A stretch of 55,002 nt of DNA from a virus, in the IMG/VR virus record IMGVR_UViG_3300037245_001061, positions 1 to 55,002 of that record. One strand, given 5' to 3'. Positions 1-55,002 of this stretch are shown in pieces. Positions within the stretch are counted from its first letter, which is position 1. Each line of letters opens with the position of its first letter. The translations under genes and the position numbers were made by a program. The notes under the pieces were generated by a model that searched no databases, was not told where the DNA came from, and saw only the letters and a program-made list of their open reading frames with translations.

Positions 1-1031
1 CCTATGTCCTCATCAGTGCCTCCTTGGACAACTGCCTCGAAGCTCTTAGGGGGGAGGCCACCACTACCCGTGTTATCCACTAAGGTGACGTTCTCCTCAG
101 CTGTGGCTGAGCTCACCCCTGAGACGTTATTCAGGGAGTCCCTGATAGCCTCTAGGGTACCTTTACTGGACGCCTGCTGGGATACTAATAGCCTAGCCCT
201 GAGCTCTGTATCTGTCTCAGTCTCCCTACCTACGATGTAGTCTTCTGAGTTAGAGGTGCTTACCCAGCCAGAGGTAGTGGTGATGATGCCAGTGACACTC
301 TCGGAGGGGGCTACTACCCCACTGATCTCCACAGAGGAGGCACTAGCGAAGACACTCACTGAGTCAGCTGAGATGTATGTAATAGATGATATGGATATGT
401 TATCATCGTCTGAGGTAGCTATAGTTAGCTCATCAGTGACACCATCTACTGTTAGAGTCCAAGTAGCAGAAGTGTATGTAACATCGTTATATGCCTTAAG
501 GCCGGCTACGATCTCAGCGGCTGTGGCACTTGCATCAGAGGTGAATGTAACAACATTACCATTGATAGTTAATGTGTACTCTGTGGTATCCAACACTTGC
601 TTGACTGTGTAGATGGAGGACACACAAGAGCCCACATTCAAGACTGTGGTGGTGTCTATGGTGAACCTATCCCCATTGATGGGGTTCTGTATGATACTCC
701 CTTGGGTGATAGATGCACCCTCAGTACCCGTAAGTAACTGGAACTCCGTAGTGGATGCTGTCCCAGCTATCCGTGTGATACTGATCAATGCTGCTAGGTT
801 ATCTAGGGAGACACCTTCTGCAGTGAGGGGGTTGAAGGCGTCATATACTGCTTGGCCTAGATCCCACTGGGACTGCAGTGGGGTGCCTACTGTGGTGTTG
901 AGCTGGCCCAATACCTCGTCACTCTCTGTGGAGATATTGCTATCAATAAACTCCTTCTCATACCCCTCTAGGTCAGAGATAACCTCTGATAGTACCTTTG
1001 TAGTAAATCCTGTGCTGTCTAATCCTGCCAT
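1..1031 (-). CDS. Baseplate J-like protein (partial, runs off the left edge)
   Basis: The minus frame opens with ATG at 1031 behind a GGAGGGG ribosome site and stays open to position 1, so about 343 residues are visible and the C-terminus is missing. Near the N-terminus it has the long helical start and the 'TPLQSQWDLGQAVYDAF' stretch typical of gp47/J-type baseplate wedge proteins. Around residues 230-330 it has the 'SETDTELRARLL..NVSGV' pattern of the family. The middle carries an inserted beta-rich domain. The protein would form the wedge that surrounds the tail tube base, together with the gp25-like gene just upstream (15 bp gap). The family assignment rests on these motifs and on position. 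Confidence 0.85.
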   Translation of the reverse strand, partial: MAGLDSTGFTTKVLSEVISDLEGYEKEFIDSNISTESDEVLGQLNTTVGTPLQSQWDLGQAVYDAFNPLTAEGVSLDNLAALISITRIAGTASTTEFQLLTGTEGASITQGSIIQNPINGDRFTIDTTTVLNVGSCVSSIYTVKQVLDTTEYTLTINGNVVTFTSDASATAAEIVAGLKAYNDVTYTSATWTLTVDGVTDELTIATSDDDNISISSITYISADSVSVFASASSVEISGVVAPSESVTGIITTTSGWVSTSNSEDYIVGRETETDTELRARLLVSQQASSKGTLEAIRDSLNNVSGVSSATAEENVTLVDNTGSGGLPPKSFEAVVQGGTDEDI

Positions 1032-1045
1032 ATCCCCTCCAGAGA

Positions 1046-1435
1046 TTAAAGTGTGATAGTATCTGTGGTACTTATTACTTCACCACTTTCTATTTGTGCA
1101 GAGAACTGGATAGTTAAGCTCTCTCCTGTGTTGTTGACTGCAGAGGAGTACTCTGTTATACTGACCACGCCATCTACGCTGAGGATTGCTTCCCTCATGT
1201 AGGTATCGAAGATATCCTTAGGGATACGATCCCCTAGGAGTTGTACTGAGTTGTTATCATTCTCAAGGTAAGGTACCCCTAAGTTAATGTCAGCGAAGTA
1301 TTCCCCCTTGAATGCCCTTAAGGTGATCTGTACCTTCTGCCTAATAACTGTCTGTAGGTCAGGGGTAAGTCTTAGCTGTCCATTGGTGAGGTCTAGGTCA
1401 CCACTACCATCCAACAGTAAATCTACGAATGCCAT
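1046..1435 (-). CDS. Baseplate wedge protein, gp25/W-like
   Basis: 129 residues, the usual size for gp25-like proteins. It shows the 'LTPDLQTVIRQKVQITLRAFKGEYFADINLGVPY' type of core, in which a QRI/RQK helix precedes an F-x-GEYF-D strand and 'GVPY'. This is characteristic of the gp25/lysozyme-like baseplate family (a lysozyme-like fold without catalysis in wedge proteins). It sits between the spike genes and the J-like gene, the normal order in Mu/P2-style baseplate clusters. Confidence 0.85.
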   Translation of the reverse strand: MAFVDLLLDGSGDLDLTNGQLRLTPDLQTVIRQKVQITLRAFKGEYFADINLGVPYLENDNNSVQLLGDRIPKDIFDTYMREAILSVDGVVSITEYSSAVNNTGESLTIQFSAQIESGEVISTTDTITL

Positions 1436-1444
1436 AGGGGTTCC

Positions 1445-1654
1445 TTATGGTACGTTGGGTGTGCCTGTCTCACCGTTAATGCCGGTGTGAGTGTGGACAT
1501 CGAAGTTAGTGGATATCCAAGCGTTAACCTCCTCGGAGATGGCATCACATAGTGCTTCCATATACTTGTCATCTGTTATAGGGTCACTGCCATGTGCGGC
1601 TATAGTGTTGGCTACAACCTTCGCTAGGAGTGTCGCCCCTGTAATATCTGTCAT
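1445..1654 (-). CDS. Small baseplate protein with C-terminal HTH motif
   Basis: 69 residues. The N-terminal half is helical. The C-terminus reads HTHTGINGETGTPNVP. His-x-His pairs followed by Gly/Pro-rich ends occur in phage spike proteins, where they bind a metal near the tip. Between a spike gene and the gp25-like gene, this could be a tip or accessory baseplate component. The role is inferred from position and the His motif only. Confidence 0.55.
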   Translation of the reverse strand: MTDITGATLLAKVVANTIAAHGSDPITDDKYMEALCDAISEEVNAWISTNFDVHTHTGINGETGTPNVP

Positions 1655-1658
1655 ATGA

Positions 1659-2372
1659 TTATGCCTGTAGTGTCTCTAATTGCGTTATCAGTGCTTGTAT
1701 AGCTGCCTGCTCTATCTTAGGCTTAGGGCCATAGTAGGTGAGGGTAGTAGCATCATTAATAGCCTGTAGGATCTGTACTAGGATGTCCACCAGCTCCACA
1801 CCAGAGTCATTAGTAACACTAAATGTAGTGGAGGTAGTCCCTGCGACAACACCTTCAGCAGCGAAGTTTATATCCCCACTAGTAGTGAGGTTAACCCCAT
1901 TGCCATTCTCCTCTGAGCGGAACTTAAAGGATGAGTTATTAAACTTAATCTCCATATCCACTGGGTCAGGCTTAAGGCTGTTAGCCGTAGGGTAGAGCCC
2001 TGTGATGGCCACTGCATCCGATTGGTTAAATGACCTAGCTACCTCCGGGGTAATCTGCCCCCCAGTGCTCTCCAGCCAGTTCTCTATGCTATACTTATTG
2101 AAGACTAGGAGTACTGTATCTCCTACAGCCACAGGGAAGCTTATCATGCCTCCACCTCCACTAGGGAACATCACAGGGACGTTCTCTAGGAGGGCTGGTG
2201 CTGATAGGTAGTACCTATCCTCGTAGAGTTTGTTAATGGAGGGCCTTACATCTATAAGGCTATCCTCTTGGAATCTAGCCACCCCTATTACTTCTGCTGG
2301 GATAGCTGTGTATACGTGGTTATCTAGGTAGCTGGCTATGTGCCTAACTATCCCATCATTAAAATCTGGCAC
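1659..2372 (-). CDS. Baseplate spike (Gp138-type OB-fold puncturing protein)
   Basis: 237 residues. It begins with a helix and then 'YTAIPAEVIGVARFQEDSLIDVRPSINKLY', the OB-fold entry typical of Gp138-like membrane-piercing proteins, followed by 'PVMFPSGGGGMISFPVAVGDTVLLVF', the conserved strand pair of this fold. The C-terminal part (about 140-237) is rich in small and polar residues and likely forms the trimeric beta-helix shaft. It lies directly after the hub gene, the normal order hub-spike-gp25-J. Confidence 0.8.
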   Translation of the reverse strand: MPDFNDGIVRHIASYLDNHVYTAIPAEVIGVARFQEDSLIDVRPSINKLYEDRYYLSAPALLENVPVMFPSGGGGMISFPVAVGDTVLLVFNKYSIENWLESTGGQITPEVARSFNQSDAVAITGLYPTANSLKPDPVDMEIKFNNSSFKFRSEENGNGVNLTTSGDINFAAEGVVAGTTSTTFSVTNDSGVELVDILVQILQAINDATTLTYYGPKPKIEQAAIQALITQLETLQA

Positions 2373-2381
2373 TTAATCCCC

Positions 2382-3440
2382 CTAGGATGGTAGTATCTGT
2401 TTCTTACACTCCACAACGGTATCCCACTTGGAGCCTTCTAAATCTAGTACATGGCGTAGAGATGATATCTCATACTGACCACTAAGGTCTCCCACCTCTA
2501 CTAACTTGACAGTCTTCTCTGGGGAGATATCCCCATTGAGGTACGTGGAGAATGATACCCCGTTGAGCTGCTCTTTCTCTGTAGTGAAGTTAGTGGATGA
2601 GTCTGTCAGCTGGCTGAGGTTCTCTTTGATATTGTTGGCATTGACCTCTACTACATCCACATCCTTAGCAACAAAGCTCTTAGGCTCAATAAAGAGCCTC
2701 CCCTTGGCTGTGTAGCTTCTATAGTTAATGGCGTTACACAGCTTGGCTACTTGCTCAAAGAACTTACCATCGATAATCCACCCCTTGAGGGACTTCTTAT
2801 CTAGGTTGAAATCTGCCCTCAGGGGTATCTCAGCATCCTCTGGGAGGAAGTTACCCTGAGGGACACCAGCGGAGGCTGCTATAACAAAGATCCTCTCTAG
2901 GTTCTGCCTGAAGGTGTTACTTGAGGGGAGTGTCTCTACATGCCTGAAGGTCTTCTTCAGTGTGTAGGAGTCCCCGCAGTACAGGGTTGTGATTGTGTCT
3001 GCCCCGTTCTTTGTGGTAATCTTAGTACTTATCTGCCCTATGAAGAGTGTGGGGAGGTCATCCCCATCCTTCTCGTACCCCGCTTGGAGCTTTATGGTAG
3101 CCTCCTCTTTGAGGTACTGGTCAGTCTCCTTACTAACATTGTATAATGTTATGGTTGCCTGCTGGGGAGTGGCTGAGACCACATCCTTCTCATATACGAT
3201 GGTGGCTTGCATGTTCAACTCAGAGATCACTTGTGCATCATTGTTAGTGAACACGTAGTCAAAGTATGCTGGGTTGGAGTTTAGTGCAGGGTCTATCTTC
3301 AGTGGATAGATGTATGTGGGGCCTACTGGGTTCTCATACACCCCCTGTACAGCACTAGGGGTCTTAGTTCTTATGGTCTTCTCTGGGTGAGCTATAGAGA
3401 GGGAGTATCTCCTCTTGTAGGCTAAGTTACTATCTGCCAT
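2382..3440 (-). CDS. Baseplate hub protein (gp27/late control D-like)
   Basis: 352 residues. It contains 'ATITLYNVSKETDQYLKEEATIKLQAGY' and 'LFIGQISTKITTKNGADTITTLYCGD', the strand pattern of the hub proteins that cap the tail tube and hold the spike. The C-terminal 'YEISSLRHVLDLEGSKWDTVVECKK' resembles the end of gpD-like hubs. It has only two bases between it and the plug-like gene upstream and is followed by the spike. Confidence 0.7.
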   Translation of the reverse strand: MADSNLAYKRRYSLSIAHPEKTIRTKTPSAVQGVYENPVGPTYIYPLKIDPALNSNPAYFDYVFTNNDAQVISELNMQATIVYEKDVVSATPQQATITLYNVSKETDQYLKEEATIKLQAGYEKDGDDLPTLFIGQISTKITTKNGADTITTLYCGDSYTLKKTFRHVETLPSSNTFRQNLERIFVIAASAGVPQGNFLPEDAEIPLRADFNLDKKSLKGWIIDGKFFEQVAKLCNAINYRSYTAKGRLFIEPKSFVAKDVDVVEVNANNIKENLSQLTDSSTNFTTEKEQLNGVSFSTYLNGDISPEKTVKLVEVGDLSGQYEISSLRHVLDLEGSKWDTVVECKKQILPS

Positions 3441-3442
3441 GG

Positions 3443-3787
3443 TTAGCCCTCTAGGAGTTCTGCTATCTCTGCATTAGTGAGATAGGTTAGTACGTAGGCC
3501 TTGTTGGAGCCTAGGTTATTAAAGTCTATGTTGTCGTCTGTCTGCCTAAACTTAGTGCAAACTATATCCCCAGTGGAGAACCCCGGTAACCTAAACCTAG
3601 TGAAGAAGGCTATATTCTCCACAACCTTGATCCCGAGCTTGATAGCGTTACCGGAGGAGTCATAGACATCAAACCTCCACCCTTCATCCCTACTGTTGAA
3701 TTTGTACTCTATGGTGTAGGAGAGACCACCTAGGGTGTTTCTAATCTCTGAGTGTGCGTGACTTGGTACTGGTATAGTTAATGGCAT
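3443..3787 (-). CDS. Baseplate plug-like protein
   Basis: 114 residues. 'LGGLSYTIEYKFNSRDEGWRFDVYDSSGNAIKLGIKVVENIAFFTRFRLPGFSTGDIVC' matches the compact pattern (tyrosine strand, W-x-x-D-x-YD, G-i-x-vv, R-x-R) that I know from baseplate 'plug' proteins of contractile phages. Those are usually about 110 residues and precede the hub gene, as here. The family name is from memory of this pattern; no search was done. Confidence 0.6.
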   Translation of the reverse strand: MPLTIPVPSHAHSEIRNTLGGLSYTIEYKFNSRDEGWRFDVYDSSGNAIKLGIKVVENIAFFTRFRLPGFSTGDIVCTKFRQTDDNIDFNNLGSNKAYVLTYLTNAEIAELLEG

Positions 3788-3803
3788 ACTTCCTCCGTTA
3801 CCC

Positions 3804-4415
3804 CTAGAACCCTAGGTAAGTTATCTCTTGGCCTCTATGTACTAGGGGGTCTTGTGGCGGTTCTGGCTCATCAGGCACTGCACCAGAGATAACCTTGTCA
3901 GAGGCTTCCTTCTCTATAGACTCATCTACGTCTATAAGTACTGTCTTAGTGACACTCCGGGTAGCTACTCTTATCTGCTTAAACGCCATCTGTATATCAA
4001 ATGCTGAGAGAGTCCCCCCACTATGTACCGCAGTACCTACTTCCCCGGATTGACTGAAGACTAGCGCGGTAAACACGCAATCATTAAGTACCTCTAAGCT
4101 GCCGGTGCAACCGACGGAGAACGTATTCCCGCTTTTCTGTAGTGCTACCAGCCTCTCTGACCAGTGCTTGGTGTAACTATCCCCAGAGACTAATGAGTGG
4201 GCACTGGGTTGGAAAGTGTTTATATCAGTGATAACACCCCTGAGGCTCACTACAGTGTTTCTCACAACGTAGTGGTCAGATGCTATGAATCCAGCCTCTA
4301 CCTTCGAATCCGTAGTCTCTCCACTGAGGGTGTAAGTCATCCCTGTGGTGGAGTCCAGCGTGTAGACAATGCCGTCTTGAGTCAGTATGTAGTACTGCTC
4401 TGTGATTTCTGCCAT
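3804..4415 (-). CDS. Tail/baseplate protein between tape measure and plug
   Basis: 203 residues, beta-rich. The segment 'GFIASDHYVVRNTVVSLRGVITDINTFQPSAHS' resembles the N-terminal beta-sandwich of distal-tail-type proteins, which have a conserved 'H-x-V-x-x-x-x-V-x-L-x-G-x-I-T-D' run. The end is acidic and proline-rich, 'PDEPEPPQDP'. It sits immediately after the tape measure, where the first hub-adjacent ring component normally lies. The exact family is unclear. Confidence 0.5.
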   Translation of the reverse strand: MAEITEQYYILTQDGIVYTLDSTTGMTYTLSGETTDSKVEAGFIASDHYVVRNTVVSLRGVITDINTFQPSAHSLVSGDSYTKHWSERLVALQKSGNTFSVGCTGSLEVLNDCVFTALVFSQSGEVGTAVHSGGTLSAFDIQMAFKQIRVATRSVTKTVLIDVDESIEKEASDKVISGAVPDEPEPPQDPLVHRGQEITYLGF

Positions 4416-4423
4416 AGTGGTTC

Positions 4424-6556
4424 CTAATTAGTTATAGCTGAGGACAGTCCCATACTAGCAGCCATAGAATCAGCTACGTGCTGACCGAACTGGTTTGCAT
4501 CGGCACCCGCAGGGGCTGTGACATTTACCTCCAGCCTCTCTATAGTCGTGTTAGTGCTCTTGTCTGTGCTTGTGGTAGTAGCCCCGCTGTCGTCACTGCC
4601 TCCGTAGAGGGAGTTAACACCAATCGCAGCTACTAACCCTACACCAGCTAGTGCGGCGGCACCTAGAGCTATACTGGCACCACTGGTAGCAAAAGCATTA
4701 AGTATGGATATCTCTAACATGAGTATCCTAACAGTCTCCCACAAGCTGATCATTGCAGGGAGGCCCTTGGTTACAAGCCACCCTACCCCGGTCACCAGAC
4801 TACTGGCCCCCCATATAGCCGCTACAATACCTATGACCACTCCCAACGTCTCGAAGCCAGTAACAAGGCTATCTCCATCACCGCTAACTAGGCCCAGTAG
4901 CTCTGCCACCTTACCTATAATTATATTGAGTCCCTCAAATAGGGGGGCGAATACCTTACCTATACCATTGAGGATGCCACTGACGGCTATGGTCAATCCT
5001 ACAATAGCCGCTCCTAGCGTTTTAATGATAGGAGCGTAAGTGGTTAGTACAGCTGTAAGCTGCTTTATTATAAGGGCTGTTGATTCCCTCATACCTCCAG
5101 AGAAGACCTCATCCACAGCAATCTGCATCTGGCCTTGGAATCTTCCGATCTCTGCTCGTACACTCTCCAGACCAGCTTGCAAGGCTCCTGTCTCACGGAC
5201 GGTAGCCCTAAGCTCTTTAGCAAAGGGTACGATAAACTCTTTTGCGGATAGTCCACCACTCTCTACTAGCCTCTCGAACTCAGCTAGTTCCATGTTCATG
5301 GCTTCTGCACCGATGATCATGGCGGGGAATTGCTCACCCATCTGCCTACCAAGTTCCTCCCGGGATACCCTACCTTTCGATATGATCTGACCCATGGCTA
5401 ATAGAACTAAGTTGGCCTGCTCTGCATCCAATCCAAAGGCTGTAGCAGCCTCTGCACCTGACAGGAGTATCTCTCTAGTATCCTCTAGGTTTATGTTTGC
5501 AGCTCTGGCACCAATACCTATCTTACGGTAACCATCAGACAGTGTAGACAAGCCCACACCTAGCTCTAGTGAGGTTGACTTGAGAAACTCGAAGTCAGCC
5601 GCTGCTTGGTCTGCATCAGCGGACACAGCGATTAACGATGCCTTAATGGAATCCAACTCTACAGCTGTCCTGAAGAAAGCCCTGCCCCCCTCGATGGCTG
5701 CGAAGACAGAAATGTAGCTACGAGCCAAGTTATGCATAGATGATGTGAGGCTATTGGCAGCAAACTTCTGGCTGTTCATAGCCCTATTCTGTCTGGCTAT
5801 CTCATTGGTGGTGGCTGTAACTGATGTCTTTAGCGCAAACATCTGCTCACGGTAAGCCCGTAAGCCTTTAGCATCCTTAGCCTGTAATGATGCAGCCCTT
5901 AGCTGTCTGGCTTGGGCTACTAGTGTGGCGTACTCCCTATGGGTCTCTTTGACCTTGCTAGATATCTTACTCTCTATGGAGAATATCTCGAAGTCTAGCC
6001 TTTGCTTTCGGAGCAACCAAGCCTCACCCTCTGCAGCAGTGGCCTTAGTAGTGCGGGCCAGAGCTTTCTTGGTAGCAAGCTCCTTTGCAGCAAGCCTTGC
6101 AGCGACACGCTCACTAGCAACACGCTCCCTAGAGGACTGTGCCAGAGCCGCCTCTACCTTTGCCTTTTCCGCACTAGCTGCACGGCCCTTATCGGCAGTT
6201 GCCGCATTAAGAGACCTACGCTTGTTTATGAGTCTAGTGAGCTCCGCATTTTGCTTCTGCATGGAAGCTAAGTTATTACTTGCTGCTTTCCGTCCAGTCT
6301 CTATGCCTAGCTTTTGGGCATCATCCCTCACTTTGATCAGCCTAGTGTTCTCTTTGAATAACCTAAGCTCTCTGTTCTGGGCCTTACTGACGGCTCCTGC
6401 GGCAGCAGCGGAGGTGCCTCCGAGAGATGCTGGGGTAGCCCTCCCTTGGATAGTTGCTAGCTTCCTTAAGACTTTCTCTACATGGGCAGCTGACTTGTTG
6501 AATCCAGTTAAGTCCCAGTCTACCCCTACCGTCCAATTACCGAACTCGTCAGCCAT
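4424..6556 (-). CDS. Tail tape measure protein
   Basis: 710 residues. The N-terminal 250 residues are Ala/Lys/Arg-rich coiled coil. Residues of about 290-460 contain the tape-measure core ('LGVGLSTLSDGYRKIGIGAR..NINLEDTREILLSGAEAATAFGLDAEQANLVLLAMGQIISKGRVSREELGRQMGEQFPA'). The C-terminal third has several hydrophobic segments (around 520-640), as expected for a protein ejected into the membrane. It follows the frameshifted chaperone gene. The protein sets tail length, and 710 residues implies a tail of about 100 nm by the usual rule (inference). Confidence 0.92.
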   Translation of the reverse strand: MADEFGNWTVGVDWDLTGFNKSAAHVEKVLRKLATIQGRATPASLGGTSAAAAGAVSKAQNRELRLFKENTRLIKVRDDAQKLGIETGRKAASNNLASMQKQNAELTRLINKRRSLNAATADKGRAASAEKAKVEAALAQSSRERVASERVAARLAAKELATKKALARTTKATAAEGEAWLLRKQRLDFEIFSIESKISSKVKETHREYATLVAQARQLRAASLQAKDAKGLRAYREQMFALKTSVTATTNEIARQNRAMNSQKFAANSLTSSMHNLARSYISVFAAIEGGRAFFRTAVELDSIKASLIAVSADADQAAADFEFLKSTSLELGVGLSTLSDGYRKIGIGARAANINLEDTREILLSGAEAATAFGLDAEQANLVLLAMGQIISKGRVSREELGRQMGEQFPAMIIGAEAMNMELAEFERLVESGGLSAKEFIVPFAKELRATVRETGALQAGLESVRAEIGRFQGQMQIAVDEVFSGGMRESTALIIKQLTAVLTTYAPIIKTLGAAIVGLTIAVSGILNGIGKVFAPLFEGLNIIIGKVAELLGLVSGDGDSLVTGFETLGVVIGIVAAIWGASSLVTGVGWLVTKGLPAMISLWETVRILMLEISILNAFATSGASIALGAAALAGVGLVAAIGVNSLYGGSDDSGATTTSTDKSTNTTIERLEVNVTAPAGADANQFGQHVADSMAASMGLSSAITN

Positions 6557-6560
6557 CTAT

Positions 6561-6880
6561 CTATCCCCTCTTCTCTTTAGCTTCGTTATCTTTGTGTACT
6601 GCTTCTTCCACTGCATCCCACATAGTGATCATCTCGTCTAGCTCCAATACCTCAGGAAGGCTCCACTCCCACATAAGCATCTGTGGGTTGGTACATGCTG
6701 GGGGACAGTTCTTACTCTTCACTATGTTATAGAAGAACCACTTGGCACCAGATTCATCATCGTTGAGAGTGGATGTTCTCTCTATGTCTCTGATGACTCT
6801 TCTGACGTTGTGCGCCGTGGCATCAGATTTTGTATCACAGCGGGGATGCCTGTAACCCTCTCCATGATATACACGATAAA
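6561..6880 (-). CDS. Frameshift extension of the tail assembly chaperone (GT-type)
   Basis: This frame has no own start but is open from the slippery run at 6878-6884 to TAG at 6561-6563, just before the tape-measure ATG. A -1 shift at the heptamer continues as YRVYHGEGYRHPRC and ends in a cysteine- and acid-containing domain ('AKWFFYNIVKSKNCPPACTNPQ', then '..EEAVHKDNEAKEKRG'). The fused product would be about 245 residues. This G/GT layout is nearly universal before tape-measure genes in long-tailed phages. Confidence 0.75.
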
Positions 6881-7294
6881 AAAATCTTTATAGTTCACCT
6901 CCAATGCCCACTCCAATAGGAAGGCCACTGAGGCTACATCTCCACGGAGGAAGTCTGGGTCGTCTAGGTTAATTGCTACGCCATCTAGGGTAGCTCCACC
7001 CAGCAGTAACCTGATTACTTCCTCTATGTCTATATTCCCTAGGCCGCTACTAAGGAGCACACTGATCTGTGTGAATACAGACCTATCCTCTGGGAAGATA
7101 TCTTCAAAGTTCTGTACACCATCCCCGACACTACCTATCGCTGGGAGTAGTTGTCTCATTAGCTTAAAGCCGAGCATATACCCCGGCAGGCCTGACATAC
7201 GGTTGATGGTAAACGCTTTGCCATTAATGGTCTTACTGACAGTGCCGCTCTTGGCCTCTGCTTGTGCTGCAATAGCACCAAATCCTGTACTCAT
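6782..7294 (-). CDS. Tail assembly chaperone (short form, G-type)
   Basis: 170 residues in the zero frame. The helical body 'PGYMLGFKLMRQLLPAIGSVGDG...' and the position between tube and tape measure fit the G-type chaperone that coats the tape measure before tube polymerisation. It ends at TAG 6782, about 100 bases downstream of a slippery T-run, so ribosomes that slip make the long form. No catalytic motif is expected or seen. Confidence 0.75.
   Translation of the reverse strand: MSTGFGAIAAQAEAKSGTVSKTINGKAFTINRMSGLPGYMLGFKLMRQLLPAIGSVGDGVQNFEDIFPEDRSVFTQISVLLSSGLGNIDIEEVIRLLLGGATLDGVAINLDDPDFLRGDVASVAFLLEWALEVNYKDFFIVYIMERVTGIPAVIQNLMPRRTTSEESSET
6878..6884 (-). promoter_or_regulatory. 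-1 programmed frameshift site T TTT TTT
   Basis: On the minus strand the codons GAT TTT TTT ATC contain seven T in a row, in the X XXY YYZ register for simultaneous slippage. After a -1 shift the new frame is open for more than 100 codons up to the tape measure. Position, register and downstream open frame together make this a probable functional site. Confidence 0.75.
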
Positions 7295-7315
7295 AGTTAA
7301 TCCCTCCGAGGATCG

Positions 7316-7822
7316 TTAAGGTAGTGCAGTCAGTGAGGTTAACAACTGCCTCACCGTAGATTGTGAAGTCTGTGGCAACTGTATGTGCCTGTTATATGAT
7401 ATTCTGTTGGAGTAGAGTACCCACTCCCTTGTCCCCTCAGAGGCTAACTTGCCAAAGGAAACATTTGGTTGACTCTGTATGATTACATCGTTTATCTTAA
7501 GGTTGAATGTCCCTGATGCATCATCTATAGTAATGCTCCCTTGGGAGATCTCTCCGGGGTTCTGCTCTTGGTGGGCTACTATCTCTTGGAGCCACACATT
7601 ACCAAGGCTACCCTGCTGGAAGCTCAAGGTTACAGTACCTGATGAGTCGAACTTGGGGAGGACAGAGTTGCCCCCGTCTATCCCCTTCCGTACAATAACT
7701 TCCGGTGAAGCTATGTCCACCGTGACAAACGACCCACTAGAGAACCCAGTGAGGCGTGTTGCATTTCCCCCATTCCACCAAGATACTTGTACCTTAGCTG
7801 GGTTATATAAATAGTGAGCCAT
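7316..7822 (-). CDS. Tail tube protein (DUF3277-like), second copy
   Basis: 168 residues. 'YLYNPAKVQVSWWNGGNATRLTGFSSGSFVTVDIASPEVIVRKGIDGGNSVLPKFDSSGTVTLSFQQGS' parallels the neighbouring gene at 7833-8309 nearly motif for motif (Y-N-P-x-K-V, L-x-G-F, SFVTV/SFITI, D-x-S/T-GT-x-x-x-FQQGS). This is the DUF3277-type tube fold found downstream of DUF3383 sheaths. The two copies are diverged paralogues with an 11-bp gap; one may form the tube and the other an initiator or minor ring. Confidence 0.75.
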   Translation of the reverse strand: MAHYLYNPAKVQVSWWNGGNATRLTGFSSGSFVTVDIASPEVIVRKGIDGGNSVLPKFDSSGTVTLSFQQGSLGNVWLQEIVAHQEQNPGEISQGSITIDDASGTFNLKINDVIIQSQPNVSFGKLASEGTREWVLYSNRISYNRHIQLPQTSQSTVRQLLTSLTALP

Positions 7823-7832
7823 TTGTCAATCC

Positions 7833-8309
7833 TTATGCGATTAAGCTACCAGCGAATGATGCGAATGTAGCCACATCCTCGTCTAACCCTGCTGGGGTAC
7901 CAGTCATAATGATCTCTTCACACCACCACTCCCATACTCGGCTGTTAAGCTCTGTGCCTTGTGTGATAGTTGCAGCCTTCATTAGGAGACAACCCTTACA
8001 TTGGGCGAAGATACTACCTGATTCATCAATGATAGTGATGTCACCAATGACAGGGTTACCAGCGTCAGACTCTGCTACTGCAGCTCCTAACTGACGGCTA
8101 GTGTCACTCCCCTGTTGGAAGTCCATAGAGAGGGTACCAGTACGGTCAGGGCTTAAGCTGATCTCTGGGTCACCGTCACCACCTACATCACCCGGCACAA
8201 TAAGGTCGGAGGTACGTTCGATAGTAATGAATGAGTCCTTAGCAAAGCCCTTGAGCCTCACACCAGACCAAGAGGCCACAACCTTTCTGGGATTATATGT
8301 ATATGCCAT
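7833..8309 (-). CDS. Tail tube protein (DUF3277-like), first copy
   Basis: 158 residues. 'YTYNPRKVVASWSGVRLKGFAKDSFITIERTSD' then 'ISLSPDRTGTLSMDFQQGSDTSRQLGAAV' is the tube signature, in which a central GT-x-S/T-x-x-x-QQGS strand precedes helix and strand. It directly follows the sheath gene, where the major tube protein is normally encoded. It is therefore the better candidate for the major tube subunit. Confidence 0.78.
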   Translation of the reverse strand: MAYTYNPRKVVASWSGVRLKGFAKDSFITIERTSDLIVPGDVGGDGDPEISLSPDRTGTLSMDFQQGSDTSRQLGAAVAESDAGNPVIGDITIIDESGSIFAQCKGCLLMKAATITQGTELNSRVWEWWCEEIIMTGTPAGLDEDVATFASFAGSLIA

Positions 8310-8320
8310 GTATCAGCTCC

Positions 8321-9697
8321 TTAGCTTAAACCTTCAATTGTTAGTGAACCCTGCACGATACTCTCTGTGATGGCACCTGATAGGAACGCCTCAAAGGAGC
8401 AAGTAAGTAAGCCAGCAAGTACATCAGAAGCAGAGACATCAGCTCGCTTGGGGAATGTAGTTGTGTAGGCTGGTGCTTCTTGTAGGCCTTTAGGCTGTTG
8501 TGCAGTAGTTACATAAGATGACAAGACGCTCTCTAATGTGCTACGGTACTGGTTGATACCGCCGTCAGTGTAAGGGATCTTGTCCTCATTGATCTGCAGT
8601 AACTGGAATGCCTCAGTGATACGGGCTGCTAGAAAGTCACGGAACCTCATAACACCTATACGCTCACCACCAGCTGTACGGCCAGTACGGACGATAGCAA
8701 CACCGCCTTGATTCTGGATGAAGTTACAGTTACGATCAGCTAGGTTACCGCGCTGAGTGGCTGTTAAGACGTTACCAGTGTCAGGGTCTTGAGATGCACT
8801 CAGGCCGATAGCCTTGTTAGTCCAGACCTCTTCACCGGGGTTCTTGGTAGCAAACTCAGAGATGAAGTAGCATTCAGCAAATACTGTGTCAGCATCTTGG
8901 TGGAACAATGCAGTTGAGCGTGTACGTACATCTTCAGTCAATTGTCCAGCTACATCATCAGTAGCGGCTACACCAGACCAAGAGGCTAGTGTCTCAGTGT
9001 CCTGTACGGACAGGAAGTAGAGCTTCTCTAGGGCTTCAATGGTAGGGGCCATGCCAGTGACTAGGGTGTTAACGAAGGCATCAGTATGATCATTAGATGT
9101 CATAAAGTACCAATCATTATCCTCTTCAGAGATGGCTGTAACCATGTCGGCTGCAGTCTCTGTAGTGGTGTATGCGTAGGATAAGCCATCAATGTCACTA
9201 ACTGAATAGTTGTCCACTGAGGGGACTGTTGCATCAACAGACAGAGTTCCTGTAAGGTCAAGTACATCAACACCAGTTACATTACCTGTGAGGTCTGCTG
9301 CCAAGCCTGCTGTAACTTCGTCTGCTGTATCAGCTAGTAGGGTTGTGTAAGTACCCTCAACTGTGACATCATCAGTACCAGTTACCGATAAGGTGTACAC
9401 GGTGCCAGCTACTGAAGGGTCTCCTGTGGGGGTGAATGTGATCAAGTCTACTGTACGCCTACCAATCTTTATGATGGAGGGTGATACACTTGAGTTAAAG
9501 AAGCCTACAGCTGCTGCATACTCATTAGAGTCTGTTGGAGCAACTGCCGCTACTTCTGTGATTGATGTAAATGCTTGCACTCGCTCAGTGAACCAGCGAT
9601 GCTCAGAAGCGAAGATTGGTGTACCAAACCCCGCAACGGTTACAGCAGTGGTGTCAAGCGAGATGGAGACATTTACGATATTGTCTTGATAGGCCAT
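8321..9697 (-). CDS. Contractile tail sheath protein (DUF3383-like)
   Basis: 458 residues. The N-terminus 'IVNVSISLDTTAVTVAGFGTPIF' is the DUF3383 sheath opening. An inserted beta domain with Thr/Val/Asp repeats spans roughly residues 85-165. The C-terminal core ('VAIVRTGRTAGGERIGVMRFRDFLAARITEAFQLLQINEDKIPYTDGG') is the conserved handshake region. It is the sheath that contracts to drive the tube through the envelope. This protein alone places the phage among myoviruses. Confidence 0.9.
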   Translation of the reverse strand: MAYQDNIVNVSISLDTTAVTVAGFGTPIFASEHRWFTERVQAFTSITEVAAVAPTDSNEYAAAVGFFNSSVSPSIIKIGRRTVDLITFTPTGDPSVAGTVYTLSVTGTDDVTVEGTYTTLLADTADEVTAGLAADLTGNVTGVDVLDLTGTLSVDATVPSVDNYSVSDIDGLSYAYTTTETAADMVTAISEEDNDWYFMTSNDHTDAFVNTLVTGMAPTIEALEKLYFLSVQDTETLASWSGVAATDDVAGQLTEDVRTRSTALFHQDADTVFAECYFISEFATKNPGEEVWTNKAIGLSASQDPDTGNVLTATQRGNLADRNCNFIQNQGGVAIVRTGRTAGGERIGVMRFRDFLAARITEAFQLLQINEDKIPYTDGGINQYRSTLESVLSSYVTTAQQPKGLQEAPAYTTTFPKRADVSASDVLAGLLTCSFEAFLSGAITESIVQGSLTIEGLS

Positions 9698-9740
9698 CTA
9701 GTGGATTCCTCTTGGGTGATTAATTAGCTCTACGAGCCGG

Positions 9741-10325
9741 TTAGGGGGTTGGTACGGTGATGTCAATCTCAATGGGGGTAGTGTCTTCCTCTGAGGAGAA
9801 CAACTCACCTTCTACCGTGGCAATGTTAATAACACCTGCCTGCTCATCAGTAGAGCTATCAGTTACTGATAACATTAGATTTACTTGGGATGCCTCTACA
9901 AACTTAGTTGCTAGGCTAGGGTTAGGTAGGTTGACCATGAAGGTCTCCTTTATCCTGCCCCCATCTGTGTTAACTCTTATATCGTCCATCACCCTGCCAT
10001 ACCTGAAGTACCCGTTGAGAGTGCTGGCCATGGTCTTGGCCCCCTCTCCGTAGATAGTGAAGGTTATTAGTAGGGTGAAGTTAGTGGCATGGACAACACT
10101 GAAGTCATCGTCAGCCACATAGCTGTCTACTTCCCAGCCACCCTCTCCCTCGACATGGGGGATATCTACCACCATGTACGGGTAGTCGGGCTTAGATTGG
10201 TCATCAGGGTATGCCCTTAGAACATTCTTAAGACCACTGCCGGGGTCTACTGAGAGGGTTGGTGTATAGGTAGGCTCTCTCGCTATAGTCGATAACACTG
10301 TAAGGATGTTGTCGTAATCAATCAT
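9741..10325 (-). CDS. Neck/tail terminator-like protein
   Basis: 194 residues. 'YPDDQSKPDYPYMVVDIPHVEGEGGWEVDSY' followed by beta strands resembles tail-terminator or neck proteins (LIC12-type) that precede sheath genes in DUF3383 phages. It overlaps the preceding gene by four bases (ATGA), consistent with translational coupling. Assignment is mainly by position. Confidence 0.5.
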   Translation of the reverse strand: MIDYDNILTVLSTIAREPTYTPTLSVDPGSGLKNVLRAYPDDQSKPDYPYMVVDIPHVEGEGGWEVDSYVADDDFSVVHATNFTLLITFTIYGEGAKTMASTLNGYFRYGRVMDDIRVNTDGGRIKETFMVNLPNPSLATKFVEASQVNLMLSVTDSSTDEQAGVINIATVEGELFSSEEDTTPIEIDITVPTP

Positions 10326-10693
10326 ACGTCTAAGTCCTTAAGTATAAAGATGTAGTTTCTATGATCAGACTGAAGGCCATGGGTGTCCCAAGCATCTTCA
10401 GCAAAGCACCTATAAGTAAGTCCCTCTATGTCTGTTTCATCTGCAGAGAACTTAGTAAACTGACTAGTGGTTCGTAGCACAGAAGTAGTTCTTATTGTTC
10501 TGGAGTCCGTCTTGGTGTATCCTTCTGGGAGCATCTTCACTAGGTTCTTACCTAGAGGCTGGATACTGCACTGGATGTCAAAGCCTTCGTCTGATATATT
10601 CTCTTCGTACTTACCTGACGGCTGCAGTACCCTCTCTGTGGAGAACCTTGCAATAGCCAGAGTTGATGTACGCATTAGTCGGCTTATAGCCAT
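10322..10693 (-). CDS. Head-tail joining protein, unassigned
   Basis: 123 residues, beta-rich, with 'GFDIQCSIQPLGKNLVKMLPEG'. This resembles the small head-closure or stopper proteins encoded between the gp10-like gene and the terminator. No catalytic motif. Position is the main evidence. Confidence 0.45.
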   Translation of the reverse strand: MAISRLMRTSTLAIARFSTERVLQPSGKYEENISDEGFDIQCSIQPLGKNLVKMLPEGYTKTDSRTIRTTSVLRTTSQFTKFSADETDIEGLTYRCFAEDAWDTHGLQSDHRNYIFILKDLDV

Positions 10694-10701
10694 AAAGCCT
10701 C

Positions 10702-11199
10702 CTAGGTCTTGGCGGGTGTATTAGAGTTCTTAAACCTTATGTTATCCCTAAGCTCTCCAGTGTCTACCAGAGGGGCTGTGGGGCCATCTACACCAACCTT
10801 CTTAGGTGAGGTAGTTGGGGGCATCTTATTGCTTACCTTGCCGAACAAGTCGTACTCGTTATCTGCGGTGATCTTACCGAAGTCATCTATGAGTCTATTG
10901 TTGTTGGCCTTAGACTGAGGGGCTGCTGCCCACCTATTGAATGCCACTCGGTAGGCTGGGTCTTTGAGGCCACCAATCTTAAGGACGCTCATCAGTGGTC
11001 TGGGGGCCTGCCCACCTAAACCTAGATGCTGTATCGCCATTAACTCTGCATAATTAAAGCCACTAGAGTGCTCCCCATCAGAGAAGTGCCCCACGGAGAG
11101 GTGACTCTGGTCTAGGTGCTTCATGGTATCTTTAGCCTTAGTGTGAGCTCTCCCCTTACGCTTCAGCTTGAGCTTCACAGGACTAGACATCCGGGGCAT
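10702..11199 (-). CDS. HK97-gp10/virion morphogenesis-like protein
   Basis: 165 residues. The N-terminus is very basic (KLKLKRKGRAHTKAK), and 'PLVDTGELRDNIRFK' near the end is the LVDTG-x-L-x-x-x-I pattern shared by HK97 gp10 and Mu virion-morphogenesis proteins of the neck. 'SVGHFSDGEHSSGFNYAELMAIQHLG' is the usual 'v.vGf....Y..G...a..a..hefG' region. It overlaps the upstream gene by 25 bases. Confidence 0.6.
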   Translation of the reverse strand: MPRMSSPVKLKLKRKGRAHTKAKDTMKHLDQSHLSVGHFSDGEHSSGFNYAELMAIQHLGLGGQAPRPLMSVLKIGGLKDPAYRVAFNRWAAAPQSKANNNRLIDDFGKITADNEYDLFGKVSNKMPPTTSPKKVGVDGPTAPLVDTGELRDNIRFKNSNTPAKT

Positions 11200-11657
11200 G
11201 TGCAGGCTGAGTCATATGTGCATGTTGTACCAGTGACTGGCTGGGCACTTAACGGGGGTGGGTTAACATCAGGGAAGCAACCGGAGGAGATCTGGATACC
11301 CATACCGTATGCTGGAGAGTAGCCGCCACCAGGGAGGTAAGGGCATAGCTGGGACAAGCCCCTGATATACTTACGCCATGTGTATGGACTGACCTTCTCA
11401 TTGAACTCAAGCTCCACCTCACCTACCTTATCCCGCCTAACACCCGCCCCATCTACCTCATACTTAGCTGCATTGATTAGAGCACATCTCTTGAGGCTCT
11501 TACAAAGTACCTCTGAGTAGAAGGCATTGTCATCTTCGACACCATCGAGGGCTATAACCTGTTCGTTTATCGTCCTTATCTGGCCCTCAGTGAGGATGTT
11601 GTCTTCAGGTAAGTACAGTACCGTATCTGCATAGAGGACATCTCTATCTATTGCCAT
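11175..11657 (-). CDS. Head-tail connector protein
   Basis: 160 residues. The helical N-terminal half ('DTVLYLPEDNILTEGQIRTINEQVIALDG...') and its position directly after the major capsid gene suit a head-completion (gp6-type) protein. The C-terminus is Cys/Pro-rich ('TGTTCTYDSACTCPGCLVL'), with cysteines that could bind metal, which is unusual for this class. The functional assignment is weak. Confidence 0.45.
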   Translation of the reverse strand: MAIDRDVLYADTVLYLPEDNILTEGQIRTINEQVIALDGVEDDNAFYSEVLCKSLKRCALINAAKYEVDGAGVRRDKVGEVELEFNEKVSPYTWRKYIRGLSQLCPYLPGGGYSPAYGMGIQISSGCFPDVNPPPLSAQPVTGTTCTYDSACTCPGCLVL

Positions 11658-11728
11658 GGTGTTCCTCTCTTTGTTGTAATTAACCTTAGAGAGGAGGCTC
11701 TAAGAACCCCCTCTAAAGATCAACTAAC

Positions 11729-12823
11729 TCAGACTACTAAGCGCCTTACGAGCTGAGGGTTAATCGCAATACCCAGAACATTCTTCTCAGAAGCTACAGT
11801 AGTGCCTTGACGGTCATCTACCTTACTCCAAGCATACGCAGACTGGGCTACAGTGTTAACGTAGGTACGAGTCTGAGCAGGGGCGTATGCAGTACGTAGG
11901 AAGTCCTCAGCACCGATAGGTACCATATACGCATCGTCATCACCGATGATCTTAGCGCCATCGTAAGAAGCTGCATAACGGATATAGCGGATGCCGTCCC
12001 TAGGGCTGTCAAACCACTGGTAGTTGAACTGACCAGAGCCGAAGCCGCCAGCAGGTACACCCATACTTTGCATATCTAGTGTGTTACGCAATTCACGGTT
12101 GAAGCCTACGTCACGCTCAATCTCTAGGCGCTGTGCGAAGAAGCTCTTACCACATATAACGACAGTCATAGAGGAGTCGTTACCAGTCTTCTCTAGGTCA
12201 GTCTGCAGGTAATCAGCTTGCTCGGTGAACAACTCGATGTGGTCAACAGAACCTGCCAATTGCATAGAGACTTGGCCGCTACCGTTAGCACCAGCAATCA
12301 AGTTGGTACGGGTGTCGCCCATGACTTCAACAAAGTAGTCATAAGTTGTGTGATTACCACCAGCAGTGAAGTTAGAGTCAGTGGTTAACAAGGTAGCGAT
12401 TACCTGCTCCTCAAACTTAACCCATGCTTTGTCAACCTTGTCACCTAGCTGGCCTAACAGGTACTCTTCTGTCATCAACTCATTGGTGCCGGGAGTCCGA
12501 CGACCAGAGATATCACCGGGCTTGGTGTTGTAAGTAATACCAAAAGAACCAATGTCGTAGCTCAGCTGACGAGGCTTGTCTGTCAGTGCGCGAGGGCCAT
12601 ACTCAGAGTACTGCTTACCCGCGACAGACACACCTTCGTGCTGGAGGTCATCGTGGCGAACTGTACGAGTCTGGTTGAAGATAGAGTTAATCTCACCACC
12701 AAATAAGGCAGTAAGTAATTTAGGGGTGATCTGTGAGCGTTGTACGAGAGGGGAAACATCCACCATCTCAAATGCGCTATCACCGGAAACCCCTAGGGCT
12801 TTTACAATTCCGTGGTCACTCAT
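11729..12823 (-). CDS. Major capsid protein
   Basis: 364 residues, HK97-fold size. 'DHIELFTEQADYLQTDLEKTG' and 'SFFAQRLEIERDVGFNRELRNTLDMQSMG' lie in the region of the spine helix. 'RYIRYAASYDGAKIIGDDDAYMVPIGAEDFLRTAYAPAQTR' is the conserved strand/P-domain segment found in many phage coat proteins. It stands between decoration and connector genes. A region around residue 155 ('TTDSNFTAGGNHTTYDYF') would be the E-loop or insertion. Confidence 0.88.
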   Translation of the reverse strand: MSDHGIVKALGVSGDSAFEMVDVSPLVQRSQITPKLLTALFGGEINSIFNQTRTVRHDDLQHEGVSVAGKQYSEYGPRALTDKPRQLSYDIGSFGITYNTKPGDISGRRTPGTNELMTEEYLLGQLGDKVDKAWVKFEEQVIATLLTTDSNFTAGGNHTTYDYFVEVMGDTRTNLIAGANGSGQVSMQLAGSVDHIELFTEQADYLQTDLEKTGNDSSMTVVICGKSFFAQRLEIERDVGFNRELRNTLDMQSMGVPAGGFGSGQFNYQWFDSPRDGIRYIRYAASYDGAKIIGDDDAYMVPIGAEDFLRTAYAPAQTRTYVNTVAQSAYAWSKVDDRQGTTVASEKNVLGIAINPQLVRRLVV

Positions 12824-12836
12824 TTATGTATTCCTA

Positions 12837-13340
12837 TTAAGAGTTGTAAGATGGGTTAGTGATAGCTGCTTCAGCTGACTGGATGAACTGCTGTGCCTCT
12901 AACTGTGCCCAGAATAAGAGCTGGTTGGGAGCTGAAGTAGCACCCCAGACAATGCCTGAGTCATTAACAGTGGCATCACCCCGATAGATAGCAGTCATGT
13001 TGACAGCAGTGTTAGCAGCTGATAGAGTAATGTCAGTCCGGTTAAAACCTAAGCCAGACTTATCACCAACACTCAGAGCTACAACGTAGCCAGCAAGTAC
13101 TGGTAAGTCATCTTGGTCTGCTAGGGCAGCGGCTACAGTAAGAGCAGCACCGTCATAGATATCCCAGTTACCTGCAACATCATCCCAGATTAGGGGTTGG
13201 CCGATAAAGCCAACAGTATTAGTAGAACCACCAACGGCTACGCCGAGTAAGTTCTTATTGGTCATAGTGTCGTCACTATAAGGCTCTACACCCGCAAGCA
13301 GGTCAGATAAGATAGCGCGACCAGTAGCAATTACAGTCAT
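12837..13340 (-). CDS. Head decoration protein-like
   Basis: 167 residues, Ala/Thr/Val-rich beta protein with 'NLLGVAVGGSTNTVGFIGQPLIWDDVAGNWDIYDGA'. This type of small beta-tulip protein lies just upstream of the capsid gene in many phages (D-like decoration). Its start overlaps the stop of the previous gene by one base. The role is inferred from position and composition. Confidence 0.55.
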   Translation of the reverse strand: MTVIATGRAILSDLLAGVEPYSDDTMTNKNLLGVAVGGSTNTVGFIGQPLIWDDVAGNWDIYDGAALTVAAALADQDDLPVLAGYVVALSVGDKSGLGFNRTDITLSAANTAVNMTAIYRGDATVNDSGIVWGATSAPNQLLFWAQLEAQQFIQSAEAAITNPSYNS

Positions 13341-13981
13341 TATTTAGCTCCTTGGATTTCATCTTTAGCGGCCAATGCCTTCTCTAGCATAGTTTTAGGG
13401 GCATCACCTTCTGGATCACCACCTTCGCCTTTCTCTTTTGAGAGGGCCTTAGCTAATGGATTCTCTTCTTCTTTAGGTGCTGGTGCTGCAGACTTGGCTA
13501 GCTCTACTTCAGCCTCACCTTTAGCTACTACCGCGTCTAGTGCTTTAGTTACACTGGCCACAGCATCCTCGTCTAAGACTGACAACACTCCTGCCAGTTC
13601 TTTAGAGAGATCACTCTCTAGACCGTAAACCCCTAAGTCCTTCTGGATTAGTTTCTTGGTCAAGACGGCTACTTGAGCCTCTAGAGCCTTATTCACTTCT
13701 TCAGACATATCTGTCCCTTCTATAGTTAAGTTATCTCCCCCGGATGTTTCTTCCGAAGAAGACAGTGGGAGTTTGTCATCAGTAAGCGACTTGCCTACTT
13801 CAGATTCGGTATGGCCAATTTCCAATAGGATGGCCTTTTGTTCTGGTGTGAGTGTTGCTCCGCCCTTCAATGACTTAAGCAACAGAGGTTCGTTGAGGAG
13901 GCTACAAGCGCCCCCTTGGGAGCCGTCTGTAACTGCTATGCCAGTCACATTGAAGTCGTAGAGCCTACGCTTAGCTTTCAT
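13340..13981 (-). CDS. Scaffold-like head protein
   Basis: 213 residues. The N-terminal 60 residues look globular. From about residue 90 it is Ala/Glu/Lys-rich and predicted helical ('MSEEVNKALEAQVAVLTKKLIQKDLG...'), ending in 'TMLEKALAAKDEIQGAK'. Long acidic helices next to a protease and before the coat gene are the mark of capsid scaffolds. A second start at the internal MSEEV (GTGATATG..) could give a scaffold-only form, as in phages with nested scaffolds (inference). Confidence 0.6.
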   Translation of the reverse strand: MKAKRRLYDFNVTGIAVTDGSQGGACSLLNEPLLLKSLKGGATLTPEQKAILLEIGHTESEVGKSLTDDKLPLSSSEETSGGDNLTIEGTDMSEEVNKALEAQVAVLTKKLIQKDLGVYGLESDLSKELAGVLSVLDEDAVASVTKALDAVVAKGEAEVELAKSAAPAPKEEENPLAKALSKEKGEGGDPEGDAPKTMLEKALAAKDEIQGAK

Positions 13982-14657
13982 CTAGTACCTCTATTTTGCA
14001 GCTACCCTCAACGGATAGTCCCATGAGTTCACCTTCTACTCGCTTATCCCAAGCAGCCTTATTGACATACTTGACTTCAGCTAATACAATACCCTCAGGG
14101 ACTGTATTACCTCCAATCTCACACTCGTAGGGGTTTACCCAACACTTCTGAATGTGAAAGTCTTCAGTCTCTGCTGCATGGAAGTAGTTGTAAGTCATAC
14201 TCTCCGCAGCGATCTTATCGTTGATACTCTTGGCTAGGCTCTCTGAGCCCTCCATGTCAATAGTGTCACCTACTCCATCCACATCACCGGGGGCAATGTA
14301 TACTGGCTCCACTGCCACCATCTCAACTTCATTGAGTTGCTTGATGACTGGAACCGAAGGCTTCTCAGTGCTACCAAAGAACTTCTTCAGGACGCTTAAT
14401 ATTGACTTCTCAATGTCATCCTCCCCAGTCTCCACTGCAACATACTCAGTGGTACGGACTACCTCCACTCTATCTCCTGAGATCTCGGCATTGGCACCGT
14501 CATACTCATAAGAGCTCTTGTATGTTTTATATCCATCCACTTCGTAAACCTCGAAGTAGACAGACTCATCATCGTAGTCGTATAGGTACCCTGAGGTTAC
14601 AGCATCACTTAGATGTAGCCTCTTGTCCCCCTCGGTTGCTTTACTTATCTGAGTCAC
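13971..14657 (-). CDS. Head maturation protease (XkdF-like)
   Basis: 228 residues. 'VEMVAVEPVYIAPGDVDGVGDTIDMEGSESLAKSIND' and 'VPEGIVLAEVKYVNKAAWDKRVEGELMGLSVEGSCKIE' are the two conserved blocks of XkdF-type putative serine proteases. 'FHAAETEDFHIQKCWV' between them supplies the usual His segment. It overlaps the scaffold-like gene by 11 bases. The protein would cleave scaffold and coat during capsid maturation. Confidence 0.72.
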   Translation of the reverse strand: MTQISKATEGDKRLHLSDAVTSGYLYDYDDESVYFEVYEVDGYKTYKSSYEYDGANAEISGDRVEVVRTTEYVAVETGEDDIEKSILSVLKKFFGSTEKPSVPVIKQLNEVEMVAVEPVYIAPGDVDGVGDTIDMEGSESLAKSINDKIAAESMTYNYFHAAETEDFHIQKCWVNPYECEIGGNTVPEGIVLAEVKYVNKAAWDKRVEGELMGLSVEGSCKIEVLDES

Positions 14658-14708
14658 AGAAGACCCTCCATTGCATGTGAATACCCAAAAGGGTCTCTCT
14701 AATTAATT

Positions 14709-16301
14709 TCATTGGACATTCTCCAGTACCTTGTCTGCCTCGGTGTCAATAAGCCTACCCTTCTCATCTTCTATCATGGTGGTAACCATGGACTTCTCCA
14801 CCCCACCATTCTCTCCGTTCTTCTCGGAGTTGTTCTGGTTAGTAGAGCCATTCCCAGATGAGCCATTAGAAGTCCCTACATCGCCACCTGAAGCCGCTGT
14901 AAAGTCTAGGTCGTCTATACCATCGTCAGGGAGTCCTGCTTGTCTGTAGAGCTCCTTGAGGGCACTAGGAGTCATCATCCCAGTACCAGCCATACGCATG
15001 ACAGCCTTACTAAGCTCATCATAGTTAAGCTCTGAGGCCACTCCCGCCCTAAAGGTGGGCATGTCCCTCCAGCTCAACTGTATGTTGTTTGCTGCTAGGA
15101 GCCTTGGGATGAGCTGGGTATTGATAACATCAATCTTCCAGTCTATAATCCTCTGTACATACAGCTCTTGGATGGTGGTCTTACTTGAACTCAGGGAGTA
15201 GCTCCCCCCTCCGTTATCCCCAGTGATCTGTGCTGATGCACCGAATACATTGAAGATGTCTTTACGCTTCTGCTCTATGATGTCTGAAGTAGAGTACTGC
15301 TTACCTGTACCAGAGATCCCCATCATGGAGAAGTCATTAAGGTACTTACCGTTCTCATCTGTCTCTGACGATAGTAGGATGAATGTATCCTTACCTGCCA
15401 CTAGGTCAGCTGCATCTTGTTGTAATGTTTTGTACTCTGACTGAGCCTCTGTATTACCCTCAGGGTCATTGGCCATATCGATTAGGCCGGGGTCTACCCT
15501 AAGGACATACGCCCCACCTAAGTCTTTAGTGACACCAACAATCTCGAAGTTCTCTACCAGAGCCTTCTCCATCCAAGCTGCGTAACAGTTCTTAAAGGGG
15601 CTATTCCCCTCAGGGTTATTCTGTGTGGGATTGTGCCTAAACCAGAGCAACTCCTCGTTCTTAAAGTAGGTGTACTGTTGGTTGTTGATTATGGAGCTGG
15701 TGTTAGTTATGCCACGTTCGAACTGCTTCTCTGTGGGTTGCTTGGACTTCTTAACCATAGGCTTCTGGACATACCCAAGGACATCCCTAAAGTTCTTATC
15801 GTATACCCACCCGTACACACTCTTCTGGGATCTAGGGGCTAGCTTCTTAAGGCAGTACATACCCTTGTACTGCCCATAGTTACGTCTCTCTAGTACAATG
15901 TTCTGAGTAGAGAATCCATACTGAAGATCAGTACAAGCATCATTCATACTCTGCATCCAAGTACCAAAGGACATATTACGTATGTTATAGTTAATAAACT
16001 CTGCTGCTTCCTTGGAGAGTGATGAGCCACTCTTGCCGGGGACTGACTCACCACTACTGAGCGCTAGTAGGACTTGGGCATTAGATGAGTCCATTGCAGT
16101 GAACACTGCGGAGTCTAACGCCATATTGTCAAAGGTGTATAAGCTATTAGGCATGATCAGGTCTTGCTTGGCCCCATCCTGTATGAACCTAGAGCCAGTC
16201 ACTTGTTGTGGCTGGCCCTTCTCCTTTAAGCTCTGTGGGCGTATAGTGGCCTGCTTACCTAGGGTCTCGGCCTTCTTGATGTCTACTGTCTTGTCTGTCA
16301 T
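14709..16301 (-). CDS. Portal protein (Mu gp29/DUF935-like)
   Basis: 530 residues. 'LALSSGESVPGKSGSSLSKEAAEFINYNIRNM', 'WMQSMNDACTDLQYGFSTQNIVLERR' and 'EELLWFRHNPTQNNPEGNSPFKNCYAAWMEKALVENFEIVGV' match the DUF935 portal layout. The C-terminal stem region 'QRIIDWKIDVINTQLIPRLLAANNI' follows. The tail end is Gly/Ser/Asn-rich and disordered. It forms the dodecameric DNA gate that TerL docks to. It lies two genes downstream of terL, separated by a 163-residue gene. Confidence 0.85.
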   Translation of the reverse strand: MTDKTVDIKKAETLGKQATIRPQSLKEKGQPQQVTGSRFIQDGAKQDLIMPNSLYTFDNMALDSAVFTAMDSSNAQVLLALSSGESVPGKSGSSLSKEAAEFINYNIRNMSFGTWMQSMNDACTDLQYGFSTQNIVLERRNYGQYKGMYCLKKLAPRSQKSVYGWVYDKNFRDVLGYVQKPMVKKSKQPTEKQFERGITNTSSIINNQQYTYFKNEELLWFRHNPTQNNPEGNSPFKNCYAAWMEKALVENFEIVGVTKDLGGAYVLRVDPGLIDMANDPEGNTEAQSEYKTLQQDAADLVAGKDTFILLSSETDENGKYLNDFSMMGISGTGKQYSTSDIIEQKRKDIFNVFGASAQITGDNGGGSYSLSSSKTTIQELYVQRIIDWKIDVINTQLIPRLLAANNIQLSWRDMPTFRAGVASELNYDELSKAVMRMAGTGMMTPSALKELYRQAGLPDDGIDDLDFTAASGGDVGTSNGSSGNGSTNQNNSEKNGENGGVEKSMVTTMIEDEKGRLIDTEADKVLENVQ

Positions 16302-16321
16302 AGTCGGCCTTGATTAGTTGG

Positions 16322-16813
16322 TTACTCTGCAAGCTTGCCCTTGAGGAACTTCTTAATGGCTGCAGGCTTAGTTACATCCTCTGGGACAGTGAAGCCATGC
16401 TTCTCAGCAAAGGCATACAGCTCTACCTTCTTAGACAGGCCATTGAGCTCTTCTGAGGGGGATGTGCCTTCTGGGCGGTCATCCTCAGGGGTCTCCGCTA
16501 CAGGTGCCTCTGAGAGCTCCTCAGGGGCTGCTGGTGCCTCTGCAGGCTCTTCCGAGGGTGGTTGTACCTCTAAGGGCTCTTTGCTCTCTACGGGGCTCTC
16601 AGGAGCTCCTAGGGCACCCTTATAGAGGACTACCTTGCCTATGTTGCCTCGGAAGTTACGTAGGGAGGAGTCGTCCCTTAGGTTGGTCTCTGCTACACGC
16701 CAGCCGCCTAGGACAGCCTCTTGGATGGATAAGAAGAACTCCAGTTCATACTTGACTCGGGCTCCCTTTGTCTGGATTACTTTACGTTCTTGTTTGATAG
16801 TGTTATCTTCCAT
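16322..16813 (-). CDS. Unknown protein between terminase and portal, proline/glutamate-rich centre
   Basis: 163 residues. The first 60 residues are a compact domain ('YELEFFLSIQEAVLGGWRVAETNLRDDSSLRNFRGNIGKVVLYK'). The middle is a low-complexity Pro/Glu/Ala linker. The last 40 form a helical module ('LSKKVELYAFAEKHGFTVPEDVTKPAAIKKFLKGKL') that looks like a small SAP/HeH-type DNA-binding or docking helix pair. Function unknown. Confidence 0.6.
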   Translation of the reverse strand: MEDNTIKQERKVIQTKGARVKYELEFFLSIQEAVLGGWRVAETNLRDDSSLRNFRGNIGKVVLYKGALGAPESPVESKEPLEVQPPSEEPAEAPAAPEELSEAPVAETPEDDRPEGTSPSEELNGLSKKVELYAFAEKHGFTVPEDVTKPAAIKKFLKGKLAE

Positions 16814-16815
16814 AG

Positions 16816-18282
16816 TTATCCCCTCCGAGGGACTTCATTATTAGTAAGGTGGTCATTTGCTAAGGTCTTTATCTTGGACTGGCTGCGCTTGGTGAACTTG
16901 TAGTTCCTAGCTTGGCACAGATAGTTAAATGCAGAGGCTGTGGCATCCACTACGTCATCCCACTTGCCAGTAGAGGATCTCTCGCCGTCGAATAGTTCGT
17001 GCTCCCGGTAGAATGCCTTAAGATCCTCTGAGGAGAAGCTACTCTCTACAATGTAGACAAAGCCATTCTGAGCTGCCACCGCGTAGGGCTCTGCTCTAGT
17101 TATCTTTGATTTATTGACTGGCATAGGATCTTTGTGGCATATTAGGCCATCTTCGGACACCTTCTTGGCGAACTCCTCAAATTGGAACTTACCAGAGGCT
17201 CCTGCGTCAATCCCCATGACTATCTTACAGTCTCTACCATCTCTGTGGCCTACCTGTAGGATACGCCTGTCTCTTGGGCCTGCCCTATCTTGGAACCTCT
17301 CCATACCGTGTATGTAGTAGTCTCCATCTCTGGACTTAGATACTCTCACACCTACAGTCCAATCCGCCCTTCTGTTTATGGTCTGGCCTTCTTCAGGCGC
17401 TGTGCCTGCAGTGTCCCAGCCCCTACATGTAACTGAGCCTAGAGGTACGTGGGTAGCCTTCCTGTAGTAGCTCGTCTGGAAGTACATACCAGAGTCTTCT
17501 GTAGGCTCCCAGCAGCCAAGTAATAGCTGCTTGCGCTTCTTCTCAGACATTGAATCTAGCTTATCTTTGTAGGCCTCATCTAGGTAATCGTTGTCTTCTA
17601 TTGTTGCTGGTATATATGTGTAAGTCTGGGGGTTCTTGCCGTGGGTATCTACCAACTCTTGTCTGTCCCAAGAGGTGTACAGTACATCACTGATGATTAC
17701 AAAGTAGGCCCTCTTACCAGACAAGTCCCTGCGAGCAAGGTATTCATCATCTAGGAACCTCTCAACATAGTCGTACACAAAGTGTGTTGGGTCTGGGTTG
17801 AGTGTGCATCGTATCCCGCATTTGACATTAGCCTTACTACGGTTACGAGACCTGAGTACATCGAACTGGTAGTACGTCCTAAACTGGAACTCCTCAAAGT
17901 AGATCTTACATATCTCTGACCCATACCATGAATCCGCATGTTTGTCATACTCAAGGTAGGCAAATGTAGTCCTAGATCCTGCAGGGAAGGTTATCGTCTT
18001 GTTCTGCTCACTGATGTGAGACTTACCTATATACTTCCCTTTGCTATCGAAGAGGATAGGTTCATAGAGGTCTTTAGCCTCTACCCATAGTCCCTTGTCG
18101 ATCTCTGTGTTAGTTGTTCTGAAGAACACTGAGAAGTAGTGCTTATCATGGACACCTTGTAGGTTATCTATTAGGGAGGCCCAAGTCTTGCCTCCCCCGG
18201 CCCCGCCACCAAATATAACTAGATCCTCTTCGGCTTGTAAGTACTGTGCTTGCACCTTGGATGGGTGTGCTACTACTGTCAT
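16816..18282 (-). CDS. terL: Terminase large subunit
   Basis: 488 residues. The Walker A GGGAGGGKT is at residues 25-33. The Walker B is ICKIYFEEF with its acidic pair around 125-135. 'CTLNPD' corresponds to the coupling motif. The nuclease half carries 'RGWDTAGT' and 'MGIDAGASG' with the metal-binding aspartates, and 'DDVVDATASAFNYL' near the end. It is the ATPase/nuclease motor that cuts and packages DNA through the portal. The two tRNA genes lie immediately upstream. Confidence 0.93.
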   Translation of the reverse strand: MTVVAHPSKVQAQYLQAEEDLVIFGGGAGGGKTWASLIDNLQGVHDKHYFSVFFRTTNTEIDKGLWVEAKDLYEPILFDSKGKYIGKSHISEQNKTITFPAGSRTTFAYLEYDKHADSWYGSEICKIYFEEFQFRTYYQFDVLRSRNRSKANVKCGIRCTLNPDPTHFVYDYVERFLDDEYLARRDLSGKRAYFVIISDVLYTSWDRQELVDTHGKNPQTYTYIPATIEDNDYLDEAYKDKLDSMSEKKRKQLLLGCWEPTEDSGMYFQTSYYRKATHVPLGSVTCRGWDTAGTAPEEGQTINRRADWTVGVRVSKSRDGDYYIHGMERFQDRAGPRDRRILQVGHRDGRDCKIVMGIDAGASGKFQFEEFAKKVSEDGLICHKDPMPVNKSKITRAEPYAVAAQNGFVYIVESSFSSEDLKAFYREHELFDGERSSTGKWDDVVDATASAFNYLCQARNYKFTKRSQSKIKTLANDHLTNNEVPRRG

Positions 18283-18305
18283 AGGTTACCTCCATAACCG
18301 TTATC

Positions 18306-18382
18306 TGGTGGGCCACCAAGGACTTGAACCTCGCGTCTTCCGATTATGAGTCGGCTGCATTAACCCACTATGCTAGTGGCCC
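18306..18382 (-). tRNA. tRNA-Met (anticodon CAT)
   Basis: Seven-bp acceptor stem (GGGCCAC/GTGGCCC) with encoded CCA. The anticodon stem CCGA/TCGG encloses loop CTCATAA with anticodon CAT. The T loop is TTCAAGT. The loop resembles elongator Met; a lysidine-type Ile reading cannot be excluded. 77 nt. It is in the late operon between the zinc-ribbon gene and terL. Confidence 0.88.
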
Positions 18383-18389
18383 TCTTGTT

Positions 18390-18465
18390 TGGTTCCGACA
18401 GAGAGACTCGAACTCCCAACCTGCTCATTACAAGTGAACTGCACTCCCAATTGTGCTATACCGGA
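18390..18465 (-). tRNA. tRNA-Thr (anticodon TGT)
   Basis: Acceptor TCCGGTA pairs with TGTCGGA (two wobble pairs), followed by ACCA. The anticodon stem GTTCA/TGAGC encloses loop CTTGTAA, anticodon TGT. The T arm is GGGAG-TTCGAGT-CTCTC. 76 nt, seven bases upstream of the tRNA-Met gene, so the pair is probably processed from the late transcript. Confidence 0.9.
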
Positions 18466-18473
18466 TCTAATCT

Positions 18474-18647
18474 TCAAGGGCTACCCCCTGATATACTTCC
18501 TACGACCCAGAGCACCGCCACTATAGCGAAGAGCCAGAGGCCTATCTTAGTTCTCAACCCTGTGGGGTCGCTGCTGCCACAACTAGGACAGCTCTTAGCG
18601 CTTGCGTCTATCTCATGCTCACACGATATACAATTTTCTAATGCCAT
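18474..18647 (-). CDS. Zinc-ribbon single-pass membrane peptide
   Basis: 57 residues, with ATG at 18647 behind a GGAG site. The N-terminal half has CISCEHEID..CPSCGSSDP, two CxxC knuckles of a zinc ribbon. The second half is one hydrophobic helix ('IGLWLFAIVAVLWVVGSI'). Such ribbon-plus-helix peptides are common in bacteria and phages but have no fixed function. It ends nine bases before the tRNA-Thr gene. Confidence 0.7.
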   Translation of the reverse strand: MALENCISCEHEIDASAKSCPSCGSSDPTGLRTKIGLWLFAIVAVLWVVGSISGGSP

Positions 18648-18704
18648 AGTTAATCTCCCTCCATGGAGTTTCGTACTTAAAGTTAACCGTATCCTTGGTT
18701 AGTG

Positions 18705-19028
18705 TTACTTGCCCACTTCAAACGTCAGTGGGATATCTGTGCTCTTGCATGTATCTGCGCCAGTGTCTTGTGTGGTTAGCTTGACACTCCATGTGCCTGC
18801 ATACGTTATATCCCCTTCGAGGAATTCGTACTCCACGTACTCTAGGGCATTAAAGGTGCCTACGTCTGTCACGATGGAGATAGTTCCCACAGTCAACCCA
18901 CTCCCTACGTCCACAGTGAAATCCCCTGTGCTAGTCAGGGGGCTATCTATGAAGAGTGTGTTGACATTGGAGCTAATATCCTGTCCTGCGTTGACACGGA
19001 GGATATTGCCATAGTCATTTTTATTGAT
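18705..19028 (-). CDS. Small beta-rich virion protein with apparent non-ATG start
   Basis: The clear C-terminal part ('VDVGSGLTVGTISIVTDVGTFNALEYVEYEF...PLTFEVGK') is preceded in frame by well-formed coding sequence ('NDYGNILRVNAGQDISSNVNTLFIDSPLTSTGDF') back to a TGA at 19032-19034. The only good ribosome site, GGAGGTGA, lies six bases before an in-frame ATC at 19028; the nearby ATG at 19018 is out of frame. Either ATC or a downstream GTG (18914) starts the protein, or a one-base error hides an ATG. The product resembles small phage strand-rich fibre accessories. Confidence 0.55.
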   Translation of the reverse strand: MNKNDYGNILRVNAGQDISSNVNTLFIDSPLTSTGDFTVDVGSGLTVGTISIVTDVGTFNALEYVEYEFLEGDITYAGTWSVKLTTQDTGADTCKSTDIPLTFEVGK

Positions 19029-19052
19029 AGCTCACCTCCAAAGGTTTAGTCT

Positions 19053-21407
19053 TTAACATATATCACCTGAAAGATTTATATCCCCAAAGCTGAAAGTAGC
19101 ATTGAAGTCTATGTCACCAAAGCTGAAGGTTCCCTCTAGGCCTATGTCACATGGATCGGCCAACTGGGCTCCCACGATCATATTTGCTAGGGTAGTATCA
19201 CCATCCTCTTGTACGTCAGCTATGAGCTGTACCAGTACGTCTATGGTGGCAGTAGTTGCATCACCATCCTCAAGGACATTAGCTGTTATGCTAAGGACAC
19301 CCTCAATGGATGCTAAGGTGGTATCACCCTCCTCAAACACATTAGCCGTAAGGTTGGCTACAGCTTCTAGCACCTCTAGGTTAGCTAAGGTGGTATCACC
19401 GGCCTCTGCCAGACTAACTACTAAGTTACCCGGTACCTGTAGGAGTGCTGTGGTTGTATCACCATCCTCCGAGACATTTGCAGTCAGGGAAAAGACAGCT
19501 CCAAGGGAGGCTGATGTTGCATCACCTTCCTCAAGGAGGTTTGCTGTGAGGTTTGCTACCCCTGCAGCTACCCCTTCGAGGTTAGCTAGAGTGGTGTCGC
19601 CTACTTCAGCCACATCTGCTGTTAGACTTGCTACGGCTTCCAGAAGGGCTAATGTTGTATCGCCCACCTCTGAAACATTGGCTGCAAGGCTTGCTGGGGC
19701 TTCTAGCAGAGCTAAGGTTGTGTCACCTACTTCAGCTGTGTTAGCTGTAAGGCTTGCTATAGTCCCTAGTAAAGCTAATGTTGTATCACCATCTTCAGCA
19801 ACAGTAGCTACTATACTTGCCACAGCCTCTAAGGTTGCTGCTGTAGTGTCCCCTGCCTCATCTTGATCGGCAGTAAGGATGGCAACTCCAGCTACTACAC
19901 CCTGTAGGTTAGCTAAGGTTGTATCGCCAGCCTCAGAGACATCAGCTGTAACCTCAGCTATCAGCTCAATAAGGGCTGCGGTAGTGTCACCGTCTTCTGC
20001 TACGTCTGCTGTAAGTCCTGCAAGGAGCTCTAGGAGGGCTTCTGTAGTATCACCATCCTCTAGGAGGTTGGCTGTGAGGGAGGCTATTCCCTTAAGGGTG
20101 GCTGTGGTAGCATCACCCTCTTCGTTTAGGCTTGCTGCCAGTGAGGCTACAGCCTCGACACTAGCTGAGGTTGTATCCCCATCCTCTGATACGTTAGCTG
20201 CGAGCTCCCCTATTAACTCTAGGAGTGCTGCTGTTGCATCACCATCTTCTGAAACAGATGCTACCAGAGAGGCAATGCCTGCTAATGTGGCTGCAGTTGT
20301 ATCCCCTTCCTCAGCTAAGTTAGCCGTTAAGGAGGCTAAAGCTTCCAGTGTGGCTGATGTAATATCGCCATCTTCGGATAGGCTTGCTGTTAGGGATGCT
20401 GCTGCATCTATGTTTGCTGCTGTGGTATCTCCATCCTCGGAGACACTCGCTGTTAGGTTGGCAGGTAGCTCTAGGCTAGCCGCTGTAGTATCTCCATCTT
20501 CTGAGACACTTGCTGTAAGGGAGGCTATCCCCTCTAATGTTGCTGCTGTAGTATCACCAGCCTCGTCAACATCCGCTGTAAGGCTTGCCCCATCAAAGAC
20601 ATCTTCTATGAGGGGTATCTGTACTTTAGGCTTCAGTATCTGGTATGGGTTTCTGTTGAACTCTACTACTTGTCCGTGAGTCCACGCTACTCCACAGATA
20701 CCTCCTACAAATGTCATGGGGCCAAGGAAGTGCCCATCTGCTACTTGATCACTACCACCAACAGAGGCACCGTTGACAAAAGAGAAGTCTGGGTATACGC
20801 CACCAGTGCCTGCGCCACGGCCACCATGGTGTGTCTCATCACGGTAGAAGTCGTAGTTGCTATTGGTGGTAGCCCCCTCCCCGTTATAAGTCACGACTAC
20901 AGTGTGGTAATTGCCATCCCTAAATAAACCATTATTGAAGGTGTTGGCTGGCCTGACAACATTACCGCCATCGTCTAATCCGAACGCTACTGGCCCCATC
21001 GGGCCGTTAGTACTCCTGAATGACAGGACTAGGTTGTTGGTAATACCCTCTATGACCAATACCACTGGGGTCAGGTCAGTGTAGAAGTCTGGATTACACC
21101 TAATAAATAGTGTGTAGGGTAGTGTCTCGTCAAAGACAGGTGCATCTGGGAAGTCTAACCTGTCAGTGCCCCCACCGAAGTCTACCAGCCTACCTTCGTT
21201 ATTATACCCTACTTCTGGTGTACCCACTCTCTCCGAGTGAGAGCCAGATACATGATCAATTGGTAAGTCTGCATCCAGTGTGGTGTAGAAGCAGAGGCCG
21301 TCAGTTAGGTCATTAGCCCAATCTACCTCTACTCCACCGGGAGGCTTCCCCATCGGGTCTTTAAAACCCGCATGTAATTTCTTAGGCAGCTTACCAATTA
21401 TCGCCAT
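19053..21407 (-). CDS. LamG-type protein with 22 tandem 21-residue repeats
   Basis: 784 residues. Residues of about 25-260 are a concanavalin/LamG-like beta-sandwich ('DLTDGLCFYTTLDADL', 'LVDFGGGTDRLDFPD', 'NYHTVVVTYNGEG'). From residue 276 to about 748 come 22 copies of LTA-x-V-x-E-D/E-GDTT-x-A-x-LE-x-x-A-S, mostly 21 residues, with copies of 24-25 residues at 11, 16 and 19. The end is a short doublet ('TFSFGDIDFN..TFSFGDINL'). It is probably a virion fibre or surface adhesin, with a binding head and a repetitive stalk. Sits between structural genes of the late operon. Confidence 0.75.
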   Translation of the reverse strand: MAIIGKLPKKLHAGFKDPMGKPPGGVEVDWANDLTDGLCFYTTLDADLPIDHVSGSHSERVGTPEVGYNNEGRLVDFGGGTDRLDFPDAPVFDETLPYTLFIRCNPDFYTDLTPVVLVIEGITNNLVLSFRSTNGPMGPVAFGLDDGGNVVRPANTFNNGLFRDGNYHTVVVTYNGEGATTNSNYDFYRDETHHGGRGAGTGGVYPDFSFVNGASVGGSDQVADGHFLGPMTFVGGICGVAWTHGQVVEFNRNPYQILKPKVQIPLIEDVFDGASLTADVDEAGDTTAATLEGIASLTASVSEDGDTTAASLELPANLTASVSEDGDTTAANIDAAASLTASLSEDGDITSATLEALASLTANLAEEGDTTAATLAGIASLVASVSEDGDATAALLELIGELAANVSEDGDTTSASVEAVASLAASLNEEGDATTATLKGIASLTANLLEDGDTTEALLELLAGLTADVAEDGDTTAALIELIAEVTADVSEAGDTTLANLQGVVAGVAILTADQDEAGDTTAATLEAVASIVATVAEDGDTTLALLGTIASLTANTAEVGDTTLALLEAPASLAANVSEVGDTTLALLEAVASLTADVAEVGDTTLANLEGVAAGVANLTANLLEEGDATSASLGAVFSLTANVSEDGDTTTALLQVPGNLVVSLAEAGDTTLANLEVLEAVANLTANVFEEGDTTLASIEGVLSITANVLEDGDATTATIDVLVQLIADVQEDGDTTLANMIVGAQLADPCDIGLEGTFSFGDIDFNATFSFGDINLSGDIC
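19163..20582 (-). repeat. 22 x 63-bp coding repeats (GDTT repeat array)
   Basis: Each unit encodes about 21 residues with an almost invariant EDGDTT/EAGDTT core. Units differ at many third positions, so the array is old or under selection rather than a recent slip expansion. Three units carry 3-4 extra residues. Confidence 0.85.
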
Positions 21408-21457
21408 TCGTTGGTGCCCCTATAGTCTTATATTATTGTGTACCTCGGTATAAGTGA

Positions 21458-21910
21458 TTAAGCTTTACCAGCGATAGCCTTGGGTGTAAGCTCTAGCTCC
21501 CAACCTGCGACTACAGAGACTGCCATGTTGTTCTTAATGTAGAACTCGTACTCTTGGCCATCAACTATATTAGTAGTGGATATCTCTAAGGCAGGGTACT
21601 GGACGGTAGCCGCCTCACTCAGGTTAAACACCCCTACGAACTTATCTAGGTAGTTGGCGTTGGGTGTAGTGGCATCGTTAGTACTTAGGATATTTAGAGG
21701 CTTAGCGTATAAGGCTATAGTGCCATTGGCAGCAGAGCCTGTCATTGTGAAAGTACCAACCACGGAAGCCGACAGTACATTGTCTGTGTTAGTCCAAGTA
21801 GCCGTATCCCCGACAACAGAGAATGCGGTGGTAGCTACAGCTGAGGTAGTGTCTGTCACTGTTACAGCTGTACCAAAATAGTCTACGGGAGCCCCTGTAG
21901 GTATTGCCAT
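21458..21910 (-). CDS. Small beta-rich virion-associated protein
   Basis: 150 residues, Thr/Val/Ala-rich with 'NILSTNDATTPNANYLDKFVGVFNLSEAATVQYPALEISTTN' and the ending 'GWELELTPKAIAGKA'. The pattern looks like a small jelly-roll appended to virions. No motif I can name. It is tightly packed after the 145-residue gene (stop and start adjacent). Confidence 0.5.
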   Translation of the reverse strand: MAIPTGAPVDYFGTAVTVTDTTSAVATTAFSVVGDTATWTNTDNVLSASVVGTFTMTGSAANGTIALYAKPLNILSTNDATTPNANYLDKFVGVFNLSEAATVQYPALEISTTNIVDGQEYEFYIKNNMAVSVVAGWELELTPKAIAGKA

Positions 21911-22348
21911 TTAGATATCTCCTGCAGCGCGTTTCATTCGTGCGTCTGTTACGTGTTGTAAGATTAGTCTAGGGAAGACCAGTTCGGTTACAGTGCCCAT
22001 TGCTATGGTTGCTGAGGCCATCTCAGAAGAGAACTGGCCTATGTCTATCAGGGCATTAACAGCAGCCTGTGTCTGGGAGTTATTGATGTCAATACCCACA
22101 CCCTCCAGAGCTGACATCACCCATGCTGGCTGGTAGTCCTCATGCTCTATAGCTAAGCCGCAACAGTACTCCAGTGCGTCCTGCAAGCAAGCTGCAACCG
22201 TTGCTGATGCCTCCTTGGCAATCATCACAAATGTTATCTTCCTTTCCGGGGTAGTGTCCTCTGTCATAACAGCCAAGATGTCAAAGAACTCTTGGTCTGT
22301 CAGGTTGGGATCACTATCCAAGTCAGCGATAGCTACAGTATCAACCAT
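21911..22348 (-). CDS. Unknown late-operon protein, helical
   Basis: 145 residues, acidic and helical, unlike its beta-rich neighbours ('SDPNLTDQEFFDILAVMTEDTTPERKITFVMIAKEASATVAACLQDALEYCCGL'). The C-terminus is basic ('RLILQHVTDARMKRAAGDI'). Function not recognised. Confidence 0.5.
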   Translation of the reverse strand: MVDTVAIADLDSDPNLTDQEFFDILAVMTEDTTPERKITFVMIAKEASATVAACLQDALEYCCGLAIEHEDYQPAWVMSALEGVGIDINNSQTQAAVNALIDIGQFSSEMASATIAMGTVTELVFPRLILQHVTDARMKRAAGDI

Positions 22349-22351
22349 GTG

Positions 22352-22750
22352 TTATACTCCGTCGTCGTAAGCTGCGGTGTTAACCCAGTCCCCTGACATT
22401 TGCACAGTCTGGCCTGCTACGATGGTTAAGTTATCCAGTGTTACACCATCACTGCCTTCTAGTAAGCCTGCCTCCAAGAATGTAGATCCTGAGGTAAGGA
22501 GCTCGTAATGGCCTGCTGTACCTGATGCAGCTGCGTTGGTATCTGCTGTGATCGCACTAGAGGTTAGGACTCCGTTAGAAACCACACCCCACTGGGATAC
22601 ATTACCTGTAAGAGTGGCTAGGAGAGTACCAACGCCACCCACACCATCTGGAGAGCCTGAGCGGATCTGTATTAGTGCGCTAGTACCACGTTGTGTGTTT
22701 AGGCCATCCATGAGGGCCGTCCTAACTGCGTTTGTTCTAAAAATTGTCAT
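22352..22750 (-). CDS. Small beta-rich virion-associated protein
   Basis: 132 residues. The N-terminus 'FRTNAVRTALMDGLNTQRGTSALIQIRSGSPDG' is followed by alternating strands and ends with 'LTIVAGQTVQMSGDWVNTAAYDDGV'. The opening resembles the short decoration-type proteins found beside LamG genes in phage late operons. Role unknown. Confidence 0.5.
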   Translation of the reverse strand: MTIFRTNAVRTALMDGLNTQRGTSALIQIRSGSPDGVGGVGTLLATLTGNVSQWGVVSNGVLTSSAITADTNAAASGTAGHYELLTSGSTFLEAGLLEGSDGVTLDNLTIVAGQTVQMSGDWVNTAAYDDGV

Positions 22751-22768
22751 TGGTTGCCCCTGTGGGTA

Positions 22769-23539
22769 TTAGTTTACTGAGTTGCCTGTGCTAGGCTTAA
22801 TTGATAATTGGATTGTTTCTACTACGGTGTTGTTCACTGTACCTAGGTCGTCTAGGTCTGTCTGACCACCACCTACGAAGTCTGGCCACGGGGAGGCTGC
22901 TAAGGCCTCTTTCTCCGTGGAGGACAATACCCTAGGCCAAACTGCAACCCAAGATACTGATGCCTGCGCTGGCCACGTTGTGTCAAACCTAGCCCCAGCA
23001 GTAACCCTATCGAAGTTAAATGAGCTATCCTGAGCTAGCGCTGGTTGGACGTTGGATAGGCCCTCAACCTCATCAAAGATCCCTAGAGTTAAGTCAGGGG
23101 AGTTGTACTCAACTATGAGTACCCTCTCTGTACCATCCCATGTGGATGTGTTGTTTAGGTTTGTTGCTGTATTACTAGCTGCCAAGTCACGCATGAATCC
23201 GCTAACATCACCCGCACTGCCAGAGCCCCTCAGGGCTAGGTTGCTAGTGGTCTGTCCCACTAGCCCTAATGATGCAACCGCATTGTTGGTTCCCAGATCC
23301 ACTGTCCCAAAGCATCGAATGGCAAGGGTGGCGGAAGTGGCATAGGCATCTATAGGTGTCAGTGGCATTTCTATGCTGTTGGTAGATCCATCGAAATTGA
23401 AGAAGGTCTCTCCTCCCTCACCAACTGAGGTAGTGGGAGTTCCAGTCTTCACACCATCAGCCCCACCAACAGGACTCTGATCTACGTACTCCCCACCTAC
23501 CACTCGATAAGCAGCTAGCAGGCCATTATCTAAGCTCAT
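22769..23539 (-). CDS. LamG/concanavalin-like virion protein
   Basis: 256 residues. 'GLLAAYRVVGGEYVDQSPVGGADGVKTGTPTTSVGEGGETFFNFDGSTNSIEMP' is the opening of a LamG sandwich, and 'VSWVAVWPRVLSSTEKEALAASPWPDFVG' is its usual closing strand. This probably binds carbohydrate on the host or decorates the capsid. It overlaps the TerS-like gene by four bases. Confidence 0.65.
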   Translation of the reverse strand: MSLDNGLLAAYRVVGGEYVDQSPVGGADGVKTGTPTTSVGEGGETFFNFDGSTNSIEMPLTPIDAYATSATLAIRCFGTVDLGTNNAVASLGLVGQTTSNLALRGSGSAGDVSGFMRDLAASNTATNLNNTSTWDGTERVLIVEYNSPDLTLGIFDEVEGLSNVQPALAQDSSFNFDRVTAGARFDTTWPAQASVSWVAVWPRVLSSTEKEALAASPWPDFVGGGQTDLDDLGTVNNTVVETIQLSIKPSTGNSVN

Positions 23540-24018
23540 TTCTTACTCCCCATGACCAAGCTTAGAGGAGCTGCAGTAGGTGTGCTGGTTGTACCCTTGG
23601 CACCCTTCTTCTCTTTCCTCTCGTCTCTCTCTCTGAGGACTGTTAGGATCTCGTCTAGCTGGTATGATGCCACCCTAACCCTAATCAGGGGGTCTATGGA
23701 ATCAGTCATAAGGACTTGAAGCTCTAGGATGGCTCCCTCTAGCTCTGCTAGGAACTTACCTTGAACACCATCTGTGCGGTACTTCCTACCTTTAGCTTCT
23801 TGCTCTCGTAGGAGCTTCATGCCTTCTTTTACTATCTTGGTGCCTGCCTTCTCTCTGACTTTCTCATCGGAGTGTTTCAGCATTGTTCTTAAAGTCTTAA
23901 TAGCATCATCGGAGCCCTTTAGAAGGCTCCTCTCGATTAATGCCTTGGAGGGTATCTTGTTCTTAGAAGCACCCCTCCCTAGGAGGTTACCTGATACTCC
24001 GGGTTGGAACTTGGCCAT
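23536..24018 (-). CDS. Terminase small subunit-like protein (DUF5681-type N-terminus)
   Basis: 160 residues from ATG 24018, chosen because AGGAG lies seven bases upstream. It starts MAKFQPGVSGNLLGRGAS, the F-x-PG-x-SGN-x-x-GR signature that opens many small-terminase-like proteins. Two helical segments follow ('KALIERSLLKGSDDAIKTLRTMLKHSDEKVREKAGTKI' and a long coiled coil), and the C-terminus is basic. It is separated from terL by about 5.3 kb of fibre-like genes and tRNAs, an unusual distance. Confidence 0.55.
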   Translation of the reverse strand: MAKFQPGVSGNLLGRGASKNKIPSKALIERSLLKGSDDAIKTLRTMLKHSDEKVREKAGTKIVKEGMKLLREQEAKGRKYRTDGVQGKFLAELEGAILELQVLMTDSIDPLIRVRVASYQLDEILTVLRERDERKEKKGAKGTTSTPTAAPLSLVMGSKK

Positions 24019-24041
24019 ATTAGGCTCCTCTTGAATTAGGT

Positions 24042-24104
24042 GCATCCCTAGTACCGAATGTTATTATTATCGGCTCAGAGCGGAGGGGTCTCTACTAGGG
24101 ATGC
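24042..24104 (-). repeat. 12-bp inverted repeat in the leader of the TerS-like gene
   Basis: GCATCCCTAGTA at 24042-24053 pairs perfectly with TACTAGGGATGC at 24093-24104 around a 39-nt loop. A second hairpin (GGAGC/GCTCC) lies at about 24115-24127. The 126-nt gap between the fibre gene and the TerS-like gene therefore forms two stems just upstream of the ribosome site; there is no T-tract, so this is more likely an RNA control or processing element than a terminator. Confidence 0.6.
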
Positions 24105-24144
24105 GATTCTTCAGGAGCAGGGCTCCTCTCTCCAATTCTTTGTA

Positions 24145-25893
24145 CTATACTGAGCCTATTACTAGGCTAGCGTCCGAGACAGTTATATTATCGCTAGTAC
24201 CATCCCCAGCAATCTTTAGCTGGACGGTATCCCCCTTAACCATCGTACCCACTTCCAGTAGGACAGGTATGGATATCTTATCTGTCTTCACTTCCACCGG
24301 ATGGTAGTGTGCAGTAGCAAAGGTAGGCACTTCATCGTTAATAGCGTAAGTGAACCTATAGGCTGCAGTAGCCCCGCCCTTGAACACTGTAAGAGACCCA
24401 GATATAACCATCTTAATGGGCTCAAGCCCTGTGTACTCCCAAGTACCGTCCTCTACTACCTTAAACCTCTCTATGGTTCCCTGCTGTGTTATTCCGCTGA
24501 AGTCTATGTCTGTGTAGCCGCCGTCAGATACAGAAGTAGTGACTGCATTAGCATTAGAGATCCCCCCAGCTGTGTACAGGCTAGACTGAATACCGGGACT
24601 ATTATTAACCAACACCCTAGGGTCTGTCTGGTCTATTCCAGATGTATCCCATGTACCCGTATGTGTTGATGTAAAGGGTAAGCTCACTTGGAAGCTATTT
24701 GTCTGCTGGTTGAATACTGTACGTCCACCATCGTAATCTGTGGCTGCGTCAGTGTCCAACATTACAGTGTCGCCGTTTACTAGGGCGGTTGATGTCTCTG
24801 TCATAACTACAGAATCTACCGTGAAGTTAGCACTCTCATCCGAGCCATATTCAATGAACAAGGCCTCAAAATAGGAGGTGCCGTCAGTGTCAGTAATGCA
24901 GAGGGTGCCATTGTAATTGTCATTAGTAGTGAACCCAGTAGCGACCACCTCTTGGTCTACGTACAGCGTAGGGCCAGTAAATGTGTACCTAGCAAGGCCA
25001 GGAGACACTGGGGAGTCAATAACACTGACTGCAGTTGAGCCAGTAGAGTCATCTGCTACTGCAGTGAAAACACCCTGAGCCCCGTTAACATCAAAGGCAA
25101 ACCCAGATATCAAGCTGGTCTGTGCCATGTTGAACCTAGACTGTGGGTTCATAGCAGGGTCTATGTGAAATAAGGATGCTGCCGAGTCAGCTTGGAATTT
25201 TATACCGGAGGCTGTGTACGCTGCTATCCTATTACCGGAGAGGGTTACTAGAGGGCCTACTACAGACTCATCAAGAACTTTGAGGTTAAGGACTTCTACG
25301 TCAGCGTTGACAACATCAAACCCCGTACCTATGCCCCTTAGAGAGCAGAACCGGAAGGTTACCCTACCGTTCTTGTTTATAGTTCCTAGGTCACCCCACC
25401 CCAACATAGAGAGAAATTCAAAGGAGAAGTAACCAGTGCCAGTAGTGTCAGCTAGTGTAGCAGAGTTGGTGGAGACTAGGTTTATGTTAAGTAGCTCCAT
25501 CGACCCTTCTCCAGAGTAGAATGTGCCCACCCCGGTGTACACGTACTGTGGTGTTGGTGCCACCCCTGCAAACCTCACAGATGCGCCCGCGTCAATCGAG
25601 AACTCAGTTAGGCCCACGTAGGAGACGTTGAACATGAATGTGGTCGGCGTAGTCACAGTAATGACATTCGCTACGGCTAGATCCTCTATATCAGATGCAG
25701 AGTTTACTACGACTACAGTGCTGGGGGCCTTGTATACAGTGTACGTGCCATCAGTAATATTACTAGCATCGTCGATAGAGTAGGGGCTGTCTAGGATATT
25801 ACCACTTGCGCTTCCCATCGGGAGGCTGCCCTCTGATATGGAGAACACCATACCTCCTCCATCGCCACCTGAGTTGGGGGGTCTTATAGTCAT
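24145..25893 (-). CDS. Large beta-rich fibre/spike-like protein
   Basis: 582 residues from ATG 25893, preferred because AAGGAA stands six bases upstream; an upstream ATG would add 11 residues. The sequence is Thr/Ser/Val/Asn-rich with short repeated strand runs ('DASNITDGTYTVYKAPSTVVVVNSASDIEDL...', 'GKVTFRFCSLRGIG'-like). This suggests a right-handed beta-helix followed by a C-terminal sandwich ('GTWEYTGLEPIKMVISGSLTVFKGGATAAYRFTYAIND'). That domain resembles the head-fibre knobs of other phages. Probably a virion surface or fibre protein; enzymatic residues are not evident. Confidence 0.6.
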   Translation of the reverse strand: MTIRPPNSGGDGGGMVFSISEGSLPMGSASGNILDSPYSIDDASNITDGTYTVYKAPSTVVVVNSASDIEDLAVANVITVTTPTTFMFNVSYVGLTEFSIDAGASVRFAGVAPTPQYVYTGVGTFYSGEGSMELLNINLVSTNSATLADTTGTGYFSFEFLSMLGWGDLGTINKNGRVTFRFCSLRGIGTGFDVVNADVEVLNLKVLDESVVGPLVTLSGNRIAAYTASGIKFQADSAASLFHIDPAMNPQSRFNMAQTSLISGFAFDVNGAQGVFTAVADDSTGSTAVSVIDSPVSPGLARYTFTGPTLYVDQEVVATGFTTNDNYNGTLCITDTDGTSYFEALFIEYGSDESANFTVDSVVMTETSTALVNGDTVMLDTDAATDYDGGRTVFNQQTNSFQVSLPFTSTHTGTWDTSGIDQTDPRVLVNNSPGIQSSLYTAGGISNANAVTTSVSDGGYTDIDFSGITQQGTIERFKVVEDGTWEYTGLEPIKMVISGSLTVFKGGATAAYRFTYAINDEVPTFATAHYHPVEVKTDKISIPVLLEVGTMVKGDTVQLKIAGDGTSDNITVSDASLVIGSV

Positions 25894-25997
25894 CTCAATT
25901 CCTTTTGTCATGCTCATTAACCACACCTAGGCACCCCCCAGAGCCTCTGTGTAGTATGTATCCTGTATAGCTTCTCTTCCTGAGAGGCTAATTAATC

Positions 25998-26288
25998 TTA
26001 TGTGTTGTCTTGTACGCTAACAGGCATATCAACGTAGCCTATAGTCATTGCCCAGACTTCGCTCTCCCCTGCAGGAATAGATTTGATTGCTGTATTAGCG
26101 GGTAGAACCATCATTAGCTCGCCCCCTGTGTCGCCATCTGATGGCTGGGCTGCAGCTATCTGTAGCCTAACAGGAGATGTGCCCTTGTTAGTTACGAGCA
26201 CCGCTGTGCCCGCCGCCACTCCTGATAAGCTATTTAGGCTCACGTAAACATTAGGTGTTACGGCTACGTCTGGGATTGTATCTGCCAT
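25998..26288 (-). CDS. Small beta protein at the start of the late operon
   Basis: 96 residues. 'TPNVYVSLNSLSGVAAGTAVLVTNKGTSPVRLQIAAAQPSDGDTGGELMMVLPANTAIKSIPAGESEVWAMT' is a compact beta-sandwich of the kind that decorates virions. It lies eight bases after the 87-residue gene. No specific family recognised. Confidence 0.55.
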   Translation of the reverse strand: MADTIPDVAVTPNVYVSLNSLSGVAAGTAVLVTNKGTSPVRLQIAAAQPSDGDTGGELMMVLPANTAIKSIPAGESEVWAMTIGYVDMPVSVQDNT

Positions 26289-26296
26289 AATGGCTC

Positions 26297-26560
26297 CTAG
26301 ATGGCTGCACTTACAGTGGTACTGTCCGCTGTGGCAGTTAGTGTGAAGTTAAAGTCTGTGCCGAATGTAAAGGTCTTACTGGATGAGGTGGCATCACCAC
26401 CGGGCTTTGCTGACAGCCTTACTATAGGCTCACCAGTAGCTGTCTCAGTAACCTGTACGGAACCAGATAGGCATGTGACGATGAATGTATCATCCAATGA
26501 TGTAAGATCAACTGTAGTATCAATAGCTGCACTTGTCAGTACAATAGAGGCGGTAGCCAT
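26297..26560 (-). CDS. Small beta protein, first gene of the late operon
   Basis: 87 residues, Thr-rich, strand-only ('IVLTSAAIDTTVDLTSLDDTFIVTCLSGSVQVTETATGEPIVRLSAKPGGDATSSSKTFTFG'). It looks like a paralogue-style partner of the next gene. It is the first gene after the promoter-bearing region at 26.6-26.8 kb. Confidence 0.5.
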   Translation of the reverse strand: MATASIVLTSAAIDTTVDLTSLDDTFIVTCLSGSVQVTETATGEPIVRLSAKPGGDATSSSKTFTFGTDFNFTLTATADSTTVSAAI

Positions 26561-26798
26561 ATCAGATCCTTTGAGGGTGGCCCTCAGGGGGCCTTGTAGG
26601 GAACCTCTGCCACGTCATCGGGCTAGAGGCTATTTAGAAGTGTAGCCTCGATCAGGGTACTCAGAAGAGCAGATGATCGAGGGCTATCGGTAAATTGGCG
26701 GGGTGCTTAAGTGGATTAAACATATATCTTCCCCTTGACAACCATTAAGGGGGGTATAGAGCCTAAATGTCAAGCTTTATTTTCATAAATGTTAATAT
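26561..26798. other. Control region between late operon and accessory genes
   Basis: 238 bases with no credible gene. It contains a 7-bp hairpin (GAGGCTA/TAGCCTC at about 26629-26653), GC-rich inverted repeats next to the first late gene, and two TTGACA boxes in inverted orientation at 26735-26740 (plus) and 26768-26773 (minus). The A/T-rich part lies at 26760-26800. Confidence 0.6.
26744..26773 (-). promoter_or_regulatory. Late-operon promoter candidate (TTGACA-18-CTTAAT)
   Basis: Minus-strand TTGACA (26773-26768) is followed after 18 bases by CTTAAT. The spacer begins TTTA-G-G and ends in a TA-x-CCCC tract. The same arrangement occurs upstream of the replication gene at 29937. It is about 180 bases upstream of the first late gene. 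Confidence 0.55.
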
Positions 26799-27098
26799 TT
26801 AATAGTTTCTATGGTAATCATTATCCAATAGGTTAAATATTGACCTACTACGAGGCTCTAGTGGGGGGATTGTATTATGGCAGTCACCAAAGGTATTATA
26901 GTTATTCTGTTCCAAGTGGGAGTTATCAGGGTCAGCTATGGGGGCTGTCTCATCCCCACAGGGCTTCACCATCAGCCCATCCAACTCCCCCTCGCCATGC
27001 TCCCCTGATGTATTGAGGAACCCGTAGAACTCTCTCCTCTGGATATACTCATCTAGGGAGTTGCTATCATCTATCAAATGCTGTGTTATTGATGTCAT
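26799..27098 (-). CDS. Accessory protein with EYxxRR[DE]FYG motif
   Basis: 99 residues. 'LIDDSNSLDEYIQRREFYGFLN' aligns with 'LILEGMTTIEYLVRRDFYGRLG' of the plus-strand gene at 29305-29673, and both end with a short '[SI]FNLLDND / LFTLCND' tail. The two are therefore diverged paralogues facing away from each other across the accessory region. Function unknown. Confidence 0.6.
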   Translation of the reverse strand: MTSITQHLIDDSNSLDEYIQRREFYGFLNTSGEHGEGELDGLMVKPCGDETAPIADPDNSHLEQNNYNTFGDCHNTIPPLEPRSRSIFNLLDNDYHRNY

Positions 27099-27225
27099 AC
27101 CTTACCTCTATATCTATGGATGCCCTCAGGCTTACGAGAGCCTACCTTAGAGCGATTTAATACGGTTACCTACCCTACCCCACAGGGTACCCCCTTGAAT
27201 TGCTCTACGGGGAGTATATGGGCTC

Positions 27226-27495
27226 CTATGGGGTGTAGTGGTCTCCCTCGTAGAGGGCAAGGACATCTTCCCCCACAATGATCTCCAGTGTACTGAAACT
27301 TGTAGGCCCAAAGCTCTCGTAGGTTACCATCGTTAAAAGACTTGATGCCCATGTGGGGTATGGGTCTTCATAATACTTTGATGGGACTGGGGTTATGATG
27401 TAGTCAGCCCCCACAGCCTTTAGCTTGTCTGTTATAATCTGTAGGCACCCGCTCAGTAGTAGCCTAATATACTCTTGGTTCTTATCATCTCCCAT
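27226..27495 (-). CDS. Cassette-like accessory protein, unknown
   Basis: 89 residues from ATG 27495 (GAGG eight bases upstream); an ATG at 27522 would extend it by nine residues into the attC-like R' box. 'NQEYIRLLLSGCLQIITDKLKAVGADYIITPVPSKYYEDPYPTW' is not recognised. It is preceded by a complete attC-like element, so it looks like an integron-type cassette gene on the minus strand. Confidence 0.55.
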   Translation of the reverse strand: MGDDKNQEYIRLLLSGCLQIITDKLKAVGADYIITPVPSKYYEDPYPTWASSLLTMVTYESFGPTSFSTLEIIVGEDVLALYEGDHYTP

Positions 27496-27513
27496 CTCAA
27501 TATCCTCTGCACT

Positions 27514-27567
27514 AGTTAACATCCATACCGGGAGTGTTCTCGTGGCGTCCCGATCTTCCTGTTATGT
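27514..27567 (-). repeat. attC-like site, minus array
   Basis: On the minus strand ACATAAC (27567-27561) is the R''-like box overlapping the stop of the upstream gene. GTTAACT (27520-27514) is the R'-like box before the next gene. Between them GATCGGGA and TCCCGGTAT can pair imperfectly. Length 54. R' is identical to that of the first plus-array site. Confidence 0.6.
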
Positions 27568-27789
27568 GTCTTGCTTCTCACAAGACTTATCTAATAACTC
27601 TTTAACAAAGAATGTTATTTCCGGGCTATCAATATCCATCTTTAAATATCCGTCTCGGGTGTAGTCTTCTAGCTCTAATGTATCTGGATAGCACTTCCCG
27701 CTGCACCCACAGAATCGCTCTGTAAACCTCACCTTCTCTGTTTCACCATCTTCATCGGTGTGCAGGTAGTTGGTTATCTGTTCCCTCAT
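27562..27789 (-). CDS. Cassette-like accessory protein with CxCSGKC cluster
   Basis: 75 residues from ATG 27789, which follows GGAG by eight bases and sits in the R'-like box; further in-frame starts at 27804 and 27828 (GTG) would read through attC-like sequence, giving TNQMERLVMR, closely matching the TNQFERLVMR of the gene at 32798. The body has 'ERFCGCSGKCYPDTLEL', a Cys cluster that could bind zinc. Function unknown. Confidence 0.5.
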   Translation of the reverse strand: MREQITNYLHTDEDGETEKVRFTERFCGCSGKCYPDTLELEDYTRDGYLKMDIDSPEITFFVKELLDKSCEKQDT

Positions 27790-27852
27790 AACAAGTCGCT
27801 CCATTTGATTCGTTCGTGCCTCACTCACTCACTAATGAGCTTGGGGTCAACT
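27786..27852 (-). repeat. Degenerate attC-like site, minus array
   Basis: AGTTGAC (27852-27846) stands where an R'' box is expected, directly after the stop of the upstream gene. GTTATGA (27792-27786) is the R'-like box. The right part closely matches the right part of the plus-array site at 32766-32828 (ACGAATCAA-x-x-x-GA/G-x-CGACTTGTTATG). Length 67; the R'' box is altered (GAC for AAC). Confidence 0.5.
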
Positions 27853-27853
27853 G

Positions 27854-28156
27854 TCACATCAACCCACGTAATGATCTCTGTGGGTTAGGTAATAAAGCAG
27901 CGCACTTGTCTCGTAGCGCAATCCAATTACCTAGCTTTTTCCTAGCAGGGTAAGTTGTCCTAAGTAAGCACATCATTGATAGCTCATTCAGGTTATCAAG
28001 ACTCACACTGTCTAGCAGGTAGTCAACGCTTTTGTAGTCACCCTCGCAAAACGCCTCACCTACGGCAGCTATAAGTGGGTATATCTCATGCGCTTCAGTT
28101 ACTTCACTAAAGTCAACACACAACAGATCGTTCAATTCTGACTTCATACGCCCCAC
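27854..28156 (-). CDS. Accessory protein, unknown, helical
   Basis: 100 residues ('ELNDLLCVDFSEVTEAHEIYPLIAAVGEAFCEGDYKSVDYLLDSVSLDNLNELSMMCLLRTTYPARKKLGNW'), a helical-repeat-like fold with 'ALRDKCAALL' at the end. This pattern recurs in small phage genes but has no known function. Between degenerate attC-like spacers. Confidence 0.5.
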   Translation of the reverse strand: MGRMKSELNDLLCVDFSEVTEAHEIYPLIAAVGEAFCEGDYKSVDYLLDSVSLDNLNELSMMCLLRTTYPARKKLGNWIALRDKCAALLPNPQRSLRGLM

Positions 28157-28180
28157 TCCTTCAGCAAATCAACTTGTGGG

Positions 28181-28381
28181 TCAGTTCCCAAGAAGCAAGT
28201 ATTTATCGGTAGTCATGTCGTCCCTCTTGTATTGCACCCAACCATCCGGCCTAGCCTTGCAAAGCTCTACTACCTTCATATCTTCAGCAGTCAGTAGGCA
28301 TTGTTCGCTGTACATTACATAGGCAACCAACATTTCTTGGTCTTGCTCCTTTAAGTGTTCTCTCAATTCTTTTACTTTCAT
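28181..28381 (-). CDS. Accessory protein beginning MKVKELREHLKEQD
   Basis: 66 residues. The opening MKVKELREHLKEQDQEMLVAY is the 'leader helix plus strand' seen in many small phage proteins, and 'VVELCKARPDGWVQYKRDDMTTDKYLLLGN' completes it. Its first 43 coding-strand bases are repeated with one mismatch at the start of the Lar-like gene at 28854-29075. Function unknown. Confidence 0.55.
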   Translation of the reverse strand: MKVKELREHLKEQDQEMLVAYVMYSEQCLLTAEDMKVVELCKARPDGWVQYKRDDMTTDKYLLLGN

Positions 28382-28383
28382 AA
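28341..28383 (-). repeat. 43-bp duplication, copy 1 (start of MKVKELRE gene)
   Basis: Identical with one mismatch to 29035-29077. It covers the start codon and the first 13-14 codons of two different genes, so one N-terminus was copied onto another reading frame. Confidence 0.85.
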
Positions 28384-28409
28384 GTCTCTCCTCTCAAGTT
28401 AGCTTGTGG

Positions 28410-28844
28410 TTATCTTTCCAAGTCCACGAACTCCACTCCTGTACCATCTATAGGCTTGAAGTATTTGTACACCTCTAAGAATCCTTCTTTGTCCTTTACC
28501 CTACCTGACAAATAAATATTAAACCTTGTCTCACCAACGTAGGTTATTTTGTCACAGAAATACGCATTCCAAGTCTCTATCACTTCCTTGCAGGTCTTTA
28601 TTGTTCCTAAATGCTTTCCTAAAATCCTGGCAGATAGTACTCTTAGCAAGCCTAGATACTTTTCCTCAACTGCCATATCAGAGATCAGAGGAAGTATTCC
28701 GGGGTGCTCTTCCCTGATGTACCGCTCGATAGACCCCTCTGGTTTAGATGGTAGTAGTAGGTACGATGTCCTCCCCTCCTTAAAATCTCTTATGCAAGAC
28801 TCTATCACCTCTATAAAATCACTGTCCATCTCAATATACTCCAT
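28410..28844 (-). CDS. Accessory protein, unknown
   Basis: 144 residues. 'FIEVIESCIRDFKEGRTSYLLLPSKPEGSIERYIREEHPGILPLIS' and 'CKEVIETWNAYFCDKITYVGETRFNIYLSGRVKDKEGFLEVYKYFKP' suggest an alpha/beta domain. A start at 28829 (ATG after GGAG) is as likely as 28844. The stop is followed by AGATAACCACAAGC, an attC-like half. Function unknown. Confidence 0.5.
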   Translation of the reverse strand: MEYIEMDSDFIEVIESCIRDFKEGRTSYLLLPSKPEGSIERYIREEHPGILPLISDMAVEEKYLGLLRVLSARILGKHLGTIKTCKEVIETWNAYFCDKITYVGETRFNIYLSGRVKDKEGFLEVYKYFKPIDGTGVEFVDLER

Positions 28845-28853
28845 AGTTAATAG

Positions 28854-29075
28854 TTATAAACCTATTCCGTTCCACGCATCAGTAGCGCCTTGCAACGTGT
28901 CTTTAATTGGCCCACAACAAACGCAATCAGGGCAAACCCAGTAATAAATAGGCTCTTCACAGTCGCTCATATCTGGCGGTGGGGTTGTGTCATTAACATT
29001 CCTGCTTTTACAGAAACGGCACGCATCTAGCTTATCTTGCTCCTTTAAGCGTTCTCTCAATTCTTTTACTTTCAT
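28854..29075 (-). CDS. Lar-like zinc-ribbon protein
   Basis: 73 residues from ATG 29075 (GGAGG upstream). After a borrowed N-terminal helix (MKVKELRERLKEQD) it has 'ACRFCKSRNV....YYWVCPDCVCCGP..... ATDAWNGIG': two CxxC knuckles and the closing A-T-D-A-W-N typical of the Lar family, whose founding Rac prophage member alleviates restriction. The open frame continues upstream through the antisense strand of tRNA-Arg, but that part is spurious. Anti-restriction function is possible but unproven. Confidence 0.6.
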   Translation of the reverse strand: MKVKELRERLKEQDKLDACRFCKSRNVNDTTPPPDMSDCEEPIYYWVCPDCVCCGPIKDTLQGATDAWNGIGL

Positions 29076-29077
29076 AA
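29035..29077 (-). repeat. 43-bp duplication, copy 2 (start of Lar-like gene)
   Basis: Partner of 28341-28383, one mismatch. Outside this block the two genes share nothing visible. Confidence 0.85.
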
Positions 29078-29095
29078 TTCCTCCATAGTTAATAG

Positions 29096-29123
29096 TTGAC
29101 ATCCCCATCCATTGTGTTAATAT
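29096..29123 (+). promoter_or_regulatory. Sigma70-like promoter before tRNA-Arg
   Basis: TTGACA (29096-29101), 16 bases, TAATAT (29118-29123). It starts about 40 bases upstream of tRNA-Arg and points rightward toward it and the 29305 gene. Confidence 0.65.
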
Positions 29124-29162
29124 GAGTACCAAGTTGAGGAGTATTCCTCCTCCCAAGTTAAT

Positions 29163-29239
29163 GCCCTTGTAGCTCAGCTGGATAGAGCATCCCCCTCCTA
29201 AGGGGAAGGTCAGTGGTTCGAATCCACTCAAGGGTGCCA
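29163..29239 (+). tRNA. tRNA-Arg (anticodon CCT)
   Basis: Acceptor GCCCTTG/CAAGGGT with encoded GCCA end. D arm AGCTCAGCTGGATAGAGC. The anticodon stem TCCCC/GGGGA encloses CTCCTAA, anticodon CCT. The T loop is TTCGAAT. 77 nt. AGG codons are very frequent in the phage genes here, so a tRNA reading AGG suits the phage's own codon use. It lies antisense to the leader of the leftward transcript starting at 29266. Confidence 0.95.
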
Positions 29240-29265
29240 ATTAAAGTAGTGTACCTCTAAAAGAG

Positions 29266-29294
29266 ATACTAGTAGTATATTAACCAAATGTCAA
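29266..29294 (-). promoter_or_regulatory. Sigma70-like promoter for the leftward accessory genes
   Basis: On the minus strand TTGACA (29294-29289), 17 bases, TAGTAT (29271-29266). Transcription would cross tRNA-Arg in antisense and enter the Lar-like gene and the minus cassette genes. Confidence 0.65.
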
Positions 29295-29304
29295 GGGGGT
29301 ATTT

Positions 29305-29673
29305 ATGGACTTAAGTGAGGTAGGTGAGGAGTTAGGGGAAAAGGTGGTATTTGATGGTAATATCGATCATGTATACCAAGAGTTGATCCTAGAGGGTATG
29401 ACTACCATAGAGTACTTGGTAAGACGAGACTTCTATGGTAGACTAGGTAACTATACTAGAGCCTCTAGGGGTATCAGTGTAGATAACTATGGTGATATCA
29501 CTATATGTGATAAGGATGATGGTGTGATAAGTGAGCACTCTAGTGAGACTGGTAAGGGGTGTGCATCTGGCAATGGCCAGTATAGCCATGGCACTGGGAT
29601 AGAGTTTGAAGACTATCTAATGGAATTAGAGGAGCCTACTGAGGGGAGTCTATTTACTCTATGTAATGATTGA
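29305..29673 (+). CDS. Accessory protein with EYxxRR[DE]FYG motif
   Basis: 122 residues, strongly acidic. 'TTIEYLVRRDFYGRLGN' matches the gene at 26799-27098. The rest is Gly/Asp/Ser-rich. AGGGGGT upstream serves as ribosome site. Unknown function; the conserved motif suggests a small family of this phage group. Confidence 0.6.
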   Translation: MDLSEVGEELGEKVVFDGNIDHVYQELILEGMTTIEYLVRRDFYGRLGNYTRASRGISVDNYGDITICDKDDGVISEHSSETGKGCASGNGQYSHGTGIEFEDYLMELEEPTEGSLFTLCND

Positions 29674-30075
29674 CATAGACTACTATGTATACTAGTATCT
29701 CTTATATGGAGGGGGGAGTTATATACACTCTAATAGATTATTAAGATCCTTGAGGAGTAGCCCTAGGGGGTTAACATATAAGAGAGAAGGGGTAAGAACC
29801 ATTAAGTATTACCTTGGGGTTTCCTTTAGCTTGTGATATATGGCTACAGCCCAATGGATACGGGGGCTTTGGTAGTATTGCTATTAGAAAAGCTCACTAG
29901 TAATTTAGAACATTATAAGATTTATTGAAATAGTACTTGACTTTTAAGTGGTTTACACCCCTTAATAGTGTGTAGCTAGGGAGGATACCTACTAGTGTTG
30001 ATTACTACAAACAGGTAGTAGTATCGCTCACACCAACAAAGACAGGGGTTATAAGAGGAATGGGGTTATTATTAG
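29674..30075 (+). other. Intergenic region before the replication gene
   Basis: 402 bases without a credible gene. It is A/T-rich in the middle (29890-29960) and holds the promoter candidate at 29937-29966 and a palindrome-like CTACTAGTGTTGATTACTAC segment near 30000. Its place just before a PolA-like replication gene makes it a candidate for an origin, but no iteron set is visible. Confidence 0.4.
29937..29966 (+). promoter_or_regulatory. Promoter candidate for replication gene and cassette array (TTGACT-18-CTTAAT)
   Basis: TTGACT, spacer TTTAAG...TACACCC of 18 bases, CTTAAT. Same layout, spacer length and -10 as the leftward late promoter at 26744-26773. About 110 bases upstream of the replication gene start. 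Confidence 0.55.
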
Positions 30076-31440
30076 TTGATTACTTTAGGGAGGGTAAGGT
30101 CATTGAAGTATGATATCGTAAGCTTAAGTAGCGATGACAGAGACTCCCTACGGCTAAAGTACATGTGGTCTTCCGATAGGGTTAATAGGAGGCAGTCCTT
30201 ATCTAAGATAAAGAAAGAGTTAACCCGTAAGGCTGGCCTAAGGAAGTCAGAGGCGGCTAGCTGGTTAGTGACACAGGCGGTGACGGCGTGTAGGAATGAC
30301 TACGTAGGGATAACTGTCTCCCTAAACTCTAACTACTGGATAGGCCACTCAGCAGGCGTTGGGTACAAGTCCCTCATAAAGCTGGTAAACTGGCTGGAGG
30401 AGACAGGTAGAGTAGACATCTACAAGGGGTATAAGGACAGCAGAGGGGGTGGGGTGGTAAGCTCCCCTACAGTACTAATATTCAAGAAGACATTCATCAA
30501 TGAATTGTCTAAAGTCAACCAGAAGGCTGCCGTCCACAAGAAGGGCCTAGTAAAGTCCACCCATGAGATAATCAAGAGGGGGACAAAGGAGAGGCTCCCC
30601 TTGGTGGGAATTCCTGACTTTGAAGAGAACAATGCCCTCTTGCTCCGTTGGGCAGTCCTACTCGATGGGAAGGTTACCTATGAGGGACACCCCACGGGGT
30701 ATATACAAGCAGTTAGAAAGTTCACAGATCGTTACGGCCTTGGTGGTCGATTATACTTAGGGGGTGTCCAGACTTTGAAAGCATCAAATAGATTAAAGCA
30801 CATTAAGCTAAACAACAATCCAGTGGTGGAGCTAGACTACTCTAGCCAGCACCCACACTTCCTCTACCAGCTTAATAATAACCTCCTAGGCAGGGAGGAG
30901 TTCACTAAGGAGGCTCTAGGGAAGCACTTCACGCCCTACGGAGCTGATGTGTACGACCTAGTGACGATAGAGCAGTCTTGTATAGATGAGATGACTAAGC
31001 TCCATGGGAAGCCCTATGACCCTATCAGAGCCTTGTGTAAGTCTGCCCTAATGATGTGTATCAACACTACCAGTAGGAAGTCAGCTGCTGGTGCCCTACG
31101 CAAGGTTATAGAGGAAGACCGTGAGAAGGACTTCAGCACACGTAAGTTCCACGGAGCCACTATCAGTAAGTACGCTGAGTTTTGCCAAAGACTAGTAGAC
31201 CACAATGATACGATTAAGGGTGGATTATTTATAGGTTATGGCTTGATATTACAGATGTATGATAGTATGATAGCTCTAAATGTTGTGGGCACCTTCGTAG
31301 ACCAAGGGCTGCCGATACTAAGTTACCATGACTCTTTCATTGTGGAGGAGGAGAATGAGGACTTTCTTCGGGAGACTATGGCTCATGCTTGGGGGCATGT
31401 TATGGGGAGCCCACAATTCTGTAAGATAGACAAGAAGTGA
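30076..31440 (+). CDS. Compact PolA-like replication polymerase
   Basis: 454 residues from TTG 30076; TTG 30103 behind GGGAGGGT is an alternative start and no ATG is well placed. The N-terminal 220 residues include a winged-helix-like part ('KSLIKLVNWLEETGRVDIYKG'). The C-terminal half has the three polymerase motifs of the PolA/T7-RNAP fold: motif A 'VVELDYSSQHPHFLYQL' (Asp about 254), motif B 'RALCKSALMMCINT' (Arg 318, Lys 322 in the R-x3-K spacing) and motif C 'ILSYHDSFIV' (His418-Asp419). There is no 3'-5' exonuclease domain. A combined initiator-polymerase is plausible; DNA versus RNA product cannot be told from sequence. Confidence 0.6.
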   Translation: MITLGRVRSLKYDIVSLSSDDRDSLRLKYMWSSDRVNRRQSLSKIKKELTRKAGLRKSEAASWLVTQAVTACRNDYVGITVSLNSNYWIGHSAGVGYKSLIKLVNWLEETGRVDIYKGYKDSRGGGVVSSPTVLIFKKTFINELSKVNQKAAVHKKGLVKSTHEIIKRGTKERLPLVGIPDFEENNALLLRWAVLLDGKVTYEGHPTGYIQAVRKFTDRYGLGGRLYLGGVQTLKASNRLKHIKLNNNPVVELDYSSQHPHFLYQLNNNLLGREEFTKEALGKHFTPYGADVYDLVTIEQSCIDEMTKLHGKPYDPIRALCKSALMMCINTTSRKSAAGALRKVIEEDREKDFSTRKFHGATISKYAEFCQRLVDHNDTIKGGLFIGYGLILQMYDSMIALNVVGTFVDQGLPILSYHDSFIVEEENEDFLRETMAHAWGHVMGSPQFCKIDKK

Positions 31441-31458
31441 GGGTAAGACATACTGGTT

Positions 31459-31465
31459 GTTACAT
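31459..31465 (+). repeat. First R'-like box at the array entrance
   Basis: GTTACAT, 19 bases after the stop of the replication gene and 33 bases before the first cassette ATG. It has no R'' partner to its left, so it would be the junction between phage DNA and the first cassette. Confidence 0.4.
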
Positions 31466-31497
31466 TTTTGATGATTAAATTTAATGGAGATATTATT

Positions 31498-31698
31498 ATG
31501 ATGTTGAGTGAGCAATTAAAGCAAGACCATGAGTGTGGCGACTTTGGTAAGGCGCTAGAGGGTTATGCCGAAAGAGCTGCAAAGCTTGAGCAGATAGTTG
31601 AAGCCGTGGCGCATATAGGTGTTGATTTTGGCTATGGAAGATTCGACCTTGATAAGGGTCATATTGCACAGGCGAAAGAGTTAACTAGTGACGCCTAA
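31498..31698 (+). CDS. Cassette protein 1, unknown
   Basis: 66 residues from ATG 31498 (GGAGA seven bases upstream). 'LSEQLKQDHECGDFGKALEGYAERAAKLEQIVEAVAHIGVDFGYGRFDL' is a helical phage-type small protein. Function unknown. Stop lies in the R''-like box GCCTAAC. Confidence 0.6.
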   Translation: MMLSEQLKQDHECGDFGKALEGYAERAAKLEQIVEAVAHIGVDFGYGRFDLDKGHIAQAKELTSDA

Positions 31699-31778
31699 CC
31701 TAGAGACAAATTGCGGCACACCATAGCCGCAGGAAACAAACTAAACTTTAACCCGTCAATTTCGTTGGGTTGTTAACT
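31693..31778 (+). repeat. attC-like site 1
   Basis: GCCTAAC ... GTTAACT, 86 bases. Inside are a perfect GCGGC/GCCGC hairpin and outer CAAATT/AATTTCG arms. Confidence 0.65.
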
Positions 31779-31797
31779 GTTTTACGGAGTGGGATTT

Positions 31798-31974
31798 ATG
31801 AGTAGTGGGCATAGCTGGGAATCACCAGAGCTAGAAAAATGTGAACTGTGTGGGGACAAAGACTACATGGCCGACAAGTTTTGCGGCGGAAACCTTGAAG
31901 TGGCTGAGCAGCGAAAAGAGTGGCTAGAAGGGTTGCGTGGCCAAGAGCATAGCGCCGCATGTGCTAACAGTTAA
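31798..31974 (+). CDS. Cassette protein 2, small Cys-containing
   Basis: 58 residues from ATG 31798 (GGAG upstream); GTG 31789 is less likely. 'CELCGDKDYMADKFCGGNLEVAEQRKEWLEGL' has three cysteines that could bind zinc. Unknown function. Confidence 0.55.
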   Translation: MSSGHSWESPELEKCELCGDKDYMADKFCGGNLEVAEQRKEWLEGLRGQEHSAACANS

Positions 31975-31975
31975 C

Positions 31976-32070
31976 GCCTAACCCAAAGCTCAATTGTGAG
32001 CGAATCAACTTGCTTTGACTTTGCGCCAATTAAGACGTTTAGAATGATTGATTTAGTTGGTTTATAATGC
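31976..32070 (+). repeat. attC-like site 2 (decayed right box)
   Basis: GCCTAAC follows the stop. The right box is imperfect (GTTGGTT or GTTTATAATGC with one extra T). The left arm AAAGCTCAATTGTGAGC has an internal palindrome. Confidence 0.45.
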
Positions 32071-32086
32071 TGGAGGTAATGACCGA

Positions 32087-32521
32087 ATGACTTGTGGATG
32101 TGAAAATGAAGGCGGTGAGAGCTGCCATGCTGGCGAAGATTGCGCCGTAATTGAGAGAATTAATTCGTCTGTGGATTACGTAGCAGATTTAGAGAAGAAG
32201 ATGGTCTCCGAGGGGTTTAGGGTGCCGGGGAAGGACTTGAAAGACCAAGATGTATGCAGAGAACTACTGCGGGTAGTCGCTGCCTTCGCGCAGAGCGTCC
32301 CTTTGAATGATTGGTTAGCTGTGGAGGCTGAGATTATGACAGGACTACAGGAAGCAATGGACTTACTCTGTGAGGCTATGAGAGAAGAACGAAAACGGAT
32401 AAGCGAAGAACTTTATGAGATGCAAGGCACTGTGAGCCAGTTTGCAACATCAAAAGAATGTATTGCTTATAACCGAGCACTACGTGAGGCCGCAGAGAAA
32501 ATAATTGCTGGGGACAGCTAA
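32087..32521 (+). CDS. Cassette protein 3, probable fusion across a decayed attC
   Basis: 144 residues from ATG 32087 (GGAGG ten bases upstream). It starts with a Cys cluster (CGCENEGGESCHAGEDC) and has two helical regions. Residues 'VPLNDWLAVEAE' are encoded by a 43-bp block identical to the right half of attC-like site 15 at 38177-38219. An independent start, ATG 32336 behind GGAGG, follows that block. The ORF therefore looks like two cassette genes fused in frame through a former site. Confidence 0.55.
   Translation: MTCGCENEGGESCHAGEDCAVIERINSSVDYVADLEKKMVSEGFRVPGKDLKDQDVCRELLRVVAAFAQSVPLNDWLAVEAEIMTGLQEAMDLLCEAMREERKRISEELYEMQGTVSQFATSKECIAYNRALREAAEKIIAGDS
32292..32334 (+). repeat. 43-bp duplication A, copy 1 (inside a gene)
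   Basis: Exact match to 38177-38219. It contains a GTTAGCT R'-like box and a GGAGG ribosome site but here is read through as protein. Confidence 0.85.
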
Positions 32522-32576
32522 CCATTAGGTAATTTGACGTAGCGAAGCGGAGGTCATTTTGATTAATTTGTTAAGT
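32516..32576 (+). repeat. attC-like site 3
   Basis: AGCTAAC ... GTTAAGT (a full GTTRRRY match), 61 bases, with TGAC/GTCA arms around an AGCGAAGCGG tip, a shape very common in integron attC sites. Confidence 0.75.
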
Positions 32577-32771
32577 CTTTTGGGTCTAAAAAAGAAAGAG
32601 AAGCCCCCAAAGTGGAGACTGGTGCCAGATGAGGATGGTACATATACATTAGAGAAATGGGATGACTTAGTGGGCTATCTCTGTGAAACAGTAAGAGTAA
32701 CGCCAGAAGAGGCTGACAAACAAATTGAGAGGTTAGAGGGAAAAATCCTCTACTACAGAGAAGACAGCTAA
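32559..32771 (+). CDS. Cassette protein 4, unknown
   Basis: 70 residues from TTG 32559, which has GGAGG five bases upstream; the start lies inside attC-like site 3, so the first six codons cover the R' box. 'KWRLVPDEDGTYTLEKWDDLVGYLCETVRVTPEEADKQIERLEG' resembles a small SH3/HTH-like domain and is not recognised. Confidence 0.5.
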   Translation: MINLLSLLGLKKKEKPPKWRLVPDEDGTYTLEKWDDLVGYLCETVRVTPEEADKQIERLEGKILYYREDS

Positions 32772-32828
32772 CCGTTAGTTAATTTGTGAGGAATGAAATG
32801 ACGAATCAATTTGAACGACTTGTTATGC
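32766..32828 (+). repeat. attC-like site 4
   Basis: AGCTAAC ... GTTATGC, 63 bases. Its right half resembles the minus-array site at 27786-27852. Confidence 0.6.
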
Positions 32829-33160
32829 GCCTGCTTCAAGTCACCGCTAAACATGATGACTACGCCCTATGGTGGAGGACTGACGGAGAATACGCGCCAG
32901 TTACATTCTTCATAAACTGCGACGACCTTTTCTTTTGGGCCTGTGCTGATTGTGAGGCGGTTACTGAAGAGAATATTTCAAACCTTGAGCAAGCTTATGA
33001 GGATGCAAAAGGTTGCTATGAGTATGGCTCTTGCTACGCACAATTATTGTTTTGCTGTCGGCAAAGAGGCATGAGGCCGCAACAGCCCTATTATAAAGAG
33101 CTGCCTGAACAAATGTGGGGCCTGTTCAACAAGTGTGGGCCAGAGAGAACTGACGCATAA
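32798..33160 (+). CDS. Cassette protein 5, Cys-rich, unknown
   Basis: 120 residues from ATG 32798 (GAGG seven bases upstream); the start is inside attC-like site 4, giving the opening MTNQFERLVMR that is also seen, in part, in the minus-strand gene ending at 27562. 'FFINCDDLFFWACADCEAVTEENISNLEQAYEDAKGCYEYGSCYAQLLFCCRQRGMRPQQPYYKELPEQMWGLFNKCG' is a helical Cys-rich domain found in several phage hypotheticals. Function unknown. Confidence 0.6.
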   Translation: MTNQFERLVMRLLQVTAKHDDYALWWRTDGEYAPVTFFINCDDLFFWACADCEAVTEENISNLEQAYEDAKGCYEYGSCYAQLLFCCRQRGMRPQQPYYKELPEQMWGLFNKCGPERTDA

Positions 33161-33224
33161 CGGTTGCAAACACTGGCGAGCGCAGATAGATGAGTGGAAG
33201 GAATGATTTATGGAATTGTTAAAT
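33155..33224 (+). repeat. attC-like site 5
   Basis: GCATAAC ... GTTAAAT (full GTTRRRY match), 70 bases, with weak internal pairing. Confidence 0.6.
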
Positions 33225-33239
33225 GTGGAGGACGGTATA

Positions 33240-33440
33240 ATGTGGGAAGATATTAAAGATGCACCTATTGGCACGGAGATGTTTGTCGTAAAGACATTTG
33301 GTGTGAGTAATGGACTTACAGGAGGGCAGACATACACCTCTGACCCTTGGTGTGTCTGGCAGCAAAAAGAAGGGGAGTTCTCAAGGTGGCCGCATAAGTT
33401 CCCGCCTACGCATTTCTTGAGGCTACCAACGAATGGATAG
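33240..33440 (+). CDS. Cassette protein 6, DUF551-like
   Basis: 66 residues from ATG 33240 (GGAGG eight bases upstream). 'WEDIKDAPIGTEMFVVKTFG' and 'WPHKFPPTHFLRLP' follow the W-x-x-I-x-x-AP-x-GT-x-x-L ... THW/F-x-PLP outline of small DUF551-type phage proteins. Biochemical role unknown. Confidence 0.55.
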   Translation: MWEDIKDAPIGTEMFVVKTFGVSNGLTGGQTYTSDPWCVWQQKEGEFSRWPHKFPPTHFLRLPTNG

Positions 33441-33493
33441 GATTATGACGGGTAGCACAAATATACGGCCAGATTGGCGCGGACTTGGGTGAC

Positions 33494-33551
33494 AGTTAAC
33501 CCAGTTATAAGCGCGTTGCTGTAAGCCATCCGCTTGACCGCTTTGTTATAT
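33494..33551 (+). repeat. attC-like site 6
   Basis: AGTTAAC ... GTTATAT, 58 bases, with GCGCG and CGC arms. About 50 bases of unassigned sequence separate it from the preceding stop, perhaps the end of a lost cassette. Confidence 0.55.
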
Positions 33552-33556
33552 TTTGG

Positions 33557-33599
33557 AGAGAATTATGATTATTTTTCATGGCACTGCTGACCCAACACC
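33557..33599 (+). repeat. 43-bp duplication B, copy 1
   Basis: Exact partner of 35482-35524. It covers the ribosome site and first 11 codons of the HGTADP gene. Confidence 0.85.
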
Positions 33600-33612
33600 C
33601 ACACAAAACTAA
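33565..33612 (+). pseudogene. Truncated copy of the HGTADP gene
   Basis: A 15-codon ORF that starts exactly like the gene at 35490 (MIIFHGTADPTP) and then stops. The 43 bases from 33557 to 33599 are identical to 35482-35524. The remaining 75 residues are absent, so this is the stump of a cassette gene replaced by the next unit. Confidence 0.75.
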
Positions 33613-33625
33613 GAGGAATTAAATA

Positions 33626-34063
33626 ATGAAGATGGATAAAGTTGCAGGAAGTGGTAAGGATGAGTTTTACACGCCAAAATATGCTGTTTTGCCTATTTTC
33701 AACAACTTGTCAGCTGCTGGAGGTGGCACAATGGAAATACAGGATACAAAAAAAGTTTGGGTTGCATGGACTAACACTGATTGCACAGAAGGTAGAGGGA
33801 GGCAAATACCAAAATCAGTTTGTGAGGCTGAAGCTACGGCCATCCGTGTTGGTAAGAAGGGGTATGTACAAGGTAGTGATTGCCCAGTTAGCGAAGCCAT
33901 TGCGGTAAGAGTTAATAATTGCTGGCTAGTTCCGGGTGTTATTGTGCCGACGATAAAAGATGATATTGCAACACAAAAACGCCTTGATGAAAAACGAGCT
34001 GTTATTGAAAAAGCAAAAGCTGCTGGACTAACTGAAGAAGACTTGAATGCGCTAGGCAGATAA
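33626..34063 (+). CDS. Cassette protein 7, probable fusion with a methyltransferase stub
   Basis: 145 residues. Residues 1-28 ('VAGSGKDEFYTPKYAVLPIF') match the opening of phage DNA adenine methylases (G-x-DE-x-YTPKYAV), but nothing more of that enzyme follows. The next bases resemble a right attC half with a mutated R' (GTCAGCT), then GGAGG and ATG 33731. From there comes a self-contained 110-residue protein ('VWVAWTNTDCTEGRGRQIPKSVCEAEATAIRVGKKGYVQGSDCPV...LTEEDLNAL'), a phage-type hypothetical. The likely working start is 33731; both starts have good ribosome sites. Confidence 0.6.
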   Translation: MKMDKVAGSGKDEFYTPKYAVLPIFNNLSAAGGGTMEIQDTKKVWVAWTNTDCTEGRGRQIPKSVCEAEATAIRVGKKGYVQGSDCPVSEAIAVRVNNCWLVPGVIVPTIKDDIATQKRLDEKRAVIEKAKAAGLTEEDLNALGR

Positions 34064-34114
34064 CACTTGAGTTAATTTGCTGCGAAGCAGACAACATTGA
34101 ACGATTTGTTAAAC
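34058..34114 (+). repeat. attC-like site 7
   Basis: AGATAAC ... GTTAAAC (full GTTRRRY match), 57 bases. Arms GTTAATTTG and CAACATTGAAC enclose CTGC-GAA-GCAG. This is one of the clearest sites in the array. Confidence 0.8.
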
Positions 34115-34133
34115 GCCTTCGGAGGCACAGAAA

Positions 34134-34322
34134 ATGAGCAAATGGACAAAGCCAGAATTAGAAAACATGCTTGAGGACGTGGTAAATACTCTTGATTTAT
34201 CTGAATGGATGGTTCACGAGCATGGCCAGCATGGGACTGCACCAGCAGAGCTTGTAAGGCTAGTTCTTGAGCAAAAGGACTTGGAGATAAGGGCGCTTAA
34301 GCAAGGCTTTGTAAGCGTTTAA
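34134..34322 (+). CDS. Cassette protein 8, unknown
   Basis: 62 residues, GGAGG upstream. 'MSKWTKPELENMLEDVVNTLDLSEWMVHEHGQHGTAPAELVRLVLEQKDLEIRALKQGFVSV' is helical, and the L-E-Q-K-D-x-E-I-R-x-L end is coiled-coil-like. Not recognised. Confidence 0.6.
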   Translation: MSKWTKPELENMLEDVVNTLDLSEWMVHEHGQHGTAPAELVRLVLEQKDLEIRALKQGFVSV

Positions 34323-34386
34323 CCCCAAATGTTCACTGCGTGAACGAAGCGTAGCGCAGTGAATCCAGTGCAACGAGTTGTTATAA
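34317..34386 (+). repeat. attC-like site 8
   Basis: GTTTAAC ... GTTATAA, 70 bases, with a perfect 9-bp inverted repeat TTCACTGCG/CGCAGTGAA. Confidence 0.75.
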
Positions 34387-34402
34387 ACCGAGGTAAGACA
34401 AA

Positions 34403-34675
34403 ATGATTACTGTTTTTAAATATGAAATACCCCCTTACAACGCTGCAATTAAATTACCTGTTGGCGCAGAGATATTAAGCGTTGCTTTTCAGCGCGATGT
34501 TTTTTCCATGTGGGCGAAAGTTGACACAGAAGTCGAAACAGAAGAACGTAATTTTGAAGCGTTTGGAACTGGCCACGAAATGCCGTACAACATGGGATTA
34601 GATTATGCCTTTGTTGGAACCGCCCACATGGATAACGGGTTGGTCTTTCATGCGTTTGAGCGTTTAGGTTTATAA
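34403..34675 (+). CDS. Cassette protein 9, DUF7352-like
   Basis: 90 residues. 'FKYEIPPYNAAIKLPVGAEILSVAFQRDVFSMWAKVDTEVETEERNFEAFGTGHEM...YAFVGTAHMDNGLVFHAFE' follows the K-Y-E-I/L ... P-x-GA-x-ILSV-x-x-Q ... W-A-x-VD ... F-x-x-x-GTGH ... GT ... V-x-H-x-FE outline I associate with DUF7352, a family frequent in phages. Molecular role unknown. Placement in a cassette is unusual. Confidence 0.65.
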   Translation: MITVFKYEIPPYNAAIKLPVGAEILSVAFQRDVFSMWAKVDTEVETEERNFEAFGTGHEMPYNMGLDYAFVGTAHMDNGLVFHAFERLGL

Positions 34676-34721
34676 CGCTTGAGCACATAAGCCGCAGGTC
34701 TTTTGCTGCGATTTGTTATAC
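34670..34721 (+). repeat. attC-like site 9
   Basis: TTATAAC ... GTTATAC, 52 bases, with GCCGCAG/CTGCG arms. Sequence closely related to site 12. Confidence 0.75.
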
Positions 34722-34740
34722 CTTTTAAGGACTAAGAACT

Positions 34741-34935
34741 ATGAGTATGTATACAGGCTTAGTAGATACAATAAGAGCCACTAAGAAAAAATACGGACTA
34801 GAAGACTCACAGGTAGTTGAATTATTTATTGATGTGATTGGTTGCGTTGAGTGGGACTTAGATGGAGTTGATTATGATGGTGATGATTGGCCTGAGCAAG
34901 AACGAGTGGCAGCAAAGAAGGCGCTAGAGTTATAA
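34741..34935 (+). CDS. Cassette protein 10, acidic, unknown
   Basis: 64 residues. 'YTGLVDTIRATKKKYGLEDSQVVELFIDVIGCVEWDLDGVDYDGDDWPEQERVAAKKALEL' is a helical acidic protein. AAGGA serves as ribosome site. Not recognised. Confidence 0.6.
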   Translation: MSMYTGLVDTIRATKKKYGLEDSQVVELFIDVIGCVEWDLDGVDYDGDDWPEQERVAAKKALEL

Positions 34936-34964
34936 CCTAGAGCTTTGCGGCCCGCGAATTAAAC
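34930..34964 (+). repeat. attC-like site 10 (shortened)
   Basis: TTATAAC ... ATTAAAC, only 35 bases, with CGG/CCG at the centre. The R' box has A for G, so it is probably a deletion derivative. Confidence 0.4.
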
Positions 34965-34973
34965 AGGAGAACT

Positions 34974-35261
34974 ATGATGGAAGCACAGATTAAATATGAA
35001 ACTACCCCGCCTGAAGCTAAAGACGAGGTTAGCGGGTCGCGCCAAAAGCGGGTTGTTATGTGTGGTGACTTGTTACAAGGTGGTGCAATAATATCAGGTC
35101 GCGGTGTTGAAGAGTGGACTGATTACCCTCGATATAGGGTTGTTGCTATACACATGAATAGAGTGACGATGTTTCTGGAAACACTTAACTCAAAAGGCGA
35201 AATCGTAGGCTGTGAAAAAATGGATTTTACAAGTGACCAATGGAGGCATTGGGACACATAA
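34974..35261 (+). CDS. Cassette protein 11, unknown
   Basis: 95 residues, AGGAGA upstream. From 'VVMCGDLLQGGAIISGRGVEEWTDYPRYRVVAIHMNRVTMFLETLNSKGEIVGCEKMDF' it looks like a small beta-barrel. The first 28 residues are encoded by sequence resembling a decayed attC (AAAGCGGGTTGTTATG); an ATG in that box at 35058 could be the original start. Confidence 0.55.
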   Translation: MMEAQIKYETTPPEAKDEVSGSRQKRVVMCGDLLQGGAIISGRGVEEWTDYPRYRVVAIHMNRVTMFLETLNSKGEIVGCEKMDFTSDQWRHWDT

Positions 35262-35337
35262 CCTTTTTATTTTGCTGCTGTGATTGAGCGCAGCGATTGA
35301 ATAGTCTGCAACAATTGGTTGTTATACGTTTTAAAAC
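35256..35337 (+). repeat. attC-like site 11
   Basis: ACATAAC ... GTTATAC, 82 bases, with GCTGCTG and CGCAGCG arms. Confidence 0.7.
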
Positions 35338-35352
35338 ACTAGAGGAACGATT

Positions 35353-35493
35353 ATGTACCTATTTATTTTAGAAGATGGCGAAGTATTAAAAAGCGTTGAA
35401 TTTGGCGATGGTGATAAAGCTGCTGCTGACAACGGAATACTTGAAGTAATAGACCTACACGATGAAAACCCGAAGCAGTATAGAGAATTATGA
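35353..35493 (+). CDS. Cassette protein 12a, small acidic
   Basis: 46 residues ('MYLFILEDGEVLKSVEFGDGDKAAADNGILEVIDLHDENP'), AGAGGAA upstream. It overlaps the next gene by ATGA, so this is a two-gene cassette. Function unknown. Confidence 0.55.
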   Translation: MYLFILEDGEVLKSVEFGDGDKAAADNGILEVIDLHDENPKQYREL

Positions 35494-35524
35494 TTATTTT
35501 TCATGGCACTGCTGACCCAACACC
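35482..35524 (+). repeat. 43-bp duplication B, copy 2
   Basis: Exact partner of 33557-33599. Confidence 0.85.
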
Positions 35525-35759
35525 TATACTAAGCGGAGATATGGCTGAAGGTACTTGGTTAGCTGGGCATAGATTTCATGCTTTTAGGTTGGCTGAAAGG
35601 AGAGTTAAAGATAGGGGTGGGGAGCCTATTGTACTAGAGATCGAGATAGCCACAGGGAGCTTTGATAGAATAGAGGGAAGGAATAGCCCTACATACAGAT
35701 TTTGTGGTGGGGATTACAGGGTTCTGGCACTACATAAGATGAGTAGGGTAGAAATATAA
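35490..35759 (+). CDS. Cassette protein 12b, HGTADP protein (ADP-ribosyltransferase-like outline)
   Basis: 89 residues. 'IIFHGTADPTPILSGDMAEGTWLAGHRFHAFRLAERRVKDRGGEPIVLEIEI' has the HG-T ... G-T/F-x-A ... A-x-x-x-A ... V-x-x-x-x-V outline of small ART-like phage proteins, but the family is uncertain and no catalytic Glu can be assigned. A truncated copy of its start lies at 33565. Confidence 0.5.
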   Translation: MIIFHGTADPTPILSGDMAEGTWLAGHRFHAFRLAERRVKDRGGEPIVLEIEIATGSFDRIEGRNSPTYRFCGGDYRVLALHKMSRVEI

Positions 35760-35807
35760 CGCTGGAACACATAATCGCGCAGCGTATTTTGCTGTGATTT
35801 GTTATAC
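35754..35807 (+). repeat. attC-like site 12
   Basis: ATATAAC ... GTTATAC, 54 bases, with GCGCAGC and GCTGTG arms. It is near-identical in outline to site 9. Confidence 0.75.
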
Positions 35808-35834
35808 GCATTTAAAATACTAAAGGTAAAAATT

Positions 35835-36308
35835 ATGGAATGCCCAAACCCTAGATGTCAGCATGGACAAGATGAAAATTGCACAAACTGCAACTCAATA
35901 AAAAGTGATAAAAATCCAGGTATAGGTGCTTGTACGTGGCCTGATAAAGATAATACATCACTTGCCTATACCTACTCAGAAGGTGGCATTGTCGAAGTGG
36001 CTGCAGGCTTGTCTGCCGCGCAAGATGCAGTTGCCAAAGAAACTATGGAGCTTGTTGGATTAGATAGAAAAGAAGCTTGGGATAAAGCAGAACGTGCTAA
36101 GAAACGTTTGGCAGAATTAGACAATGAAGCTATGCGTCAACAAATAGCCGATACTTGTGTTGCTGGCGGTTACTGGAGTGTGTGGATGACAGTTTTTGAA
36201 GGCGATAGCGATATGCGCCAGCGCTTTATTGATGCTATGCCGGGTACAGCACAAGATTGTTTTGATGCTAATACGCAAGCTCTTAGTAGGCCGGGGGGTT
36301 TGGTGTGA
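35835..36308 (+). CDS. Cassette protein 13, zinc-ribbon-like N-terminus
   Basis: 157 residues from ATG 35835. The start 'ECPNPRCQHGQDENCTNCNSI' has four cysteines spaced as a zinc ribbon. The rest is helical ('KEAWDKAERAKKRLAELDNEAMRQQIADTCVAGGYWSVWMTVFEGDSDMRQRFIDAMPGTA'). Its stop is not followed by an attC-like site; the array is interrupted here. Confidence 0.6.
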   Translation: MECPNPRCQHGQDENCTNCNSIKSDKNPGIGACTWPDKDNTSLAYTYSEGGIVEVAAGLSAAQDAVAKETMELVGLDRKEAWDKAERAKKRLAELDNEAMRQQIADTCVAGGYWSVWMTVFEGDSDMRQRFIDAMPGTAQDCFDANTQALSRPGGLV

Positions 36309-36347
36309 GCTGCCCACTATTTGATGAATACTAACTAGGAGAACCAC

Positions 36348-36545
36348 ATGAAAACATTACAAGATTTCAAAGACGAACTAAACAAGTTTATATCTGCAAT
36401 CGAGGATAACTACCGGGAGATGTTCAAGGTATTCGAGAAGGCTGGGGAGCTAGATCTCACAGAGGACGAGAACACTGAGGCAATCACGTACATGACTATC
36501 AGGATTGCTAAGATGCAGCAAGTGATAGCTGAGCTGGAGGAGTAG
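36348..36545 (+). CDS. Small coiled-coil protein
   Basis: 65 residues, entirely helical and acidic (MKTLQDFKDELNKFISAIEDN..IAKMQQVIAELEE), AGGAG upstream. Phage-type codon use. It begins the block of ordinary phage genes inside the array. Confidence 0.65.
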   Translation: MKTLQDFKDELNKFISAIEDNYREMFKVFEKAGELDLTEDENTEAITYMTIRIAKMQQVIAELEE

Positions 36546-36547
36546 GT

Positions 36548-36847
36548 ATGAAATATATTGCATATCCTGTAACGTGCATACTTTTAGTCACCCTAGGGCC
36601 AATTATTAAAGGGTGGGTTCTGTCCATACTGTGGTCATGGTTTATTGTGGGCACATTCGGACTGCCCGCACTATCCATACCCGCTGCCATAGGACTATCC
36701 CTAGTTGTTGGCTTTATTAACTACTCTAGGGTTGTCAAGGTTGAAGAAGAAGGGCCGCTGGAAGTACTACTTAAGTGGGTAGGAGAGCTATCAGCTAAGT
36801 GCCTCGTTGCCCTGTCCATGGGCTGGGTTATCCTGCAGTTCATTTAA
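36548..36847 (+). CDS. Membrane protein with three to four helices
   Basis: 99 residues. Hydrophobic segments at about 4-22, 25-48 and 75-98, with a short charged loop 'RVVKVEEEGPLE'. Holin-like size, but lysis function cannot be inferred. Two bases after the coiled-coil gene. Confidence 0.6.
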   Translation: MKYIAYPVTCILLVTLGPIIKGWVLSILWSWFIVGTFGLPALSIPAAIGLSLVVGFINYSRVVKVEEEGPLEVLLKWVGELSAKCLVALSMGWVILQFI

Positions 36848-36866
36848 ACAAACAAAGGAGACCACT

Positions 36867-37013
36867 ATGAGGAACATACTATATATCGCAGCATGGATAA
36901 TGTTAATGTACGCCTGCTACTGGGTATTTAAGACATGCAGTTACACCATCTTCTATGAGGGTATGGTGGAGGACACTGTACGGGAGATGGTACTGGAAGA
37001 GTCACTTCAATGA
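36867..37013 (+). CDS. Single-pass membrane peptide
   Basis: 48 residues from ATG 36867 with AGGAG upstream. One N-terminal helix ('NILYIAAWIMLMYACYWVF') and an acidic tail. It overlaps the next gene by four bases (ATGA). Confidence 0.6.
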   Translation: MRNILYIAAWIMLMYACYWVFKTCSYTIFYEGMVEDTVREMVLEESLQ

Positions 37014-37240
37014 ACATCCGAGACCTCTCCCTAGAGATGGAAGTCTCCTCCAAGGATAACCCCATGGTAACTTACTTCGTGGTATCCATAGGGGAGAGTA
37101 CTTGCACACTAGAGTGGAGGAATACTCTGAAGACTCTTGATGGTGTTGAGTATGTCGATGATGTGTACACTTATGAGGGGATATCCCCTGAGATACTAAG
37201 CCCTGTGGGGAATGAGAGACATGAACGATATGCTGATTAA
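37010..37240 (+). CDS. Small beta protein, unknown
   Basis: 76 residues ('NIRDLSLEMEVSSKDNPMVTYFVVSIGESTCTLEWRNTLKTLDGVEYVDDVYTYEGI'), beta-rich, acidic. Unknown function. Confidence 0.55.
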   Translation: MNIRDLSLEMEVSSKDNPMVTYFVVSIGESTCTLEWRNTLKTLDGVEYVDDVYTYEGISPEILSPVGNERHERYAD

Positions 37241-37469
37241 ATTATTTACTATAGCCGCCAATATTAAGAAAGACGGATGGATAGTGATACCCCCATCCAA
37301 TCGAAAGTACACTGTGACATTGAGGGTGGAGTGGTTTTTAGATAAGAAATATGGATTTGAGCGCAGCTTTACAAGAACAGAGCTTGAGCAGACCAATATA
37401 GACCTTGCTGCAGTGTTTGTAGAAGAAGCTAATCATAATATTGATATGCAACTGAAGCAAAGCGCCTAA
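37212..37469 (+). CDS. Small protein at the start of the second cassette block
   Basis: 85 residues if started at 37212 (overlap 29 bases with the previous gene); 37221 or 37230 are alternative starts. 'IKKDGWIVIPPSNRKYTVTLRVEWFLDKKYGFERSFTRTELEQTNIDLAAVFVEEAN' is a beta/alpha domain. The gene body has phage-type context, but its stop lies in an attC R''-like box, so its 3' end belongs to the array. Confidence 0.55.
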   Translation: MRDMNDMLIKLFTIAANIKKDGWIVIPPSNRKYTVTLRVEWFLDKKYGFERSFTRTELEQTNIDLAAVFVEEANHNIDMQLKQSA

Positions 37470-37525
37470 CGCCTTAAACAAAAGCCGTAGCGAAGCGAAG
37501 GTCGCTTTGCTTTAAATTGTTATAC
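37464..37525 (+). repeat. attC-like site 13
   Basis: GCCTAAC ... GTTATAC, 62 bases. CCTTAAACAAAAGC pairs imperfectly with GCTTTGCTTTAAATTG around AGCGAAGCG. Another very clear site. Confidence 0.8.
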
Positions 37526-37550
37526 GGCCACTAATTACGGAGTGAATGAA

Positions 37551-37841
37551 ATGCTTGGCGAACTGAAAGAAGAGCATAAAACAATAGTTTCCCTTAAAAC
37601 AGAGACATATAAGAGGGGAAACAGTTTTGTGGCGGCCAAAGTGCTGACAACACTAAAAAGAAAGTCGACTGGCTTTGATATTTTAAACGGATCAGTAGCC
37701 GACGAGGTAGGGGATTTGCGGGATATTGAGGGTGTATATCTCTTGCCAGACGGTGAATATGAGCTTGTATATGCAAACCCTAGCCGTGACTGGGAGTCCG
37801 GGGTGTGGGAATTTGAGGGCTATGCACTGAAAGCCGTATAA
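37551..37841 (+). CDS. Cassette protein 14, unknown
   Basis: 96 residues from ATG 37551 (GGAG eight bases upstream). 'SFVAAKVLTTLKRKSTGFDILNGSVADEVGDLRDIEGVYLLPDGEYELVYANPSRDWESGVWEFEGYALKAV' is beta-rich. Not recognised. Confidence 0.6.
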   Translation: MLGELKEEHKTIVSLKTETYKRGNSFVAAKVLTTLKRKSTGFDILNGSVADEVGDLRDIEGVYLLPDGEYELVYANPSRDWESGVWEFEGYALKAV

Positions 37842-37889
37842 TGCTGGAATTAATAAGCCTGAAAGGTCTTTTTCAATGATTTGTTATGT
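37836..37889 (+). repeat. attC-like site 14
   Basis: GTATAAT (R'' with T for C) ... GTTATGT, 54 bases, with CTGAAAG and CTTTTTCA arms. Confidence 0.55.
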
Positions 37890-37913
37890 GGGGATTTGAA
37901 ACAATGGTGATTT

Positions 37914-38156
37914 ATGATTGATGATGAAGATTTAGAAAAGCTGATACAAGAGAATAAAGACCAAGACATGCACTTTGTGGAGTACTTTAAGCATAAGTTC
38001 ACGTACCGCTTCACTGGAGTTGACGGTGTTAACTACTCTATCTGGTGCGGCGATACAGAAGGAGATATTTACCGTGATGGTTGGAGTGCAACTGAAAAGG
38101 TTGGCTGCTTAAGGGTGAATGGGTGCGTCCATTTTGCCTTGGCGAAAGACACATAA
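37914..38156 (+). CDS. Cassette protein 15, unknown
   Basis: 80 residues. An acidic helix, then 'FTYRFTGVDGVNYSIWCGDTEGDIYRDGWSATEKVGCLRVNGCVHFAL', a small beta domain. No family recognised. Confidence 0.6.
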   Translation: MIDDEDLEKLIQENKDQDMHFVEYFKHKFTYRFTGVDGVNYSIWCGDTEGDIYRDGWSATEKVGCLRVNGCVHFALAKDT

Positions 38157-38205
38157 CGCTTGAATTAACGGGCGCGAGAGCGTCCCTTTGAATGATTGGT
38201 TAGCT
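38151..38205 (+). repeat. attC-like site 15
   Basis: ACATAAC ... GTTAGCT, 55 bases. GGGCGC/GCGTCCC form the tip, with TTGAATTAA and TTTGAATGATTGG arms. Its right half is the source-like copy of duplication A. Confidence 0.75.
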
Positions 38206-38219
38206 GTGGAGGCTGAGAT
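38177..38219 (+). repeat. 43-bp duplication A, copy 2 (attC right half)
   Basis: Exact partner of 32292-32334. Here it lies between genes and supplies the R' box and ribosome site of the next cassette. Confidence 0.85.
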
Positions 38220-38454
38220 GAGGACTATTTCTAGTAGTAACGGGGTGACCCTGGTGTTCCCTGATGACGAACTAGCCAAAGAGTACGCTGATAATTTAGA
38301 ACTACTACACATACAAACGTATAAGAAAATTAGAGATAAGTATGGGGTGTTTGCTGGAAACAATAATAAGTTTGTAGAAAGCAGGGAGAACTTGAGCGCG
38401 CACGACCCCCGATTTATGGAGAACCTGTACGACAGATATTACGATACAGAGTAG
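38218..38454 (+). CDS. Cassette protein 16, unknown
   Basis: 78 residues from ATG 38218 (GGAGG five bases upstream). 'MRTISSSNGVTLVFPDDELAKEYADNLELLHIQTYKKIRDKYGVFAGNNNKFVESRENLSAHDPRFMENLYDRYYDTE' has an alpha-helical centre. An earlier ATG at 38191 would read through the attC half and is unlikely. Confidence 0.6.
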   Translation: MRTISSSNGVTLVFPDDELAKEYADNLELLHIQTYKKIRDKYGVFAGNNNKFVESRENLSAHDPRFMENLYDRYYDTE

Positions 38455-38456
38455 AC

Positions 38457-38510
38457 AGCTAATACCAAGTTCAAGGGCGCACAGCGTCCCTTGTAACTCA
38501 AATGTTATAC
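38457..38510 (+). repeat. attC-like site 16 (last of the array)
   Basis: AGCTAAT ... GTTATAC, 54 bases. CAAGGG and CCCTTG with inner CGC/GCG form a good hairpin. Followed by ordinary phage genes. Confidence 0.7.
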
Positions 38511-38529
38511 CAAACTAAGGAGAACAACA

Positions 38530-38718
38530 ATGTTAGTAGGAAAGAAGTGTTGGGTGGGGAACATGACTAACCCCGACCATGAGGGCTTTACTGCCTACAG
38601 GGGGGTAATAGCCTCTGAACCCCATGTGTGTTCTGATGATTATTTTTACGTTCTAGTGCGATCCGAGGGAAAGTTGGTACGTGTTGATACTGACTATATC
38701 TATGGTGTGGAGGAATGA
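38530..38718 (+). CDS. Small beta protein, unknown
   Basis: 62 residues, AAGGAGA upstream. 'VGKKCWVGNMTNPDHEGFTAYRGVIASEPHVCSDDYFYVLVRSEGKLVRVDTDYIYGVEE' reads as a small SH3-like barrel. It overlaps the next gene start. Phage-type codon use resumes here. Confidence 0.6.
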   Translation: MLVGKKCWVGNMTNPDHEGFTAYRGVIASEPHVCSDDYFYVLVRSEGKLVRVDTDYIYGVEE

Positions 38719-38936
38719 TGATGAGGGATTACGAGATAACGGACTTTGAGCTCAACTGTAAAAAGACAGTTGTTAAGGCGCAAGGCGTTGCTGAGGCTAT
38801 GTTTGAGTACCTCCCTTGGCCGAAGTTAGATGTGAATATCTACCTTAACTTTGACAGCCCTTACGAGGTAGTAGACAAATACACAGATTTTAAGTACACA
38901 GTCAGTGCTAAACCCGGTGACACAGGTAGTATTTAA
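38715..38936 (+). CDS. Small protein, unknown
   Basis: 73 residues if started at 38715; ATG 38718 and 38721 are equally possible (GAGG upstream). 'YEITDFELNCKKTVVKAQGVAEAMFEYLPWPKLDVNIYLNFDSPYEVVDKYTDFKYTV' is alpha/beta. Unknown. Confidence 0.55.
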   Translation: MMMRDYEITDFELNCKKTVVKAQGVAEAMFEYLPWPKLDVNIYLNFDSPYEVVDKYTDFKYTVSAKPGDTGSI

Positions 38937-38947
38937 TAGGAGTAGCC

Positions 38948-39175
38948 ATGTACGAAGTAAGAAGCCGCTACTCCTTCTGGGGTGAGCCCACTAGGTATTA
39001 CAAGAAGTGCTTCAGCTCTGTATGGGAGGCATACGACTACCTGTTGGATGAGGACGACATTGACACTTCCAGCCGAGTATTTCGTGTCAGGGGGAGGAGT
39101 GAGCAGGAGGTGAGTTTAAGATTACTAGAGAAGAACTATTGGAGGAATTACAGTGAGACTAACAGACTTAATTAA
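38948..39175 (+). CDS. Small protein, unknown
   Basis: 75 residues, AGGAG upstream. 'YEVRSRYSFWGEPTRYYKKCFSSVWEAYDYLLDEDDIDTSSRVFRVRGR' is an alpha/beta domain. It overlaps the next gene by 23 bases. Confidence 0.55.
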   Translation: MYEVRSRYSFWGEPTRYYKKCFSSVWEAYDYLLDEDDIDTSSRVFRVRGRSEQEVSLRLLEKNYWRNYSETNRLN

Positions 39176-39365
39176 GGGTAAGGCAGCAGTATTCGTAGAG
39201 TTCCACGGGGGGAACCTCTTCTATGAGATAGATGGGAAGTTTAGGTTCCCTGTCCCAGTGGATGAGCTCCAAGGGACTTCAGTACTCTCGGAGGAGAAGG
39301 CCTCTGTGTTTATGAAGTGGGTGAAGAGGGCCCTTAAGCAGATTCAAGAGGGCTCCACAGAATGA
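39153..39365 (+). CDS. Small protein, unknown (GTG start)
   Basis: 70 residues from GTG 39153, which has GGAGG seven bases upstream. 'LTDLIKGKAAVFVEFHGGNLFYEIDGKFRFPVPVDELQGTSVLSEEKASVFMKWVKRALKQI' looks like a compact alpha/beta phage protein. Overlaps its neighbours on both sides. Confidence 0.6.
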   Translation: MRLTDLIKGKAAVFVEFHGGNLFYEIDGKFRFPVPVDELQGTSVLSEEKASVFMKWVKRALKQIQEGSTE

Positions 39366-39787
39366 TACCAGATAGACAAGTAATAATGCTAGGGACTAAT
39401 GAGATCCCCCACACATCCCTCATCATCAAAGAGGGGGCTGTCTCCGCTTGTCACATCAGATTGAATGTAGAGACTCAGGTTCTGGATAAGGCCGGTAGGG
39501 AGATAGCAACACTCCCTGCAGGGTTTACATCAGACGGGGCTAATATCCCCTATGCATTACGCCTAGTGTTTCCAGTCTGGGGGGAATACACCCTCCCAGT
39601 GTTTGTCCACGACTACTGGAGCAAGAAGGCTATAGATGACAAGGCATGGTCATACAGGGTGTACTGTGATGATAACTTCTCTGACTGGGCTATACAGTGT
39701 GGGGTTAATGAGCGTAGGGCTAAGGCTATGGGAGTGGCTGTGACAGCCTATGGGAAGTTTAATAAATTGAGGGGGGTTTATGAGTGA
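39362..39787 (+). CDS. DUF1353-like protein
   Basis: 141 residues. 'REIATLPAGFTSDGANIPYALRLVFPVWGEYTLPVFVHDYW' and later 'FSDWAIQCGVNERRAKAMGVAVTAYGKFNK' give the P-A-G-F-x-[ST]-D ... IP ... P-x-G-x-Y ... [VL]HD ... A-x-x-Y-G-x-[FV] layout of DUF1353. That family is common in phages near lysis or tail genes; its function is unknown, and the His-Asp pair suggests a metal site. ATGA overlap with the upstream gene. Confidence 0.7.
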   Translation: MIPDRQVIMLGTNEIPHTSLIIKEGAVSACHIRLNVETQVLDKAGREIATLPAGFTSDGANIPYALRLVFPVWGEYTLPVFVHDYWSKKAIDDKAWSYRVYCDDNFSDWAIQCGVNERRAKAMGVAVTAYGKFNKLRGVYE

Positions 39788-39977
39788 GGGGGAAGTTACC
39801 TTCTACGAGCATGTCGAGGGTGGACTGTCAAAGAAGGGCAGAGGTAAGCTAGCCAACTACGTTGCTCATGGAGCTAAGATCATCTCCGTGCAGGAGGTGG
39901 TGGTGCTAGAGAGGGAAGGTGACTACCTACTACTGACAGTGGAAGGTGAGACTTATAGAGCGACTAAGTGCATTTAA
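39780..39977 (+). CDS. Small basic beta protein, unknown
   Basis: 65 residues. 'EVTFYEHVEGGLSKKGRGKLANYVAHGAKIISVQEVVVLEREGDYLLLTVEGETYRATKCI' is a beta-sheet protein. Overlaps the DUF1353-like gene by eight bases. Confidence 0.55.
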   Translation: MSEGEVTFYEHVEGGLSKKGRGKLANYVAHGAKIISVQEVVVLEREGDYLLLTVEGETYRATKCI

Positions 39978-39988
39978 GGGGAGGGTTT

Positions 39989-40174
39989 ATGGGTAATTAT
40001 GAGGTAACGGTACAATGCACAGAGGAGTACATCCTCAAAGTGACTGCAGATAACATAGAAGATGCCATAGACAATGCAGAGATCCTGCTGGATATAGCAG
40101 CGGATAGGGGTACGGAAGGTGTTTACCATAACACATCCAAACACCATGCCTCTGCCTACGAGGTGCAGGAATGA
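39989..40174 (+). CDS. Small protein, unknown
   Basis: 61 residues from ATG 39989 (GAGGG upstream). 'NYEVTVQCTEEYILKVTADNIEDAIDNAEILLDIAADRGTEGVYHNTSKHHASAYEVQE' is the ferredoxin-like 'V-x-A-x-x-x-x-E-A-x-x-x-A' type found in many phage genomes. ATGA overlap with the next gene. Confidence 0.6.
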   Translation: MGNYEVTVQCTEEYILKVTADNIEDAIDNAEILLDIAADRGTEGVYHNTSKHHASAYEVQE

Positions 40175-40440
40175 GATACTTACTATTAGTTGGTAGGGAT
40201 CACTACCCTACGGGAAGTGACGACATCTGGGCTAAGGATGATGACCCACTAGAGCTGATACAGGCTATACCCCGCATGATGAAGATGTTGGCGGAGTCGG
40301 GTGCGTATGACGACGAATGCCTACCATTCAAGATGTGGATCGAGGTATACGACCTTGATGAGATGAAGATACACTCTACGGGGAGCCTGACATTCTGTGG
40401 GGAGACATTAGAGACTGTAATTGAATATGAGGAGGAATAG
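40171..40440 (+). CDS. Small acidic protein before nrdB
   Basis: 89 residues, alpha/beta ('YLLLVGRDHYPTGSDDIWAKDDDPLELIQAIPRMMKMLAESGAYDDECLPFKMWIEVYDLDEMKI'). Its stop is directly followed by the nrdB ATG. Unknown. Confidence 0.6.
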   Translation: MRYLLLVGRDHYPTGSDDIWAKDDDPLELIQAIPRMMKMLAESGAYDDECLPFKMWIEVYDLDEMKIHSTGSLTFCGETLETVIEYEEE

Positions 40441-41454
40441 ATGGCGTTAGAAGACTTAATTAAAGGGGCTAGGTGCCAAACACCCAAGAACATCCCTACG
40501 TATGACTACCAAGAGCCCGTAGCAGCCATAGACGCCCAGCAGGGTATCTTCTGGCTACCCGGAGAGCCTAAGGTAGAGAATGACTTACATTGTATAAAGA
40601 CAGAGCTAACCCCTGCAGAATATCACGGGGTTGTATCCACATTGAAGCTATTCACCCTCTACGAGAGTGTGGCAGGTAATGAGTGGTGGGGAGGGCGCTT
40701 TAAGCGTATGTTCCCCCGGCCTGAGTTCCGAGATATGGGTGCTTGCTTCAGTAACATAGAGCTTAATGTACACAAGAGGTTCTACCAAAGGGTGGACGAG
40801 GTGTTAGGGCTAGATACAGATGAGTTCTACTCTAGCTTCACAGATGACCCCGTACTGAAAGCCCGTATGGACTTCCTCGATGACTGTATCAGCGACAAGA
40901 ATGATCTATTCAGTACTGCAGTATTTAGTATGGTTGAAGGGGCTATCTTATACTCAAGCTTTGCCTTCCTCATGCACTTCCAAGCCGAAGGGAAGAACAT
41001 GATAACCAACATACACTCAGGGCTCACCTTCAGCGTAAAGGATGAGAACCTACACAGCGAGGGAGGGGCTTGGGCATACCGTAACCTACTCAAAGAGCAA
41101 GAGGGGTTAGGGTACAAGGGTAGGGGAGCTATCGAGGGGCGTATTGTGGAGGCTGCACACAAGATATACGAGCATGAATGCCATGTAATCGATATGATCT
41201 TCAGTGAGGGGACTATCAAAGGTATTACAGCCAAACAACTTAAGCACTTTGTAGAGAGCCGTATCAATGTTGTACTACAACAGCTTGGTATAGATAACAT
41301 CTTCAAAGTCCCGTACAATCCAGTAGCCAAATGGTTCTACGAGATGATTGGTGGGGATGCACAGCACGACTTCTTCTATAAGCTTGGAAGTAGTTATAAC
41401 AGGAACTGGAGTGAGAGGGCTTTCGTTTGGAAAGTAGGGGGATTGAATGTCTGA
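40441..41454 (+). CDS. nrdB: Ribonucleotide reductase class I beta subunit
   Basis: 337 residues. The ferritin-like ligands are seen as 'YESVAGNEWW' (first acidic ligand), 'NIELNVHKRFY' (Glu and His), 'VEGAILYSSF' (Glu) and 'VKDENLHSEGG' (Glu and His). The radical-relay end is 'FVWKVGGLNV'. Spacing of the second pair is E-x3-H, as I recall in some marine phage NrdB rather than E-x2-H of E. coli. It holds the radical cofactor for NrdA to make dNTPs during phage replication. It overlaps nrdA by eight bases. Confidence 0.92.
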   Translation: MALEDLIKGARCQTPKNIPTYDYQEPVAAIDAQQGIFWLPGEPKVENDLHCIKTELTPAEYHGVVSTLKLFTLYESVAGNEWWGGRFKRMFPRPEFRDMGACFSNIELNVHKRFYQRVDEVLGLDTDEFYSSFTDDPVLKARMDFLDDCISDKNDLFSTAVFSMVEGAILYSSFAFLMHFQAEGKNMITNIHSGLTFSVKDENLHSEGGAWAYRNLLKEQEGLGYKGRGAIEGRIVEAAHKIYEHECHVIDMIFSEGTIKGITAKQLKHFVESRINVVLQQLGIDNIFKVPYNPVAKWFYEMIGGDAQHDFFYKLGSSYNRNWSERAFVWKVGGLNV

Positions 41455-43144
41455 GAGTATATTTGAGGAGCTATCTGCAGAACGTAAGAAACTACAAAAG
41501 CAAGGTAAGCTGCCTGATTGGTTTACTACTGTTGGGTGGCAAACCTTCAAGGGGAAGTACCTCCATGAGGCAGACACCTTTGAGGAGCAGATTGACCGTA
41601 TAGTTAAGACAGTGGGGAAGTATGCGCCGTCTAACCGAAAGTACTTCAAGAGGCGGTGGAAGGAGCTTATTATGAATAATCATGCCTACCTAGCGACACC
41701 CACACTAGCCAATATAGGAACCAACAGGGGCATGGGGGTTAGTTGCTCTGGGGGTGATATCCCTGATAGTGTATACGGCTTTGGGGATGCTAGGTTAGAG
41801 TGTAGTATATTAAGCCAAGAGGGGTTTGGTACCAGCTCTTACCTAGGCAATATCCGAGAACGAGGGGCTCCTATCTCAAGGGGTGGTAAGGCCAATGGTG
41901 TACTCCCGGTCTTCGAGGACATGGTGAGGATGGCAGAGAACATCTCCCAAGGTGGTGCTCGGAGGGGAGCATGGGCTGGTTACTTACCAATGGAGCATGG
42001 AGACTTCTGGGAAGTTGCAGGGTCTGTGAAGAACGACCCTGATGGGGCTAACGTAGGATGGAATATCCATGACTCTACCATAGCTAAGTTGAACTCTGGG
42101 GACGAGGATACAATTGCCAGATTCCAGAGGTCTCTGTCTCTTAAGATGGTGGCAGGGAGGGGGTACTACTACTTCCCAGACAAAGTGGCAAGGGCAGCCC
42201 CTCAAATGTATAAGGACTTAGGGCTGCGTAGTGTAGCTAGTAATCTCTGCACAGAAATTACTCTACATGCAGATGAGGAGCACTCCTACTCCTGCGTGTT
42301 ATCTGGGATGGTAGCCTCCTCTTACGATGAGTGGAAGAACACCGATGCAGTGTACTGCATGACTATCTTCCTAGATTGCCTAGTGAGTGAGTTCCTAGAT
42401 AGCGCTAAAGATGTACGTGGTCTTGAGAGAATCATCAGAGGTACTGAGAAGGGGAGAGCACTCGGCTTAGGTATGAGCGGCATCCATACGTACTTCCAAA
42501 AGAATATGATGCCTTATGGCGGTATACAAGCCCACATGAAGAACATAGAGATGGCCAAGCACTTAAATAAGGAATCCCTGAGGGCCTCCCAGTGGATGGC
42601 CTCACAATGGGGAGAGCCTGAGTGGTGTAAGGGGTATGGAGTTAGGAATACTCACCGTATAGCGTATGCCCCTAACTTAAGCTCTGCTACCATCTTCGGC
42701 AGTGAGAGTCAAGGCTGTGGGCTGTGGTTTGGGAATGTCTACACCGAGTCTGGTGCTGCGGGGGGTATGTTTAGGGTGAACCCGCTCTTCATCGAGCTAC
42801 TCAAGAAGCATGGTAAATATGATGAGGAGACTATCAACTTTGTACTGAATGACAGCGGCTCTTGTCAGAATCTGGACTTCTTGTCTCAGCTAGAGAAGGA
42901 TGTATTTAGAACTGCATTTGAAGTGAACCAAGAGGATGTCCTTAGGCTATTTAGTCACAGGCAGAGAGAGACTTGCCAATCACAGTCACTGAACCTCCAC
43001 TTTGATGCTGAAGAAGACGAAGAGTACATAGCATACATCCACCAACTGGCATTTGAGGATGAGAATATCCATAGCCTGTACTATGTTAGGGGTAAGGCTG
43101 GAGTAAGTGCCTCTAAAGGTGCATGTTCTAGTTGCGAATCCTAA
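41447..43144 (+). CDS. nrdA: Ribonucleotide reductase class I alpha subunit, short phage form
   Basis: 565 residues with no N-terminal ATP-cone, so it probably lacks the usual overall activity control. Catalytic features are seen: 'GVSCSGGD' (first redox Cys), 'NLCTEITLHADEEHSYSCVLSG' (N-L-C-x-E radical Cys and Glu, then the second redox Cys), 'LYYVRGK' (relay tyrosines) and the C-terminal 'CSSCES' pair that is recharged by glutaredoxin. It reduces ribonucleoside diphosphates with NrdB. Starts inside nrdB. Confidence 0.95.
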   Translation: MSESIFEELSAERKKLQKQGKLPDWFTTVGWQTFKGKYLHEADTFEEQIDRIVKTVGKYAPSNRKYFKRRWKELIMNNHAYLATPTLANIGTNRGMGVSCSGGDIPDSVYGFGDARLECSILSQEGFGTSSYLGNIRERGAPISRGGKANGVLPVFEDMVRMAENISQGGARRGAWAGYLPMEHGDFWEVAGSVKNDPDGANVGWNIHDSTIAKLNSGDEDTIARFQRSLSLKMVAGRGYYYFPDKVARAAPQMYKDLGLRSVASNLCTEITLHADEEHSYSCVLSGMVASSYDEWKNTDAVYCMTIFLDCLVSEFLDSAKDVRGLERIIRGTEKGRALGLGMSGIHTYFQKNMMPYGGIQAHMKNIEMAKHLNKESLRASQWMASQWGEPEWCKGYGVRNTHRIAYAPNLSSATIFGSESQGCGLWFGNVYTESGAAGGMFRVNPLFIELLKKHGKYDEETINFVLNDSGSCQNLDFLSQLEKDVFRTAFEVNQEDVLRLFSHRQRETCQSQSLNLHFDAEEDEEYIAYIHQLAFEDENIHSLYYVRGKAGVSASKGACSSCES

Positions 43145-43159
43145 ACTAGTGTGTTATAC

Positions 43160-43556
43160 TATAAGAACGTCCGGGCAAGCCTCTCAACGATGCTCAAACT
43201 GCTGACCTGAAATTACAGGTATCACTGGAGACCAATATAGCTACCTACAGATCCCCTCTCCCACGGAGTATTAGTGGTGATGGGCTGTAGGGTACGAGAG
43301 CTTGAGGATGCGCGCTCCAGTTCGGTTATCGTCCCAGTTAAAGCTGGGGGGAGCTTCAATCCGCTATCTCCTAGGGAGAGTAGCCCCGGATGCTGGTAAC
43401 CGGGATTAAGTTTACTTAGGGCAGGGCACTGGTGATGCTGAAATTGGTCTCAGCTGCCCTACTAGGGTGTATTGTTACTTGAGGGGTTCGCGGCCCAAGG
43501 GGGACAAAATCTGCGGGTTCGATTCCCGTCCAGTGCCCTGCTCTAAGTGGACTATA
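43160..43556 (+). ncRNA. Putative large structured RNA with tRNA-like 3' domain
   Basis: There is no coding capacity after nrdA, but there are many helices. ACCTG/CAGGT is at about 43205-43220. A 7-bp ACTGGAG/CTCCAGT stem (43224-43230 with 43315-43321) encloses CCTACAG/CTGTAGG (43243-43249 with 43285-43291). GCTA-TCTCC/GGAGA-TAGC is near 43363-43384. A 23-bp continuous helix joins 43410-43432 and 43530-43552. Inside it, a T arm GCGGG-TTCGATT-CCCGT (43513-43529) abuts the 3' strand as in tRNA, and a D-like arm CTGA/TCAG follows the 5' strand, but there is no 7-base anticodon loop and no CCA. The class (GOLLD/ROOL-like, tmRNA-like or new) is open. Confidence 0.6.
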
Positions 43557-43780
43557 CAATGAGTCTGTATATGTGGTGGTGTTATCAGCGGCGTTGGTAG
43601 AAGTAAACGCAAAGCAGGATGAAATGGCTGAGTTGACAGCGGTGGAAGATAGTCTTTACGAGTGACCTGTAACCATTAGTGCTCGTGCAAAGTTCTAGGC
43701 TGAGGAACTAAAACAGTATGTGGGGTAGCATCCTACCTGATAGCACCCCTTCGTATACAGACTTAACTAAAGGAGGATTT
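43557..43780 (+). other. Region after the structured RNA, possible coding remnant
   Basis: In one frame 43572-43664 reads 'VVVLSAALVEVNAKQDEMAELTAVEDSLYE' and stops at TGA; it looks like protein but has no ribosome site, so it may be a gene remnant or chance. The rest of the gap to 43780 shows no gene. Confidence 0.3.
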
Positions 43781-44182
43781 ATGGATATACCAAAGTGTGT
43801 GGCTACAGAACTAGAGACAAAGATGAAGCTTGTTGCTTGGGCTACTAAATGTAAAGGACAGCATGAGCAAGGCTTCGATTGGGCTAAATGCTGTGCAAAG
43901 TGTGGTTGTGTCTGGCCCCATGCCACTCATAATGGTAAAGCTGCTGCTGCCTATGCTGCTGCCTACATCCTGACTTACAATACCGCTATTGCTACTGCTT
44001 ATGCTCCTGATAAGGGAGCTATCATTGAAATAGCCAAACTAGAAGCTGCGGCTGACAAGGCTGCTACTACTCATGCTAAGAACAACTATGAGGCTGGCAC
44101 TATCGCTGCTGCTGTCCTTTTAGCCCTAGCTGCTGGTGATGTTGCTTATGCAGCCGCTTATACAAACCAAGGAGAAGACTAA
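43781..44182 (+). CDS. Alanine-rich helical protein with Cys/His N-terminus
   Basis: 133 residues from ATG 43781 (AGGAGG upstream). The start has 'CKGQHEQGFDWAKCCAKCGCVWPHATH', a Cys/His cluster. The rest is Ala-rich ('AAAAYAAAYILTYNTAIATAYAPDK..'), like the Ala-rich putative protein family next to DUF3310 genes in some phages. One-base overlap with the next gene. Function unknown. Confidence 0.6.
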   Translation: MDIPKCVATELETKMKLVAWATKCKGQHEQGFDWAKCCAKCGCVWPHATHNGKAAAAYAAAYILTYNTAIATAYAPDKGAIIEIAKLEAAADKAATTHAKNNYEAGTIAAAVLLALAAGDVAYAAAYTNQGED

Positions 44183-44418
44183 TGAGCACAAGCCCACTGG
44201 ACACACAAGTGGGGGGAGATCACTACAAAGACCAAAAGATCCAACCCCTAGAACTCACTTACCTTAACTTTGGATATGATGGCCTTAAAGCCTCTGTGTA
44301 CACCAAGGTTAACAAGTATATCACCCGCAAGAAGAACAACCACGTAGAGAACCTTAAGAAGGCAGCACATTGCCTTGAAATCCTGATAGAGAAAGCTGAA
44401 CAAGAGGAAAACCAATGA
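44182..44418 (+). CDS. DUF3310 protein (putative nucleotide kinase-like)
   Basis: 78 residues. 'QVGGDHYKDQKIQPLELTYLNFGYDGLKASVYTKVNKYITRKKNNHVENLKKAAHCLEILIE' has the full GG-DHY-K-x-x-IQP-x-E ... KY-I-x-R-x-K ... L-K-K-A-x-x-Y/H-L signature of DUF3310. This family often sits next to nucleotide metabolism genes such as nrdAB, as here. Confidence 0.85.
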   Translation: MSTSPLDTQVGGDHYKDQKIQPLELTYLNFGYDGLKASVYTKVNKYITRKKNNHVENLKKAAHCLEILIEKAEQEENQ

Positions 44419-44810
44419 GCAAAGATACCGAAGCAACACAAGAAGCTGTAGAGACTGCAGAGCCCTCCCCAGAGGAGCGTAAGCAAGCCCTAGGGGGTGT
44501 CGTAAGGGGTACCCTACAGTTTGATGATAACTCAAGAGCCCAAGTGGACGCCATGGCCACAGAGCTTAAGCTATCAGATGAAGAGTTCGAGCAGTTGATC
44601 AGCTCCATCAATATCAATGCTGTATGGGATGCCCACTGGGATCGTATCCTAGAGGAGACTACTCTGGAGGCTATCGAGGGAGCATTCCAAGCCATGAATG
44701 ACCTCTTCCTAGTTAGTGAGATGGTGGAGAGTCCTCTGGCGGAGGCCTTTGACCGTTACTTAAGTGATGCTGAGAGTGCTGAGTTTCGTGCCAAGTTTGG
44801 AATTCACTAG
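44415..44810 (+). CDS. Unknown helical acidic protein
   Basis: 131 residues, acidic. 'MATELKLSDEEFEQLISSININAVWDAHWDRILEETTLEAIEGAFQAMNDLF' is helical. ATGA overlap with the DUF3310 gene. Unknown. Confidence 0.6.
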   Translation: MSKDTEATQEAVETAEPSPEERKQALGGVVRGTLQFDDNSRAQVDAMATELKLSDEEFEQLISSININAVWDAHWDRILEETTLEAIEGAFQAMNDLFLVSEMVESPLAEAFDRYLSDAESAEFRAKFGIH

Positions 44811-44818
44811 GGGGAGTT

Positions 44819-45253
44819 ATGTTAATACTAAAAAGACGTAAGGACGGTGGGAGTGAGTCTCCTGTAGATGCATACTTCCTGATAGAGAGTAAGAGGTTTG
44901 GTAGTCTAGCACTCCTTAAGTTTAACAAAGGCGGACGAGAGGCGTACCACACACATGCATTCAATGCTTGGACATGGTTCCTTAAGGGGGAGTTAGTCGA
45001 GGAGGATGTTAACGGGGAGTTGTACAACTACGAGAGGTCACTACTCCCCAAGACCACCCTTAAGGGTAAGAATCATAGGGTGAAGGCTGACACTAATAGT
45101 TGGTGTTTTACTCTAAGAGGGCCTTGGGTGGACAGGTGGACAGAGTATAATGAGAGGGAGGACGAGACTAGTGTATTCACTCACGGACGTAGGGTGATTG
45201 AGAGGTTACAGGGTATTCAACTTGGGGGAGAGTCATGCCAACAATCAAAGTAA
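44819..45253 (+). CDS. Cupin-like phage protein
   Basis: 144 residues. 'LLKFNKGGREAYHTHAFNAWTWFLKGELVEEDVNGELY' is the G-x5-H-x-H-x11-G cupin motif, and 'GKNHRVKADTNSWCFTLRGPWVDRWTEY' supplies the second part. Proteins with this outline occur in phages and bacteria, with unknown substrates. Overlaps the next gene by 19 bases. Confidence 0.7.
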   Translation: MLILKRRKDGGSESPVDAYFLIESKRFGSLALLKFNKGGREAYHTHAFNAWTWFLKGELVEEDVNGELYNYERSLLPKTTLKGKNHRVKADTNSWCFTLRGPWVDRWTEYNEREDETSVFTHGRRVIERLQGIQLGGESCQQSK

Positions 45254-45426
45254 GCCTAAATATCGGAATTAGTAATGCCAGTCAAGAGGATGAGCTTGAC
45301 ATTGACGAGGACGAGTGGGACGCCTGTGAGACAGATGAGGATCGGGATGAGTTAGTGAACGAATACTGGAAGGATTGGATGTGGAATTACATCGATGGTT
45401 ACAGTGAGCTGGTGGAGGATACATGA
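45235..45426 (+). CDS. Very acidic small protein
   Basis: 63 residues, 22 of them Asp/Glu ('DELDIDEDEWDACETDEDRDELVNEYWKDW'). Its extreme acidity recalls DNA-mimic proteins, but nothing else supports that. Overlaps both neighbours. Confidence 0.55.
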   Translation: MPTIKVSLNIGISNASQEDELDIDEDEWDACETDEDRDELVNEYWKDWMWNYIDGYSELVEDT

Positions 45427-45755
45427 AAGGAATGACTGATAAGAAAGCGAGAAACCTACAAAGATTAATGTCCTGCCTCGATGCTATTGAAATTGAGCTT
45501 AACAAAGTTGCTAAGTCTGTAGGTCACCCCAGCTTTGAAGAGTTCACCTCTAGGGATGAGGTGAATTCGTTTAGTGAGGCTGTACGGGAGTGCGGGCTTG
45601 GCTGGTTAATAGGTATGACCCCAAGGGAGGGGGAAACAAAGGAGGACTTCAAGACGAGGTGTGTAGAGTCTGTACGGAGCAACCCCCTAGAGTCCTTCCT
45701 GTTAGGGACAATACAAGAAGCTAGCTTAGACGATATTTGGGGGTATAGATGCTAA
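45423..45755 (+). CDS. Unknown protein
   Basis: 110 residues. ATGA overlap with the acidic gene. 'LMSCLDAIEIELNKVAKSVGHPSFEEFTSRDEVNSFSEAVRECGLGWLIGMTPREGETKEDFKTRC' is alpha-helical. Unknown. Confidence 0.6.
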   Translation: MKGMTDKKARNLQRLMSCLDAIEIELNKVAKSVGHPSFEEFTSRDEVNSFSEAVRECGLGWLIGMTPREGETKEDFKTRCVESVRSNPLESFLLGTIQEASLDDIWGYRC

Positions 45756-45892
45756 CTGAAGAAGAACTATCCTATGCCATTCTCACTGAGGATGAGTATA
45801 TCATGGAGTGTATCAAGGGGACTATCCTAGGGGTGATTCAGGGGTGGTGTGGGCTACTGGTGGCTGCTGCATTGATTAGGGGAGTGATGTGA
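45749..45892 (+). CDS. Single-pass membrane peptide
   Basis: 47 residues. An acidic N-terminal half (MLTEEELSYAILTEDEYIMEC) then one hydrophobic helix ('IKGTILGVIQGWCGLLVAAALI'). Its TGA overlaps the ATG of the next gene (TGATG). Confidence 0.55.
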   Translation: MLTEEELSYAILTEDEYIMECIKGTILGVIQGWCGLLVAAALIRGVM

Positions 45893-46200
45893 TGGGGGAG
45901 AGAGTGAAACAACCGAAGCTATATGCACCAGTTAAAATAAAGTTCTGGAGCTTAAGAAATGGTGTTGGTAGTGGGCTTGGTGTCATATTTGATATTGATA
46001 CGGAAGTGACTAGGACATGCAGGCGAGTCTTATACCTTGGTGGCTGGAAGTGGCAGCTAGTCAGGTACTATCAAGACCGTGATTGGGATTGGTGCTTAGA
46101 GCAAGATAAGGAGGTATTAGATAACTACCTTGAAGAAGTAGAATGGCAATACGCCTAAGACTTGAGTTAACGGATGCTTAGGGGGAGTGATGTGATGGGG
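45876..46200 (+). repeat. Direct repeats flanking the lone cassette-like gene
   Basis: TTAGGGGAGTGATGTGATGG-type sequence occurs at 45876-45898 and again, with one extra G, at 46178-46200. The second copy follows a decayed attC left half (46153-46177). Confidence 0.7.
45892..46158 (+). CDS. Lone cassette-like protein
   Basis: 88 residues from ATG 45892. 'KIKFWSLRNGVGSGLGVIFDIDTEVTRTCRRVLYLGGWKWQLVRYYQDRDWDWCLEQDKEVLDNYLEEVEWQYA' is Trp-rich and not recognised. It has A/T-richer codons than its neighbours, its stop lies in GCCTAAG followed by CTTGAGTTAACGG (an attC left half), and it is flanked by near-perfect direct repeats. So it looks like a solitary inserted cassette. Confidence 0.6.
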   Translation: MGERVKQPKLYAPVKIKFWSLRNGVGSGLGVIFDIDTEVTRTCRRVLYLGGWKWQLVRYYQDRDWDWCLEQDKEVLDNYLEEVEWQYA

Positions 46201-46269
46201 AGACTTGTTGTGGGTGGTGACATGCCTGATATCTATAACAAGCTAAAGAAACTAAAGGAGACAACATGA
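46195..46269 (+). CDS. 24-residue ORF after the insertion
   Basis: MGRLVVGGDMPDIYNKLKKLKETT, preceded by the second direct repeat with its GGGAG ribosome site and overlapping the next gene by ATGA. Probably the original downstream frame of the locus; may be a real small peptide or a remnant. Confidence 0.35.
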   Translation: MGRLVVGGDMPDIYNKLKKLKETT

Positions 46270-46484
46270 CAAACAACACCAAGCCCTGTGCAAACTGTAG
46301 GTACCACTTGGACGAGACAGAGCAGAGTGGGATGTCTGAGTTCAAGGGGCTAATGTACTCAGAAGAGCTCAACGAGAACTTACGAGAGATACTAGAGCAA
46401 GCACATATGGCAGGACAAGCTGATGCTGGTGTTGATCCCAGCTACTCCAACGCTAAACTTTACTCTAAGAAGGAAACAACATGA
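46266..46484 (+). CDS. Small protein with CxxC start
   Basis: 72 residues. 'CANCRYHLDETEQSG' opens with a CxxC pair. The rest is helical ('ELNENLREILEQAHMAGQADAGVDPSYSNAK'). AAGGAG upstream. Unknown. A 13-codon ORF (46481-46522) overlaps its stop and leads into the peptidase gene. Confidence 0.6.
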   Translation: MTNNTKPCANCRYHLDETEQSGMSEFKGLMYSEELNENLREILEQAHMAGQADAGVDPSYSNAKLYSKKETT

Positions 46485-46508
46485 CAATGTACCAATACGG
46501 GGGTCTGC

Positions 46509-46931
46509 ATGAGAGAGTGTAAGCACTTCAAGATATATGAGCTAGTCCCCCAGCATGTCTACGAGGATCGGGGAGAGAAGGCTTGGGCCTTACTTGACGA
46601 CAGAGCCCTAATCTTTGCTGACTACCTGAGGGAGCAGTTTGGAAGCGCCACTATCAATGATTGGTGGTGGCTCGGTAAGAACCAGTGGAGGGGTGTACGG
46701 ACATCAGGAAGTCCCTACTACAGGCCATACTCTCAGCATTCATTTGGGAGGGCCTTAGATATCATCTTTAAGGGTACAAGTGCAGAGAATGTACGTACAT
46801 GGCTCAAGGAGAACGTAACAGAGTGGCAAGTAGATACGGGGATCATGTCTATCACCCTAGAGGAAGGTGTAGGGTGGTTGCATATAGACTTTAGGAATGC
46901 CCCCGATGGGTATAACAGTTTTAATCCTTAA
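46509..46931 (+). CDS. M15-type peptidase, probable endolysin
   Basis: 140 residues. 'SQHSFGRALDIIF' is the S-x-H-x-x-G-x-A-x-D zinc motif of M15 (VanY/Ply500-like) peptidases, and 'GVGWLHIDFR' gives the second zinc histidine. 'TEWQVDTGIM' lies where the catalytic acid is expected. 'TSGSPYYRPYSQH' before the motif is also typical. In phages these enzymes cleave the peptide stem of peptidoglycan, so a lysis role is likely; no signal peptide is seen. Confidence 0.75.
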   Translation: MRECKHFKIYELVPQHVYEDRGEKAWALLDDRALIFADYLREQFGSATINDWWWLGKNQWRGVRTSGSPYYRPYSQHSFGRALDIIFKGTSAENVRTWLKENVTEWQVDTGIMSITLEEGVGWLHIDFRNAPDGYNSFNP

Positions 46932-46940
46932 GGAGGACGT

Positions 46941-47267
46941 ATGGGAGTAGAGTATAGGGGAGTGGGTGGTATTGGTGTAAGGCTCACAGATGATATGGTG
47001 CGGGACATAGTAGACTCAGGGGTCATCTCACAGAGGGATTGGGATGTAGATGGTGCTGATTGCCTTCCGGGGGATGGTGGTGATTTTGACGCTATGCAGG
47101 CAGGTAACAGTTGGGGAGGGGATACTCACTACTACCTAATGATGAAGTCGGAGACTCTCTCTGGCTGTTGGGATGCGCTGGAGGGGTTCATGGAGGCCTT
47201 GGAGGAGTTAGGTATGTCCCTTAGTCTGGAGGATGTCAAGGTGGTGAGTGATATCTACGTGTACTAA
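46941..47267 (+). CDS. Unknown protein, last gene of the rightward cluster
   Basis: 108 residues, AGGAGG upstream. 'GVRLTDDMVRDIVDSGVISQRDWDVDGADCLPGDGGDFDAMQAGNSWGGDTHYYLMMKSETLSGCWDALEGFMEALEELG' is alpha/beta. Its stop sits at the base of the convergent terminator. Confidence 0.6.
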   Translation: MGVEYRGVGGIGVRLTDDMVRDIVDSGVISQRDWDVDGADCLPGDGGDFDAMQAGNSWGGDTHYYLMMKSETLSGCWDALEGFMEALEELGMSLSLEDVKVVSDIYVY

Positions 47268-47288
47268 AAAAGGGGGCCGTAGGCCCCC
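47266..47288 (-). terminator. Intrinsic terminator for the leftward cluster
   Basis: A 7-bp G/C-only stem, GGGGGCC/GGCCCCC with a 3-base loop at 47272-47288, followed on the minus strand by six T (47271-47266). On the plus strand the hairpin lacks a T-tract, so it stops mainly the leftward transcript. It lies between converging operons. Confidence 0.85.
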
Positions 47289-47292
47289 TCCC

Positions 47293-47424
47293 TCATACCC
47301 CCATCCCCTTCCTATCGAAGGGCACCCTCACCTTAGCCTTATTCTTCCCCAAGTTAGTCACCCGGTACCAACACGCCCTGCCTCCTCTCCAGAAGGGCTT
47401 GAATATAAAGTTACCTCTTCTCAT
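47293..47424 (-). CDS. Small basic protein with WRGGR motif (copy 2)
   Basis: 43 residues. 'FIFKPFWRGGRACWYRVTNLGKNKAKVRVP', very basic, beta-like. ATGA overlap with its upstream paralogue. Shares K-x-x-WRGGR with it. Possibly nucleic-acid binding. Confidence 0.55.
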   Translation of the reverse strand: MRRGNFIFKPFWRGGRACWYRVTNLGKNKAKVRVPFDRKGMGV

Positions 47425-47582
47425 ACTACTCTCCTCCACGGCATTCTCTTAGGGGGCCAACCACGGCCATACCTACATCTTGGCACCAACCTAGTACGCA
47501 TCTGTCCGGGGGGACGTAGGACACGCAGCATAGTCTCCCTACCACCTCTCCAGACCACCTTGTACATTCTCTTAGTCCTCAT
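47421..47582 (-). CDS. Small basic protein with WRGGR motif (copy 1)
   Basis: 53 residues, 19 of them Arg/Lys. 'MYKVVWRGGRETMLRVLRPPG' parallels the next gene. ATGA overlap on both sides. Function unknown. Confidence 0.55.
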   Translation of the reverse strand: MRTKRMYKVVWRGGRETMLRVLRPPGQMRTRLVPRCRYGRGWPPKRMPWRRVV

Positions 47583-47941
47583 ACCACTCTCCCAGTTAGA
47601 TCTTCAATTAAGCTATGTAGAACCTCTACACACCCCTCCTTGTCAGAGCACTCCATCTTGTATGCCAGTAGATCAAGCCTACTTATGATCTCCCCGTACA
47701 ACTCATGGTGGATGGCATGTGCAGCCCTCTCAGCAGCCCACTCCCCCTCACCAGCATGATATTGGACTGATGATACCCACTGGAGCTTGAAGTCAGACTG
47801 GTACTTATTTCTCATGGGGGTGTCACGTAATTTCTCAGTGTGGGATGAGAGGGAGGCAGGTGCCCACCCACCACCATCTATTAGCCGCTCTCCACCCATA
47901 ACCATACCATCAACAATATCCCTTACAGCTAGTATCTTCAT
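47579..47941 (-). CDS. Unknown protein
   Basis: 120 residues. 'MKILAVRDIVDGMVMGGERLIDGGGWAPASLSSHTEKLRDTPMRNKYQSDFKLQWVSSVQYHAGEGEWAAERAAHAIHHELYGEIISRLDLLAYKMECS', mixed alpha/beta. The gene starts one base after the metallophosphatase stop. Unknown. Confidence 0.55.
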   Translation of the reverse strand: MKILAVRDIVDGMVMGGERLIDGGGWAPASLSSHTEKLRDTPMRNKYQSDFKLQWVSSVQYHAGEGEWAAERAAHAIHHELYGEIISRLDLLAYKMECSDKEGCVEVLHSLIEDLTGRVV

Positions 47942-47942
47942 A

Positions 47943-48719
47943 TCACACCTCTATCAGTAATGTATCATTAAATCCTTTAGCCAAGTGATCTGGGTAATAC
48001 CCCACTTGGTTACTTACCATCCTAGTATCCTTAGGCCCTACAATCCTATCCACATTGTGGTGAGTGTGGCCGAAGCACCATACATCAGCCTCACAGACTA
48101 GATCATCTAGGTTACTGTGGTAGTAGTGCTTGGTAGTACTATACTGATTGTAGGAATCAGGGTCTTCATTACTATACGAGGGGGTCATGTGTGTAACCAC
48201 AACATACTTCCTAGCCCCCTGCACAGACAACCCCTCACGGATAGCCTTCAGGCAGTCCTTATGATCCCAGTAGGCCATCTCAGGGGTGAACTTCCTATAA
48301 CTCTCCCCAGACTTGATCTTACTGTAGTCCACCATCACCCTAGTGGCATCCAACATACTGAGTTCATCACAATCATTGTAATCTGTCCAGAGGGTACCCC
48401 CGCAGAAGACTACATTATCAATAGTGATATGAGCATTGAATAGTGGGTAGACGTTATCCTCACTCCCCTCTAGCCACTTATTGGGGAGCTTAGTGAAGTT
48501 ACTCCCCCACAGGTCGTGATTGCCAGCCACTAGCACAACAGCCTTAAAACGTCCTGAGAGGGCGTTAGCGTAGTTTATACCCCTCCCCTTGGTGTCTATA
48601 TCCCCTGCAAGGACTAACACTGTCTGAGGGTCTGTAGGGAGCTCAGGGATGTGGTATGGCTCCTCACCCTCATCCCTACGGAACTCATTATGAATATCTG
48701 AGAATAGTCTAATGTACAT
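47943..48719 (-). CDS. Calcineurin-type metallophosphoesterase
   Basis: 258 residues from ATG 48719. The full motif set is seen: 'SDIHNE', 'LAGDID', 'VAGNHDLW', 'VVTHMTPS' and 'FGHTHHN', with Asp, His and Asn metal ligands in family order. It hydrolyses phosphoesters; the phage substrate is unknown, and related phage enzymes act on nucleotides or nucleic acids. The ATG overlaps the preceding stop (TAATG). Confidence 0.88.
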   Translation of the reverse strand: MYIRLFSDIHNEFRRDEGEEPYHIPELPTDPQTVLVLAGDIDTKGRGINYANALSGRFKAVVLVAGNHDLWGSNFTKLPNKWLEGSEDNVYPLFNAHITIDNVVFCGGTLWTDYNDCDELSMLDATRVMVDYSKIKSGESYRKFTPEMAYWDHKDCLKAIREGLSVQGARKYVVVTHMTPSYSNEDPDSYNQYSTTKHYYHSNLDDLVCEADVWCFGHTHHNVDRIVGPKDTRMVSNQVGYYPDHLAKGFNDTLLIEV

Positions 48720-49195
48720 TAACACTCCTCCTTGGATAGGAGATAGTCAATACGGGCTATTACATGGGAGGGGAGGATGTCTCCGTCCACCCCTACACAG
48801 GAGATAGTGTAGTCCAATTCACACGTATCTCCTGTGTAGTAGTAGTAGTACTCATCAGGGTCGAATAGGTAGCAGCAAGTATGATAGTCAATCTCGAATA
48901 GCCTCTCAGCAGCATCAAAACCGTATAGCCCTATATCCTCCCCGTCGGCATCAAGTAGGCACACCTCGCTGGCAGATGTCCAAGATCTAAGACCTAGTTC
49001 TCTGAAGCGAGAGTCCGCTGAGGCAAAGCCAAGGGCACAGGCAGAGAACCCACAAGAGGGGTTCTTCCAATCCACCACTAAGTCTACATCATTAGCGAGG
49101 ATAAACACATTAAGATCAAAGGTAACCCCCTTAGACAACCCCTCTTGGATCTCCTCCAGCATGGTCTTCATTAGTTTTAAGTTTTCAATATGCAT
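48719..49195 (-). CDS. Unknown acidic protein
   Basis: 158 residues. 'CGFSACALGFASADSRFRELGLRSWTSASEVCLLDADGEDIGLYGFDAAERLFEID' resembles the 'aCalGwA...F...GL' region found in several phage hypotheticals, and the end has a run of tyrosines. It is first after the promoter at 49.24 kb. Function unknown. Confidence 0.6.
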   Translation of the reverse strand: MHIENLKLMKTMLEEIQEGLSKGVTFDLNVFILANDVDLVVDWKNPSCGFSACALGFASADSRFRELGLRSWTSASEVCLLDADGEDIGLYGFDAAERLFEIDYHTCCYLFDPDEYYYYYTGDTCELDYTISCVGVDGDILPSHVIARIDYLLSKEEC

Positions 49196-49226
49196 AACAT
49201 TCCCTCCGTTTGATTAGCTTAGGAGG

Positions 49227-49255
49227 ATTATTACACGGAAGGGAGGGGGTGTCAA
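49227..49255 (-). promoter_or_regulatory. Sigma70-like promoter before the 158-residue gene
   Basis: Minus strand TTGACA (49255-49250), 16 bases, TAATAA/T (49233-49227). The -35 box overlaps the stop codon of the gene at 49252-49413. Confidence 0.65.
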
Positions 49256-49413
49256 CCCCCTTTAGTGGATTTCTTCTTTGATGAGGGCTTCTTAACTGTA
49301 TTGCCAACTAGACGCCACCCCCGGAGGTATCCATCGGGGGATACTCCTAGGGCCTTGGCTCTGGCCCTGAGGGTGGGTTCTCTGGCTCCTTTACTAGGAA
49401 CTCCTTTATTCAT
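49252..49413 (-). CDS. Small basic protein, HTH-like
   Basis: 53 residues. 'GVPSKGAREPTLRARAKALGVSPDGYLRGWRLVGN' followed by a Lys/Ser tail (KKPSSKKKSTKGG) reads like a short helix-turn-helix DNA-binding peptide. ATGA overlap with the membrane gene upstream. Confidence 0.55.
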   Translation of the reverse strand: MNKGVPSKGAREPTLRARAKALGVSPDGYLRGWRLVGNTVKKPSSKKKSTKGG

Positions 49414-49625
49414 CGATAACCCCCTCCCTTAATAACCTTTAGATAGAGGTAGGTTGACAGAATCCCCACTAAAGGAGAAACAACAACTGCAAGAGCAAGG
49501 GAGGGTATAATACCTATATCAGAACAGAAGACACCCAAACCAAGGCCTACAAGAGCTGGTAAGACAAAGAGTGCGGCACACCCACCCAATACCCTTACTA
49601 AGCTCAAATCCCTAGACTTACTCAT
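49410..49625 (-). CDS. Two-helix membrane protein
   Basis: 71 residues with two hydrophobic segments ('GGCAALFVLPALVGLGLGVF' and 'IIPSLALAVVVSPLVGILSTYLYL'). Overlaps both neighbours by four bases. Probably paralogous to the next one upstream. Confidence 0.6.
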   Translation of the reverse strand: MSKSRDLSLVRVLGGCAALFVLPALVGLGLGVFCSDIGIIPSLALAVVVSPLVGILSTYLYLKVIKGGGYR

Positions 49626-49831
49626 ACCTTCAACGCCTTAGCCCATAAGAAGCCAATAGGTACGCCCACTGCAACAGCACTACAAACTGTGACTAATGCG
49701 AATGCCAATGGCTTACTCGCCAAGGGCAGTATGGCAAGACCTAGGGCCACTCCAACCACTACTACTAAAATAAGGAACAGACCACAGGTAACAATTACCC
49801 GAAACTCCTCTAAAAACTCACTCATACCCAC
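49622..49831 (-). CDS. Two-helix membrane protein
   Basis: 69 residues, two hydrophobic segments ('VTCGLFLILVVVVGVALGLAIL' and 'PLAFALVTVCSAVAVGVPIGFLWA'). Same size and topology as the downstream gene. Overlaps the upstream gene by 14 bases. Confidence 0.6.
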   Translation of the reverse strand: MGMSEFLEEFRVIVTCGLFLILVVVVGVALGLAILPLASKPLAFALVTVCSAVAVGVPIGFLWAKALKV

Positions 49832-50096
49832 CTCCTAATTGATTATGTATCTCAACGATACGTTCTTCTAACCTAACTAACTCTTCCCTAAGGGCATCCT
49901 CATCATCAACGTATCCCTTAGGCTTCACACGGTATTGTACCTCAGGGAACCACAAAGGCTCATCCACATCAGCCCATGGGTGATTCTTATACCGGCTCTG
50001 GATCTGCTCCCCTAGCTCCCAAGCAGCTCTAACTTCTTGATGTACCTCGTCCGAAATAACAATGCCTTTTTCGGACAAGCTCACTCCCCACCCCAC
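49818..50096 (-). CDS. Small phage protein with YRVKPK motif
   Basis: 92 residues. 'EVRAAWELGEQIQSRYKNHPWADVDEPLWFPEVQYRVKPKG' is a motif known from many phage hypotheticals (an A-W-x-x-G-x-x-I-Q-x-R start, then P-x-W ... YR-V-KP), followed by a helix. The gene at 50863-51291 has the same core, so they are paralogous modules. Function unknown. Confidence 0.65.
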   Translation of the reverse strand: MGWGVSLSEKGIVISDEVHQEVRAAWELGEQIQSRYKNHPWADVDEPLWFPEVQYRVKPKGYVDDEDALREELVRLEERIVEIHNQLGGGYE

Positions 50097-50344
50097 TTAA
50101 TCCAACAGACTATCTTACGCATAATGCTAGTCCCCTCAAAGACATGCATCAGAAGGCACCCTAGAGCTACGAGAAGCCACGTAGGGAGCAATGCCACCAT
50201 AACCATACCCCTAACAAGGTAAGACTTGTAGGCAAGCCCTGTGTGGCGTATAATAGCCCTAGAGTATAGGAACCAGCCCACAAAGTAAGCTATCCATAGA
50301 ATGGAGATAATACCTCCACTTAAAGTCATTTCAACTGCCATCAT
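50081..50344 (-). CDS. Membrane protein
   Basis: 87 residues with two hydrophobic helices ('GGIISILWIAYFVGWFLY' and 'MVMVALLPTWLLVALGCLLMHVF'). Overlaps the next gene by 16 bases. It lies downstream of an A/T-rich control region. Confidence 0.6.
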   Translation of the reverse strand: MMAVEMTLSGGIISILWIAYFVGWFLYSRAIIRHTGLAYKSYLVRGMVMVALLPTWLLVALGCLLMHVFEGTSIMRKIVCWIKWGGE

Positions 50345-50489
50345 TAACCTCCATTATTCAATTAATAAGTAGTTTTCTTAGTATTATACCCCATTTAGGG
50401 CATTAATACACACTTTTGTTCATATTAACCCAGATTAGGGCAATATATTACACATTCCTACATTGTTTCATAAGAAACAACATATGTCC
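50345..50489 (-). promoter_or_regulatory. A/T-rich control region with direct repeats
   Basis: 145 bases between genes. A minus-strand TATAAT at 50388-50383 has no strong -35. Two imperfect direct repeats of about 22 bases (core ATTTAGGGCATTAATACACA and ATTAGGGCAATATATTACACA) are at about 50392-50413 and 50433-50454. A 7-bp hairpin TTGTTTC/GAAACAA (50465-50482) follows the stop of the next gene. Looks like an operator plus promoter. Confidence 0.5.
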
Positions 50490-50870
50490 CTAACTATACG
50501 CTAACTTGACGTAGTCTGCAACCCCTTCCTCTAAGTACTCATGGGGGTGCTTCTTCAAGTGGGAGGCTATCTCCCTGAAGGATACTCCATCATCATTCAT
50601 GTTGGCTAGGTGGGAGAGGTAGGAGCCCCCTACAGGCGAACTATCAATGTAAACTAGGCCTACGTAGTTCTCATCCTCGTCGGGATAGCCCTCTTGGGGG
50701 GAATACTTATTCCCAGATAAGTAACATTGTAGCCCTAAGCAACACATACCCTCCTCCATATCCCCTAGCCCCCACCCCCTCTGAGGGTATGCCAATCCCT
50801 TGGGGAGATCCATGCTCTCAATCCACATAAGGGCATTATCAATCTTCTGTTCTAATGTTAGCTTACTCAT
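50490..50870 (-). CDS. Phage protein with MCCLGLQC motif
   Basis: 126 residues from ATG 50870 (an upstream ATG would overlap the previous gene by 35 bases). 'LEQKIDNALMWIESMDLPKGLAYPQRG...GMCCLGLQCYLSGNKY...YLSHLANMNDDGVSFREIASHLKKHP' matches a widespread phage/plasmid hypothetical pattern (W-x-x-A-L-R ... CCLG-V-x-C ... LNDxG-x-SF-x-EIA). Function unknown. Confidence 0.65.
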   Translation of the reverse strand: MSKLTLEQKIDNALMWIESMDLPKGLAYPQRGWGLGDMEEGMCCLGLQCYLSGNKYSPQEGYPDEDENYVGLVYIDSSPVGGSYLSHLANMNDDGVSFREIASHLKKHPHEYLEEGVADYVKLAYS

Positions 50871-51291
50871 AAGTGTTATACTCCTCAGCAGCTTCATCCA
50901 GCTGGTTCTTTAATGACTTAATAATCCCTGCAAGCTCCACCTTACGGGGGTTTTCCTTGGGCTTTACTCGGTATTGGATGTAGTCCTCCCACGTAGGTGC
51001 AGTATCGACGAACCAGTACTGGCTAACGGACTTATATTCAATCACCTCCCCATTAGCCCAAGCCACTATCTCCTTGTAGTACTTGTGGCGTTTGGAGGTG
51101 TCTACTTTTTTGGTGAAGAGAGAGGTGGAGAAATTAAGGCCGTGCTTTGGAGCCATCCCCTTCAGGGATAAATAACGCCCTCCATCATGCTTAGCAATCA
51201 CCTCATACTCAACGCCATACTCTAACCAGCTATGTAGTTTGGTGTCTCTATCCCTAACCACCCAATCCCCTACTTCAATCTTATCACTCAT
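50863..51291 (-). CDS. Phage protein with YRVKPK motif, larger form
   Basis: 142 residues from ATG 51291; ATG 51297 is an alternative. The N-terminal half resembles a KOW/SH3 domain ('IEVGDWVVRDRDTKLHSWLEYGVEYEVIAKHDGGRYLSLKGM'). The second half is the W-x-NGE-x-IEY ... W-x-DYIQYRVKPKENPRK module of the gene at 49818-50096, with a C-terminal coiled coil. Function unknown. Confidence 0.6.
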   Translation of the reverse strand: MSDKIEVGDWVVRDRDTKLHSWLEYGVEYEVIAKHDGGRYLSLKGMAPKHGLNFSTSLFTKKVDTSKRHKYYKEIVAWANGEVIEYKSVSQYWFVDTAPTWEDYIQYRVKPKENPRKVELAGIIKSLKNQLDEAAEEYNTYE

Positions 51292-51332
51292 AATCATTCC
51301 CTCTCCATTAATATGCAAGCAGTATAACCACT

Positions 51333-51431
51333 CTAATCCTCCTCTTTAGGCTTCCTTAAGTATAACACACCAAGTACCCCCATTGCAAGGAGTAAGAAGG
51401 TCACCCCCTCATACTCAAATAGTCTACTCAT
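51333..51431 (-). CDS. 32-residue membrane peptide
   Basis: MSRLFEYEGVTFLLLAMGVLGVLYLRKPKEED: one hydrophobic helix with a charged tail, AGGA upstream. One of several such micro-proteins in this cluster. Confidence 0.5.
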   Translation of the reverse strand: MSRLFEYEGVTFLLLAMGVLGVLYLRKPKEED

Positions 51432-51446
51432 AAATCCTCCATATCA

Positions 51447-51653
51447 TTATAAATCATACATTAGCTCATCAAAGCTCTTAGTAGATGGGGTGTACTTCTT
51501 CCTAATCTCATCTTCATACACTGGGAAGTCCAACTCCTCTAGGAGGTAGTACTGCCCCAGTGTATCAGAGAATGCCCTATCTGTAATGGTATACTCCCCA
51601 GTGTAACTCTGTAGGCATACCTCCTCCCCAACCTTATAGTACGGCTTGGTCAT
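51447..51653 (-). CDS. Small SH3-like phage protein
   Basis: 68 residues. 'YKVGEEVCLQSYTGEYTITDRAFSDTLGQYYLLEELDFPVYEDEIRKKYTP' has the Y-x-VGE-x-V-x-L ... EYTI ... YYLL-x-x-x-x-x-x-Y-E-x-x-I-R-K outline of a phage-common barrel protein. ATGA overlap with the upstream gene. Confidence 0.6.
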   Translation of the reverse strand: MTKPYYKVGEEVCLQSYTGEYTITDRAFSDTLGQYYLLEELDFPVYEDEIRKKYTPSTKSFDELMYDL

Positions 51654-52276
51654 ACCCCCTCCAAGTTGATCCCAGTAACCCCTAATGACTCTAGGGCTGC
51701 TTGTAAGGCATCAGTAATCTCATCATACTCCTTAGCAGCATCCTCGTAGTCCTTAGTGGCAAGCCTTAAGTCCCCCTCAGCCTTCTCCAAGTCCTCCTCT
51801 GCCACTTTAACTCCCTTGTGGGCTAGCTGTTGCTCCTTGATGAGGGATAGTAAACCCCCCTTAGGGGATTCCTCCTCTGGGGATTCCTCTAATGAGGATT
51901 TCTCATCAGGAGAGAATACGAAGGCCTCACAAACCCAAGGGTACTTAGAGAGGGAGGGGGGTGTATACTCTTCAATATCCAACCACCCCCGATCTACATC
52001 ACTTATGGTATACTCTCCCCCAACTTGTAGTTGGTCACTCCCATTCACACGGACCACCTTCCTACCTACATCCTCAGGGGAGAGGGACTCAATGGGATGG
52101 CCTAGGATCTTACAAGATCCTAGGGCATGTGTGTAGTCACTACGCTCCTCTGAGGTGAATAATCTACCATCAGTACTGGTGATAGCCTTTACAGTGAGTA
52201 TCTCACCTGCAGGGATGCCTCCAACAGAGTAACCATCATACATCACTTTCATACCTACTTCTAGTTTCATAGTCAT
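51650..52276 (-). CDS. Unknown protein with two barrel modules and coiled-coil end
   Basis: 208 residues. The first part ('LEVGMKVMYDGYSVGGIPAGEILTVKAITST') and second ('SPEDVGRKVVRVNGSDQLQVGGEYTISDVDRGWLDIEEY') look like repeated small barrels, similar to the gene downstream. The end is a long acidic coiled coil. Unknown function. Confidence 0.6.
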   Translation of the reverse strand: MTMKLEVGMKVMYDGYSVGGIPAGEILTVKAITSTDGRLFTSEERSDYTHALGSCKILGHPIESLSPEDVGRKVVRVNGSDQLQVGGEYTISDVDRGWLDIEEYTPPSLSKYPWVCEAFVFSPDEKSSLEESPEEESPKGGLLSLIKEQQLAHKGVKVAEEDLEKAEGDLRLATKDYEDAAKEYDEITDALQAALESLGVTGINLEGV

Positions 52277-52464
52277 ACACTCCCCTCAATGGCTAACTTC
52301 AATGCAGCCTCAGTACGTTCCCTAACCACCTTCTTATACTCAGGGGACTTCTTCACACCCCTGAGCACCTCTGCCTTAATCTCAGCTTGGATGCTCTCAT
52401 TAAGAAACTCACCACTCCAACTATCCATAAACTCATCAAGGTCTACCTCAATCTTAAGTTTCAT
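52273..52464 (-). CDS. Small helical protein
   Basis: 63 residues from ATG 52464 (GGAGG upstream), chosen over a longer form that would start inside the upstream gene. 'KLKIEVDLDEFMDSWSGEFLNESIQAEIKAEVLRGVKKSPEYKKVVRERTEAALKLAIEG' is helical. Overlaps the next gene by four bases. Unknown. Confidence 0.6.
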   Translation of the reverse strand: MKLKIEVDLDEFMDSWSGEFLNESIQAEIKAEVLRGVKKSPEYKKVVRERTEAALKLAIEGSV

Positions 52465-52465
52465 A

Positions 52466-52675
52466 TCAATCCTCCCCATAAGTGTTAAGTAGCTCAGTCT
52501 GAGGGGGTGTTGGTGCATCGTAGTTTATCACTAGGTAGTCATCATTAACACCAACCATAACACAAAATACACTCACACCCTCCTCCTTAGCCAGTGTAGT
52601 CAATGTCTTACTTAAGGCCTTAAACTGAGCCTCAGCTGTCTTAACCATCTTCTTCATATCTTTCTTATTCATCAT
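52466..52675 (-). CDS. Small protein, unknown
   Basis: 69 residues from ATG 52675 or 52672 (AAGGAG upstream). A helical Lys-rich start, then 'VSVFCVMVGVNDDYLVINYDAPTPPQ', a strand pair. Overlaps the upstream gene by 11 bases. Confidence 0.6.
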   Translation of the reverse strand: MMNKKDMKKMVKTAEAQFKALSKTLTTLAKEEGVSVFCVMVGVNDDYLVINYDAPTPPQTELLNTYGED

Positions 52676-53375
52676 TATTCTCCTTAAACTTAGCCAGTAA
52701 CTCTGCCCTCGCCTCTTCCTTAACTGCATTACTCCTTCTACGCTCCTCATCAGCTATCTCTTCCGATAGCTCCCTCTGAATCTCCCGATTACGCAGGTCT
52801 ATCTTAAGTAATGCCATACCAATAGCCTGACATTCGTCCTTAGTAGCCCACACTAGGTCAGGGATGGATACATTATACTTATTGGTACTGTGTAAGTCAA
52901 TAAGCTCATCAATAGTATATCCTATACGGGAGAGGTACCCCTTCTCATTGGCACTCCTTAGGGAATGTAAAATCCCTCTTTCACCAGTCCTTCCCCTTAA
53001 ATCCTTAAGTCCACATAGGACTGTAAATGCATACCCGACACCATCGTCCACCACACCACAGTAGACATCCCTAGGCCCCACCTCGAACTCCACAAGCGCA
53101 TCCCCACTCTCAATCCTATCAATAATCTGTTGTGTAGGAGGGGAGAGCCTCAAGGGATCTGGTCTTGCACTTACATCAAAGGAATCCCCATCACCACTCA
53201 AAGTGAGGATAAGCCCTAAGTCCTCAGCTAGGAGGGGGGCTGTAGACATAAACCAGTTCTTGAACTCCCTCTCCTCATGCTGGAAGGTACTTATATCCAT
53301 ACCCTCGCTTACAAGGCACTTGAGGACAGCTGCAACAGCTAAGAGAGCCGCCCCAGTTAGTATCCAATCAATCAT
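52665..53375 (-). CDS. Membrane-anchored unknown protein
   Basis: 236 residues from ATG 53375 (GGAG upstream). The N-terminal helix 'WILTGAALLAVAAVLKCLV' is a membrane anchor. The body ('EREFKNWFMSTAPLLAEDLGLILTLSGDGDSF...YAFTVLCGLKDLRGRTGERGILHSLRSANEKGYLSRIGYTIDELIDLHS') is not recognised. The end is a charged coiled coil. Overlaps both neighbours. Confidence 0.6.
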   Translation of the reverse strand: MIDWILTGAALLAVAAVLKCLVSEGMDISTFQHEEREFKNWFMSTAPLLAEDLGLILTLSGDGDSFDVSARPDPLRLSPPTQQIIDRIESGDALVEFEVGPRDVYCGVVDDGVGYAFTVLCGLKDLRGRTGERGILHSLRSANEKGYLSRIGYTIDELIDLHSTNKYNVSIPDLVWATKDECQAIGMALLKIDLRNREIQRELSEEIADEERRRSNAVKEEARAELLAKFKENNDE

Positions 53376-53568
53376 TACCACTCTCCTTATGTATCCAATC
53401 CTTACACTCACTAGAGTAGGCCATACTAGCAACATTGGGGGTAGACACATCCACATCCATCCCGTTGATGATAGCCCGTAGCTGGTGCATATAGTCTACG
53501 TTAGGGTCTTCACCATGAGCCTCTAACCTCCCATGTATCCACTTAAGGAACCTCTTATCAGTCATCAT
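53368..53568 (-). CDS. Small protein, unknown
   Basis: 66 residues. 'FLKWIHGRLEAHGEDPNVDYMHQLRAIINGMD' is the W-I-x-x-R-L-x-x-x-x-G-E-x-P-x-x-DYM-x-x-L-x-x-II motif that I know from many phages (dNTP/lambda-NinX-like neighbourhood protein of unknown function). Overlaps neighbours by 8-11 bases. Confidence 0.6.
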   Translation of the reverse strand: MMTDKRFLKWIHGRLEAHGEDPNVDYMHQLRAIINGMDVDVSTPNVASMAYSSECKDWIHKESGND

Positions 53569-53683
53569 TACTCTCCCTAGTCTTAACCTTACGGTTCCTA
53601 ATACACCCCACTAAACCCTCCGCAAGGCAAGTGATGATAAGTGTGCCCACAAGAGCAAACATTAGTGCTGACAAATTAATCAT
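53558..53683 (-). CDS. 41-residue membrane peptide
   Basis: MINLSALMFALVGTLIITCLAEGLVGCIRNRKVKTRESNDD: one hydrophobic helix, basic cytoplasmic end. It overlaps the genes on both sides in the same ATGATGA pattern as its neighbours. Confidence 0.5.
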   Translation of the reverse strand: MINLSALMFALVGTLIITCLAEGLVGCIRNRKVKTRESNDD

Positions 53684-54071
53684 TACCACCCCCCAATATC
53701 ATATCAATCTCATTAGCCATATGGACACATAGCCCCCTCCTACGATCCCCTGAGGGGCCAGTCCATAGGGTGCCTTCCTCTCCATCCTTGTAGTACTCAT
53801 CATGGCCACCTACAGGGTAGGTGGAGTCCCCACTAAACCCCTCCCATGTGAGGAACAAGGGGGTTAGTTGGCTATAGCAGTACCCTCCGAGGCATAAGCT
53901 CTCCTCACCTTCAAGAGAGCAACAGATACCCCGTCTATACTCCCCCCCATGGGCAGCCAACTCCCGTAGGAAGGCAGATACTAGAGGGGATAGTACCGTG
54001 CGGGGGTCATAATACGCATTCCCACTCATTAGATTAATATCATCATCTGTATACTTGTTAGTCATCATCAT
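53676..54071 (-). CDS. Paralogue A of a tandem family, unknown
   Basis: 131 residues if started at the first of three ATGs (54071, 54068, 54065). 'GGEYRRGICCSLEG......LTWEGFSGDSTYPVGG......GTLWTGPSGDRRRGLCVHMANEI' aligns with 'RSAYSAGICYQM...FTTWDEFSGIREYPVPS...GNLWKGPYGESRKRLCLHIASEM' of 54188-54553. The family hallmark is LW-x-GP-x-G-x-x-R-x-x-LC-x-H. Function unknown. Confidence 0.65.
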   Translation of the reverse strand: MMMTNKYTDDDINLMSGNAYYDPRTVLSPLVSAFLRELAAHGGEYRRGICCSLEGEESLCLGGYCYSQLTPLFLTWEGFSGDSTYPVGGHDEYYKDGEEGTLWTGPSGDRRRGLCVHMANEIDMILGGGND

Positions 54072-54195
54072 TCTCCTTCCTCATCTCCCTTATAGCATAC
54101 ATCCTAGGGGATACTAGACAATAGGCTACACCAACAATAACAACTAAGTCAAGTAAGGCAACCACCACATACAACAGCACAATATAATCAATCAT
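54058..54195 (-). CDS. 45-residue membrane peptide
   Basis: MIDYIVLLYVVVALLDLVVIVGVAYCLVSPRMYAIREMRKENDDD-type peptide: one long hydrophobic helix, then a charged tail whose coding end (..KENDDD) repeats that of the upstream gene. Placed between the two paralogues. Confidence 0.5.
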   Translation of the reverse strand: MIDYIVLLYVVVALLDLVVIVGVAYCLVSPRMYAIREMRKENDDD

Positions 54196-54553
54196 CATCA
54201 TTCTCCTTCCTCATCTCACTAGCAATATGCAAACATAGCCTCTTACGGGACTCCCCATAGGGGCCTTTCCAGAGGTTACCTATTCTATAGTATGCCCGCT
54301 CAGGGTCTTCCCTCTTGCGGGGGGATGGTACTGGGTACTCACGGATACCAGAGAACTCGTCCCAAGTGGTAAAGTATACATGGAGATGGCTAATGCCCAT
54401 CTGATAGCAAATACCAGCTGAGTACGCTGATCGAGGGCTATCGGGGAGCCTCTCCCCTCTGCCTAACTCCTCCAAGTGGGTGATAACATCCACCTCAACA
54501 AACTTAGTCCTATACCATGCCTTAATATACTTAATCATCATCATTCTCCTCAT
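54188..54553 (-). CDS. Paralogue B of a tandem family, unknown
   Basis: 121 residues; start 54553 lies in a run of ATGs. Contains the same GIC ... TW-x-[EG]FSG-x-x-x-YPV ... LW-x-GP-x-G blocks as the gene at 53676-54071. The two share a common ancestor, with a membrane-peptide gene between them. Function unknown. Confidence 0.65.
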   Translation of the reverse strand: MRRMMMIKYIKAWYRTKFVEVDVITHLEELGRGERLPDSPRSAYSAGICYQMGISHLHVYFTTWDEFSGIREYPVPSPRKREDPERAYYRIGNLWKGPYGESRKRLCLHIASEMRKENDDD

Positions 54554-54878
54554 GGGTTATCTCTACTTTACCACAATACTTAGTGAAGTCAACATTATAA
54601 TAAAAGTATGTCACCCCAGTACAGAGTAAGACCGAATCAAAGGATATGCCCACTACATGAGCCAAACCCCACCATGAGACCTTACCCTCACCAAACAACA
54701 CATCAACTAGATCTCCCGTGAAGTAAGAGTAAAAGGGGAGTGCCATCGCTACCACCACTAGGGGGGCTAGTACATACAACATCAGTAATTGCCACACCAC
54801 CCCACAGACTGTCTCTGGTGTGCGGAGATCCCTTGGGGACACTATCTTATAGAACCAACCACCATACTTAATCTTCAT
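54531..54878 (-). CDS. Membrane protein, first gene of the leftward cluster
   Basis: 115 residues. Two or three hydrophobic segments ('VVWQLLMLYVLAPLVVVAMALPFYSYF' and 'VVGISFDSVLLCTGVTYFYYN'). It follows the promoter at 54.93 kb by about 40 bases. Unknown. Confidence 0.6.
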   Translation of the reverse strand: MKIKYGGWFYKIVSPRDLRTPETVCGVVWQLLMLYVLAPLVVVAMALPFYSYFTGDLVDVLFGEGKVSWWGLAHVVGISFDSVLLCTGVTYFYYNVDFTKYCGKVEITHEENDDD

Positions 54879-54914
54879 ACTAATACTCTCCTCTGTGATA
54901 ATCGATAGGGGGGT

Positions 54915-54943
54915 ATAATACTAGGGGGGAGGGGGGAAGTCAA
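54915..54943 (-). promoter_or_regulatory. Sigma70-like promoter of the leftward cluster
   Basis: Minus strand TTGACT (54943-54938), 17 bases, TATTAT (54920-54915). The spacer is a C-run, similar to the promoter at 49.24 kb. It starts the operon that ends at the 47.27-kb terminator. Confidence 0.75.
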
Positions 54944-55002
54944 GGGGAATCCAGATAAAGATAGGATACTCTGGAGAATTCTTAAATTTCCCCGGAGGGG
55001 AG

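Follow-up and report, generated by a model that had tools for sequence, protein, structure and literature searches.

A run of small plus-strand genes at positions 31441-38520 of the window, the whole 55,002-nucleotide stretch of viral DNA analysed here, raised the question of whether a phage can carry an integron gene cassette array and how its cassettes might be acquired. A preliminary description had proposed a CALIN-like array of about 16 spacers with exchangeable units, and had suggested an attC covariance search and a comparison of relatives as checks.

Integron-type sites in a phage gene array

We found about 13 small plus-strand genes packaged as integron cassettes, with spacers that, as described earlier, open with TAAC at a stop codon and close with a GTTA box before the next start. 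Of 17 array genes, 13 ended in TAA followed by C; among the 25 remaining plus-strand genes of the window, 1 did (Fisher P 1.1e-6). Counting gave 15 sites (S1 and S3-S16) plus three remnants (31459-31465, 31969-32012 and about 32285-32320). The proposed array is present but not continuous: positions 36309-37463 hold mostly overlapping genes without sites. About 0.9 kb of the array range is site-free. Because this stretch interrupts the array, we describe two sub-arrays, A and B, as follows (CM, covariance model; a slash in a sequence marks the unit boundary).

31459-31465, minus: S0, a solitary box of R'' type, GTTACAT on plus; a truncated attC at the left edge after a pol-like gene; no match to the box ending the next gene
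31498-31698, plus: cassette gene, 66 aa, ORF end GCCTAA/C
31693-31778, minus: S1 attC, weak polarity, spacer score near-equal on either strand; its AGTTAAC box is matched across the gene that follows
31798-31974, plus: cassette gene, 58 aa; flanks GTTAACT and AGTTAAC, perfect across the gene
31969-32067, minus: S2, truncated attC fused to a 55-base cassette-gene remnant (32013-32067) whose source gene is intact in phage contig L248/L265 (55 bp at 100% identity)
32087-32521, plus: ORF fused from two cassettes, boxes GTTAGCT and AGCTAAC perfect; within it, a half attC at about 32285-32320, with box GTTAGCT at 32314, that recurs at 38171-38219
32516-32576, minus: S3 attC, CM 8.5 bits
32559-32771, plus: cassette gene, 70 aa
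32766-32828, minus: S4 attC, CM 16.7 bits
32798-33160, plus: cassette gene, 120 aa, boxes GTTATGC and GCATAAC
33155-33224, minus: S5 attC, from its boxes; minus favoured by spacer score
33210-33440, plus: cassette gene, 76 aa, weak phage homologues
33494-33551, minus: S6 attC, CM 10.2 bits
33564-33611, plus: truncated copy, by sequence, of the 5' end of the 35490 gene (MIIFHGTADPT...)
33626-34063, plus: cassette gene, 145 aa, homologue in Vibrio phage NF
34058-34114, minus: S7 attC, CM 15.4 bits; L'' GTT[C]AAT[G]TTG pairs with L' CAAATTAAC
34134-34322, plus: cassette gene, 62 aa, boxes GTTAAAC and GTTTAAC
34317-34386, minus: S8 attC, strong hairpin, fold z -3.5
34403-34675, plus: cassette gene, DUF7352 / phrog_3848, 90 aa, boxes GTTATAA and TTATAAC
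34670-34721, minus: S9 attC, CM 18.5 bits
34741-34935, plus: cassette gene, 64 aa
34930-35061, minus: S10, long attC of about 130 nt, from its boxes; overlaps the start of the 34974 ORF
34974-35261, plus: cassette gene, 95 aa or shorter, boxes GTTATGT and ACATAAC
35256-35327, minus: S11 attC, ambiguous polarity, from boxes and spacer score
35353-35759, plus: a pair of cassette genes that overlap, 46 and 89 aa
35754-35807, minus: S12 attC, CM 19.0 bits; L boxes covary with S9 (GCA and TGC to ACA and TGT)
35835-36308, plus: gene behind the final attC of sub-array A, 157 aa; TGA stop, no box
37221-37469, plus: phage-type gene, start overlapping the upstream gene; its stop TAA/C is the left junction of sub-array B
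37464-37525, minus: S13 attC, CM 26.3 bits; L'' AAA[G]CAAA pairs with L' TTTGTTT
37551-37841, plus: cassette gene, 96 aa, Colwellia phage 9A homologue, boxes GTTATAC and GTATAAT
37836-37889, minus: S14 attC, CM 19.1 bits
37914-38156, plus: cassette gene, 80 aa, near-identical in phage L248/L265, boxes GTTATGT and ACATAAC
38151-38205, minus: S15 attC, top model match, CM 30.2 bits, E 3.5e-5
38218-38454, plus: cassette gene, 78 aa, boxes GTTAGCT and AGCTAAT
38457-38510, minus: S16 attC, CM 12.0 bits, fold z -4.5; its L stem of 10 bp carries a single extrahelical base in the L'' arm

The covariance model was trained on 61 bacterial attC sites only and is independent of the window; in a control, it matched known arrays on the array strand. 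It gave nine matches in the array, spanning 32766-38498 and all on the minus strand. The top two scored 30.2 bits (E 3.5e-5) and 26.3 bits (E 3.3e-4), whereas no match exceeded 9.9 bits in the rest of the window. R'' (RYYYAAC) and R' (GTTRRRY) boxes are present, RRRY being relaxed to RYRY in many window sites as in gamma-proteobacterial controls. L''/L' pairing with an extrahelical base on the R'' side was seen in S7, S9, S12, S13, S15 and S16 (minus) and was weak or lost in S1, S3 and S10. Reading the sites on the plus strand as canonical attC was excluded, as their L boxes misfit and the minus strand alone fits. The hairpins reported for several spacers were upheld in part: those at 34317-34386 and 38462-38511 folded better than shuffles (z -3.5 and -4.5), and several other array spacers did not. 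Neither Rfam families nor tRNA were found within the array as an explanation, a pattern scan with TAACGCTTGA...TTGTTATAC returned matches that resembled chance ones, and a match in contig L254 falls in unrelated sequence.

No intI or other tyrosine recombinase was found in the window, and no Phage_integrase domain in the window or in the L265-L267 records. A cluster of at least two attC without integrase is a CALIN, and on this point the preliminary description was borne out. In our judgement, the locus is very probably an integron gene cassette array inside a tailed phage of contractile-tail type.

The cargo is of phage character. The reported DUF7352 domain was recovered at 34403-34675 (E 9e-22), but the DUF551-like assignment at 33210-33440 had no Pfam match. 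Recognisable homologues are phage proteins, those of the 120-aa gene (32798-33160) lying in Sphingopyxis and Streptomyces phages; bacterial homologues occurred in 6 of 395 genomes of one order, and none of the six had convincing attC nearby; the suggested access to a host cassette pool is thus not supported. Searches for direct DNA matches in phage or plasmid collections, and for relatives in viral contigs through the pol-like gene, returned none. Relatives were found through RNR, but array synteny was absent and their attC were unconvincing.

Unit boundaries and the polarity of genes and sites

In a model-free comparison, 9 of 15 units had 7-base boxes on either side of the gene that were exact reverse complements of each other; across the spacer this held in none of 15, and 0 of 500,000 permutations did as well. 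Bacterial cassettes behaved alike (50/89 across the gene versus 16/89 across the spacer), as did other phage contigs (across the gene, 4/4 in L265, 2/2 in L267 and 4/4 in L242). The array thus consists of units bounded at G/TT with mutually complementary ends, and such across-gene complementarity is the mark of excisable cassettes.

The array departs from the usual cassette layout, which the preliminary description had taken it to follow, because attC polarity is opposite to all genes. Gene and attC shared a strand in 0 of 11 window cassettes versus 77 of 89 bacterial ones (Fisher 9.5e-9), co-orientation being a usual but non-obligatory trait: the strong attC all lie on minus and the array genes all on plus. 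Judged by the model, the spacers and the L-box asymmetry, attC polarity reads as opposite to that of the array genes; it is weak or ambiguous at S1, S3 and S11, and partly so at S6 and S10. An orientation-blind search recovered the same inversion in two further phage groups. L242, which comes from an unrelated phage and carries genes for portal and capsid, has four attC on minus and genes on plus, and the annotated genes of Pseudoalteromonas phage H101 are mostly inverted relative to attC. The boxes of H101 do not coincide with stop codons, and an ORF on its plus strand shares the attC orientation. Inversion is not universal among phages, since the genes of TJE1 are co-oriented with attC.

Sister phages gain and swap units exactly at TAA/C

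Three metagenomic sister contigs (L265 and L267 start inside the array) are 97.6-99.8% identical beside it, the right flank being 99.8% identical between L265 and L267 and 97.6% between L265 and L266. All three have the identical junction TAA/CAAAACGATAGAGGG. To its left, L266 has an unrelated phage gene, an empty site with the GTTATG core only, and L265 and L267 have different cassettes. A 96-aa cassette is common to L265 and L267 (125/127), with divergence starting exactly after TAA/C. The 80-aa cassette of the window differs from that of L265 at one position over about 290 bp (~99.7%), and identity again stops at TAA/C. The attC of this shared cassette in L265 is a hybrid, its left half S9-like and its right half S14-like; homologous or slippage events inside attC therefore also occur. 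The comparison of relatives thus confirmed that units are exchangeable at precise boundaries, the differences being gain, replacement and absence.

A possible capture route, rival explanations and known systems

As no integrase was found in these phage records, exchange is likely to depend on a host IntI supplied in trans. On the plus strand a unit comprises an attC and then a phage-type gene that has no promoter and stops with TAA; the cut points are TAA/C on plus and G/TTA on minus. The integron integrase of the infected host would act in trans on plus-strand attC hairpins, that is, on the attC bottom strand. A phage gene with TAA then C would present a GTTA core on the antisense strand just past its stop codon; a cassette captured there would lie antisense, and therefore only gene-inverted cassettes would join the phage operon and be kept. 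Each insertion would add one ribosome-site-plus-gene unit and leave neighbouring genes unbroken. IntI1 recombines phage attC, at five of six tested sites in Qi et al. 2023 (PMC9892861), and is able to use short GTT secondary sites (PMC10127599). The stop-codon argument misfits H101, because of its box positions and its co-oriented ORF. We tentatively suggest that lytic phages may keep their own cassette class, inverted relative to attC, placed behind stops and traded between phage lineages via host IntI.

Could the attC be genuine but the array a fossil, captured once and since altered only by homologous recombination and spacer slippage, with no integrase action? The hybrid attC of L265, the fused ORF at 32087-32521, the truncated genes at 32013-32067 and 33564-33611 and the lack of integrase in the phages fit such a history. 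Yet whole units differ between L265 and L267, joined exactly at TAA/C on backbones 99.8% identical; homology fails to explain these junctions because the adjoining attC at the switch are unrelated, and the boxes still match perfectly across most genes. We regard a fossil array as unlikely.

A misread asymmetry, with the active strand being the usual one for plus-strand genes, seems more doubtful still. S1, S3 and S11 score alike on either strand and R boxes are near-symmetric, but every one of the nine window matches scoring over 10 bits falls on the minus strand, which is also where the spacer signature TAACAA...GCGTTA is read. The extrahelical base sits in the TAACAA-side arm (the six sites named above), and for other phage arrays spacer scoring and the covariance model agree on the strand at 23 of 23 sites. 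Several spacers also fold well single-stranded and all lie between genes of one operon, as terminator-like or RNA-processing hairpins with a repeated consensus would. We consider these highly improbable: no Rfam family fits, the bacterial attC model fits on one strand only and with the right box asymmetry, and across-gene complementarity and exact unit exchange, left unaccounted for, already contradict them.

If lytic phages do trade their own cassettes in this way, they would have a cassette economy among themselves, separate from that of bacteria, in which the attC bottom strands lie on the coding strand. Phage movement of integron cassettes passes from a possibility to observed turnover between sister phages. 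With the inverted layout, an operon can take on further genes even where the genome lacks attI or a promoter for cassettes. Lysozyme, methyltransferase and other accessory genes could be swapped between phages by this route, with no need for illegitimate recombination. A testable rule is that gene-versus-attC polarity should distinguish phage-adapted from bacterial cassettes.

The preliminary description knew of no well described phage with such an array, but phage CALINs had been described: Qi et al. 2023 (PMC9892861) reports 17, including those of virulent Tetrasphaera phage TJE1, Pseudoalteromonas phage PH101/H101 and Polaribacter phage P12002L. With the bacterial attC model, P12002L and Colwellia phage 9A (80-105 kb) gave no match. 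Like the CALINs of that paper, the window combines clustered attC, no integrase and a phage of lytic type with small cargo genes of phage kind and a G/TT R-box cut; unlike them, it is longer (15 sites), its gene polarity opposes attC throughout, and its sister phages show natural gain, swap and an empty site. In the text consulted, H101 gene inversion is not discussed. Both gene/attC inversion and natural cassette turnover in phages appear new. The array shares attC architecture, across-gene box matching and mostly one small gene per unit with the sedentary chromosomal integrons of Vibrio and Shewanella and their relatives, but lacks IntI and their co-orientation (0/11 versus 77/89). Shewanella prophage M16-3 and Vibrio anguillarum phages likewise have attC arrays in a phage genome; these are complete integrons that carry intI and mostly co-oriented cassettes, unlike the window. 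The off-target use of secondary GTT sites by IntI (PMC10127599) resembles the likely entry route into a genome without attI, but the insertions of the window are repeated, stop-codon linked and operon-building.

attC sites in a tailed-phage genome

The window (55,002 bases, IMG/VR virus record) derives from a tailed phage with a contractile-tail gene set of tail sheath, tape measure, baseplate hub, major head protein, portal and large terminase, and a domain search found no Phage_integrase domain in it. Its structural genes occupy the minus strand, up to ~29 kb, and its replication and accessory genes the plus strand, from 30 to 47 kb. The cassette array lies between a phrog_4756 pol-like gene on one side and a run of small genes preceding the ribonucleotide reductase on the other.

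Features of the window
18306-18465 and 29163-29239: three phage tRNA genes (Met, Thr, Arg)
31.46-38.51 kb: cassette array
41447-43144: ribonucleotide reductase

An integron integrase (IntI) above the family cut-off was found in 164 of 395 genomes of one bacterial order. Bacterial intI loci were retrieved, 20 array regions were selected, and a covariance model was built from 61 non-redundant attC arms, to which neither the window nor any phage contributed. With filters off, this bacterial-only model returned nine matches in the window, all within 32766-38498, and scored at most 9.9 bits elsewhere in it, which bears out the attC-type array proposed in the preliminary description. The model also picked up arrays already known from bacteria, from Shewanella phage M16-3, from a V. 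anguillarum phage and from Tetrasphaera phage TJE1. Separately, several nearly identical attC sites recur at a regular ~427-base spacing in one bacterial integron array (L225), resembling an amplified cassette.

In a cassette circle the R''/R' stem is formed by the two cassette ends, and boxes should therefore match across the gene, not across the spacer. The three variable bases of the window boxes matched perfectly across the gene in 9 of 15 units and across the spacer in none; the observed sum or number was never attained in 500,000 permutation runs. Bacterial cassettes show the same tendency (50/89 across the gene versus 16/89 across the spacer), as do units of the sister phage contigs L265 (= L248; 4/4) and L267 (2/2) and of an unrelated phage, L242 (4/4). 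One box-matched L265 unit comprises three genes, lysozyme among them. Both attC anatomy and unit boundaries are established for the window array.

Polarity of genes and attC sites

All nine covariance matches in the window lie on the minus strand, where the bacterial signature TAACAA ... GCGTTA is legible; the L-stem extrahelical base is in the arm adjoining TAACAA. When arms and spacers were scored with a position model, the minus strand was favoured at 13 of the 15 sites, one exception being the long site S10, scored with its box one base off; this score agreed with the covariance-model strand at 23/23 sites from M16-3, the V. anguillarum phage, TJE1 and Pseudoalteromonas phage H101. The array genes lie on the plus strand, as indicated by ribosome sites and a DUF7352 match, and gene and attC thus share a strand in 0/11 window cassettes, versus 77/89 in bacterial arrays (Fisher 9.5e-9). 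On these sequence-based strand assignments, the window array has inverted polarity. Extrahelical bases are among the structural features that set attC strand choice (PMC2727003; PMC8946536), and this choice normally ensures that each gene taken up is oriented to face the cassette promoter (PMC8946536).

Two further phages carry arrays with genes opposite, or in H101 mostly opposite, to their attC; L242, which has portal and capsid genes of its own, is thereby the third phage with an inverted array.

Inverted arrays in other phages
L242, 118-1630: four attC on minus, genes on plus, including an N6/N4 DNA methylase cassette
H101 (L256), 25919-27987: four attC on plus (30-37 bits), annotated genes there on minus

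As far as could be found, the L242 inverted array has no prior description. One H101 cassette adds a plus-strand ORF convergent with the annotated minus gene, and an ~80-base leader is repeated in two H101 cassettes. TJE1, unlike the window, has normal gene/attC polarity; given the inversion in L242 and H101, inversion is therefore recurrent among phages, yet not universal.

Cassette exchange and turnover

When viral contigs were scanned for the pattern of this attC type, blind to orientation, L248 emerged, a contig whose array flanks are unlike those of the window. The two share one unit, the right half of an attC plus an 80-aa gene, with one difference in ~290 bp, and identity stops exactly at TAA|C, the cut point at the stop codon; window 32013-32067 is the retained tail of another L248 cassette gene (55-base identity). 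Units have thus been exchanged between phages.

A second scan added two sister contigs, L266 and L267. L265, L266 and L267 have the same junction, TAA|CAAAACGATAGAGGG, to the right of which L265 matches L267 at 3983/3991 and L266 at 3876/3973 positions. In L266 an ordinary phage gene abuts it on the left and no matching box lies upstream of that gene, so the site is empty; the 80-aa cassette occupies this place in L265, and two other cassettes do so in L267. The next cassette inward is common to L265 and L267 (125/127), and identity there likewise stops at TAA|C. Cassette gain and replacement among sister phages are exact at the unit boundary, the pattern that the preliminary description had proposed to seek in related phages. 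Outside any attC array, window 47298-47587 and L266 4090-4542 share a stretch with 96% identity over 167 bp and 86% over 128 bp.

The arrays also bear signs of damage: a hybrid attC in L265; a fused 144-aa ORF containing half an attC (window 32087-32521); half an attC with cassette leader present twice (32285-32330 and 38171-38219), the first copy being read through within the fused ORF; a shortened duplicate (33564-33611) of the HGTADP gene start at 35490, its first ~40 bases repeating those at 35490-35530; and sites S1 and S3, both degenerate. It follows that slippage or homologous recombination is at work too.

Probable mechanism and relation to known phage arrays

Since no tyrosine recombinase was found in the phage records (window, L265-L267), and IntI1 accepts phage attC as substrates (PMC9892861) and is able to act at short secondary GTT sites (PMC10127599), we infer that a host IntI probably acts in trans on the phage attC. 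A phage stop TAA followed by C would present an antisense GTTA core; capture there would be antisense, so that an operon would gain only inverted genes. The cumulative GC-skew minimum of the window falls near 29 kb; on that basis the bottom strand of attC would lie on the template for lagging-strand synthesis, an arrangement described for plasmids as the more active one (PMC8946536), although this is a weak hint because skew follows gene strand too.

The preliminary description knew of no well described phage with such an array; phage CALINs (attC clusters without an integrase) have in fact been on record since the study by Qi et al. 2023 (PMC9892861). Searches of the later open literature yielded nothing closer on phage arrays or inverted cassettes. 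As far as could be checked, two features are new: the recurrence among phages of a layout with inverted polarity, and natural cassette turnover in sister phages.
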